From contig NC_092326.1 of the NCBI RefSeq assembly GCF_036785885.1, forward strand, positions 43,238,287 to 43,302,286: a stretch of DNA of 64,000 nt, in the 5' to 3' direction. The notes beneath the pieces were generated by a model. The model searched no databases. It saw only the letters and a list, made by a program, of their open reading frames with translations, and was not told the DNA's origin. The stretch is from Coffea arabica. Its lineage: Eukaryota > Streptophyta > Magnoliopsida > Gentianales > Rubiaceae. A program made the translations under genes and the position numbers. Every line of letters starts with the position of its first letter. Within the stretch, counting starts at the first letter, position 1. Shown here in pieces: positions 1 through 64,000 of this stretch.

Positions 1-723
1 TGTAATAGATCTTTTGGTTGGTAAGGAAAAGGAAAATGCCAACTAAAATATAGGCAATACCACTTGAAGAAAACTTGAATAGTTCCAATCAGAACCTAAA
101 TATTCATAAAGCAATACCAAGTCTCATAACTTTAAATGTCTGCGACAGTAATATTTCAGCCACTATTTACCTAAAAGATAAACTTTATACCTATTCCCTT
201 CATCCCATATCTAAGAAAAGCATAAACACGATAGTTTCCATGTCGATGAATTGAGGTTTTTCGACCCATTTCCAGGCGACATTAGCAAAACCCAAAAAAA
301 AAAAAAAAGAAGAAGAAGAATCACCTGAGTGTTAAGCATCACAGCAAAATGCCCACTTTTTCTGGTTTAAACAACCTCAAACTACCCAAGTTTGAAGCTT
401 TACAATTTGTCCTAACCATGAAAGCCATACAAAATGGCTTGGAAAAACGTACTTCATTTCTTGTACGCTTTCCTTTACCAAAGCCACGAAAAAAAGACCA
501 ACAAAACGAAAAGAACAAAACTTTATCGCAGTCACATAAAATTGAACAGTTGAATTTAACAGATACCATTCAAAATTGCTAAATAGACAAGAAAACAAAG
601 ACCCCAGAAGGAAAATTTTGAAGGGAAGCACAATTGGGAAGAGAAAAATGAGAGAGCGTACTTTTCAAGGCGAGTAGTCAAGATCTGTAAGAGATACTTG
701 GAAGGGGACTGCAAGAGTATCAT
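1..723 (-). CDS. ARPC2A: ARPC2A, first coding exon (partial copy A)
   Basis: This is the 5' end of an Arp2/3 complex subunit 2 gene that continues off the left edge. Only coding exon 1 (662-723) is inside the window. It starts at the ATG complementary to 721-723 and encodes MILLQSPSKYLLQILTTRLE plus two bases of a split codon, followed by a GT donor at 660-661. The N-terminus matches plant ARPC2A/DIS2. The rest, 1-661, is intron 1. The stretch appears identical to 48820-49542 and 61746-62468, where the downstream exons are present. Short open frames on both strands within 339-631 fall in intron 1 and are not genes. Confidence 0.85.
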
Positions 724-1406
724 GGGTGGTAGTCTTGCAGTATTTTCTTTTCTGTCACCTTCAAATGCTGTTATTCTTGTTCCGGGAAACTGATGATTGT
801 CAAGATCGTGGGTCTTATCAGGCTAAAGGAAATTCTTCTGGGAAGGATCCAGCGCCGTGTGATCTAAGATGAAGTACTTAAAACGCCCAGATTCCAGAGC
901 TACCGTTTTAGACTGTTTATCCTAACTTTACCGCTTACTGTCTTTAATCAAATTACACCGGGCTCCCTCAAGTTCATTTCAATTACTTTTTGAGCTTCTT
1001 GCCCTTTTATAAAAGTTTTTGTATGTTATTAGTAATTATTGTTTTGTTGCAGTAATTAGTTACTGGACTCAATTTATGGATTTTTTTTTTAAACGTCTCA
1101 TTAAGGTTTAGCTACAACATTCTTTTTTCTTTGTTTGAGTCTATTTGACAAGTAATGTGACTAAATCTTGACCATAGCATAATAGATGATAGATAAGACA
1201 TAGTAAAATAATTTATTAAAAATAAAATAATACATTATCATTAATTTACATCAACTTTTATCTCATTAATTTTGCTAACAATAATAGTAATTGAGACCTT
1301 ATACATCGAGGGATAATATGCTAACAGTAATAAAAAAAAACTAAGGGATAGTAGTTAAAACAAAAAGATACATTGTCATTAATTTTCATAACTTTTATCT
1401 CATTAC
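724..1406. other. ARPC2 upstream region
   Basis: Non-coding DNA between the ARPC2 start codon and the first transposon. It holds the presumed ARPC2 5'UTR and core promoter on the - strand, with a TATAAAAG-like box at 1004-1011 on that strand, about 280 bases upstream of the ATG. The rest is AT-rich with no convincing open frame. Confidence 0.4.
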
Positions 1407-2720
1407 TAGAGCAGGCAAAAAAGCGCAAAATCCAACAATCTGCCCAACCCGTTCATTAATTTAAAATGATGGGGTTGGATCAATTGGGTTATGGATTTTG
1501 TTGGATTGTGTAAGAAAGATCCAACCTATTCATTGGATTGATTGGGTTTTTTATGTAGGCACCCAATGCCCAACTTATTTGAAAGTAAATACACATATGC
1601 CCAATCACTTGCATTTTGACATGTGTTAATAATTCATTGACCAATTTGCATTTAAAATTCTCATATATATGTTTTCAATCAGTTTTTTAAATTTTTACTT
1701 AAAAGAAAAAAAGAAACTTGAAATAAAACTCATAGTTATTTTACTTTTATAACAATAGTTAAACTTGCTCAACTTTTATAATAATTTATTATGCCTTTTA
1801 AGAGTATGTTGTTTTCCTCCCCTTTTTTTTGTGGTTGTTCTTAGGTTGCTACCTATTTCTGTTTGTTAATATTTCGTGTACATAGAATAGAGTTTTAAAT
1901 TTGTTCTAACTACATTCTTTTACTTTTCTCTAACTTGTTTTATTTCATCGTTAATAATTCCTCATCAATGTTATAATACAACAAATTATATGTCTATTAC
2001 TTACATTTTCAAGCATAATATAATCTAGCATTCAATAATTTAAATACATAGAATATTACAACTTACAATAAAACATATATGAATAGTAAAAGTGTTAATA
2101 AGTTATGACAAAAAATAAGTTTCAATCAATTACTAGTATTAAAAAGTATAAAGTAAAACAAAATTTTTTAGCTAATCTATTTAAATGTACAATTTATTAT
2201 CTAAAATTCACAATACAAGCAATATAAAATATTATTATATTTATGATGTATTTCTAAGGAACTTAAGAAGTGAGTAGGTGTTTGTGCATGTGAAAGTGTG
2301 TTAGTGTGTAAAAATATGAGTGTATTTGGATAGTAAATTATTTGAGATAATTTTGTAAAAAAAAAATAATACTGTAGCACTTTTTTAATATGATGTATAT
2401 GAGATAAAAAGGTGATTGGAAAATGTGTTAATGATGCAAGCAAGTTAGCGTGTGTAAATAAAGTGTAAATAAGGTGTTATAATTTACAATACATTTATGC
2501 GTGTGAAAAAAATCTTTTTATCTGTTAAAATGTATGCGAGAAAGTTTATATATCAAAATGTATTAATTAATATGTTAGGTCATATTTGGGTCATGAGTTT
2601 GAGATGACCCAATAGGATACAATCTAAAATTAACCCAATCTAAAATTGAACGGGTTGGGTATAACCCATTTAAATGAAAATCCAATATAAACAACCCAAC
2701 CCGCTCAATTGTCAGGTATA
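1407..2720. mobile_element. Non-autonomous hAT-like element (copy A)
   Basis: The ends are related inverted sequences: TAGAGCAGGCAAAA on the left and, read inward from the right, TATACCTGACAATTGAGCG. They are flanked by an 8-base direct repeat with one mismatch (CTCATTAC at 1399-1406, CTCATTAA at 2721-2728). GGGTTGGG/CCCAACCC-type subterminal repeats crowd both ends (about 1440-1570 and 2585-2705), which is typical of hAT elements. No transposase is visible, so it is non-autonomous. A GTTTGGAT-family MITE-like segment lies inside at about 2320-2450. The family call rests on ends and target duplication only. Confidence 0.5.
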
Positions 2721-2728
2721 CTCATTAA

Positions 2729-3387
2729 TTTTGCGAAAGTAGTCATTGATTAAATTTAAATTGAATAACCTTGATACTTTAGAGTGCAAAATATCTAAAA
2801 TTGAAATTTAAGGTACAAAATAAAATAGTGATACAATTTCAACGATGCAAAGTGAAATTAGGCTAATAAAATTATTAGAGTAACTTGTTTAATATAGATC
2901 ATTTTTTTGTACGGGTGTTGAGATACTTGGAATATGAATTTCTATGTTTAAAGTATCAACTATCATCACCTCACCTAACACCATTTTGTTTCTTATGCTA
3001 TATAGCCTTTATTATTAATAAAACAAGCATTTTTTGCTTTTTCTTTTTTTTCCAAGAAACACTTCCTTTCTTTTAGAGATAATATCCTTTTATTGTAACA
3101 ATAACTATAATTTTTTTTCGACAAAATAGCATCATTGTCTTGTGAAAAGTATTGGTATGTCTTACATTTTTAAAAATTTATTGCAATACACAATGAATAT
3201 TTGTTATTTTTTTGACATATATTTGGTAGTTTTATTTTATAGTAGCAAATTAACTAAGATAAACATGATGTAGCAACATATACAATCTAATTGCTGCAAA
3301 ATGTAATATAATTTACCCAAGATAGATTCCACTTCTTCCTCCCTAAGTAACATGACAAAGTTTAAGGATAAACACCAAATAAAAAAA
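2729..3387. other. Intergenic, no gene seen
   Basis: AT-rich spacer between the two transposons. The short open frames here have no recognisable similarity and are interrupted by homopolymers. The last nine bases (3379-3387) are the left target-site duplication of the next element. Confidence 0.4.
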
Positions 3388-3890
3388 GGGATAATTTCAG
3401 AAACCTCCCCTGAGGTTTCTGACACTTTCACTGACATCCCCTGAGGTTCTCAAAATTTCACTTACCTCCCTTGCTTTTGATTTTGTGGTAACAATCCAGT
3501 CCAAATCAGATTAAAATATTATTTTCATGTGTGAGAAGGTATTTTTATTCCATAGCTACCCTTTGCAGAAGTTGTATTAGTAGAAGATTCAAAGAAGAAT
3601 AAATGATTTGGACTAATTAGTAAAGTTGAGGGGGGGTAAGTGCAATACAAAAATTTGCATGCACCAGATGTGCCATGCAACAGTTATTTGGCAGATTTTG
3701 CAACGGCTAGCTGCAAATTGCAACGGCCAGAAGGTTTGTTGTTTCAGTAGCAATAGCATATAAAGCAAAGCAACTTAACTACCTCTGAGGTTTCAAGCTA
3801 TTAACATTCTTTGCTACTAATTTGGAGTGATAACAAGTGCATTTGCTGTGCTACAATTAGAGCTCTGAGTAAAAAGTTTTAGCTGCAACC

Positions 3891-4034
3891 ATGGCCTCTT
3901 CAAGCCATAGGGGAGAATCATGGAATTCACCTACATCTTTCTCCATTAAAAACAGGTTTTGCCGCTGTAATCGCAAAGCAACCGTAATGATATCAGAGAG
4001 TGAAAGGAATCCAGACAAGTTGTATTTCTATTGA
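3891..4034 (+). CDS. Short GRF-zinc-finger-like open frame inside the MULE
   Basis: A 47-codon open frame starting MASSSHRGESWNSP in a good ATG context. Its second half reads RFCRCNRKATV followed by NPDKLYFY and then a stop. The spacing C-x-C, then NP..(K/R)..F/Y-Y resembles the first part of a GRF-type zinc finger, a domain common in small plant transposon-associated proteins. The frame ends just before the next expected cysteine, so the finger is incomplete. It may be a captured host fragment, as in Pack-MULEs, or a remnant of an element-encoded protein. Expression is not implied. Confidence 0.35.
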   Translation: MASSSHRGESWNSPTSFSIKNRFCRCNRKATVMISESERNPDKLYFY

Positions 4035-4148
4035 GAAATTTCCAACTTTGTGATGAATTTTAAAAAAATTCTACAAAAGGGGTGATTTTGGGTTTAATTT
4101 CCGTCAGGGGGGTCTTCGCATTTGTGAATTTCACAAATGCGAGCTTAC

Positions 4149-4214
4149 AAGAGCTCGCATTCGTGGAATGCGAGCTCTGGTTATTGAGCTCGCATTCCAC
4201 GAATGCGAGCTCTT
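4149..4214. repeat. Perfect 29-bp palindrome inside the MULE
   Basis: The left arm 4149-4177 and right arm 4186-4214 are exact reverse complements of 29 bases around an 8-base loop. The arms are themselves built of GAGCTCGCATTC-type half-palindromes. Related words (GCATTTGTGAA, AAATGCGAGCTC, AGCTCGCATTTG) recur at about 4117-4145, 4266-4278 and 4381-4391. Confidence 0.85.
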
Positions 4215-5498
4215 CTCAATTTTTTTTTTCCTTTTTTAAGAGCTAGGGAATTATTTCTAGGAAGCAAATGCGAGCTCTTATCTTTTTTATTTTGGTATTT
4301 TTTGAGAGGTAGGGAATTATTTGCAGAAATCTTCTAATTTTTGTTTTAAAAAATGTTGCAAATATTTAAAATTTTGCAAATAGCTCGCATTTGTTAAATT
4401 TGACCTGCAAAAATTGTATTTAACTTTTTTGTTAGATTTCGCATTTATAAGTATGACTTGTAGAAAATTAGATTCAAATTTAGATGTATTAGGGTTTTAA
4501 AAATATTATATAAGTGATAAAAATTTTATAAATTGTAAAAATAAAATCAAACTGCTTGGATAATTAAATGTTATATTTGCATAAAAAATAATACAATAAT
4601 CATAATAATGATAATACAATAATATTGGTGTAATAAAACTGCCATTAATTTAAATATTTACTTATAATGCCCAAAGAGCCTAATTACCAATTTTTTCTTC
4701 TCGCGCTCAAATATAACATTAACCCGCATGCGAGCTAACCTTGAAATAGAAAAAACACAGAATCCCGCTTGCGGGTTTCAGGAGTATTCGGATATTCTCA
4801 TATGCACCTATGCAAATCGAACCAACCGGATATCTTATCCGTATCCCATTTTTTTAAATAAAAATCTTATAAATTTGAAAAATAAAATCAAATTTAGATG
4901 TATTAGGGTTTTAAAAATATTATATAAATCAAGTTTCTATTATTGTTGTTAAGCTTAATTAATCATATCAGATGCCATTATGTAACTAAACGGTAGTAAT
5001 TAACCCCAACTACTTGGGATATATCTGTAATTTTGGCCCTGATGACGTCAGAAAAGGGGCCCAATTTTTTATCAAGGGAGGTAAGTGAAATTTTGAGAAC
5101 CTCAGGGGATGTCAGTGAAAGTGTCAGAAACCTCAGGGGAGGTTTCTGAAATTATCCCATAAAAAAAAAAACAACAGAGAAGTAATAAATAATTAATAAA
5201 CCAATTTTTCAAAAAAAAAATTACTAAAAAAAATGAAAAAGCTCAAAGACTGATAAAACTGGTAAACCCAAAACCCTCTTGTTGTTTGCAGCCAAGTCCA
5301 CGATGACTAAATTGAGATATTGGTCTTTGTAGGGGGCTCAATTGACAAAATGGTTTATGCTGCCTTTCCTTCTTACTCCTGTGAAATTCTACAAAAATCT
5401 TGGAGCCTATGGACTCCCTAAATCCATTTTTCTACCCTCCTGAATCATTTCTTGAAGATTTGGAATCACAGAGTCGAGCAAGTGATTTGTTAGGTTTG

Positions 5499-8400
5499 AT
5501 GGAAGGCAGACGCATAAGAAGATTTGGGAGAGGCAGCCAAAGCAGTCGGACCCTTCTGCCACTTCGACTCACTCGCCTTACAAACGCTGTTTCTTGTTGG
5601 TATGCTCATCTCTCTCATATTAAAATCGATCAAAACCTTTCCTTGAATTTAAAAGAATTCTGGGTTGTGCTTGAATTCAATGGAATACAGGTACAGATGA
5701 CAAATACTTGACAACTATGTGTAATACAGGTACTGCGACTTCAAAACATCTGTCTTGAATGAACCTCTATATCGATATGGTCGTCGTCATTCCAGGTTTG
5801 CCTTTTTATCACACACACACACAAAGAAGGAATTTGTCCAAGCTTTTTTTGTAAGGGAATCGTGAAAGACTAAACGTACATTGTTGAAAGATATGCTGCA
5901 GAACTGCTTGAGAGCTTTATTGCCTGCATCAGAAACTTATGTGGCAGATTGACTTAGTCACTTAAGATTTTTTTTTTCCTTTTTTCCATTTATACGAACT
6001 TTGAAATTTTTTTTTGGAGACAAGATTGTTTTTTTACCTTTGCTTATTTATTTACAATCGTTTCTGTTTTAGGTGTTTGAGAGTTTGGTTTTCGGTGGGC
6101 CTCGGGTTTAGTCTTACTGCATTGCTTGGAGTAATTTTGGTTAGTCACTGCGCCAGAAATTTTGTCACTATGGAATTGGTCCGTGGAAGTCATGAAAAAC
6201 GTAAAAAGGACTGCTATCGTAAAGATGACATGAAATGGTGCTTCCTGGTACTATATCAAATTCTGTGATATGCAAATGACTTGATTTTCTTGTTTTCTGT
6301 GTGTTGTGAGGCAGATTCTTCTATGGGAATTTGGAGGAGCTATCCATCTGTATAAAGGGAATGATGGGATGATCAGTCTTTTCAACGGATCATTATTTGG
6401 GTTTTCCTCTTCGGTTAGTGTTCAAGTGTGCCATGTCATTCAAGTTAGCTAGGCATCCATGAAATTTACTGATAAGTTTTTGTTAGGACCAGCCCCAAGG
6501 AAAGATTCACTTTTAATAAAATGATCTAGATCTTATAGCTGTGCAGCTGCTTGTATCTTCTGTGCTGGTACCTAGCTTTATGGAATTTGTCTATTTCTGC
6601 AGTTCTTGGTTCCTGATTTAGTACGTTAATGAATAACATTTGGGGTTTTGACTCACTATAAATACAACTTTGGTAATGGAATATTCTAGCAGCCTATTGC
6701 TGTCTGATACATTGCTGTTGGTTAAGTTGTTTTTGGATCTATAGTAGCATTGGTGCCCAAAACTATTACTGAGAACCCTATTGTTTTCTTGTTTGTCTAG
6801 CTATTTCTATCCTTTATTGTACATTAATTTAGTTAGATGCATCTTGTTATTCTTCACTATTAGGGCAAGGTGATAATAGTCTCCTGCTTTTACTAAAGAT
6901 TTGGGCTTTTTGTAAATACACTGGTTTCTAGACTTACTGAGATCTTCTTCATAGAGTTGGACACCTGAAATCATCTTTCAACATTGAGTATCCAAACCAA
7001 CATGATTGATATCCTCAATTTTCTTTATGTCTTCTGTGTCTGTGTATTAGAAATGCAACAGTTCATTTCTAATTCTATAAGAACCATAGACTCCATGTTA
7101 TTTATAATGTGCAGCTAAAATTGATTAAAACCTGTTATCAAACAACTTATGTTCAACGTGCTTCCTTGTTCTTTTCGTAGCGTTTTAGATAAATGATCTG
7201 TATTCAAGCTAATTCTGAAAACTTTTTGCTAAATGAACAGAATGCAGACAACCAAAAGGTCAAATGTTCAACTTGTTTTTTCCAGTTTGAGCTGGAAATG
7301 TTGTGGTTAATTAAATAGTCCAATAGTAGAATAGTTCGTGTGGGGAGTTCGTTTTGATAGATGAATAGATCCATTAATCTGTGCTTATAGCAAAGAAAAA
7401 GTAAACATATAAGTGAAACAGATTTTATTTCACTAACTAAAATTTGTATTGTCCTCAAGCTATTTCATTTCATTATCTCTATTTGTTGAGTAAGCTAAGC
7501 TTATCTTTTTGTATAATAATGGTTGAGTTGAACAAAAGCTTTAGCTAAAATAGATGAGATCTAAATGATTAAAGCTGGGCTTCTGCTTAAATACAACTGT
7601 ATGAACACTGTTTGTATGTATTCAGCTCTTAATTTATTTAAATAATTCCAAATCACTTTTGGACATATACACCTGATTTGTAGACCAACTACCACATTTT
7701 CAACAAGCATTTTGAGACTAATTTATTTTGCCTGTCAGTTTCAGATTTTGAAAGCATTTTAATATTGTGTTTTTTCTGCAGATTTCCGGTCTAATCATGT
7801 CACTTCCTGATATTGGATACATCTTTCTGTCCTCCATTCTGTCTGTATTCATTCATGAAGTTGGGCATGCTCTTGCTGCTGCAAGGTTAAGATGTTCTTC
7901 ACTCTTTTCTGTGGGTCAATGTGATATCATGCATGATGTTGCCTATATATTTTGTTTGATTCAATGATTTTTAAGTACACTCTGTCATGCCAATGTTACC
8001 TCTCTTTGTGGTATGTGAAACCATATTTATGAATACCAGCTCACGTGGATCAACTGGGCACCTGCTGGTTTATGCTGTTTTGAAAGAAATGCTTTTATTT
8101 GCCAACTCAATGGGATAAGCGCGGCAGATGATCTGACCTTTCTGTCATTTAGTAAATAATGTTAATGATGTCAATGTCCTAAGCAGGTATTTTTGACTAA
8201 ACGATCAGGTATACATGCCAAATATCATCCCCTTTCCTCTTCCATGAGATGCTGAGTGATAAGTTAAACTAGGAAGGCTGCTTCTTGTTAATGTTAGATG
8301 CTTCATGATGGATACTAGTGCCTTTATCTAATTAGTATGGGATTTTAAATCTATAAGAACAGTTTGAACTTGAACTTTGTGTGTTATAAAATATTATAGC

Positions 8401-11400
8401 TTCTTGTTGGCTATACTTTACCATAGTTTAAAATAGACCGGATTTTAATTATGTATGTACCTAATCCCTGACTTGCTTTTACTGCATGATTGGACTAGCT
8501 TCTTGCTGACTTCATAGTTTTTGCAGTTAGGCTCCTCATTTTACAGGAGATTAGCAACATGTCCTAGTTGCTTTTCTTGTGTACCTTGTCCAAGACAAAT
8601 TAGAATATAGTCAGATTATTATAATTGATATGATCTCACAATATGTTGCTGTAGGTGCCACTTATGGGTGAAGCAGTGAGGGTATACAGATGGAGTATAT
8701 TGCTGTCTTTCTAGCGGTGTTGTTTCCGGGAGCTCTGGTGGCTTTAAATGAGGAGTGCTTGCAGGCATTACCAAGAAATGCTGCCCTTCGTATATATTGT
8801 GCTGGAATTTGGCATAATGCCACTGTAGGTTCTGGATGCAATTAAAATTCTTTCAATTTCTCTGACGTTTAGTCATTCATGTTTGTGCTAATATCCACCA
8901 CTTACTTTGAACTGATTGATTGAACTTCCTGCAGTTTTGTGTGGTTTGTGCCTTGGTTTTGTTTCTGCTGCCATCGATCTTGGATCCATTTTACATACAC
9001 GGTGAAAGTCCCATGGTAACTTCGCGCACATATCTGTTTTGTTATCTGTCATAAACTCTTGATGTGTATAGCCTAACAAGTTCTTATCTTGCAACAGGTC
9101 CTGTATGTGTCTCCTATGTCACCATTGTTTGGTTATCTCTCTCCCCATGACTTAATTATATCATTAGATGGCACCCGCATTCATAATGTACAACAGTGGA
9201 AGGAGAAGGTTGCTCTTTTAAATTGGCAGCTTGAAAACTTACACAATTCTGGCGAATACAAAGGCCTCACGAAAATCAATGGCAGAATAGGGTATTGTGT
9301 GCCCTCTTATCTGATTAGGAACAGTATGCAGCTTCAGTTGGAAGGCAATTATACAAGTTGTCCGGATGAACTTTTTGCATTTGCAGCTAGCCCTTGCTTA
9401 AATGCAGCAGTGCTAGATAATGTAAGCATTGAAGATAATCATGCTAGGGGAAGTGAAAGCATTTACTGCCTCAATCCTATGGATGTTATAAAGCTAAGAA
9501 AATGTGGTGATGGAGTGAGAACCCTTAGCGACCAAAGAAGCTGCTCATGTTTGGAGGTAGGAAATTCATTTTTAGCATGCTGAGTAGGTACATTATTATG
9601 AGTAAAGTAAGATTTGTGTCTATATCATAGATGCGCCAAATAAAAAGTATTCTCTTTTGGCACTTGCAATGTGGCTGATAAGATGGTAGTGGATGCAGGA
9701 AGAATCTTGCTTTGCGCCAGTCCAGATGCCAGGTCTAGCATGGGTAGAAATAACATATTCAAGGCCTTCTTCTCCTGGATGCCGGAAACTTGCAAGAAAT
9801 TGGCTTCCAAGATATGAGAATTCTGTTTCTGGAGAAACGAGCTGCATTTCAAGTTTCACGTTTGTGGGTGATTTAATTACCCTGGGACATGCACTTCATT
9901 TGACTTCATATGAACCTCGTTGGTTGATGGATGTTGGTGCATCTCTTCCAAATATGCTGGAAAAGCTCTTTATATGCGCCTTCCATGTATCTCTCAGTCT
10001 TGCTCTTCTCAACAGTTTACCAGTATGTCTTCTGCAATTTATTACTTATTGGACTTTCCTCTTTTTGTTTTTACTTCTCTGCTGATAAGTTGCTTATAGG
10101 AAACCTCATGAATGCAAGATTGCTTTGGACCTTGTAAATGACTCTGGTGTTAAAACTTATCCTAGCAGTATTTAGCATCGAAATGGGATGCCTGATGCTT
10201 TAATAAGTTGACTAAGTCCCTTATTCATGTTTTAGGGTAAGTCTTTGAGGTCTAATTTTGTTGAGGGTTCGTGTGCTGTGTGAGGGGCGGTGTGAATCAG
10301 CTAGGCTGCTTAAGCACTTCAGCTTTTAGAATGACAAAAATATCAGACAGGAATACCATTATAAATAGGCTACACCTCAGCATCTTTTCCTGAAATTTAG
10401 GGTCTAAATTTTCTTTAAACATAAAGGTAGATACCATTTTAGGTTAAGATTTCTGTCAGTTTTCCATTCTGTTGAAACCTGTACTGTTTTACTCTATTGT
10501 TTTTTTCCCCTTTGTTTTTTTGCTCCAGTTTCTTATCAAAAGAATTGTTGTGTTTTCATGAATTTATTATGCTTCATAACTGGTACCATATTGGTTTAAA
10601 GGTTCAATTGGCTGAGAATAAAGTTTAAAAATGATGAATTGACTATTTCGTACCAAATTAGAGACATGTTGATTCTTTTATTTGGTTCCCTAATATAATC
10701 GACGGTTGACTTTTAGAACGATCTCTAAGAAATCCACTTTTCCTTTTTTGCTTCCCCCTGTTTATTTCTGTGTCTTCTTCTGCACTTCACACAACATTCT
10801 CAGAGACACGATCAGACACACACGTCATCCATGTGGTACATCACAAGTCCGCTTTAACTGGTCCCAATAACTAAGTAGTCATTGACACCAATCTTTTCCT
10901 CCCACACAAACAGTTTCTAATACCGCAGACCTTTGGTTGGACTTGGAAGTTGTGAAGAATATGAGGTCAGGAGCGTACTTCAAATTCATGTGTGAAGTAC
11001 TGTAGGCACAATAGCCATACCCTTGCTGGTCTAAACCCATGAATTGGAATGAAAGAAGGCTTATAGGTTGAAATACGTCGGCTTTCGAGGTGCATTGATG
11101 AATCGTTGTATGCCTGAATTTTCATATGCTTTGGGATGATTACATCCAATGCTGTTGGATGATGTGTGAGAATTTGGTGTGAATTGCAAAAGAAGAAGAG
11201 GAAGGTAACCGGGAAGTAGGAGGAGTTCATTTCTCAGTTATGGACTCCAAAGTCAATTCCAAGACATCGACCTCTATATGTATGGTAACGTAATAAAAGC
11301 CTCATTAATTTTTTGATCTGAAATAGAATTAGCAAAATCATGGTAAGTAATCCAACAGGGCTGAGATAATGAAGTTTAGCTCCAAAGAATGAAATGGTAT

Positions 11401-11693
11401 CACCTCAGGCATCCTCTCTAATGTACAACATGATTTGTATCACATATGGAGAAACTTGATATAATCATATTCTACCTTTTGTGGCATATTATCTTGATGT
11501 AGAAATTTGATATGCTCATCTCCTACAATGTCAGGTGTATTTTCTTGATGGAGAATGCATTTTAGAGGTGATACTGCAATACTTCAATTTCTTGAGGCCA
11601 AGGGCAAGGAGAAAAGTTCTTCAATGGGTCCTAGTTGGAGGGACAATTCTTTCTGTACATACTTTCTTGCGGATGTTCATTGTTAAATTCTAG
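5499..11693 (+). CDS. S2P: S2P: membrane-bound transcription factor site-2 protease, complete
   Basis: Intramembrane zinc metalloprotease of the Golgi that releases membrane-anchored transcription factors; in Arabidopsis it acts after site-1 protease on bZIP17/bZIP28 in stress signalling. Ten exons: 5499-5599, 5730-5795, 6073-6139, 6315-6413, 7782-7885, 8677-8824, 8935-9015, 9098-9556, 9699-10022, 11535-11693. Every junction is GT-AG and the phases join without a break, giving 535 residues. The zinc motif HEVGH is at residues 136-140 in a hydrophobic helix. The second active-site motif, NSLP (480-483) with the ligand Asp488 in FLDG, is split by the last intron. The region between is the PDZ-like luminal insert. 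The start MEGRR matches the plant family. An in-frame ATG at 5409 would add 30 residues, so the start is not certain. Looks functional. Confidence 0.93.
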
Positions 11694-12936
11694 ACCGATC
11701 AACCTTTTTACTCTCCTTGCCACTGATTTTGATGTCTCTTCTAAAAGTCTCATGTATACAAGTGTCTTTCATTTTGAGAATTTGGAGGCGATAGGCAATC
11801 AATCGGTTCTTTCCTGTGTTGTTCATAGGGTTGAAAGATGAATCAAACTACTCGATCCTCGAATCGAATTCAGCTTGGTAAGAGATCGATCACACTTAGT
11901 CAGCTAACTAGTCAAACTAAGTTTGAACAGCATTTTATATTTGATAACATTCAAACTTGATAAAAAAAATCTCGTTCAAATTTGGTTCCGTAGGTAAACA
12001 AGCCAAACTTGGACAAAATGTCAAGCTTGTTAAAATAATCAAACAAGTTTGAATATTAGAATGTTCGACTTGATGAAATTTGTTTACACTCCTAATTTTT
12101 CAATACGTTCATTTGCATGCATCATATATTAGTGTCCATTTCGTATGGTGTTTACATATTTGAAGGTTACTTAAAATTATATAAGTCCAGTGAAGTGATA
12201 AATGCAAGCCCATAATGATGTGGCCGGACTGTTACTTTTGGGTCTACTGCAGTGCTTCGAGTTTGAAGTACTAATTTGTCATTTGGGCTAGCTTAAAACA
12301 TTCCCTTCCAGCCAGGACATCCCATCCTGGTCCAGCAAGAAGCAATTTCTGAGAAAGTCCGTCCAGCAGCCAGAAAGAAACCTTCAGTCAGTCTTGGTGG
12401 TTCGTTCGTATGTTTTGCATCATTTGGGCCCAAGGAATGCCCGGGATCTATCAAACTCATCACGTAACATAGGGTCCCCTACTGTTAAGGGCGGTGGAAA
12501 TATGTCTTAGTCGGAATAGGACATCAAGGTGTTGGTCACAAAATTGGCCAAGTTCTGAGGTCTATTTCTGATCAATTAATGAATATTCCCAGAATCTATC
12601 CTGGTATGGTTTGCGCGGCCATGGCCACTGTACGAAAAGACAGGCGCAACCACCTTGTAATCTGGTTCGGTTGCCCCCTAAGAAATGATGAACAAACCTC
12701 CAGCAGACATGGATAGCTATTGCTGGAAAGTCCATTCCTCCCGTCTAACTCTAACGTCCCGACTTTGGTGGCTGCACAAGAACAGCGCTCATGGTGCATG
12801 CAATGCAAAGTAGGATGTCCCTGTGCTTCAGCTGCAACGTCATCTTCATGGAAAAAACTTGGAAAAGTGAAACTAAAAGTCCAACAAGTAATCTTCTCAC
12901 GATCGATCGACCGACGTAAATTTGAGTCGAGGAGTC
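11694..12936. other. Intergenic, degenerate repeat remnants
   Basis: The region after the S2P stop presumably holds its 3'UTR. At about 11850-12090 lies AT-rich sequence with scattered TCAAACTTG/CAAGTTTGA words, resembling a decayed inverted-repeat element; similar words recur at about 29560-29740. No gene-like open frame is convincing. Confidence 0.35.
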
Positions 12937-13124
12937 GTCTGGATAGGAGATTATTTGAGATGTTATTATTTGAAACGATTATTGTAACACTTTTTCGTTT
13001 TTGTGATTTGACGTATGTGAAATAAAAGATTGGTTGAAAATGTTATAAAAAAAAAAATTTTGTGTTGAAAATGTATCAACGATGCAAGGGGAAATGTTAT
13101 TTGGCAAAACTTAGCTATCCAGAC
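12937..13124. mobile_element. Small MITE, GTCTGGATAG ends
   Basis: The ends are 10-base inverted repeats: GTCTGGATAG at 12937 and CTATCCAGAC ending at 13124. The internal sequence (TTTGAGAT, TGTAACACTTTTT, GATTTGACGTATGTGAAATAAAA) is recognisably related to segments at about 2320-2450 and, on the other strand, about 22275-22400. It is therefore a dispersed family in this genome. I could not see a clear target-site duplication. Confidence 0.45.
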
Positions 13125-13609
13125 ACATTATTCATTATGTTAAGAATTTTTAGTCAGATTGAAGTGGAATTGGGATCAGTTCAACCAACTCAGCTCAGTT
13201 CTATATCCGACCATAAATTGTACAGTGCGGTTGCATTGAGCATAAAACCTATTTCGCCCTTAGGACTTTTGAGTTTTGTGCCTTGAACTTCTAAAACCGT
13301 ATACCTGTTTATATTCGAATGGCTAACCTTAAGAGAAGCAACATCTAAACTACTTTTGATATTGATGGCTTTTTCACAGTTGAAATTGACGAAAGGGCTA
13401 AAAATATACTAGGAATGCACAAATGTTTTTGTATTAGTCTTTGGTTTACACTGTGCCAGGTGTCAGCCCATCATTGCCACGGGGCATTCTGGGAGTGGTG
13501 GATCAATCAGTACCTGAGAACAAGAAGTCGGTGCTTCTTTTTAATTTTCATTTTGTCACGTAATCCTCCTCACTCACACGTCGTTAATTGTTGGGGATAC
13601 AAGCAAATA
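13125..13609. other. Intergenic, nothing recognised
   Basis: Low-complexity AT-rich spacer between two MITEs. Open frames are short and unrecognised. Confidence 0.3.
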
Positions 13610-13944
13610 CTCCATCCGTCCCATTTTGACAGTCCTGTATTCCTTTTTTATCTGTCTCAAATTGTAGTCCACTTTCCAATTGAAGAATGTAGTTGTATTT
13701 TAATTTTCCTAAAATACCCTTATTCAATGTAAGTAGTTGTTACTATAAACCTACCCCATTTAATGAGAGTTGATTCTTTTTTTTACCATCAATTCAAGTT
13801 CCCATAAAGTTGTACCGTATTTAATGTGAGGGTATTTTAGAAAAATAGCAATCTAAATTTACTTTTCCAACAAAGTTAACTACTTTTTCTTGAACTGTGT
13901 GAAAAAGAGATACAGTACTGTCAAAAGTGGGACGGAGGATGGAG
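13610..13944. mobile_element. Stowaway-type MITE (Tc1/mariner)
   Basis: The ends carry the classic Stowaway signature CTCCATCCGTCCCATTTTGA on the left, and GGGACGGAGGATGGAG on the right as its inverted counterpart. It is flanked by TA on both sides (13608-13609 and 13945-13946), the usual target duplication. It is 335 bp long with no coding capacity. Confidence 0.8.
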
Positions 13945-16900
13945 TAATTTTTGTGCAAATAATTACCTATCCGATTAATATTTCTCTTTAATGTGCCACA
14001 CATCACTATCTCACCTACTTATTCTAGCTACGAGCTCGTAAAGCATGATTCCGGCGGTTGCTTTTCATCAGCCTGAAAAGAGGCAGTAAACCCTGCGCAT
14101 GAGATAGTATTTGATTCAGTTATCTTTGTTGACGCTAGACATCTGTTCTTCCCATGATTTTATGCATAGATGAACACATTATCCCTTGGACAGTGACAAT
14201 ATCTATGTATCTGTCTTTCATTGGACTCTCAAATATATTTTGGTTTATGTATACTATGGGTGGGGCTCAAAAAAAAAAAAACTTTTTTTTTATTACTACA
14301 AATTGTGCTGTTATATATTGATCTTGATACAAATTGTATGCATGTGTTTGGATTTATGTGGTACTAATGAAACTGTATGTATATAAAATAGTAGTGCTAC
14401 ATATGAATGGTAGACGAAGATGGAGACTGAAGGGAGAAAAAGTATCTTAGGCCGGTGGAAATGAGGATTCAAGAAACATCCCATTTGGCTCCACACAGGA
14501 TACAGCAGCCCATGAGTTCAAAATTCTCTGCTACAAAGTGAACAAAAAAAAAAAATTTTTTTTTTAAAATGGATAATGGTCAAATTAGGACGCTACGCAA
14601 ATCCTTATCTGCTAACTACAAACCATCGAAATACAATTGGCTAATCCCAGCTGGGGATAATACACACTGTATCCCTATTCGGTTGTAATTCTTCTTTGGA
14701 ATATGGATGAAATGACAATTGACGCAGATAGGAAATTGTTTGCATTGTACTATGTCTTTTTTTTTTTGTTTTTGTTTGTGTGTGTGTATGTATGTGTGCG
14801 CGCGCACGCACGTACGTACGCTTTGCATATTAATGAGGTTATTAGCACAGGAAAATATGTTGGATTGTGCCTAAAACAGCTGTTTTTGTTGTGAAATCAT
14901 CATCGGCCACGTATGGTGTCGGCAAGTCACCAATTTGTTCAGAGGAGGACTCAGATGACTCAAAACTAGGATGTGTTCTTCAGCTTAATCATTCAATCTA
15001 GGATATATTGGTTGAAATGATGATCAAATCTCTAGGAAAGAGACATGGGTCACCAATTTTTTTTTTTTTTTTCAGAATTTCAGAGTTATATATATATATG
15101 GTTGTACCAGCTCTTTTTTTTTTTTTTTGGGTAAGAAACAAGCAAAAGAAATGTATCGTTTTTGTTCAAAAATACTTTGCGGGCCATGATTAAATAAATA
15201 TCAGTGGGAGAAAGAAATCTTTAGGTTTCATGTTTAGTGTGAAGATAATTTGTCGATTTGATTAGCCAAACTTGAATTATCTCCCTTGCCTAAATAGGGT
15301 CAAACAAATTCTTTCTCATCAGCAGAAATCTTGATGTTGGTTTGGGAGAAGAAAATTGTACAATGATTTAACCAGGGAGTTAGGTTATGGAATGAAAATG
15401 TCACACAAATGGAACATTAGATCAAACGTAAATGAATTTGCAAATTTCCCGAACTCCCAATTTGCTAAACCAAGTTCTCAACCTTCCAAAACATTTCCAA
15501 ATCAACACGAACGAATATAGGCCGATGCTCTTGTCTTAATTGGTTCCCTTGAATTAATAATTAATGATCTTCTTCAATTATTTCCCACCGGCCACCTTCC
15601 TCAGATGAATCATTAATTGCTTTCTTTTCAAGTATATATTTTCTTTTTGGCAAACAGGCATGAGATGATCATTAAAACAATGAGGAAGCATCACTAGCTC
15701 AAGATTGACAAAAAAAAAAGAGGTGGGGTATTGGTATCTAGTACCCACATGGTTTGCCTCCATTTTCTGACACTATATACATATACATACACATACACAC
15801 ACACACACTTAGCAAGTAGCAAGTAGATAATCATCTATCGTTTCGACCAAAAAAAAAAAAAAAAAAAAGAAAGTAGATAAGAGTTTTTGAATTCTAATTC
15901 CTGCTTCCTTCTCACATCTTAAATCTCACGTCTTAAATCTCATCCTTCCTCCGTTGGTTAGAAAAAAATTAGAAAAAAATAAGGAGAATGGATGGATGGT
16001 TGGTTGGAATTGAACAAAAATGGCGTCCATGAAGTTTTGAAGGAATCAATGTACGTCGTGTCACGCGCCTTAGGAGAGTCAGACGTTTGTTTTCTTGGCA
16101 AATTTCGTAGCATTTTTTTTTTAAAGGTTGGAGTCAATCAAACCTTTTATTATGTGTGATAAAATTAGATTGAATACACAAAATGTTTTGTTTTAAAATT
16201 TTAATCTTATGACATGTGGATTCACCAATCCCAAAGCCTGGCATGTGGATTCACGAATTAGAACAGAGAAATTTTATCCACTTATTTTGGAATCATATTC
16301 TAACTCCCAAAAAAAAATAAAAATATTTTTTTTGGAATAATCTAAGCACCTTCAATTAAATAAATGGTTTATTGTTCACTCACTAATCCTCAAGAGATTG
16401 GTTGATAATCACTCATTTAAGTTCCATTTCTTAATTCTGTTTGGATTGCTATCTTCCGTATATTGATCTGTTGTTGTGTATGAGATAAAAAAAAAAAAAA
16501 AGGTGTTCAAACGGTCTACTGTTAATGTTTAAGCGTCGTGGACCCCATGTGTCTTGAACGCTATATAGGAAAAATGCTTAGTAATTAATTCCAAATACTT
16601 ATTCATTAGTTGGATTGGGCCCATGTGCGACAGCTACCCATTCTGACGAGAGAGACCGAGTCCCCATTTCCTTTCTCGTGGATTTTACGTTAGACCTAAA
16701 AAGTAAACAAAGGAAATATGGACGCTGATGGAGACTGACTACGGGCGCTTTGGGTTTTCTCTGATAGTTAGGAATTGGGCTATACACGTGACCCTACCTA
16801 AATGGAATTAAGGCTTGGCCCGTCTAGCCCTTGGACTAGTCTAGCGAATGTTGTCCAATCATTTTTCAGTTTGCAGCGCTACTTTAGACGGCTCACAGGG

Positions 16901-18652
16901 TTTGGATCATTTCCTATAAAAAAAAAAAGGCATGTTTTTTTTTTTTTTAAATTTTATTGTTAATGTGAGGATTACATTAATAGACTGTGATCGTTCTAGT
17001 ATTAATGTGAGGATTGTGTTAGTAAATCTGATTTTAAAGATATGCCTTGGTTCGATGGTGGTCGAAGCCGAAAGGGAAAGTATATAAATGCAAGGGAGGA
17101 TAATAATTGTAATGTGCGTACGAATATGGTATGTGAGGTGAATTCTCCCCATTTCCATTAGAAAGATTTATAGTTTCTTTTGAATGAATGGAAAAAGCAA
17201 TAATATCTCAAACATGAAAAATAACATCTTGGCTTTTTTGTTTTATATCAGTTTGCATGGTCTAAGATACTCGCACAAACTTCTGAAGTTTGAACTTCTA
17301 ACAGAAGAACTCGTGATTTGTTGTTGGTCCATCTAACTTGCATCTACCTTGCAGCAGAAGCGAAGGGGACTGAAAGGAATGGAGAGCCTGGAAAGCGATT
17401 CCGAATGAAAATTTTCTTTAAACATCAATGGAGATGATGAATGCCAAGTCAAGAGTCTCCAACTTCATCACATTTTTGCCTCTGCTTGCCGAGCCAATGT
17501 TGGAATAGCTCAACATACATTCCTTGGCTGCTGGGATTCCTCCCATCAGCAGGCAGACAATACCAGGATTTGATGGATGCAGAAAATGATTTCCAACCAG
17601 AGATTTCCACCCTGGACCTCGCCAAATTCTTGTTCTTGATGATCACTTGTATTGATATACTCTATTCTACGGCCGATTTTGCTACCTAACTCATTTGGCC
17701 AGCTACCCTATAACTACCAGAGCAAGGTCCCGGGGGGGGAATATAAGCCAGCTATTTCGGTTTTGTTGTCACCATCATCAAACACTCTTAATTTGCTTCT
17801 GTACAAATCAGCTGCCTTGCCTTATTTCTTCTTATCTTGGTTTCTATGTACCCTTAGAATTGGTTCTTTCTATCTAAAGACTCTGCCCCATTTTATTGGT
17901 TCTTTCACATTTTAAAACAAGATTAACTTTCATCTTTATTGCAATTATCCTTGGTTCAGGATACCTCTTACGCACACTAATAACTCGATATGTTCATAAC
18001 CAAAGTTTAAGCCTTTAAGGTATGGGTAATGGTCCAAAGTGGCAGAAGATATTTGGTACTTCAAACCATGGTTGAAATCTGCAGAATCACATACCAGCAA
18101 CTTAAAATCCATGGTCAAAGCAAGCCAGAGTGCCAATCCCCTCCAGAAAGACTTTTGATCACGGTCAGATAGGAGAACAGCTAGAAGCATTTGGTGGCGA
18201 CAAAGTAACCAAGCTATGTCATTTATTATTAAAGGCCAAATGCCACTCGCTCCAGAAGTTGGTGACTGATGCTGGCTTACCATCAGTAACTTCATCTTTT
18301 GGCATCCTAGTTAAGAGGGAGGGATCTCATTTCTGAGTAGCCCAACAACCACTATCACCCTCCATCCTTGGCTCACCCACATTAAAAGAAGGGAAAAGAA
18401 AGGGAGCAAAAAATGCTACATGTAGTATCCTAACATTTGTAATTTGCCAAAATACAGAGCACTTAGAAATTTAGAATAGTAATCCAGATTTCCCCCAAGA
18501 TAAGATATGTTTTTCCTTTTTCGACAATGGCAACAGACAGAGATTCAAAGACGTATAAATGTTCACTAGAAACTGGAAAAATCCCAGCTTGCTCTGGGCT
18601 GTATAAGCTTTTATGGAACATAATGGAAAGTAACATCCCTACTTCTGCAGGT
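13945..18652. other. Gene-poor spacer between S2P and GlcAK
   Basis: AT-rich DNA with homopolymers and simple repeats: a TG/GCGCAC tract near 14775-14820, an AC tract near 15785-15810 and several A/T runs. No family-level similarity to a gene is visible. The longest open frame (17945-18295, - strand) is unrecognised. The last 150-200 bases before 18653 are probably the GlcAK 3'UTR. If the 48.8-kb repetition is real, this is one of two places where its undiscovered junction could lie. Confidence 0.4.
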
Positions 18653-19726
18653 TTATTTTGAAGATATAGACTTGAGATCGATATCATTTAAAAGAGAAGG
18701 AATAACCTTAACCGGTTCAATGACAAAACCAGCCTTGTGATATGCATCCTCCAGAAGCTCTACTTGTGAAGGTCCGTCAGGACAGAAAACCACGGCAGCA
18801 CCTCCACTCCCAGTGAATTTTGATGCAGCACCAACCCTTCGTGCCACTTCAATCATCTTAATATTAAGAGCACCAAGTGCATTGTCACCAAACATGCTCC
18901 TTCGCAGATCAAAATTACGGTTCATGAGAGTCACCAACTTGCCATAGTCCTTTGCAAGCAATGCAGCCCTCCCTTCCAAAGCAATATTAGCTACCTCATC
19001 CATTGACGATATGATGAACTCATCACCATCTAACCATCTCTGCCTAACTGTACTGTGCACCTTTCCAGAATCACTCGGATTCTCGGCATAGACAAGATAA
19101 AGAGGTGGAAGAATAGTAATATCCATAGGCGTATAATTTCCATGCCCCAATTCTTCCATGTACTTTTTGCTGAAATCCATGTAAACAAGCCCCCCATACA
19201 CCTGTGCCACCCTGTCCTGGAGACCAGCAACAATGCCAAGTTCCTTCTCGGCATTAAGAATAAGGTTGGGCCTAACCTCAACCTTAATCAAATGCCTCAC
19301 GTTATAGAAATCCAAAAGGCAGCTAAGAGCAGCACAGACGATGGCACTAGACCCCGATAGCCCTGTCTGGCGAGGTATATTGGTATCATATGACAGGGTA
19401 AAATTTCCTTCGCGTAAACTGATATTCTCATCCCTGCAGTAGTTGTGAAAAACTTTGCATATGGCCATAAGCAAACGAACCCCTCCATAATACCCTTCAG
19501 CTTGCAACCGATTCACCATGTGAGAGAGGGACTCAAATTGGACCAAATCATGAGTAGGGTGTGGCACAATAACAAGCTCTTTAGAAGGTTGCAAACGCAC
19601 TGAAGCCCAGAAGTTGCCAAGGCTGAAAGAAATGGTTCGCCCATAATAAACATCGCTAGGATTTCCCAGTAATCCCACCCTGGCATACGCCTTGTGCTCT
19701 ATCACATTGCCATTCTCTCCGGCCAT
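18653..19726 (-). CDS. GLCAK: Glucuronokinase, complete
   Basis: GHMP-family sugar kinase that phosphorylates D-glucuronate to glucuronate-1-phosphate in the cytosol. This is the salvage step after myo-inositol oxygenase that feeds UDP-glucuronate to cell-wall synthesis. The coding exon is uninterrupted and gives 357 residues, close to Arabidopsis GLCAK1. Motifs visible: GNPSDVYYG at 21-29 (N-terminal GHMP motif), the phosphate-binding loop TGLSGSSAIV at 121-130, and the C-terminal motif KFTGSGGA at 303-310. I chose the ATG at 19726 (MAGENG) because the frame further upstream is entered through a splice acceptor at 19756-19757. The 5'UTR is split by an intron. The 13.1-kb repeat unit begins inside this exon, at 19132 (codon 199). 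This copy looks functional. Confidence 0.95.
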   Translation of the reverse strand: MAGENGNVIEHKAYARVGLLGNPSDVYYGRTISFSLGNFWASVRLQPSKELVIVPHPTHDLVQFESLSHMVNRLQAEGYYGGVRLLMAICKVFHNYCRDENISLREGNFTLSYDTNIPRQTGLSGSSAIVCAALSCLLDFYNVRHLIKVEVRPNLILNAEKELGIVAGLQDRVAQVYGGLVYMDFSKKYMEELGHGNYTPMDITILPPLYLVYAENPSDSGKVHSTVRQRWLDGDEFIISSMDEVANIALEGRAALLAKDYGKLVTLMNRNFDLRRSMFGDNALGALNIKMIEVARRVGAASKFTGSGGAAVVFCPDGPSQVELLEDAYHKAGFVIEPVKVIPSLLNDIDLKSISSK

Positions 19727-19755
19727 TCTCAACAACACAATTTTCCAAACTAGCA

Positions 19756-20462
19756 CTGCAGAAATGTTATAGCAAATATATACAATGAACCAATTAGACT
19801 AAGAACAATGTAGGTAATCATATCTTGAAAACTGTCAGAGAAATGAGATAATCATCAATGCTGCTACTTTAGAAACTTTTTAATAGCATCACTAATCTGA
19901 GCAAGTGGAAAAGGAAGATGCTGAACTGTTTTCTTCTCAATCATTTATTTAGTGCATCGGGGTACCTAACAATCTTGAATAATACCATCAGAGAAAACAG
20001 TAAGAAAAAATATTTCCCATTCATGGGCTTTCTACCTCCAATGGTTGGTTTCCTTAAAAGTTAAAAAATCATCATTGCCATGCAGAACCAAATCTACATA
20101 TTAAAGAGTACTAGATAAGCATCAAGCTACAATTTGGGTGAACTATGGAGGGTCCTAAGCAGTTAAGATAAAACTGGTCATGGTAATAAAGAATTAACAA
20201 ATTTGACAAGAAAATGGAAAATCCCAACATGGAAAAGTTACTAAACTGATGAATCAGAATTACCTTCTTGTTTGCCAGACTAGAGAAGGCTGTCACGCCA
20301 ACAAGATCTTATTCTGGTCTCCGATAACGATGGGTTGGTTGGGAGATTTGCAGCAAGAATGTGACGGTGGAAACAGTAATCCTATTCCCAGCTAGTGTTA
20401 TGGCTGGCTGCTTAGCCGCCGCAAGTCGGCGAGGGAACCCGCCGGAATGGGGAAATATAAAA
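19756..20462 (-). promoter_or_regulatory. GlcAK 5'UTR intron, leader exon and core promoter
   Basis: On the - strand, a leader exon ends with the donor at 20262-20263. A 508-bp intron (19756-20263) ends in the acceptor TTTCTGCAG just upstream of the coding exon. A TATA-like tract (TTTTATATTT on the - strand, 20453-20462) lies a plausible distance upstream of the leader exon. The transcription start itself cannot be read from sequence. Plant leader introns of this kind often raise expression. Confidence 0.5.
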
Positions 20463-23400
20463 TGAATTAAAGAAAATGGAAATTAGAAGGAAACGTAGAA
20501 ACCTGGGACTGCAAGGGGAAGTTAACGTGAGCAGTCCACGTATGACTCACGTTGGAAAATGGAGTATTGTGTTAATCAATTATGGGAAAAATATTAAACG
20601 GTCAATCTGCAGCACTTGGCAAATTTAAGTATTGTATTAGTACCAAATTACCAATGATCCATCATCAACTCAAGTATAGGCTGGCTAAACCATCATTATG
20701 TGGTAATTAATGACTAGTGATATCATACTTTCTCACACTCTCAATTTTTCAATATGAAATGTCAACAATGATATTATCTTATCTACAAAAAATTTAATAT
20801 TTTTACACTAGAAAAAACTTCTTTTGAGAGGGAAAAATTTGACTATTGGTTGAAAGGAGGTAGCATGAGTTACTAAAAGCTAAAACATAAAAATTATTAG
20901 AATTAGACATTACAAATTTGCAGCGTAGCAAATCTTTGTGCTCAACCTAGACCAAACTCTGTTGGGGGTGGTAAAAGCAAGTGTGTTGAGTTTCTCCAAA
21001 GGAAGGGCAATGGAGATATTAATCTAGATGGTTTCAAACTTAGGGACGATTAGGAACTAATTATTTTTAATTATATAACGAATAACTAAAGAATTGCACG
21101 CAGTGATCAGCAGAGGGCTCTTAGAATTTTCTTTCTTTACTGTCAGGTCCAAGGTTCGCATCTTGGACCTAATAATTGGAAAAAATTCTAAAAGTATGGA
21201 GAAGGGTGGAAGGTTCAAAAAAGAGAAGTGGAAAAAAAAAAAAAAAAGATTTGTAGTACATTTGAACGAATAGGCAAAGCAAAGAACAGGGGACTAAGTG
21301 TGGGGGCCAAAATAGAAGAGAGAGATAGTTTAGGGAGGTTTTCTATAATTTATCCTTGAAATGGTATAGAGATATATTTGTTTTGGGTATCTTTATATTT
21401 AACTGAATTGGAGTTTCTAGTAGAAATTTTTGAGACTTAAAAGCTAAGAAAAAGCCTTAAAACTGGGGAAAGTTTCCATGCAGTGACAGCAAAAAAACGT
21501 GTGGTAGGAGTAGGAAGAAAAGTGAATGATGGACAAACTTGTAGGATGAATTCCAATATTGTAACCGGAAATAATTTACAAGCACTTGAATTAACTGCAA
21601 TTTTTAAGTCAATTTGGTATCAATGTAAATTTTGAAGTGGTTGGCAGCAAGATAATCTACCAATTTAGCTTTAGGGGATATTTATATTGAATTATTGATT
21701 CATATTTAGCATCACAACAAACCGATTGGCTTAGTTAAACTTATTACATTATTATATTTTTTTTTTTAAAAAAAAAAATTTTCTAACAGGGGATGGAATG
21801 GATTTAAGAAATGGGGAAAAAAAACAGAGGGATTAGAATCCAGAACCTCTACGTTTTTGGATTTTAACCTAAACTTGCATTATTATGTTGAATGTTAAGA
21901 ATACAAAAATATCTCAGCAGAGCTATAATTTGCAAAAATCTAACTTAGGGAAGCATTAAAAAGAAGGGGAAAAAAAAAATAAGGAGAATGCAGTAGTTTC
22001 ATCAATAGTCAGTTTAGCCCAAATGTAACGGAAAACATATTATTGATTACGAAAGACAACATATGAATATGACATCTTTAGTGAACTTTTGGAGGGCAAA
22101 CCTTTGTTCTGATTCAGTATAGGCATCTGGTTCTGGTCATGAGAGAATTAGAAACGGTGAAAGAGGAGTTAAAGAGAGAACCAGCAGACAAAGGCATAAA
22201 AAGTCAAAAAAATGGGCTGTCATGCAACAATTCAAGGCAATTGGATGAAACAATAAAGAGCCTACCTCTACATTGGATGTTGAAAAAATGCTACGTTTTC
22301 GTGAACACATTTCCCTATTACCTTTTTATCTTACATACATCAAATCGCTACAGTAATTTTTTCACAAAAAATTCAGAAAAATGCAATCCAAACACAAATC
22401 AAAGTGATTGCATCACTCTCATACATCAAATATTAGATTAAAAGGTCAAAGGCAAGCAAAAAGGAAAAAGAAAGCTGGACACCAGATATACATGTTAAAG
22501 CTGCACCTAGAGCTTGAAATCCTTGAACCAAAATGGCCACCTTTATGGCTTTGAGGTCTCAGCTACAACTCCAAAAACTGCACACTAATGTACCTGCATT
22601 GCCTCAAAAGATGACATTCTACCTTGGTGGAATGGTGAGGAAACAGCATTCCAGGATTATAACCACTGATCAAGAATAGCCCAAGTCAAAAGAAAACTTT
22701 CTAAGCATCAAATGGTGGAAGAAATTTGATAACATAACGATGTCACCTTACGGTAGAGAGTTCATAACTGGAGGATTAACGTGAACAAGCGATAAAGAGG
22801 AGGATGGCCATTCTCTTCTTGGTTCCCAAAATCCGTGCCTATATGGTAGTATGGTAACTAATAGTCTATTTGAGGTGATTCTAAGTGAATATCAAGATTC
22901 AAAGCATCATAAATTACATCAAGTCCGGCTGTAAAAAGTATGACAGTATGATAAAAAAACTTTTGCACACGCACGGTTTTCCACCTTCGATAGACCTGTT
23001 TAAAATCCCCCCGTAGTTTATTCCCCTTGACGTATCATACTGGAACTATAAACTATGGTCCAGATCAATGAAACATAAACAAAAATGAAGTGCAAATTGT
23101 AATCAAATGCACATATTGCCAAATAAAACACCCAGCTCTAAACATTTATAGTGATCCTCACCTACCAGTTTCAATAAATCTTTGATTGTTGACCTCCCCA
23201 AAGTGTTTTGCTAGTTGGAAATTAACAAATTTGACAAGCAAATAAGTATTCCAATTTGAACTAGGACTGATCAATATTTAACGGAAAAAGGTATATATCC
23301 TTGTATCATCATCATCCAGATTCTCCACAAAATGGCACGCCCATCCATGAAGCATCTTTGATGCATAGTATGTCTATAACATACCACTCTATGTTCCACA

Positions 23401-23950
23401 AAATGAATTGCTCACCCATAAAAATCTTTAGCCTATAAGGTGTCTATAACTTACGATGATTTACATACTTAAGGTGGCTAGAATATCTGGAACATCAGAA
23501 TGGGTCATAGTGTGAGCATTGTTCTATGCAAAAATTGGTTAGGATTGTCCAATTGTCATCCCTTGAGCCAACAGAAGAAGCAAAAAATGTGAGCAATGTA
23601 ATGCTTGATACAGACTTACCACATGCAAAATATAAGGTCAGTAACTTGAAATCACTTGAAACGACACTATTGAGTATGAGAACTCTCAAATATTTCCTCA
23701 GATAAACAAGACAGGTGATTTGTTGACCCTTCAATGAAATCACTAGCAAAACCAGGGTTTGGACTTTCTTTTTTGGGGGGCCGGGTGTTACGTATGACAA
23801 TAGTGTCTAAAGCGAGCCACAGTAAATTATTAAAGAATTAATAGAAAGCAAAGCATGTAATTCATAAACACATAAATTCTCAAAAAGTTAATCAAATATT
23901 GCATGATATTTGAAATCACATAAGTTCTATCCTGCAAAGTGGGGATCAAA
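20463..23950. other. Intergenic, no gene; MITE fragment
   Basis: Non-coding sequence upstream of GlcAK. At about 22275-22400 (- strand orientation) lies a member of the same MITE family as 12937-13124. Near 21140-21180 a GGTTCGCATCTTGG word resembles a Pol III B box, but I see no full SINE. From 21724 rightwards this DNA differs from its duplicate at 34802; before that point the two copies appear identical. Confidence 0.4.
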
Positions 23951-24228
23951 TTACTTTCTTAGAATCTATCAAATGCAAGGCATTCTAAATTGTGCATGTC
24001 ATTCTTTCTTAGAATCAAAAGCATTCATGATAGAATCTGTACCAAAACTTCTAAATTGAAAGTTTTTGTAGAACTTACAACTTCGAACTTTGAGAAGTTT
24101 TAAGGCATTATAAATAGATATCAACTTACTTTCTTAGAATCTATCAAACGCAAGGCATTCTAAATCGTGCATGTCATTCTTTCTCAGAATCAAGAGCATT
24201 CATGATAGAATCTGAACCGAAACTTCTA
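23951..24228. repeat. Partial tandem repeat, 175-bp period
   Basis: The block starting TTACTTTCTTAGAATCTATC at 23951 is repeated from 24126 with about a dozen differences and runs to about 24228. The same arrangement is present in the second 13.1-kb unit at 37034 and 37209, so it predates that duplication. Confidence 0.75.
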
Positions 24229-25150
24229 GCAAATCCCTTTTCTACTAAATTAATCAAGGAACCTGCAAGAAAGTCATCTCCCATTTTGTTTCACCATGGA
24301 GTTTCTAAGGAGTTTCATTGTCGAGAATGCTTGCTCCATAGCTGAAATAGACACGGTAAGAGTAAGAACAAGGATCCTATATAATTTATTACAGACTATA
24401 AAATAGTAGATCAAACGGATAGCTAAACCTGAGAGTACAAACTACATTATTTGATACATAAGTCTAAATTTAGTACATAGTTGCGATTTGAACTTGGGCA
24501 ACTATTATCGTACCAGTACTGCAATTTGGGGGAGCTTTATCAGAAGAAATTTTGGGGGGAAGAAACTTAAACCAAGAAAACTTCTTAAGCCAAAATACCT
24601 ATTACATCAAAAGAATTTATAAAATTCTTGGGGGGCTGCTGCCCCTCCCCCCAAAAGCCCAAAAAAAAGTTCCACCAGTGTATGAAATTATTTTCATAAA
24701 TGAAAGTTACTGGAAGCTACACCCTCTCGGAACCCAAAAAAAAAAAGATCCGCATCAATATCACCAACACATAATCAGAAGCAAGATTTCTCTGTGAGAG
24801 CTCCTGGAAGCAACACCCTCTAGGTACGATAAAAGAATCCTCATTAATACTGCCAACGCATTGCCTGCTCTTATTAATTTTCCTATTTGCCACACCTGCA
24901 TCACCAATTTCTTTTCTGGCGTCAGAGCTGTGGGTGTGGAGAAACACAACAGGTACAATATTCTCAAACACAAGGCATTTGTGGTTCAGTATCTGATGAT
25001 AAGCCATTAATTATAATCACCTCTAATTTTCAGATTGAGAAAATCTAAAATCACAAACTTTTTGAGCCCCATTGTTACATTTTTTAGGTGCCTGAGATCC
25101 AAATTTTTGGTCAAAACTGACATTCAGCTCTAATAAGAAACATTAACATC
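24229..25150. other. Intergenic, nothing recognised
   Basis: AT-rich spacer with poly-G and poly-A runs near 24600-24670 and 24735-24750. Short open frames on either strand are unrecognised. Confidence 0.3.
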
Positions 25151-26365
25151 ATGGATCCACTCCACATAACAGAGTTTCGAGGCGACGGAATGCAGATGCT
25201 GATACCATCAGATGTTGAAAGCATCTGGCTATTCAAAGTCCTTTGGTTAATTAGGGAGGTCAGATTGACCATTATTTCAAGGTCAATTGACATGATTACA
25301 AGAGATATGCATTCAGTGAGTATAGAATCAACGACCCCTAGGGAAGAGCAAAGACAGCAGGTAATTGAAATGTTGGGTTGGGAGCCTCACGGAAATCTAC
25401 CTGTACACATCGATAACCCATCAATGAAGATCTTGTTATATAATTGCTTGGGAGCCAGAGATGATGACTTCACAAGATGCATTAGAGAGAGTCATAGATT
25501 GCATTCGGCTGAAGTGGTAGCAATACTGGAGCCTCGTGTTCAAAGCTTTAGTCTAAGGAACTTCTTCAACCAATTTGGCCTTACGAGAGCTGAATTTGTG
25601 GAAGCACAGCAGCAGGCAGGTGGAGTTTGGCTACTTTGGAACCCTAATAGAGTTGGGATTACAATTGTTGAGTCAAATATGCAATCTGTAGCAGCAATCA
25701 TTTCTAAGCCTGATTTTCCAGCTTGGGTCTCTACTATAGTTTACGGAAGCCCCAGTACCACTAACAGGGAGCAGCTATGGGGTAAACTGAAGTTTCTTTT
25801 GGAGCAAACTGGTCACCCTTGGACACTTGCAGGAGGAAAGCTGACGCATTGTGCCAGTGATGATCAGAGACCTGGTGGTAGTGCAAGAAGAAGAACTTTC
25901 TCAGAAACTATCAATCAGTGTGGTCTGTTAGGCCTGGAATTTAATGGTCTGGGATGCACATGGTCAAACAACACAGTCATGACTACTAATCCAAGTACAG
26001 CACCAAATAGAGCTCAGGAGAGTTCAGGATGGAACATGTTGCTCCAGAAATCCATAATTACTGACCTATTTGCGATTGAATTAAATAACTTCGCAATGCT
26101 AGTGAACATCATAGGTAATAATCCCTTGAACAATTTTCATTTGATTTTATCTACTTATATATTCTTTTTTGTAAGCAATTGAATTTTGTCATACTGTAAG
26201 TGATTTTAAGTGTGCAGTGGCCAAGACTTAGGTTGTGTGGGGATACCCTGTCTGAAGCAATTACTGACAAAGTTGATAATGCTAGAGTGGAATGATCACA
26301 TTTTTGGTAAAATTTGTTCAAGGACAAAAAGAAACTTCATGGGCAGAATGTACAATGTTCCTTGA
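25151..26365 (+). mobile_element. LINE remnant: open endonuclease-domain frame (copy 1)
   Basis: An open frame of 343 codons (25151-26182). Residues from about 93 resemble the endonuclease (EEP) domain of plant L1-type LINEs: YNCLGA at 97-102, the catalytic-type Glu in LEPR at 127, GGVWLLWNP at 157-165, VYGSP at 197-201 and CTWSNN at 269-274. The two other hallmark motifs are changed: GDFN reads GGKL (228-231) and the SDH region reads LNN (311-313). Cleavage activity is therefore unlikely. After residue about 320 the LINE-like text continues in another frame as WNDHIFGKI (about 26290-26365). No reverse transcriptase is visible, so most of the element is missing. The N-terminal 90 residues are unrecognised. 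Confidence 0.65.
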
Positions 26366-29300
26366 TAAAGACTTGATACTCAAAAGATATGTTAGAACCC
26401 TTAAACAAGAATATTTATCATTTTAAATTCATAGCTAACAGGACTCTCATTGGAAAGAACAGGCATATACCATGAAATAGTCATTAAGAGAAAATATACA
26501 GACTGTATATGATTAAGGGATTGCAGGAAAATTAGAACCCTTGTGATTTGCAAAAGGACTTTAGATAATAGAGATGAACATGCAAACATGAATATGATTG
26601 CTAGAGTAGTGACTGGATGGTGAAGGACAATGGAGAACTGAAGATTTCAATCTTCGTCAGGAAGATGAGATACTTGAGGAATTAAGGCTGCCACTGCTGC
26701 TTAACCGCACTACTTGCTAACAGCTTATGTTGGGCAGCCTCCAGCAGTGAAAAGAATCTCACAGAACTCCTCAAATAGATCAAATATAATCTGCTGAGGA
26801 AGAAACTCACTGTAACATCGGAAGTTACCCTTCCAGTTTGGCCTAATGCCCTATAAGTGGGATTGCTGTTATCCCTATCTGTGATATGTTGATAGCACTC
26901 CAACTTCTGTCCTAAGAGATGTCCCAAAACCATAGTTTCCCTTTGTCTACAGAATTGTGCGCAAGGTCTCACTGATGAGACTCTCATAGAACAATGGTTT
27001 AGCGTCAACACCAAAATAAGGCCAATGGTTTAGCATCGATACCAAAGTAAGGCCTCCAACAGATTATGCTCACTGATGAGACTCAAATAGACCAATAATT
27101 TAGCATTGACACCAAAGTAAGGCACTCAACAAAGTATGCAAAGCTTTTACTGAGATATTTTCAACTATTCTTTTGATGGGAAAGGAAACAGGGCCGAAAT
27201 TGACTGAATAGACTTACTAGTGACTTTGTTTTTCTCACCTGCAGGTCTAGGCACATCAAAGACAGATGTGATGTGGAAAAGATGTCCAGGATCATCTGGC
27301 GCTGGAGGATTGATAAGAGCTGATCAAGGAAACAATGTAGGAGCAACTGCAAGCTCTGTAGCAGAATCGGAATCACAGACGTGATTCTGCCTGAGCAGAT
27401 CTAAGGTGGCTGATCAATTTAAACTATTTGATGTACCTTGAAGCCATGTCCATGAAGTCTGATATTTTCAGCTATTTGAATTCAGAAGTCTGTAGTTGTT
27501 AATTTAGATAGCATAAAATCAAACTAATTTTCTATTCTCTGGCAGCAAAAAAAAATTTTTGTTGGGGGGCTATTGATCAACAGGATCTTAATTGTCATTG
27601 ACAAAAATTGAAGGACACTGAGGTGCTGTGGACGGGAGGGCAGGGATATATTTAACTAGCTTACCTATGGAAAGACAGATAATCTGACAATTTGGCAAGG
27701 CACCGACTAGAACAGTCACTAACGTTCACTTGATGCTTTTGTTTACTAGACCTCTGATTATTGATAAGAGAAAATCAGCTCCACTCAAGTTTATTCTTGT
27801 TATTCCCAAGAATAAATATGTCAAGATACTTCCACAATTAAGTAGCTGAATGTTGACAGGAAAAGGTGGTACTTTCTCTATTAGGAGTGCTATTGGATGG
27901 GAAATCATATAGAAGGAAGTGCTACTTATTCCTATTAGGTGATCATAAATGAACCATAAAGCTGATTTTGGTATAGGCATGCCATGTATATTTTGCCACA
28001 TCAATGAAATAGCTGATAAGCAATTCACAAAATAGCTCAATGAGGCATTAGAAAAATCAAGCAATAGGGGCTTTTGGGGTCTAAATCCAAATAAATATTT
28101 AGATATGTATCACTAATTGTGCGTTAGTATATTACGTTCCTATCTGCGTGTATGCATCTCCGGATTAAGTGTTTTGCCTATTGTATTCACCTCTTCTCAA
28201 TAACATAATTTTTTCCTCATAAGAAGAATTTTATGGATCTCGATTGTGCTTCAGCATAAATTTGAATCAGCCCAAGTAAAAAAGGGAAAAATAGAGCAAG
28301 CTTCCATTTACTTGAATCGAAGAAACTCAATATATTCATTAGGACTTAGATGTGTATCTGTCTTGAATTACAAGCAAATCATTAGGATTCAGATGGGTTA
28401 CATTTTTCAAATTACAAGCAAGGAACATCCATTAGCATATTGTATGAAAAGTCATCTCATATATTTATCAGGGCAGTTAAACTTTCTCTATCACTTGGTT
28501 GAAATCACGGTTAAATTAGTCAAAATGTCCATAACTTCATCTGGACAAAATTTTAAAAACACATTCCATTTTGCTTCCCTCTTTGAGAAAATTTATTCTT
28601 AGACAAAATACAGGAAGTGAGACTAGCTGCTGCAAAATTCAATTATATTTATGTCAAGTTAGATCTTTTGTTACACAGTTCTTCTATGGGAGTTCTTTAC
28701 TCAACCTTTCCACCATTATTCTAAATCCAATGATTTCTGCAGTTTCACCAAAATTTGAAATTCATCCTCCCATGTGCGACTGCAACCTCCAACTAATAAA
28801 TATTTACTTATAGTTACATAATTACATCTTTATGGACCCTCCAATCAGTTATCTGTTTGAGCTCTTTTCGACATCATCAATAAGCCAAATATCTAATACA
28901 TTAAGCATTGATTTCAAAGATAAAATAAGATTAAATAGGTGCATTTTCCGAAAAGCCCCGCATAATTTGACGAATCCATAGCTTAGAAAAGAAAGATGTA
29001 ATAGTTAATTCTTGTATGCGAGTTTATGGATAGAAAAACAATGAACAGAAAACCGGTAAAAAAGAACATGGAATGAAAAAAAACCCAGAACATCAAACAT
29101 TAACATGCATTTTACATTGAGAAACACAAGAAATAGAGGTGCATAACCTTCAATGGTAAACAAGTTATAATAATTGAAGTAACGTCCGTAGTATGAAACG
29201 TGGGTTCAAGACTAACCTGGGTCGTGAGCAAATGGTAATCTTGGTTTGAAGCGAGACATGAGAGGCAAAAGTTGTTGCAACCCACAAAATTTATTCTTGG

Positions 29301-30812
29301 AAAACTGGTTCAGATGCTTGGATTTGGTTAAGATTCGAGGATTTTAGCTTCTTTAACTGAAGTTGGTATTTTGTGCAGTACACAGCTCTCATGTTTCACT
29401 GTTTTGTCTCGAGAATCTTTTGGTTTTAAGGGCACCCTTTTCTAACTTTTAGTTTTTTTTGGATTTTTTGAACCTCCAACGCCTATTTAGAGCGTAAACG
29501 AGACTAATCAAAGTGAACATTTTAGTATTTAAATCTTATAAAAAAAATTTTTTTCATCAAATCAAACTTGGATAAGATTTGTATAAAATTTAAAAGTTAT
29601 CGAATATAAAATACTATTCAAATTTAATTTGATTAATTAATGAACCAAATTCGAATCGTGTTTGACTTGATTAGCCAACGAATCAAATTGAAATGAACTC
29701 GATTCAAATATTTATTTAAGTAATTAGATTTATTTTTCAACTCTATGCTTGCTTGAGGTGAGAGAAGCGTTAATTTTATTTTATTTTAAAATGTAAGTAG
29801 AGACACTAGTAGGTTGGGTATGTTGCTTTTCAATATTTATTTTTCTTTTTATTTGTTTTCCTTTTGTTTTTATGTAAATTCTTCTTTTAGCATCATCAGG
29901 GGAAAGATTATATTATTGTTATGCACAAGACAAAAGTGTTTTAAAAAACAACTTTAAATTATTTTGTCATGCTCTCCCAGGGCTATTTGCAATTTGTCAA
30001 TTGTTTTCTTTACTGCTTTGGTGAACCATTTACTTTGCAAGAAATATTGTTGAATACAAATATTACCTCGTGTCAAGAAAATAATGGCTAAAGACAGGTG
30101 ATCCAAAATGGCCTCGGAAACTTTTTTAATTCTTTCTCTTCCTTATTCTAATAATCACTTATTTGGTGATGCAAAAAAGACGCAACGAATCTTCTGTCTC
30201 ACACCCTGTGTCACTCTCTGTTTCACTTTTTATTATATTGCTATTTCTCCTTCATAAACATCATCATGTTTTAATGCCCTTTTTTGCACATATAACAAGA
30301 ATGCATTTCGCATGTACAGTCATTTGGAACAGGGTTCAACTCATCCTGCAAATCTCTGCTGGGCTACAACAGCCTCAAGTTTTCTTGGTTTTCTGGAAAA
30401 TTTGGAACTGGCACCTCTCCCTGCATCGGGTTTCTATGGTGGTGCAGCAATTTACTCATTCAACCAAAATTATGCACTTACCAAATGAAATATCTATGCA
30501 TCATGAATTACAGACTGAACCTGGCTCAAAATCTTTATCTTAACATGAATGATATAAAATATGATCCCTATAAAGTACAAAACCACTATGCTTTCTGCTG
30601 CTGCTGCTGCTGCCCATAAATGCAGCAGAACATAATAGATCACAGGGCTCTGGTTTGCTGATAAGCGAATAAACGCAGAGGAAGATTTCAAAATATACAC
30701 CATAGGAGGGCTCCTAATTGTTGCCAGGCGCCAGCTAAATACTCCCCGAGTGAAGCAGAACACATTTACTAGCGTAAGCCTTTCACGGTATCAGGGAGTA
30801 AATCCTGCATTC
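26366..30812. other. Intergenic between LINE remnant and ARPC2 3' end
   Basis: No gene can be supported. At about 26971-27125 a word group (CACTGATGAGACT, TTAGC, ACACCAAA.TAAGGC) recurs in imperfect tandem copies. Around 29560-29740 AT-rich inverted-repeat-like words resemble those at 11850-12090. A GCT triplet run lies at about 30596-30613. Divergence from the second copy stops sharply at 28064; from there to 32209 I see no differences. Confidence 0.4.
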
Positions 30813-32804
30813 TCAGCTGAATGATTTCAAACTGCTCCTTCCATCCTTGAGGCTCTACAGAGAACCCGTGCAGGAAAGAATAGAAACCAGTCAGGGTTAA
30901 CCAAACAAGTGAATAAACATATTAAAAGTTCTAAAGATATATATATTGATGGCGCACCAATCGCTTAAAAGATCTGTTTTGTGTAGCTTTCACTGCCTTC
31001 TCATACTCTGGTTTGGCACTATCCAAGGCCTGGGGCAGAACATATTCATGTTGTTACCACTTGGTTTACTCGTTCTTTTTCTAAGAATTTAAGAACTGAA
31101 ACAGCAAAGTGCACAAAACAGAAAGTAGATTTAACAAACACCACATAAAAGAAGAACTAGAAATTATTTTACCTGTATTAGGGACTCTACCCGACGTCTC
31201 ATCCGTGTATGCATGAAACCTTCTGAGCACTGTCAACAGAGAATTATTATGTAAAATTGAGTTCTCACGGTCAACAACTATAAAAATCAGTACACAGAAG
31301 TCAATCTATGAATCAAACCTACAGGAATTTATTGATGTTAAATACTGTATGAGTCAACTAAGAGTTCATCACTACCAAAGGACAAGCCACGTTGTCCAAA
31401 GGATATGAAAAAAGGTTCTCATTTGATGAAGCTTACACAATAAAATCATCAAAATTAGTTAAATGGCATCCAAATGGTTTCAGCTATAACTCTAATTCTT
31501 CCCCTGCTCCACAGAACAATGTGTCACCACCTCATCTAACCCCCACCCTCTACCCACTCCACAAAGAGAAACAGTACACCGACGTTTCATGTTAAAAGAA
31601 TTCATATTTTGACTGAGATAGCTAGATGCTTGATACTCTCCATCAATGCATTTAGTCCAGACGTTTCACATCTTCTTCATTCATTTGCAGCCATTTTTCA
31701 GGAGTTCAGACACAAGGTTAACACCTTGTTTTACATTAAAAAACTGAGTACAAATACTTGACACTGCAAAACAAACTCGCAAAATTTTGGCTAAACAAAA
31801 AGGAAAACTGACAACACGAAGTACAACTTCTGCGAATGAAAAGTTTTCGCCTTAGTCAAGTGCATTCAACCTCAGGCATGAAAATTCTAAGTTACATTCC
31901 CCATGTTCAAATTGAGCAAAAATGTACATTGACAAGGGAAAGGGTTAAAAAAATGAGATTGTAAACAATCAGGCATCAGATTATGTACTGAGAGTCTTAC
32001 CTTAACATGATAACTCACATATGCATGAAATGTTGATAGACTCCAAACGGTTCTATCCAATTTTCTGCCTTCCACATGACGAGGGAAAATTACTGCAGTG
32101 AGTTAAAAGTCAAAGTGGTCAAGGAGAAACTGGAAAATTTCTAATGGAGGAAACGACTGATGTAAAATTCTGCTGCTACCAAAACTAACAAATCCAGCAT
32201 TTGATGATATATAATTTCCATGCCCCAATTCTTCCATGTACTTTTTGCTGAAATCCATGTAAACAAGCCCCCCATACACCTGTGCCACCCTGTCCTGGAG
32301 ACCAGCAACAATGCCAAGTTCCTTCTCGGCATTAAGAATAAGGTTGGGCCTAACCTCAACCTTAATCAAATGCCTCACGTTATAGAAATCCAAAAGGCAG
32401 CTAAGAGCAGCACAGACGATGGCACTAGACCCCGATAGCCCTGTCTGGCGAGGTATATTGGTATCATATGACAGGGTAAAATTTCCTTCGCGTAAACTGA
32501 TATTCTCATCCCTGCAGTAGTTGTGAAAAACTTTGCATATGGCCATAAGCAAACGAACCCCTCCATAATACCCTTCAGCTTGCAACCGATTCACCATGTG
32601 AGAGAGGGACTCAAATTGGACCAAATCATGAGTAGGGTGTGGCACAATAACAAGCTCTTTAGAAGGTTGCAAACGCACTGAAGCCCAGAAGTTGCCAAGG
32701 CTGAAAGAAATGGTTCGCCCATAATAAACATCGCTAGGATTTCCCAGTAATCCCACCCTGGCATACGCCTTGTGCTCTATCACATTGCCATTCTCTCCGG
32801 CCAT
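30813..32804 (-). CDS. In-frame GlcAK-ARPC2 fusion gene made by the tandem duplication
   Basis: Transcribed from the duplicated GlcAK promoter, the first coding exon (32180-32804) reads GlcAK residues 1-198 up to GHGNY. It crosses the duplication joint at 32209|32210 in one hybrid codon (ATA, Ile199) and continues in the ARPC2 frame as SSNAGFVSF. It then uses the unchanged ARPC2 introns and exons: 32001-32092, 31173-31229, 30958-31029 and 30813-30854. The total is 888 nt, 295 residues, ending SLKDGRSSLKSFS. The kinase part keeps the phosphate loop (121-130) but lacks the C-terminal KFTGSGGA motif, so kinase activity is unlikely. The ARPC2 part (ARPC2 residues 238-333) keeps the long C-terminal helix region, which in known Arp2/3 structures packs against ARPC4. 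Function is unknown. It could be an assembly chimaera, but the clean joint and kept frame argue for a real gene. Confidence 0.75.
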
Positions 32805-32833
32805 TCTCAACAACACAATTTTCCAAACTAGCA

Positions 32834-33540
32834 CTGCAGAAATGTTATAGCAAATATATACAATGAACCAATTAGACTAAGAACAATGTAGGTAATCATA
32901 TCTTGAAAACTGTCAGAGAAATGAGATAATCATCAATGCTGCTACTTTAGAAACTTTTTAATAGCATCACTAATCTGAGCAAGTGGAAAAGGAAGATGCT
33001 GAACTGTTTTCTTCTCAATCATTTATTTAGTGCATCGGGGTACCTAACAATCTTGAATAATACCATCAGAGAAAACAGTAAGAAAAAATATTTCCCATTC
33101 ATGGGCTTTCTACCTCCAATGGTTGGTTTCCTTAAAAGTTAAAAAATCATCATTGCCATGCAGAACCAAATCTACATATTAAAGAGTACTAGATAAGCAT
33201 CAAGCTACAATTTGGGTGAACTATGGAGGGTCCTAAGCAGTTAAGATAAAACTGGTCATGGTAATAAAGAATTAACAAATTTGACAAGAAAATGGAAAAT
33301 CCCAACATGGAAAAGTTACTAAACTGATGAATCAGAATTACCTTCTTGTTTGCCAGACTAGAGAAGGCTGTCACGCCAACAAGATCTTATTCTGGTCTCC
33401 GATAACGATGGGTTGGTTGGGAGATTTGCAGCAAGAATGTGACGGTGGAAACAGTAATCCTATTCCCAGCTAGTGTTATGGCTGGCTGCTTAGCCGCCGC
33501 AAGTCGGCGAGGGAACCCGCCGGAATGGGGAAATATAAAA
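32834..33540 (-). promoter_or_regulatory. Duplicated GlcAK promoter and leader intron driving the fusion gene
   Basis: Same sequence as 19756-20462. It has a TATA-like tract at 33531-33540, a leader exon ending with the donor at 33340-33341, and an intron at 32834-33341 whose acceptor leads into the fusion's first coding exon. No difference from the intact gene's promoter is visible, so the same expression pattern is the simplest expectation. Confidence 0.5.
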
Positions 33541-36500
33541 TGAATTAAAGAAAATGGAAATTAGAAGGAAACGTAGAAACCTGGGACTGCAAGGGGAAGT
33601 TAACGTGAGCAGTCCACGTATGACTCACGTTGGAAAATGGAGTATTGTGTTAATCAATTATGGGAAAAATATTAAACGGTCAATCTGCAGCACTTGGCAA
33701 ATTTAAGTATTGTATTAGTACCAAATTACCAATGATCCATCATCAACTCAAGTATAGGCTGGCTAAACCATCATTATGTGGTAATTAATGACTAGTGATA
33801 TCATACTTTCTCACACTCTCAATTTTTCAATATGAAATGTCAACAATGATATTATCTTATCTACAAAAAATTTAATATTTTTACACTAGAAAAAACTTCT
33901 TTTGAGAGGGAAAAATTTGACTATTGGTTGAAAGGAGGTAGCATGAGTTACTAAAAGCTAAAACATAAAAATTATTAGAATTAGACATTACAAATTTGCA
34001 GCGTAGCAAATCTTTGTGCTCAACCTAGACCAAACTCTGTTGGGGGTGGTAAAAGCAAGTGTGTTGAGTTTCTCCAAAGGAAGGGCAATGGAGATATTAA
34101 TCTAGATGGTTTCAAACTTAGGGACGATTAGGAACTAATTATTTTTAATTATATAACGAATAACTAAAGAATTGCACGCAGTGATCAGCAGAGGGCTCTT
34201 AGAATTTTCTTTCTTTACTGTCAGGTCCAAGGTTCGCATCTTGGACCTAATAATTGGAAAAAATTCTAAAAGTATGGAGAAGGGTGGAAGGTTCAAAAAA
34301 GAGAAGTGGAAAAAAAAAAAAAAAAGATTTGTAGTACATTTGAACGAATAGGCAAAGCAAAGAACAGGGGACTAAGTGTGGGGGCCAAAATAGAAGAGAG
34401 AGATAGTTTAGGGAGGTTTTCTATAATTTATCCTTGAAATGGTATAGAGATATATTTGTTTTGGGTATCTTTATATTTAACTGAATTGGAGTTTCTAGTA
34501 GAAATTTTTGAGACTTAAAAGCTAAGAAAAAGCCTTAAAACTGGGGAAAGTTTCCATGCAGTGACAGCAAAAAAACGTGTGGTAGGAGTAGGAAGAAAAG
34601 TGAATGATGGACAAACTTGTAGGATGAATTCCAATATTGTAACCGGAAATAATTTACAAGCACTTGAATTAACTGCAATTTTTAAGTCAATTTGGTATCA
34701 ATGTAAATTTTGAAGTGGTTGGCAGCAAGATAATCTACCAATTTAGCTTTAGGGGATATTTATATTGAATTATTGATTCATATTTAGCATCACAACAAAC
34801 CAATTGGCTTAGTTAAACTTATTATACTTATTATATATATTTTTTTAAAAAAAAAAATTTTCTAACAGGGGATGGAATGGATTTAAGAAATGGGGAAGGA
34901 GAACAGAGGGATTAGAATCCAGAACCTCTACGTTCTAGGATTTTAACCTAAACTTGCATTATTATGTTGAATGTTAAGAATACAAAAATATCTCAGCAGA
35001 GCTATAATTTGCAAAAATCTAACTTAGGGAAGCATTAAAAAGAAGGAAATAAAAAAAAAAAAAAGGAGAATGCAGTAGTTTCATCAATAGTCAGTTTAGC
35101 CCAAATGTAACGGAAAACATATTATTGATTACGAAAGACAACATATGAATATGACATCTTTAGTGAACTTTTGGAGGGCAAACCTTTGTTCTGATTCAGT
35201 ATAGGCATCTGGTTCTGGTCATGAGAGAATTAGAAACGGTGAAAGAGGAGTTAAAGAGAGAACCAGCAGACAAAGGCATAAAAAGTCAAAAAAATGGGCT
35301 GTCATGCAACAATTCAAGGCAATTGGATGAAACAATAAAGAGCCTACCTCTACATTGGATGTTGAAAAAATGCTACGTTTTCGTGAACACATTTCTCTAT
35401 TACCTTTTTATCTCACATACATCAAATCGCTACAGTAATTTTTCTCACAAAAAATCCAGAAAAATGCAATCCAAACACAAATCAAAGTGATTACATCACT
35501 CTCATACATCAAATATTAGATTAAAAGGTCAAAGGCAAGCAAAAAGGAAGAAGAAAGCTGGACACCAGATCTACATGTGAAAGCTGCACCTAGAGCTTGC
35601 AATCCTTGAACCAAAATGGCCACCTTTATGGCTTTGAGGTCTCAGCTACAACTCCAAAAACTGCACACTAATGTACCTGCATTGCCTCAAAAGATGACAT
35701 TCTACCTTGGTGGAATGGTGAGGAAACAGCATTCCAGGATTATAACCACTGATCAAGAATAGCCCACGTCAAAAGAATACTTTCTAAGCATCAAATGGTG
35801 GAAGAAATTTGATAACATAACGATGTCACCTTACGGTAGAGAGTTCATAACTGGAGGATTAACGTGAACAAGCAATAAAGAGGAGGATGGCCATTCTCTT
35901 CTTGGTTCCCAAAATCCGTGCCTATATGGTAGTATGGTAACTAATAGTCTATTTGAGGTGATTCTAAGTGAATATCAAGGTTCAAAGCATCATAAATTAC
36001 ATCAAGTCCGGCTGTAAAAAGTATGACAGTATGATAAAAAAACTTTTGCACACGCACGGTTTTCCACCTTCGATAGACCTGTTTAAAATCCCCCCGTAGT
36101 TTATTCCCCTTGACATATCATACTGGAACTATAAACTATGGTGCAGATCAATGAAACATAAACAAAAATGAAGTGCAAATTGTAATCAAATGCACATATT
36201 GCCAAATAAAACACCCAGCTCTAAACATTTATAGTGATCCTCACCTACCAGTTTCAATAAATCTTTGATTGTTGACCTCCCCAAAGTGTTTTGCTAGTTG
36301 GGAATTAACAAATTTGACAAGCAAATAAGTATTCCAATTTGAACTAGGACTGATCAATATTTAATGGAAAAAGGTATATATCCTTGTATCATCATCATCC
36401 AGATTCTCCACAAAATGGCACGCTCATCCATGAAGCATCTTTGATGCATAGTATGTCTATAACATACCACTCTATGTTCCACAAAATGAATTGCTCACCC

Positions 36501-38241
36501 ATAAAAATCTTTAGCCTATAAGGTGTCTATAACTTACAATGATTTACATACTTAAGGTGGCTAGAATATCTGGAACATCAGAATGGGTCATAGTGTGAGC
36601 ATTGTTCTATGCAAAAATTGGTTAGGATTGTCCAATTGTCATCCCTTGAGCCTACAGAAGAAGCAAAAAATGTGAGCAATGTAATGCTTGATACGGACTT
36701 ACCACATGCAAAATATAAGGTCAGTAACTTGAAATCACTTGAAACGACACTATTGAGTATGAGAACTCTCAAATATTGCCTCAGATAAACAAGACAGATG
36801 ATTTGTTGACCCTTCAATGAAATCACTAGCAAAACCAGGGTTTGGACTTTCTTTTTTGGGGGGCCGGGTGTTACGTATGACAATAGTGTCTAAAGCGAGC
36901 CACAGTAAATTATTAAAGAATTAATAGAAAGCAAAGCATGTAATTCATAAACACATAAATTCTCAAAAAGTTAATCAAATATTGCATGATATTTGAAATC
37001 ACATAAGTTCTATCCTGCAAAGTGGGGATCAAATTACTTTCTTAGAATCTATCAAATGCAAGGCATTCTAAATTGTGCATGTCATTCTTTCTTAGAATCA
37101 AAAGCATTCATGATAGAATCTGTACCAAAACTTCTAAATTGAAAGTTTTTGTAGAACTTACAACTTCGAACTTTGAGAAGTTTTAAGGCATTATAAATAG
37201 ATAGCAACTTACTTTCTTAGAATCTATCAAGCGCAAGGCATTCTAAATTGTGCATGTCACTCTTTCTCAGAATCAAGAGCATTCATGATAGAATCTGAAC
37301 CGAAACTTCTAGCAAATCCCTTTTCTACTAAATTAATCAAGGAACCTGCAAGAAGGTCATCTCCCATTTTGTTTCACCATGGAGTTTCTAAGGAGTTTCA
37401 TTGTCAAGAATGCTTGCTCCATAGCTGAAATAGACACGGCAAGAGTAAGAACAAGGATCCTATATAATTTAGTTACAGACTATAAAATAGTAGATCAAAC
37501 GGATAGCTAAACCTGAGAGTACAAACTACATTATTTGATACATAAGTCTAAATTTAGTACATAGTTGCGATTTGAACTTGGGCAACTATTATCGTACCAG
37601 TACTGCAATTTGGGGGAGCTTTATCAGAAGAAATTTTGGGGGGAAGAAACTTAAACCAAGAAAACTTCTTAAGCCAAAATACCTATTACATCAAAAGAAT
37701 TTATAAAATTCTTGGGGGGCTGCTGCCCCTCCCCCCAAAAGCCCAAAAAAAAGTTCCACCAGTGTATGAAATTATTTTCATAAATGAAAGTTACTGGAAG
37801 CTACACCCTCTCGGTACCCAAAAAAAAAAAAAAAAGATCCGCATCAATATCACCAACACATAATCAGAAGCAAGATTTCTCTGTGAGAGTTCCTGGAAGC
37901 AACACCCTCTAGGTACGATAAAAGAATCCTCATTAATACTGCCAACGCATTGCCTGCTCTTATTAATTTTCCTATTTGCCACACCTGCATCACCAATTTC
38001 TTTTCTGGCGTCAGAGCTGTGTGGGTGTGGAGAAACACAACAGGTACAATATTCTCAAACACAAGGCATTTGTGGTTCAGTATCTGATGATAAGCCATTA
38101 ATTATAATCACCTCTAATTTTCAGATTGAGAAAATCTAAAATCACAAACTTTTTGAGCCCCATTGTTACATTTTTTAGGTGCCTGAGATCTAAATTTTTG
38201 GTCAAAACTGACATTCAACTCTACTAAGAAACATTAACATC
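33541..38241. other. Intergenic, duplicate of 20463-25150
   Basis: Holds the same MITE fragment (about 35355-35480) and the 175-bp partial tandem repeat (37034-37311). No gene is seen. From 34802 rightwards scattered substitutions and small homopolymer indels distinguish it from copy 1. Confidence 0.4.
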
Positions 38242-39455
38242 ATGGATCCGCTCCACATAACAGAGTTTCGAGGCGACGGAATGCAGATGCTGATACCATC
38301 AGATGTTGAAAGCATCTGGCTATTCAAAGTCCTTTGGTTAATTAGGGAGGTCAGATTGACCATTATTTCAAGGTCAATTGACATGATTACAAGAGATATG
38401 CATTCAGTGAGTATAGAATCAACGACCCCTAGGGAAGAGCAAAGACAGCAGGTAATTGAAATGTTGGGTTGGGAGCCTCACGGCAATCTACCTGTACACA
38501 TCGATAACCCATCAATGAAGATCTTGTTATATAATTGCTTGGGAGCCGGAGATGATGATTTCACAAGATGCATGAGAGAGAGTCATAGATTGCATTCAGC
38601 TGAAGTGGTAGCAATACTGGAGCCTCGTGTTCAAAGCTTTAGTCTAAGGAACTTCTTCAACCAATTTGGCCTTACAAGAGCTGAATTTGTGGAAGCACAG
38701 CAGCAGGCAGGTGGAGTTTGGCTACTTTGGAACCCTAATAGAGTTGGGATTACAATTGTTGAGTCAAATATGCAATCTGTAGCAGCAATCATTTCTAAGC
38801 CTGATTTTCCAGCTTGGGTCTCTACTATAGTTTACGGAAGCCCCAGTCCCACTAACAGGGAGCAGCTATGGGGTAAACTGAAGTTTCTTTTGGAGCAAAC
38901 TGGTCACCCTTGGACACTTGCAGGAGGAAAGCTGACGCATTGTGCCAGTGATGATCAGAGACCTGGTGGTAGTGCAAGAAGAAGAACTTTCTCAGAAACT
39001 ATCAATCAGTGTGGTCTGTTGGGCCTGGAATTTAATGGTCTGGGATGCACATGGTCAAACAACACAGTCATGACTACTAATCCAAGTACAGTACCAAATA
39101 GAGCTCGGGAGAGTTCAGGATGGAACATGTTGCTCCAGAAATCCATAATTACCGACCTATTTGCGATTGAATTAAATAACTTCGCAATGCTAGTGAACAT
39201 CATAGGTAATAATCCCTTGAACAATTTTCATTTGATTTTACCTACTTATATTTCTTTTTGGTAAGCATTTGACTTTTGTCATACTGTAAGTGGTTTTAAG
39301 TGTGCAGTGGCCAAGACTTAGGTTGTGTGGGGATACCCTGTCTGAAGCAATTACTGACAAAGTTGATAATGCTAGAGTGGAATGATCACATTTTTGGTAA
39401 AATTTGTTCAAGGACAAAAAGAAACTTCATGGGCAGAATGTACAATGTTCCTTGA
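38242..39455 (+). mobile_element. LINE remnant: open endonuclease-domain frame (copy 2)
   Basis: Duplicate of 25151-26365 with the frame open for 340 codons (38242-39264). It shares the changed GGKL and LNN motifs, so these predate the duplication. By eye the shared frame differs at 12 sites: 7 are silent and 5 change a residue (R103G, I111M, T203P, A284V, Q289R). None breaks the frame. The endpoints differ slightly because of changes after the LINE-like part. Confidence 0.65.
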
Positions 39456-42400
39456 TAAAGACTTGATACTCAAAAGATATGTTAGAACCCTTATACAAGA
39501 ATATTTATCATTTTAAATTCATAGCTAACAGGACTCTCATTGGAAAGAACAGGCATATACCGTGAAATAGTCATTAAGAGAAAATATACAGACTGTATAT
39601 GATTAAGGGATTGCAGGAAAATTAGAACCCTTGTGACTTGCAAAAGGACTTTAGATTATAGAGATGAACATGCAAACATGAATATGCTTGCTAGAGTAGT
39701 GACTGGATGGTGAAGGACAATGGAGAACTGAAGATTTCAATCTTCGTCAGGAAGATGACATACTTGAGGAATTAAGGCTGCCTCTGCTGCTTAACCGCAC
39801 TAGTTGCTAACAGCTTATGTTGGGCAGCCTCCAGCAGTGAAAAGAATCTCACAGAACTCCTCAAATAGATCAAATATAAACTGCTGAGGAAGAAACTGAC
39901 TGTAACATTGGAAGTTATCCTTCCAGTTTGACCTAATGCCCTAAAAGTGGGATTGCTGTTATCCCTATCTGTGATATGTTGATAGCACTCCAACTTCTGT
40001 CCTAAGAGATGTCCCAAAACCATAGTTTCCCTTTGTCTACAGAATTGTGCGCAAGGTCTCACTGATGAGACTCTCATAGAACAATGGTTCAGCGTCAACA
40101 CCAAAATAAGGCCAATGGTTTAGCATCGATACCAAAGTAAGGCCTCCAACAGATTATGCTCACTGATGAGACTCAAATAGACCAATAATTTAGCATTGAC
40201 ACCAAAGGAAGGCACTCAACAAAGTATGCAAAGCTTTTACTGAGATATTTTCAACTATTCTTTTGATGGGAAAGGAAACAGGGCCGAAATTGACTGAATA
40301 GACTTACTAGTGACTTTGTTTTTCTCACCAGCAGGTCTAGGCACATCAAAGACAGATGTGATGTGGAAAAGATGTCCAGGATCATCTGGCGCTGGAGGAT
40401 TGATAAGAGCTGATCAAGGAAACAATGTAGGAGCAACTGCAAGCTCTGTAGCAGAATCGGAATCACAGACGTGATTCTGCCTGAGCAGATCTAAGGTGGC
40501 TGATCAATTTAAACTATTTGATGTACCTTGAAGCCATGTCCATGAAGTCTGATATTTTCAGCTATTTGAATTCAGAAGTCTGTAGTTGTTAATTTAGATA
40601 GCATAAAATCAAACTAATTTTCTATTCTCTGGCAGCAAAAAAAAATTTTTTTTGGGGGGCTATTGATCAACAGGATCTTAATTGTCATTGACAAAACTTG
40701 AAGGAAACTGAGGTGCTGTGGACGGGAGGGCAGGGATATATTTAACTAGCTTACCTATGGAAAGACAGATAATCTGACAATTTGGCAAGGCACCAACTAG
40801 AACAGTCACTAACGTTCACTTGATGCTTTTGTTTACTAGACCTCTGATTATTGATAAGAGAAAATCAGCTCCACTCAAGTTTATTCTTGTTATTCCCAAG
40901 AATAAATATGTCAAGATACTTCCACAATTAAGTAGCTGAATGTTGACAGGAAAAGGTGGTACTTTCTCTATTAGGAGTGCTATTGGATGGGAAATCATAA
41001 AGAAGGAAGTGCTACTTATTCCTATTAGGTGATCATAAATGAACCATAAAGCTGATTTTGGTATAGGCATGCCATGTATATTTTGCCACATCAATGAAAA
41101 AGCTGATAAGAAATTCACAAAATAGCTCAAATGAGGTATTAGAAAAATCAAGCAGTAGGGGCTTTTGGGGTCTAAATCCAAATAAATATTTAGATATGTA
41201 TCACTAATTGTGCGTTAGTATATTACGTTCCTATCTGCGTGTATGCATCTCCGGATTAAGTGTTTTGCCTATTGTATTCACCTCTTCTCAATAACATAAT
41301 TTTTTCCTCATAAGAAGAATTTTATGGATCTCGATTGTGCTTCAGCATAAATTTGAATCAGCCCAAGTAAAAAAGGGAAAAATAGAGCAAGCTTCCATTT
41401 ACTTGAATCGAAGAAACTCAATATATTCATTAGGACTTAGATGTGTATCTGTCTTGAATTACAAGCAAATCATTAGGATTCAGATGGGTTACATTTTTCA
41501 AATTACAAGCAAGGAACATCCATTAGCATATTGTATGAAAAGTCATCTCATATATTTATCAGGGCAGTTAAACTTTCTCTATCACTTGGTTGAAATCACG
41601 GTTAAATTAGTCAAAATGTCCATAACTTCATCTGGACAAAATTTTAAAAACACATTCCATTTTGCTTCCCTCTTTGAGAAAATTTATTCTTAGACAAAAT
41701 ACAGGAAGTGAGACTAGCTGCTGCAAAATTCAATTATATTTATGTCAAGTTAGATCTTTTGTTACACAGTTCTTCTATGGGAGTTCTTTACTCAACCTTT
41801 CCACCATTATTCTAAATCCAATGATTTCTGCAGTTTCACCAAAATTTGAAATTCATCCTCCCATGTGCGACTGCAACCTCCAACTAATAAATATTTACTT
41901 ATAGTTACATAATTACATCTTTATGGACCCTCCAATCAGTTATCTGTTTGAGCTCTTTTCGACATCATCAATAAGCCAAATATCTAATACATTAAGCATT
42001 GATTTCAAAGATAAAATAAGATTAAATAGGTGCATTTTCCGAAAAGCCCCGCATAATTTGACGAATCCATAGCTTAGAAAAGAAAGATGTAATAGTTAAT
42101 TCTTGTATGCGAGTTTATGGATAGAAAAACAATGAACAGAAAACCGGTAAAAAAGAACATGGAATGAAAAAAAACCCAGAACATCAAACATTAACATGCA
42201 TTTTACATTGAGAAACACAAGAAATAGAGGTGCATAACCTTCAATGGTAAACAAGTTATAATAATTGAAGTAACGTCCGTAGTATGAAACGTGGGTTCAA
42301 GACTAACCTGGGTCGTGAGCAAATGGTAATCTTGGTTTGAAGCGAGACATGAGAGGCAAAAGTTGTTGCAACCCACAAAATTTATTCTTGGAAAACTGGT

Positions 42401-43903
42401 TCAGATGCTTGGATTTGGTTAAGATTCGAGGATTTTAGCTTCTTTAACTGAAGTTGGTATTTTGTGCAGTACACAGCTCTCATGTTTCACTGTTTTGTCT
42501 CGAGAATCTTTTGGTTTTAAGGGCACCCTTTTCTAACTTTTAGTTTTTTTTGGATTTTTTGAACCTCCAACGCCTATTTAGAGCGTAAACGAGACTAATC
42601 AAAGTGAACATTTTAGTATTTAAATCTTATAAAAAAAATTTTTTTCATCAAATCAAACTTGGATAAGATTTGTATAAAATTTAAAAGTTATCGAATATAA
42701 AATACTATTCAAATTTAATTTGATTAATTAATGAACCAAATTCGAATCGTGTTTGACTTGATTAGCCAACGAATCAAATTGAAATGAACTCGATTCAAAT
42801 ATTTATTTAAGTAATTAGATTTATTTTTCAACTCTATGCTTGCTTGAGGTGAGAGAAGCGTTAATTTTATTTTATTTTAAAATGTAAGTAGAGACACTAG
42901 TAGGTTGGGTATGTTGCTTTTCAATATTTATTTTTCTTTTTATTTGTTTTCCTTTTGTTTTTATGTAAATTCTTCTTTTAGCATCATCAGGGGAAAGATT
43001 ATATTATTGTTATGCACAAGACAAAAGTGTTTTAAAAAACAACTTTAAATTATTTTGTCATGCTCTCCCAGGGCTATTTGCAATTTGTCAATTGTTTTCT
43101 TTACTGCTTTGGTGAACCATTTACTTTGCAAGAAATATTGTTGAATACAAATATTACCTCGTGTCAAGAAAATAATGGCTAAAGACAGGTGATCCAAAAT
43201 GGCCTCGGAAACTTTTTTAATTCTTTCTCTTCCTTATTCTAATAATCACTTATTTGGTGATGCAAAAAAGACGCAACGAATCTTCTGTCTCACACCCTGT
43301 GTCACTCTCTGTTTCACTTTTTATTATATTGCTATTTCTCCTTCATAAACATCATCATGTTTTAATGCCCTTTTTTGCACATATAACAAGAATGCATTTC
43401 GCATGTACAGTCATTTGGAACAGGGTTCAACTCATCCTGCAAATCTCTGCTGGGCTACAACAGCCTCAAGTTTTCTTGGTTTTCTGGAAAATTTGGAACT
43501 GGCACCTCTCCCTGCATCGGGTTTCTATGGTGGTGCAGCAATTTACTCATTCAACCAAAATTATGCACTTACCAAATGAAATATCTATGCATCATGAATT
43601 ACAGACTGAACCTGGCTCAAAATCTTTATCTTAACATGAATGATATAAAATATGATCCCTATAAAGTACAAAACCACTATGCTTTCTGCTGCTGCTGCTG
43701 CTGCCCATAAATGCAGCAGAACATAATAGATCACAGGGCTCTGGTTTGCTGATAAGCGAATAAACGCAGAGGAAGATTTCAAAATATACACCATAGGAGG
43801 GCTCCTAATTGTTGCCAGGCGCCAGCTAAATACTCCCCGAGTGAAGCAGAACACATTTACTAGCGTAAGCCTTTCACGGTATCAGGGAGTAAATCCTGCA
43901 TTC
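39456..43903. other. Intergenic, duplicate of 26366-30812
   Basis: Same content as copy 1, with no supported gene. The last difference between copies is at 41155. The stretch from there to 43903 appears identical to 28065-30812, including the GCT triplet run. Confidence 0.4.
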
Positions 43904-46900
43904 TCAGCTGAATGATTTCAAACTGCTCCTTCCATCCTTGAGGCTCTACAGAGAACCCGTGCAGGAAAGAATAGAAACCAGTCAGGGTTAACCAAACAAG
44001 TGAATAAACATATTAAAAGTTCTAAAGATATATATATTGATGGCGCACCAATCGCTTAAAAGATCTGTTTTGTGTAGCTTTCACTGCCTTCTCATACTCT
44101 GGTTTGGCACTATCCAAGGCCTGGGGCAGAACATATTCATGTTGTTACCACTTGGTTTACTCGTTCTTTTTCTAAGAATTTAAGAACTGAAACAGCAAAG
44201 TGCACAAAACAGAAAGTAGATTTAACAAACACCACATAAAAGAAGAACTAGAAATTATTTTACCTGTATTAGGGACTCTACCCGACGTCTCATCCGTGTA
44301 TGCATGAAACCTTCTGAGCACTGTCAACAGAGAATTATTATGTAAAATTGAGTTCTCACGGTCAACAACTATAAAAATCAGTACACAGAAGTCAATCTAT
44401 GAATCAAACCTACAGGAATTTATTGATGTTAAATACTGTATGAGTCAACTAAGAGTTCATCACTACCAAAGGACAAGCCACGTTGTCCAAAGGATATGAA
44501 AAAAGGTTCTCATTTGATGAAGCTTACACAATAAAATCATCAAAATTAGTTAAATGGCATCCAAATGGTTTCAGCTATAACTCTAATTCTTCCCCTGCTC
44601 CACAGAACAATGTGTCACCACCTCATCTAACCCCCACCCTCTACCCACTCCACAAAGAGAAACAGTACACCGACGTTTCATGTTAAAAGAATTCATATTT
44701 TGACTGAGATAGCTAGATGCTTGATACTCTCCATCAATGCATTTAGTCCAGACGTTTCACATCTTCTTCATTCATTTGCAGCCATTTTTCAGGAGTTCAG
44801 ACACAAGGTTAACACCTTGTTTTACATTAAAAAACTGAGTACAAATACTTGACACTGCAAAACAAACTCGCAAAATTTTGGCTAAACAAAAAGGAAAACT
44901 GACAACACGAAGTACAACTTCTGCGAATGAAAAGTTTTCGCCTTAGTCAAGTGCATTCAACCTCAGGCATGAAAATTCTAAGTTACATTCCCCATGTTCA
45001 AATTGAGCAAAAATGTACATTGACAAGGGAAAGGGTTAAAAAAATGAGATTGTAAACAATCAGGCATCAGATTATGTACTGAGAGTCTTACCTTAACATG
45101 ATAACTCACATATGCATGAAATGTTGATAGACTCCAAACGGTTCTATCCAATTTTCTGCCTTCCACATGACGAGGGAAAATTACTGCAGTGAGTTAAAAG
45201 TCAAAGTGGTCAAGGAGAAACTGGAAAATTTCTAATGGAGGAAACGACTGATGTAAAATTCTGCTGCTACCAAAACTAACAAATCCAGCATTTGATGATA
45301 ATGCTTCTGGAGGAGCTCCCTTCAGTTCGGGGGGAGGAGATGGAGACCACGAACAAGGAGGGGCATTGTTGAGACCAGCAGTACGCCTAGCATCTACAAA
45401 TTCCTGAAATATGACAAAAAGAACGCTGAAAAAACTACCCCTGCACTGGAAAAAGAAAACCAAACAATGCAAACTAAAGCAAGTTCACACAAAGATGAAG
45501 ACAGTGCAATAAATTAGCCAGTTCAAGATAGAAACCAATCGTAGTATGTTCTCTTAATGGCAATTAAATGAAGTGTTTCAACTCGATCCAACTCTATTAG
45601 TTTCAAAGCCCCTATTGATTGCATCATCTCTGAAACTCAAAGAGCAAAAACAGATCAGAAACCAAATTTTGTGACCTCACATCCATATATCCACAGTTAA
45701 AGTGAAACGGTATAGAACTCAGAACTGCAACTTAATTTCCCAGGTCCTTTTTCCTTTATCATAAACAACCAACACCAAAAAAAATGCCCAACAGACTTCT
45801 AGCATTTCTTGGCACTTTTTCAAGCATTTTTGCTTACAAAAATGGAAACCAACTAAATAAGTACTTAGAATCCAGTCAAAAGTGTAACATTACCTTTAGG
45901 AAAGAAGTTGCCAGAAGAATATCTATAGAATCTTTGAATCTCATAGGAAATACCACAGTGACCTTTTCCACCTGCAGACAAGTGTACTAAAACATTCAGA
46001 ACCCTAAATGCATACTTGACCCCAAAGAGTCACAGTGATTTTGAGAACTTGACTTATTACAAGTATTCCAAGCTAAGTGATGCAAGAAAAATGGTATTAG
46101 ATCAGAAGGAAGAAACTCAATTGTATTTGAATATTAGAATGGAAGATAAGAAGAATAATCAACTAAAATAACTTTAGTAATAAGGCGCCATATGTGATTC
46201 TTAACATTTTGATTTCATTCCATACTTTATTGAGATTATTTCTTCAATCAGTTCTCTCAAGAACCAAAGTACTTGCAAAAATCAGCAATTTCACAAGGTT
46301 TTGCTATCAGTTCAGCCTAAATGAATCAAAGTGTGATTTCTTCCCTCGTGCTCCAGTACACAAATTAGTATCCATAATTAGCTTAGGGGATGAAATGACT
46401 TGCAAATACCTGGAAAAGACCAAAGTATATGCACTTCTACAATCATGGATATGAAAACCATTCACAGAGAAGATGGAATGAGGGTTATTCAGTCACAAGC
46501 CAACCAATGTTTATATTAGATAAGCTCAGATAAAATAGATTATCCAATCCAATAGAATTTTGCAAGAGAGTCAACAGAAGATGAACTCTATGACACATTT
46601 ACCTGAGGGATGAGAAAAAAGGATTCCATGGGCCGATGCACCAGAGCAACAACCTTGTCAATGTCAGAAGCAACTGTCCTAGAAGCAAGCTGTTTAAGAA
46701 ATACTCTTAACGGGGCACCCAATACCACTTCCCTCACAGATGCAATCTTCGTCAAAACCCCATGTTTATGCTCTGTAATAGTTCCAGGAAACACTTCAGA
46801 GAAAGACCACAAGAAGTATTATATGGATGGATTCTTTACTGCAGGAACTTGAGAATAAAACTGAGAGCAACAGCCTTGGAGGACAATTGAAGTGAAAACT

Positions 46901-49542
46901 GAGCTACTACAGTTGAAGCCACAAACACGCAAGCAAATGCAACTTGAGCTTATGGCAATTTATGTCCAATATCAGTAGCAAAGCATGTTTAGAGTTGTTT
47001 GTAGATGCTCAAAGAACTAATAAATCTAGATCATATAAAAGATGCTTAGAGAACTCTTAGAAACTTTAATACTGTAAAAATCATGCTCAGTTTGTACATA
47101 TTTGACAATTCTAGGGAAGATAATTCAACAATGCATTATACCTTAACTAATTCCAAGCCAAAAGGATGACGGACTCTCAAAGCTTTACGTCATTTCATTA
47201 ACTACCCAAAAAGCACCTAATTCCATGACCACATATTGTACCTAAAAAAGATCTTTGACTCAAGGACAAAGGACAAAAGAATACATACATCCAAAAATAA
47301 CAATTGGGCAGTAACATGGTACAAATAACATGAAAAGCCCTTGTTTTTCAAAGACAAAAGCTAATAAAGCAAATAACCACAGATGAAGGCATCTGAGAAA
47401 AAATCCTATCTCTTTCAGCACAACCATGGCAAGATCATAATGACCTTAAAGAAAACGCGTTGAACCTTCATCTGGAGGAAGTTTTGACAAGTTCAATTTC
47501 AATGTGAGACTGAATCCATCTCTTGGAGGATCAAGAATTTGTGCAACCACTCCATATGCTGCTTTTATAGCTTCTATGGCACCTGGAGGTAGCCCACCAA
47601 AGGATACTGTTTCGGGAGGTGGTGGAGGTAAACTCACCGATAAAAAGAGAAGATTGGGATTTTTCATAGAGGCCTGAAAAATATTTTGGTCATCAAACAT
47701 GTAAATTAATCATTCAGTAACACTTATTTGGGAGGAAGCATGTCAGCTGATCTGTATCTAAAGGCTGCCCATTTACCAAGAACTTGACTAAGATGCCAAT
47801 AATACCTGAACATGGTAACGGACATCACTGAATTCAATCCAATGGGAATCCAGCTCAACTCCTTTGTCAAGACTGCAATCAAGCAGGTATGTTTTGTCAA
47901 TTTTCATCATAAGATTAAAAGATTGGTCATCTACTTTTAATTAAATCCCCAAAGTATCATTGTCCGTAACAGGAAAGTTACAAATAGTTTATAACCAATC
48001 CATCAGTACATACAAAGAGATTAAATCATTATTCAAGTATTTGAAGAATCTTCCTTTAGTCCTTTTATTAAGAAATGAAGCATTTGAATCTCTTTACATT
48101 TATCATCAGTCATCAGTGGCACCCAGAAGTTAGTTTTCTGGAAAATCATATTATGGTTTGGTTGCATGCATGTTCTATCAAAGCCAGATATGAAGAAAAA
48201 GAAAATACTGCATAAGAAAAGATTGTGCTCTCCATGCCAAAGAAAGGATTACATTTTGGTGCATTTTCAAACCAAACGAGAACAACATCAGAGAGTAAAA
48301 TGCTTTTGAAGGGTCAATGAGTTTCACAATCGCATAAATAATTTTGGCCACAGTTTCCAATACGAAATTATTATGACAATGCATAATTCAGAACATAGAC
48401 GATATGATAATCAGTAGACATGTTGGTCTCAGAACAGCATTGACGTTTCATTGCCAGAAACAATATCTTGATTTAATCATCCATAGCATTTTGGTAACAA
48501 CAAACAAATAATAGGTTCAACAACCTAAATGAATTCCCAGTCTTTAAAAGCTTGACAGAGGCTGATTGTTTCCTTCCCAACAGAAGCAAAGAGAAGGGAA
48601 TAGTTTGATTGTGGTATCAAATGCTTGCAGCTTCTCCAAAGGCATGAACTTCAACAAAGAGCAATCAACGTTCTTAAAGAAAACATGTTACCAGCATCAG
48701 AGTCCCCATTTGGTAGCAAGTGCAGTTGGCCTTTTAATAATTTTTGTCATATCATTCACAAAATTCAGCTCATAAATTTGGAAATGACTAATATTTATAC
48801 CGCCCTTTTGATTCTTGAGTGTAATAGATCTTTTGGTTGGTAAGGAAAAGGAAAATGCCAACTAAAATATAGGCAATACCACTTGAAGAAAACTTGAATA
48901 GTTCCAATCAGAACCTAAATATTCATAAAGCAATACCAAGTCTCATAACTTTAAATGTCTGCGACAGTAATATTTCAGCCACTATTTACCTAAAAGATAA
49001 ACTTTATACCTATTCCCTTCATCCCATATCTAAGAAAAGCATAAACACGATAGTTTCCATGTCGATGAATTGAGGTTTTTCGACCCATTTCCAGGCGACA
49101 TTAGCAAAACCCAAAAAAAAAAAAAAAGAAGAAGAAGAATCACCTGAGTGTTAAGCATCACAGCAAAATGCCCACTTTTTCTGGTTTAAACAACCTCAAA
49201 CTACCCAAGTTTGAAGCTTTACAATTTGTCCTAACCATGAAAGCCATACAAAATGGCTTGGAAAAACGTACTTCATTTCTTGTACGCTTTCCTTTACCAA
49301 AGCCACGAAAAAAAGACCAACAAAACGAAAAGAACAAAACTTTATCGCAGTCACATAAAATTGAACAGTTGAATTTAACAGATACCATTCAAAATTGCTA
49401 AATAGACAAGAAAACAAAGACCCCAGAAGGAAAATTTTGAAGGGAAGCACAATTGGGAAGAGAAAAATGAGAGAGCGTACTTTTCAAGGCGAGTAGTCAA
49501 GATCTGTAAGAGATACTTGGAAGGGGACTGCAAGAGTATCAT
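43904..49542 (-). CDS. ARPC2A: ARPC2A (DIS2-type) Arp2/3 complex subunit 2, complete
   Basis: Subunit of the Arp2/3 complex that nucleates branched actin filaments; in Arabidopsis its loss (distorted2) deforms trichomes and epidermal cells. ARPC2 forms the core dimer with ARPC4. Ten exons on the - strand: 49481-49542, 47806-47872, 47466-47673, 46603-46793, 45894-45971, 45271-45403, 45092-45183, 44264-44320, 44049-44120, 43904-43945. All introns are GT-AG and all phases join, giving 333 residues. Recognisable stretches are NLDKGVELD, MKNPNLLFLSVSLP, ILDPPRDGFSLTLKLN, ASVREVVLGAPL, ASRTVASDIDK, VTVVFPMRFKDSID, CSWSPSPPPELKGAP, HVEGRKLDRTVW and GFMHTRMRRRVESLIQ. It is the A rather than the divergent B paralogue. 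This is the only complete copy in the window; no defects seen. Confidence 0.93.
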
Positions 49543-49822
49543 GGGTGGTAGTCTTGCAGTATTTTCTTTTCTGTCACCTTCAAATGCTGTTATTCTTGTT
49601 CCGGGAAACTGATGATTGTCAAGATCGTGGGTCTTATCAGGCTAAAGGAAATTCTTCTGGGAAGGATCCAGCGCCGTGTGATCTAAGATGAAGTACTTAA
49701 AACGCCCAGATTCCAGAGCTACCGTTTTAGACTGTTTATCCTAACTTTACCGCTTACTGTCTTTAATCAAATTACACCGGGCTCCCTCAAGTTCATTTCA
49801 ATTACTTTTTGAGCTTCTTGCC

Positions 49823-49830
49823 CTTTTATA
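49823..49830 (-). promoter_or_regulatory. Candidate ARPC2 TATA box
   Basis: TATAAAAG on the - strand, about 280 bases upstream of the ARPC2 ATG. It is the best TATA match in the upstream region. The implied leader of about 250 bases is plausible. Equivalent positions are 1004-1011 and 62749-62756. Confidence 0.3.
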
Positions 49831-50225
49831 AAAGTTTTTGTATGTTATTAGTAATTATTGTTTTGTTGCAGTAATTAGTTACTGGACTCAATTTATGGAT
49901 TTTTTTTTTAAACGTCTCATTAAGGTTTAGCTACAACATTCTTTTTTCTTTGTTTGAGTCTATTTGACAAGTAATGTGACTAAATCTTGACCATAGCATA
50001 ATAGATGATAGATAAGACATAGTAAAATAATTTATTAAAAATAAAATAATACATTATCATTAATTTACATCAACTTTTATCTCATTAATTTTGCTAACAA
50101 TAATAGTAATTGAGACCTTATACATCGAGGGATAATATGCTAACAGTAATAAAAAAAAACTAAGGGATAGTAGTTAAAACAAAAAGATACATTGTCATTA
50201 ATTTTCATAACTTTTATCTCATTAC

Positions 50226-51539
50226 TAGAGCAGGCAAAAAAGCGCAAAATCCAACAATCTGCCCAACCCGTTCATTAATTTAAAATGATGGGGTTGGATC
50301 AATTGGGTTATGGATTTTGTTGGATTGTGTAAGAAAGATCCAACCTATTCATTGGATTGATTGGGTTTTTTATGTAGGCACCCAATGCCCAACTTATTTG
50401 AAAGTAAATACACATATGCCCAATCACTTGCATTTTGACATGTGTTAATAATTCATTGACCAATTTGCATTTAAAATTCTCATATATATGTTTTCAATCA
50501 GTTTTTTAAATTTTTACTTAAAAGAAAAAAAGAAACTTGAAATAAAACTCATAGTTATTTTACTTTTATAACAATAGTTAAACTTGCTCAACTTTTATAA
50601 TAATTTATTATGCCTTTTAAGAGTATGTTGTTTTCCTCCCCTTTTTTTTGTGGTTGTTCTTAGGTTGCTACCTATTTCTGTTTGTTAATATTTCGTGTAC
50701 ATAGAATAGAGTTTTAAATTTGTTCTAACTACATTCTTTTACTTTTCTCTAACTTGTTTTATTTCATCGTTAATAATTCCTCATCAATGTTATAATACAA
50801 CAAATTATATGTCTATTACTTACATTTTCAAGCATAATATAATCTAGCATTCAATAATTTAAATACATAGAATATTACAACTTACAATAAAACATATATG
50901 AATAGTAAAAGTGTTAATAAGTTATGACAAAAAATAAGTTTCAATCAATTACTAGTATTAAAAAGTATAAAGTAAAACAAAATTTTTTAGCTAATCTATT
51001 TAAATGTACAATTTATTATCTAAAATTCACAATACAAGCAATATAAAATATTATTATATTTATGATGTATTTCTAAGGAACTTAAGAAGTGAGTAGGTGT
51101 TTGTGCATGTGAAAGTGTGTTAGTGTGTAAAAATATGAGTGTATTTGGATAGTAAATTATTTGAGATAATTTTGTAAAAAAAAAATAATACTGTAGCACT
51201 TTTTTAATATGATGTATATGAGATAAAAAGGTGATTGGAAAATGTGTTAATGATGCAAGCAAGTTAGCGTGTGTAAATAAAGTGTAAATAAGGTGTTATA
51301 ATTTACAATACATTTATGCGTGTGAAAAAAATCTTTTTATCTGTTAAAATGTATGCGAGAAAGTTTATATATCAAAATGTATTAATTAATATGTTAGGTC
51401 ATATTTGGGTCATGAGTTTGAGATGACCCAATAGGATACAATCTAAAATTAACCCAATCTAAAATTGAACGGGTTGGGTATAACCCATTTAAATGAAAAT
51501 CCAATATAAACAACCCAACCCGCTCAATTGTCAGGTATA
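50226..51539. mobile_element. Non-autonomous hAT-like element (copy B)
   Basis: Exact counterpart of 1407-2720 within the 48.8-kb repeat, with the same 8-base flanking duplication. Confidence 0.5.
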
Positions 51540-52206
51540 CTCATTAATTTTGCGAAAGTAGTCATTGATTAAATTTAAATTGAATAACCTTGATACTTTA
51601 GAGTGCAAAATATCTAAAATTGAAATTTAAGGTACAAAATAAAATAGTGATACAATTTCAACGATGCAAAGTGAAATTAGGCTAATAAAATTATTAGAGT
51701 AACTTGTTTAATATAGATCATTTTTTTGTACGGGTGTTGAGATACTTGGAATATGAATTTCTATGTTTAAAGTATCAACTATCATCACCTCACCTAACAC
51801 CATTTTGTTTCTTATGCTATATAGCCTTTATTATTAATAAAACAAGCATTTTTTGCTTTTTCTTTTTTTTCCAAGAAACACTTCCTTTCTTTTAGAGATA
51901 ATATCCTTTTATTGTAACAATAACTATAATTTTTTTTCGACAAAATAGCATCATTGTCTTGTGAAAAGTATTGGTATGTCTTACATTTTTAAAAATTTAT
52001 TGCAATACACAATGAATATTTGTTATTTTTTTGACATATATTTGGTAGTTTTATTTTATAGTAGCAAATTAACTAAGATAAACATGATGTAGCAACATAT
52101 ACAATCTAATTGCTGCAAAATGTAATATAATTTACCCAAGATAGATTCCACTTCTTCCTCCCTAAGTAACATGACAAAGTTTAAGGATAAACACCAAATA
52201 AAAAAA

Positions 52207-53977
52207 GGGATAATTTCAGAAACCTCCCCTGAGGTTTCTGACACTTTCACTGACATCCCCTGAGGTTCTCAAAATTTCACTTACCTCCCTTGCTTTTGAT
52301 TTTGTGGTAACAATCCAGTCCAAATCAGATTAAAATATTATTTTCATGTGTGAGAAGGTATTTTTATTCCATAGCTACCCTTTGCAGAAGTTGTATTAGT
52401 AGAAGATTCAAAGAAGAATAAATGATTTGGACTAATTAGTAAAGTTGAGGGGGGGTAAGTGCAATACAAAAATTTGCATGCACCAGATGTGCCATGCAAC
52501 AGTTATTTGGCAGATTTTGCAACGGCTAGCTGCAAATTGCAACGGCCAGAAGGTTTGTTGTTTCAGTAGCAATAGCATATAAAGCAAAGCAACTTAACTA
52601 CCTCTGAGGTTTCAAGCTATTAACATTCTTTGCTACTAATTTGGAGTGATAACAAGTGCATTTGCTGTGCTACAATTAGAGCTCTGAGTAAAAAGTTTTA
52701 GCTGCAACCATGGCCTCTTCAAGCCATAGGGGAGAATCATGGAATTCACCTACATCTTTCTCCATTAAAAACAGGTTTTGCCGCTGTAATCGCAAAGCAA
52801 CCGTAATGATATCAGAGAGTGAAAGGAATCCAGACAAGTTGTATTTCTATTGAGAAATTTCCAACTTTGTGATGAATTTTAAAAAAATTCTACAAAAGGG
52901 GTGATTTTGGGTTTAATTTCCGTCAGGGGGGTCTTCGCATTTGTGAATTTCACAAATGCGAGCTTACAAGAGCTCGCATTCGTGGAATGCGAGCTCTGGT
53001 TATTGAGCTCGCATTCCACGAATGCGAGCTCTTCTCAATTTTTTTTTTCCTTTTTTAAGAGCTAGGGAATTATTTCTAGGAAGCAAATGCGAGCTCTTAT
53101 CTTTTTTATTTTGGTATTTTTTGAGAGGTAGGGAATTATTTGCAGAAATCTTCTAATTTTTGTTTTAAAAAATGTTGCAAATATTTAAAATTTTGCAAAT
53201 AGCTCGCATTTGTTAAATTTGACCTGCAAAAATTGTATTTAACTTTTTTGTTAGATTTCGCATTTATAAGTATGACTTGTAGAAAATTAGATTCAAATTT
53301 AGATGTATTAGGGTTTTAAAAATATTATATAAGTGATAAAAATTTTATAAATTGTAAAAATAAAATCAAACTGCTTGGATAATTAAATGTTATATTTGCA
53401 TAAAAAATAATACAATAATCATAATAATGATAATACAATAATATTGGTGTAATAAAACTGCCATTAATTTAAATATTTACTTATAATGCCCAAAGAGCCT
53501 AATTACCAATTTTTTCTTCTCGCGCTCAAATATAACATTAACCCGCATGCGAGCTAACCTTGAAATAGAAAAAACACAGAATCCCGCTTGCGGGTTTCAG
53601 GAGTATTCGGATATTCTCATATGCACCTATGCAAATCGAACCAACCGGATATCTTATCCGTATCCCATTTTTTTAAATAAAAATCTTATAAATTTGAAAA
53701 ATAAAATCAAATTTAGATGTATTAGGGTTTTAAAAATATTATATAAATCAAGTTTCTATTATTGTTGTTAAGCTTAATTAATCATATCAGATGCCATTAT
53801 GTAACTAAACGGTAGTAATTAACCCCAACTACTTGGGATATATCTGTAATTTTGGCCCTGATGACGTCAGAAAAGGGGCCCAATTTTTTATCAAGGGAGG
53901 TAAGTGAAATTTTGAGAACCTCAGGGGATGTCAGTGAAAGTGTCAGAAACCTCAGGGGAGGTTTCTGAAATTATCCC
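52207..53977. mobile_element. Mutator-like element with 86-bp perfect TIRs (copy B)
   Basis: Exact counterpart of 3388-5158. It includes the GRF-like open frame (52710-52853), the 29-bp palindrome (52968-53033) and the ATAAAAAAA flanking repeats. It was carried along with the larger repeat rather than inserted twice. Confidence 0.8.
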
Positions 53978-54317
53978 ATAAAAAAAAAAACAACAGAGAA
54001 GTAATAAATAATTAATAAACCAATTTTTCAAAAAAAAAATTACTAAAAAAAATGAAAAAGCTCAAAGACTGATAAAACTGGTAAACCCAAAACCCTCTTG
54101 TTGTTTGCAGCCAAGTCCACGATGACTAAATTGAGATATTGGTCTTTGTAGGGGGCTCAATTGACAAAATGGTTTATGCTGCCTTTCCTTCTTACTCCTG
54201 TGAAATTCTACAAAAATCTTGGAGCCTATGGACTCCCTAAATCCATTTTTCTACCCTCCTGAATCATTTCTTGAAGATTTGGAATCACAGAGTCGAGCAA
54301 GTGATTTGTTAGGTTTG

Positions 54318-56785
54318 ATGGAAGGCAGACGCATAAGAAGATTTGGGAGAGGCAGCCAAAGCAGTCGGACCCTTCTGCCACTTCGACTCACTCGCCTTAC
54401 AAACGCTGTTTCTTGTTGGTATGCTCATCTCTCTCATATTAAAATCGATCAAAACCTTTCCTTGAATTTAAAAGAATTCTGGGTTGTGCTTGAATTCAAT
54501 GGAATACAGGTACAGATGACAAATACTTGACAACTATGTGTAATACAGGTACTGCGACTTCAAAACATCTGTCTTGAATGAACCTCTATATCGATATGGT
54601 CGTCGTCATTCCAGGTTTGCCTTTTTATCACACACACACACAAAGAAGGAATTTGTCCAAGCTTTTTTTGTAAGGGAATCGTGAAAGACTAAACGTACAT
54701 TGTTGAAAGATATGCTGCAGAACTGCTTGAGAGCTTTATTGCCTGCATCAGAAACTTATGTGGCAGATTGACTTAGTCACTTAAGATTTTTTTTTTCCTT
54801 TTTTCCATTTATACGAACTTTGAAATTTTTTTTTGGAGACAAGATTGTTTTTTTACCTTTGCTTATTTATTTACAATCGTTTCTGTTTTAGGTGTTTGAG
54901 AGTTTGGTTTTCGGTGGGCCTCGGGTTTAGTCTTACTGCATTGCTTGGAGTAATTTTGGTTAGTCACTGCGCCAGAAATTTTGTCACTATGGAATTGGTC
55001 CGTGGAAGTCATGAAAAACGTAAAAAGGACTGCTATCGTAAAGATGACATGAAATGGTGCTTCCTGGTACTATATCAAATTCTGTGATATGCAAATGACT
55101 TGATTTTCTTGTTTTCTGTGTGTTGTGAGGCAGATTCTTCTATGGGAATTTGGAGGAGCTATCCATCTGTATAAAGGGAATGATGGGATGATCAGTCTTT
55201 TCAACGGATCATTATTTGGGTTTTCCTCTTCGGTTAGTGTTCAAGTGTGCCATGTCATTCAAGTTAGCTAGGCATCCATGAAATTTACTGATAAGTTTTT
55301 GTTAGGACCAGCCCCAAGGAAAGATTCACTTTTAATAAAATGATCTAGATCTTATAGCTGTGCAGCTGCTTGTATCTTCTGTGCTGGTACCTAGCTTTAT
55401 GGAATTTGTCTATTTCTGCAGTTCTTGGTTCCTGATTTAGTACGTTAATGAATAACATTTGGGGTTTTGACTCACTATAAATACAACTTTGGTAATGGAA
55501 TATTCTAGCAGCCTATTGCTGTCTGATACATTGCTGTTGGTTAAGTTGTTTTTGGATCTATAGTAGCATTGGTGCCCAAAACTATTACTGAGAACCCTAT
55601 TGTTTTCTTGTTTGTCTAGCTATTTCTATCCTTTATTGTACATTAATTTAGTTAGATGCATCTTGTTATTCTTCACTATTAGGGCAAGGTGATAATAGTC
55701 TCCTGCTTTTACTAAAGATTTGGGCTTTTTGTAAATACACTGGTTTCTAGACTTACTGAGATCTTCTTCATAGAGTTGGACACCTGAAATCATCTTTCAA
55801 CATTGAGTATCCAAACCAACATGATTGATATCCTCAATTTTCTTTATGTCTTCTGTGTCTGTGTATTAGAAATGCAACAGTTCATTTCTAATTCTATAAG
55901 AACCATAGACTCCATGTTATTTATAATGTGCAGCTAAAATTGATTAAAACCTGTTATCAAACAACTTATGTTCAACGTGCTTCCTTGTTCTTTTCGTAGC
56001 GTTTTAGATAAATGATCTGTATTCAAGCTAATTCTGAAAACTTTTTGCTAAATGAACAGAATGCAGACAACCAAAAGGTCAAATGTTCAACTTGTTTTTT
56101 CCAGTTTGAGCTGGAAATGTTGTGGTTAATTAAATAGTCCAATAGTAGAATAGTTCGTGTGGGGAGTTCGTTTTGATAGATGAATAGATCCATTAATCTG
56201 TGCTTATAGCAAAGAAAAAGTAAACATATAAGTGAAACAGATTTTATTTCACTAACTAAAATTTGTATTGTCCTCAAGCTATTTCATTTCATTATCTCTA
56301 TTTGTTGAGTAAGCTAAGCTTATCTTTTTGTATAATAATGGTTGAGTTGAACAAAAGCTTTAGCTAAAATAGATGAGATCTAAATGATTAAAGCTGGGCT
56401 TCTGCTTAAATACAACTGTATGAACACTGTTTGTATGTATTCAGCTCTTAATTTATTTAAATAATTCCAAATCACTTTTGGACATATACACCTGATTTGT
56501 AGACCAACTACCACATTTTCAACAAGCATTTTGAGACTAATTTATTTTGCCTGTCAGTTTCAGATTTTGAAAGCATTTTAATATTGTGTTTTTTCTGCAG
56601 ATTTCCGGTCTAATCATGTCACTTCCTGATATTGGATACATCTTTCTGTCCTCCATTCTGTCTGTATTCATTCATGAAGTTGGGCATGCTCTTGCTGCTG
56701 CAAGGTTAAGATGTTCTTCACTCTTTTCTGTGGGTCAATGTGATATCATGCATGATGTTGCCTATATATTTTGTTTGATTCAATG
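54318..56785 (+). CDS. S2P: S2P, 5' half, cut by the assembly gap
   Basis: Second copy of S2P. Exons 1-5 are present at 54318-54418, 54549-54614, 54892-54958, 55134-55232 and 56601-56704, and appear identical to the first copy. They encode the N-terminal membrane segments and the HEVGH zinc motif. The copy stops in intron 5 at the run of N. What follows the gap is ARPC2 sequence on the other strand, so the missing S2P exons 6-10 are not in this window. The gap, not a mutation, accounts for the truncation. Confidence 0.9.
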
Positions 56786-57285
56786 NNNNNNNNNNNNNNN
56801 NNNNNNNNNNNNNNNNNNNNNNNNNNNNNNNNNNNNNNNNNNNNNNNNNNNNNNNNNNNNNNNNNNNNNNNNNNNNNNNNNNNNNNNNNNNNNNNNNNNN
56901 NNNNNNNNNNNNNNNNNNNNNNNNNNNNNNNNNNNNNNNNNNNNNNNNNNNNNNNNNNNNNNNNNNNNNNNNNNNNNNNNNNNNNNNNNNNNNNNNNNNN
57001 NNNNNNNNNNNNNNNNNNNNNNNNNNNNNNNNNNNNNNNNNNNNNNNNNNNNNNNNNNNNNNNNNNNNNNNNNNNNNNNNNNNNNNNNNNNNNNNNNNNN
57101 NNNNNNNNNNNNNNNNNNNNNNNNNNNNNNNNNNNNNNNNNNNNNNNNNNNNNNNNNNNNNNNNNNNNNNNNNNNNNNNNNNNNNNNNNNNNNNNNNNNN
57201 NNNNNNNNNNNNNNNNNNNNNNNNNNNNNNNNNNNNNNNNNNNNNNNNNNNNNNNNNNNNNNNNNNNNNNNNNNNNNNNNNNNNN
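56786..57285. other. Assembly gap of exactly 500 N
   Basis: A run of 500 unknown bases, a round number typical of a scaffolding placeholder rather than a measured distance. The left side ends in S2P intron 5 (equivalent to base 7966). The right side begins in ARPC2 intron 7 (equivalent to base 44360). Any open frames drawn through the N are meaningless. Confidence 0.99.
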
Positions 57286-58017
57286 GGTCAACAACTATAA
57301 AAATCAGTACACAGAAGTCAATCTATGAATCAAACCTACAGGAATTTATTGATGTTAAATACTGTATGAGTCAACTAAGAGTTCATCACTACCAAAGGAC
57401 AAGCCACGTTGTCCAAAGGATATGAAAAAAGGTTCTCATTTGATGAAGCTTACACAATAAAATCATCAAAATTAGTTAAATGGCATCCAAATGGTTTCAG
57501 CTATAACTCTAATTCTTCCCCTGCTCCACAGAACAATGTGTCACCACCTCATCTAACCCCCACCCTCTACCCACTCCACAAAGAGAAACAGTACACCGAC
57601 GTTTCATGTTAAAAGAATTCATATTTTGACTGAGATAGCTAGATGCTTGATACTCTCCATCAATGCATTTAGTCCAGACGTTTCACATCTTCTTCATTCA
57701 TTTGCAGCCATTTTTCAGGAGTTCAGACACAAGGTTAACACCTTGTTTTACATTAAAAAACTGAGTACAAATACTTGACACTGCAAAACAAACTCGCAAA
57801 ATTTTGGCTAAACAAAAAGGAAAACTGACAACACGAAGTACAACTTCTGCGAATGAAAAGTTTTCGCCTTAGTCAAGTGCATTCAACCTCAGGCATGAAA
57901 ATTCTAAGTTACATTCCCCATGTTCAAATTGAGCAAAAATGTACATTGACAAGGGAAAGGGTTAAAAAAATGAGATTGTAAACAATCAGGCATCAGATTA
58001 TGTACTGAGAGTCTTAC

Positions 58018-61000
58018 CTTAACATGATAACTCACATATGCATGAAATGTTGATAGACTCCAAACGGTTCTATCCAATTTTCTGCCTTCCACATGACGAG
58101 GGAAAATTACTGCAGTGAGTTAAAAGTCAAAGTGGTCAAGGAGAAACTGGAAAATTTCTAATGGAGGAAACGACTGATGTAAAATTCTGCTGCTACCAAA
58201 ACTAACAAATCCAGCATTTGATGATAATGCTTCTGGAGGAGCTCCCTTCAGTTCGGGGGGAGGAGATGGAGACCACGAACAAGGAGGGGCATTGTTGAGA
58301 CCAGCAGTACGCCTAGCATCTACAAATTCCTGAAATATGACAAAAAGAACGCTGAAAAAACTACCCCTGCACTGGAAAAAGAAAACCAAACAATGCAAAC
58401 TAAAGCAAGTTCACACAAAGATGAAGACAGTGCAATAAATTAGCCAGTTCAAGATAGAAACCAATCGTAGTATGTTCTCTTAATGGCAATTAAATGAAGT
58501 GTTTCAACTCGATCCAACTCTATTAGTTTCAAAGCCCCTATTGATTGCATCATCTCTGAAACTCAAAGAGCAAAAACAGATCAGAAACCAAATTTTGTGA
58601 CCTCACATCCATATATCCACAGTTAAAGTGAAACGGTATAGAACTCAGAACTGCAACTTAATTTCCCAGGTCCTTTTTCCTTTATCATAAACAACCAACA
58701 CCAAAAAAAATGCCCAACAGACTTCTAGCATTTCTTGGCACTTTTTCAAGCATTTTTGCTTACAAAAATGGAAACCAACTAAATAAGTACTTAGAATCCA
58801 GTCAAAAGTGTAACATTACCTTTAGGAAAGAAGTTGCCAGAAGAATATCTATAGAATCTTTGAATCTCATAGGAAATACCACAGTGACCTTTTCCACCTG
58901 CAGACAAGTGTACTAAAACATTCAGAACCCTAAATGCATACTTGACCCCAAAGAGTCACAGTGATTTTGAGAACTTGACTTATTACAAGTATTCCAAGCT
59001 AAGTGATGCAAGAAAAATGGTATTAGATCAGAAGGAAGAAACTCAATTGTATTTGAATATTAGAATGGAAGATAAGAAGAATAATCAACTAAAATAACTT
59101 TAGTAATAAGGCGCCATATGTGATTCTTAACATTTTGATTTCATTCCATACTTTATTGAGATTATTTCTTCAATCAGTTCTCTCAAGAACCAAAGTACTT
59201 GCAAAAATCAGCAATTTCACAAGGTTTTGCTATCAGTTCAGCCTAAATGAATCAAAGTGTGATTTCTTCCCTCGTGCTCCAGTACACAAATTAGTATCCA
59301 TAATTAGCTTAGGGGATGAAATGACTTGCAAATACCTGGAAAAGACCAAAGTATATGCACTTCTACAATCATGGATATGAAAACCATTCACAGAGAAGAT
59401 GGAATGAGGGTTATTCAGTCACAAGCCAACCAATGTTTATATTAGATAAGCTCAGATAAAATAGATTATCCAATCCAATAGAATTTTGCAAGAGAGTCAA
59501 CAGAAGATGAACTCTATGACACATTTACCTGAGGGATGAGAAAAAAGGATTCCATGGGCCGATGCACCAGAGCAACAACCTTGTCAATGTCAGAAGCAAC
59601 TGTCCTAGAAGCAAGCTGTTTAAGAAATACTCTTAACGGGGCACCCAATACCACTTCCCTCACAGATGCAATCTTCGTCAAAACCCCATGTTTATGCTCT
59701 GTAATAGTTCCAGGAAACACTTCAGAGAAAGACCACAAGAAGTATTATATGGATGGATTCTTTACTGCAGGAACTTGAGAATAAAACTGAGAGCAACAGC
59801 CTTGGAGGACAATTGAAGTGAAAACTGAGCTACTACAGTTGAAGCCACAAACACGCAAGCAAATGCAACTTGAGCTTATGGCAATTTATGTCCAATATCA
59901 GTAGCAAAGCATGTTTAGAGTTGTTTGTAGATGCTCAAAGAACTAATAAATCTAGATCATATAAAAGATGCTTAGAGAACTCTTAGAAACTTTAATACTG
60001 TAAAAATCATGCTCAGTTTGTACATATTTGACAATTCTAGGGAAGATAATTCAACAATGCATTATACCTTAACTAATTCCAAGCCAAAAGGATGACGGAC
60101 TCTCAAAGCTTTACGTCATTTCATTAACTACCCAAAAAGCACCTAATTCCATGACCACATATTGTACCTAAAAAAGATCTTTGACTCAAGGACAAAGGAC
60201 AAAAGAATACATACATCCAAAAATAACAATTGGGCAGTAACATGGTACAAATAACATGAAAAGCCCTTGTTTTTCAAAGACAAAAGCTAATAAAGCAAAT
60301 AACCACAGATGAAGGCATCTGAGAAAAAATCCTATCTCTTTCAGCACAACCATGGCAAGATCATAATGACCTTAAAGAAAACGCGTTGAACCTTCATCTG
60401 GAGGAAGTTTTGACAAGTTCAATTTCAATGTGAGACTGAATCCATCTCTTGGAGGATCAAGAATTTGTGCAACCACTCCATATGCTGCTTTTATAGCTTC
60501 TATGGCACCTGGAGGTAGCCCACCAAAGGATACTGTTTCGGGAGGTGGTGGAGGTAAACTCACCGATAAAAAGAGAAGATTGGGATTTTTCATAGAGGCC
60601 TGAAAAATATTTTGGTCATCAAACATGTAAATTAATCATTCAGTAACACTTATTTGGGAGGAAGCATGTCAGCTGATCTGTATCTAAAGGCTGCCCATTT
60701 ACCAAGAACTTGACTAAGATGCCAATAATACCTGAACATGGTAACGGACATCACTGAATTCAATCCAATGGGAATCCAGCTCAACTCCTTTGTCAAGACT
60801 GCAATCAAGCAGGTATGTTTTGTCAATTTTCATCATAAGATTAAAAGATTGGTCATCTACTTTTAATTAAATCCCCAAAGTATCATTGTCCGTAACAGGA
60901 AAGTTACAAATAGTTTATAACCAATCCATCAGTACATACAAAGAGATTAAATCATTATTCAAGTATTTGAAGAATCTTCCTTTAGTCCTTTTATTAAGAA

Positions 61001-62468
61001 ATGAAGCATTTGAATCTCTTTACATTTATCATCAGTCATCAGTGGCACCCAGAAGTTAGTTTTCTGGAAAATCATATTATGGTTTGGTTGCATGCATGTT
61101 CTATCAAAGCCAGATATGAAGAAAAAGAAAATACTGCATAAGAAAAGATTGTGCTCTCCATGCCAAAGAAAGGATTACATTTTGGTGCATTTTCAAACCA
61201 AACGAGAACAACATCAGAGAGTAAAATGCTTTTGAAGGGTCAATGAGTTTCACAATCGCATAAATAATTTTGGCCACAGTTTCCAATACGAAATTATTAT
61301 GACAATGCATAATTCAGAACATAGACGATATGATAATCAGTAGACATGTTGGTCTCAGAACAGCATTGACGTTTCATTGCCAGAAACAATATCTTGATTT
61401 AATCATCCATAGCATTTTGGTAACAACAAACAAATAATAGGTTCAACAACCTAAATGAATTCCCAGTCTTTAAAAGCTTGACAGAGGCTGATTGTTTCCT
61501 TCCCAACAGAAGCAAAGAGAAGGGAATAGTTTGATTGTGGTATCAAATGCTTGCAGCTTCTCCAAAGGCATGAACTTCAACAAAGAGCAATCAACGTTCT
61601 TAAAGAAAACATGTTACCAGCATCAGAGTCCCCATTTGGTAGCAAGTGCAGTTGGCCTTTTAATAATTTTTGTCATATCATTCACAAAATTCAGCTCATA
61701 AATTTGGAAATGACTAATATTTATACCGCCCTTTTGATTCTTGAGTGTAATAGATCTTTTGGTTGGTAAGGAAAAGGAAAATGCCAACTAAAATATAGGC
61801 AATACCACTTGAAGAAAACTTGAATAGTTCCAATCAGAACCTAAATATTCATAAAGCAATACCAAGTCTCATAACTTTAAATGTCTGCGACAGTAATATT
61901 TCAGCCACTATTTACCTAAAAGATAAACTTTATACCTATTCCCTTCATCCCATATCTAAGAAAAGCATAAACACGATAGTTTCCATGTCGATGAATTGAG
62001 GTTTTTCGACCCATTTCCAGGCGACATTAGCAAAACCCAAAAAAAAAAAAAAAGAAGAAGAAGAATCACCTGAGTGTTAAGCATCACAGCAAAATGCCCA
62101 CTTTTTCTGGTTTAAACAACCTCAAACTACCCAAGTTTGAAGCTTTACAATTTGTCCTAACCATGAAAGCCATACAAAATGGCTTGGAAAAACGTACTTC
62201 ATTTCTTGTACGCTTTCCTTTACCAAAGCCACGAAAAAAAGACCAACAAAACGAAAAGAACAAAACTTTATCGCAGTCACATAAAATTGAACAGTTGAAT
62301 TTAACAGATACCATTCAAAATTGCTAAATAGACAAGAAAACAAAGACCCCAGAAGGAAAATTTTGAAGGGAAGCACAATTGGGAAGAGAAAAATGAGAGA
62401 GCGTACTTTTCAAGGCGAGTAGTCAAGATCTGTAAGAGATACTTGGAAGGGGACTGCAAGAGTATCAT
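58018..62468 (-). CDS. ARPC2A: ARPC2A, partial copy C (exons 1-7)
   Basis: Exons 1-7 of ARPC2 lie at 62407-62468, 60732-60798, 60392-60599, 59529-59719, 58820-58897, 58197-58329 and 58018-58109. They are the same as in the complete copy and encode residues 1-277. The contig begins inside intron 7 at 57286, so exons 8-10 (the C-terminal helix and tail) are lost in the gap. No damaging change is visible in what is present. Confidence 0.9.
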
Positions 62469-63151
62469 GGGTGGTAGTCTTGCAGTATTTTCTTTTCTGT
62501 CACCTTCAAATGCTGTTATTCTTGTTCCGGGAAACTGATGATTGTCAAGATCGTGGGTCTTATCAGGCTAAAGGAAATTCTTCTGGGAAGGATCCAGCGC
62601 CGTGTGATCTAAGATGAAGTACTTAAAACGCCCAGATTCCAGAGCTACCGTTTTAGACTGTTTATCCTAACTTTACCGCTTACTGTCTTTAATCAAATTA
62701 CACCGGGCTCCCTCAAGTTCATTTCAATTACTTTTTGAGCTTCTTGCCCTTTTATAAAAGTTTTTGTATGTTATTAGTAATTATTGTTTTGTTGCAGTAA
62801 TTAGTTACTGGACTCAATTTATGGATTTTTTTTTTAAACGTCTCATTAAGGTTTAGCTACAACATTCTTTTTTCTTTGTTTGAGTCTATTTGACAAGTAA
62901 TGTGACTAAATCTTGACCATAGCATAATAGATGATAGATAAGACATAGTAAAATAATTTATTAAAAATAAAATAATACATTATCATTAATTTACATCAAC
63001 TTTTATCTCATTAATTTTGCTAACAATAATAGTAATTGAGACCTTATACATCGAGGGATAATATGCTAACAGTAATAAAAAAAAACTAAGGGATAGTAGT
63101 TAAAACAAAAAGATACATTGTCATTAATTTTCATAACTTTTATCTCATTAC

Positions 63152-64000
63152 TAGAGCAGGCAAAAAAGCGCAAAATCCAACAATCTGCCCAACCCGTTCA
63201 TTAATTTAAAATGATGGGGTTGGATCAATTGGGTTATGGATTTTGTTGGATTGTGTAAGAAAGATCCAACCTATTCATTGGATTGATTGGGTTTTTTATG
63301 TAGGCACCCAATGCCCAACTTATTTGAAAGTAAATACACATATGCCCAATCACTTGCATTTTGACATGTGTTAATAATTCATTGACCAATTTGCATTTAA
63401 AATTCTCATATATATGTTTTCAATCAGTTTTTTAAATTTTTACTTAAAAGAAAAAAAGAAACTTGAAATAAAACTCATAGTTATTTTACTTTTATAACAA
63501 TAGTTAAACTTGCTCAACTTTTATAATAATTTATTATGCCTTTTAAGAGTATGTTGTTTTCCTCCCCTTTTTTTTGTGGTTGTTCTTAGGTTGCTACCTA
63601 TTTCTGTTTGTTAATATTTCGTGTACATAGAATAGAGTTTTAAATTTGTTCTAACTACATTCTTTTACTTTTCTCTAACTTGTTTTATTTCATCGTTAAT
63701 AATTCCTCATCAATGTTATAATACAACAAATTATATGTCTATTACTTACATTTTCAAGCATAATATAATCTAGCATTCAATAATTTAAATACATAGAATA
63801 TTACAACTTACAATAAAACATATATGAATAGTAAAAGTGTTAATAAGTTATGACAAAAAATAAGTTTCAATCAATTACTAGTATTAAAAAGTATAAAGTA
63901 AAACAAAATTTTTTAGCTAATCTATTTAAATGTACAATTTATTATCTAAAATTCACAATACAAGCAATATAAAATATTATTATATTTATGATGTATTTCT
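63152..64000. mobile_element. hAT-like element (copy C), cut by window edge
   Basis: Counterpart of bases 1407-2255. The left end and left flanking duplication are present; the right end lies beyond the window. Confidence 0.5.

Follow-up and report, generated by a model that had tools for sequence, protein, structure and literature searches.

Chimeric genes formed at the breakpoints of tandem duplications are known in Drosophila yakuba and simulans (PMC5460883 and PMC4503668, in the available parts of both papers). In poplar, chromoanagenesis and chromoanasynthesis have been described, the criterion given in the available part of the source being at least ten clustered rearrangements within one chromosome (PMC8423247). 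False chimeric gains, in which exons of two genes adjoin after a false duplication, form a further described class (PMC9516828, as far as its available text covers them). Judging from these partial sources, fusions at tandem-duplication seams, gene-gene junctions of plant chromoanagenesis and false chimeric genes of assemblies are all already described.

The coffee locus considered here shares features with each of these systems, as represented in the available text of the sources. Like the Drosophila chimeras, it consists of head-to-tail copies with breakpoints inside two genes and a new combination of 5' and 3' parts at the seam. Unlike them, the seam lies in a block of several joints, in a plant, is possibly an assembly product and is known from one assembly sequence. 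Clustered joints, extra copies of segments, homology-free joints and gene-gene junctions resemble the poplar events (PMC8423247), whereas fewer than ten joints are seen in coffee, mainly one donor locus is used, a telomere array stands at one of the seams, and the copies are counted in the assembly only. The adjoining exons of two genes after a duplication near a gap recall false chimeric gain (PMC9516828), from which the coffee seam differs in not being situated at the gap and in having no homology. The particular pair of fused genes, glucuronokinase (GlcAK) and ARPC2, was not found in print among open-licence PMC papers, and a broader search gave none among the matches listed.

The window, i.e. 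the whole stretch of 64,000 nucleotides of Coffea arabica DNA that was analysed, corresponds to C17:43238287-43302286, roughly 1 Mb short of the end of a pseudochromosome 44 Mb long; all positions without a chromosome name are positions in this window. The single-exon gene of the GHMP kinase superfamily contributing the front of the fusion is, as we assume, glucuronokinase, and the back comes from ARPC2, the p34-Arc subunit of the Arp2/3 complex. The features of the fusion are as follows.

30813..32804, minus strand: fusion coding region with five exons (32804-32180, 32092-32001, 31229-31173, 31029-30958, 30854-30813)
32209..32210, minus strand: joint J2 between GlcAK coding and ARPC2 coding sequence, blunt, with 0 bp microhomology in both directions
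32834..33341, minus strand: predicted leader intron in the GlcAK 5' region of the fusion, placed by the GT-AG rule only

The frame passes from GlcAK codons 1-198 through the hybrid codon Ile199 into the last four ARPC2 splice units, with a total of 888 nt (295 amino acids plus stop) and GT-AG borders in all four introns of the coding region. The hybrid codon is composed of A from one side of the joint and TA from the other, while the same place reads A and CG (Thr) in the GlcAK parent, and T and TA (Leu) in the ARPC2 parent. In its 5' region (32805-33600), the fusion does not differ from the intact GlcAK copy. The preliminary description had placed an in-frame GlcAK-ARPC2 joint with hybrid Ile199 between positions 32209 and 32210, both genes being on the same strand, and had predicted a 295-residue product with four ARPC2 splice units; the exons, the frame, the parental codons and the intron borders bear out both statements.

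In the fused protein, Pfam identifies GHMP_kinases_N at residues 101-179 and P34-Arc at 199-266, as in the kinase superfamily and in ARPC2, respectively. The GlcAK share is the N-terminal 198 of 357 residues, and everything from residue 199 on is absent, including a glycine-rich stretch, which we take to be the C-terminal GHMP motif; the parent itself aligns to the GHMP-type kinase structure 3k85_A through residue 336, with the glycine-rich stretch falling close to the C-terminal end of that structure (the query in the domain and structure searches being its first 356 residues). From ARPC2 (326 residues), the fusion takes the final 97, of which the first is altered by the hybrid codon; residues 1-229 are absent. 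The P34-Arc match spans profile positions 174-242 of 243, and only this part is kept, whereas a functional ARPC2 would be expected to have both halves. The ARPC2 part aligns with residues 216-294 of 300 in the bovine ARPC2 chain 1k8k_D, and it presumably includes the C-terminal helix that packs on ARPC4 in known structures. Thus, the earlier claims that the kinase half lacks the C-terminal GHMP part and that the ARPC2 C-terminal region is retained both agree with the domain and structure matches.

The joint coincides with the seam of a tandem duplication, both parents of which are kept outside the seam, on its two sides.

18653..19726, minus strand: intact parent GlcAK, single coding exon, 357 amino acids plus stop
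19132..32209, unstranded: tandem unit 1, identical to C17:39166952-39180029
32210..45300, unstranded: tandem unit 2, with 99.2% identity to unit 1 and differences confined to 34802-41155
43904..49542, minus strand: intact parent ARPC2, 10 coding exons, 326 amino acids

The two copies (13,078 and 13,091 bp, with a unit of about 13.08 kb) are arranged head to tail and meet exactly at the fusion seam. Since the unit begins inside GlcAK and ends inside ARPC2, the seam fuses the front of the former to the back of the latter. When two coding exons of the same strand are joined, the frame is kept by chance in one case of three, and so the frame alone is unremarkable, unlike the duplication itself, which exceeds chance. 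Neither of the fused halves differs from its parent, so no sign of selection is seen in one direction or the other. With the joint being a tandem-duplication seam, both parents whole and no sign of selection, the designation of the fusion as a new gene in the preliminary description is not supported. That description had noted neither the two copies and the intact parents nor the N gap at 56786-57285 with its surrounding repeats; the seam also sits among nearly unchanged copies of one locus, next to an internal telomere array and in the same block as the gap.

A search of the genome itself (1,197,963,845 bases in 131 contigs) with 121 bases across J2 yielded nine matches, one of which spans the joint. 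At C17:39166952-39180029 and at C18:36266698-36279820, both ends of the unit occur again with a spacing of 13.1 kb. The longest word common to the two source ends of J2 within 300 bp is 10 bases long and is out of register; a homology-driven joint was rejected on these grounds. Such a short word, together with microhomology of 0 bp in either direction, makes it unlikely that J2 was caused by a false overlap of reads. Each tandem unit also contains an open reading frame of 343 or 340 amino acids (25151-26182 and 38242-39264, respectively), presumably resembling the endonuclease part of a LINE-type element, with no Pfam match at E 0.01. Neither tRNA genes nor, at the gathering threshold, Rfam families were found in scans of the 64-kb window (0 in both cases).

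The duplication is embedded in a larger mosaic. The comparison took in flanks of 80 kb (left) and 120 kb (right), 40 kb at the source locus, 6.7 kb from the C18 allele and short loci. The region from window position -5618 to 71670 forms a mosaic in which pieces of a single locus of about 36 kb, situated 4.1 Mb away (C17:39163594-39199321), recur, always in the direct orientation. The following further features delimit it.

Window -11905 to -5618 (C17:43226381-43232668), plus strand reading TTTAGGG: telomere array, 6.3 kb, nearly perfect
1..7966, unstranded: ARPC2 flank in a copy with the same sequence as 48820-56785; this copy starts at window -5618 directly after the telomere array
15773..15774, unstranded: joint J1, source 39199321 joined back to 39163594
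56786..57285, unstranded: scaffold gap of 500 N, its flanks 44360-56785 and 57286-69711 identical over 12,426 bp

In source coordinates of C17, the left part of the mosaic consists of the telomere array, then 39177930-39199321, then 39163594-39180029; across J2 it continues with 39166952 to about 39191514, the 500-N gap, 39179089 to about 39193473, and repeats. The place of source 39190001-39193473 in this chain was deduced from the neighbours on both sides. Apart from the homoeolog-type block considered below, the pieces are base-for-base identical to the source in all five direct string comparisons, and window 9926-15773 is 100% identical to it over 5848 bases (by search only). Three joints (telomere, J1 and J2) fall within 38 kb, and a further change of source, up to which the joints were mapped, occurs at window 71670. 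J1 sits at a simple-repeat stretch and has 0 bp of microhomology, as checked in one direction only. Both copies of the ARPC2 flank contain 86-bp perfect inverted repeats 1.6 kb apart (3388-5158 and 52207-53977), which resemble the ends of DNA transposons.

The internal telomere array comprises 897 TTTAGGG units with one interruption, starts abruptly and directly abuts a copied ARPC2 3' flank. Telomere healing of an ARPC2 fragment was considered and rejected, as TTTAGGG on the plus strand caps the sequence to its left and not the fragment to its right. The last 3.2 kb left of the array are 84-95% identical to a family of dispersed copies, among the matches listed, and C17:43218287-43219598 matches C18:40288789-40290108 at 98%. 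These dispersed-copy matches, together with the similarity to C18, indicate that the left side of the array is ordinary chromosome; the possibility that this sequence has no counterpart elsewhere was rejected, as the similarity to C18 extends up to 43219598.

Unit 2 deviates from unit 1 in a single tract.

34802..41155, unstranded: homoeolog-type (C18) block of unit 2, defined by three-way marker and difference counts

Over 35374-41155, unit 2 has 2 alignment differences to C18 versus 88 to C17. In the three-way count over 34697-41379, there are 98 markers of the C18 type, 19 of the C17 type and 2 of neither. At the left edge of the block (34802-35373) the two types alternate, while outside the block all counted markers are of the C17 type (34/34 in 32210-34101 and, within the counted stretch, 3/3 before 34720 and 3/3 after 41225). 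Judging from the sequence, this is the pattern that a recombined or template-switched molecule would have; a mixed consensus could likewise yield alternating markers at the block edge. Exchange between homoeologs has been described for C. arabica (PMC10805892, in its available part). Allelic false duplication, considered for the 0.8% difference between the units, was rejected, as the differences lie in one homoeolog-type block and the matching plant line is called di-haploid.

Matches to Methyltransf_7 form arrays on both chromosomes (C17:35.90-36.06 Mb and C18:32.88-33.06 Mb), which presumably fits the cluster of caffeine-pathway genes on chromosome 9 of coffee. The sizes given for C. arabica are 44.6 Mb for Chr09C and 41.0 Mb for Chr09E (PMC12307819, available text); by these, C17 would represent the canephora-type form of chromosome 9, and C18 the eugenioides-type form. 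Synteny between C17 and C18 is restored by C17:43413300 (C18:40487532). The syntenic intervals from anchor to anchor are nearly equal, 193.7 kb in C17 versus 197.4 kb in C18, despite the tens of kilobases of foreign copies in C17. Further to the right, a 17.5 kb run of N occupies C17:43335572-43353071, and pieces of 4.5-4.7 kb in C17:43353072-43387339 are identical to C5:40.55-40.72 Mb, where their counterparts occur in several copies and in both orientations; they make up another group of suspiciously identical copies in the neighbourhood of the fusion.

The assembly background bears on all readings of the locus. The matching C. arabica assembly is probably that of the line ET-39, described as di-haploid, for which, in the available part of the paper, the HiFi library was cut to 20 kb, hifiasm was used with ALLHiC scaffolding and checks in 3d-DNA and juicebox, and the HiFi contigs in Table 1 were counted once gaps had been filled (PMC11018527). 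Since the line is described as di-haploid, allelic duplication is not an obvious cause. Flanks of identical sequence around a scaffold gap, a mark of false duplication, occur at the 500-N gap, which concerns the gap and not the seam. With a library cut to 20 kb, the gap looks like two overlapping contig ends that were left unmerged, and therefore the copy to the right of the gap is probably no further real copy. Such unmerged ends probably give false extra gene copies in the sequence. Moreover, because the stretch common to both flanks is long, the succession of the joints is not secure, and J1 and J2 could instead be part of the native locus at 39.17 Mb.

We lean, as slightly better than an even bet, towards a very recent real rearrangement with an accidental and probably inert fused frame. 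As the sequence shows, a 13.08 kb unit beginning inside GlcAK and ending inside ARPC2 is present head to tail, and its seam is the fusion. This duplication would be one joint among several direct ones produced by a complex and very recent rearrangement close to one chromosome end. The event would have re-used the single 36 kb locus several times, and its product would carry telomere repeats and a tract in which the homoeologous chromosome takes over; it probably came about by replication-based template switching or break repair. The frame would have been kept by luck, and the normal work is probably done by the intact copies of both parents. The exact abutment of the units, the intact parents and the derivation of the pieces, in direct orientation, from one locus (C17:39163594-39199321) argue for such a rearrangement, as do the mosaic left edge of the C18-type tract and its 2 small differences from C18, which resemble a recombined molecule. 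The internal telomere array, the gap with identical flanks and the identity of copies over 12-16 kb are points against it, since they also mark assembly trouble, and the near-equality of the C17 and C18 anchor intervals (193.7 vs 197.4 kb) has no explanation here. The main competitor, to which we assign a sizeable but minor share of the probability, is that the block was put together wrongly at a scaffold break from reads or contigs belonging to the C17:39.17 Mb locus and its homoeolog, so that the fusion would be a false chimeric gain to which nothing in the plant DNA corresponds. Besides the telomere array inside a scaffold and the gap, which is 24.6 kb from the joint and has 12,426 identical bp on either side, it would account for the occurrence of the donor locus at several points along one chromosome with 100% identity, the other-subgenome tract inside unit 2 and the pieces of the neighbouring stretch that are 100% identical to C5. 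The available text of PMC9516828 describes a class of false chimeric gains that stem from false duplications, and that of PMC10234299 discusses overlapping hifiasm contigs as true variants or artefacts. However, J2 shows 0 bp homology and is situated in sequence free of N. Since hifiasm relies on overlaps to join reads, at least one molecule should carry the joint, and three joints in one locus are unlikely to result from random chimeric molecules: that independent chimeric reads would strike one 36 kb locus of a 1.2 Gb genome three times within 38 kb is improbable. From the sequence, the probability that the seam exists in the plant DNA appears to be a little above one half.

Within the real rearrangement that we prefer, the fusion most likely does nothing, judging from its predicted product. 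The fused protein lacks both the C-terminal glycine-rich part of the kinase and the first 229 residues of ARPC2, and so is probably unstable or inert; the stop codon being in the last exon, the message would not be an obvious target of decay. A functional fusion gene, transcribed from the GlcAK promoter, in which the ARPC2 helix would bind ARPC4 or the kinase half would bind sugar, acting as a decoy or a carrier, seems to us highly improbable. The complete 5' region and splice signals and the alignment of the kept segment to residues 216-294 of 300 in 1k8k_D are consistent with it, and a decoy for Arp2/3 assembly is conceivable given the kept ARPC2 domain segment, but GlcAK from residue 199 on and ARPC2 residues 1-229 are lost, no substitution has occurred in either fused half since the duplication, and the joint was found once, in one assembly. 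Unlikely, and yet clearly less so than a functional gene, is a one-step replication-based rearrangement in the sequenced plant, with a break inside a dispersed repeat, uptake of 6.3 kb of telomere sequence, repeated direct copying of the 36 kb locus, a switch to the homoeolog and back, and a transcribed in-frame fusion as the outcome.

If the block is an assembly product, the published pseudochromosome would be wrong over about 80 kb or more near its end, and false extra copies of GlcAK, ARPC2 and the fusion could enter gene catalogues. If the block is real, as we prefer, the reference plant would carry a very young multi-joint rearrangement with telomere DNA and the other subgenome among its donors, and the locus would offer a clear example of the origin of in-frame fusion genes. 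Should the one-step rearrangement be true, this would be a fresh birth of a new gene in an allopolyploid reference plant.
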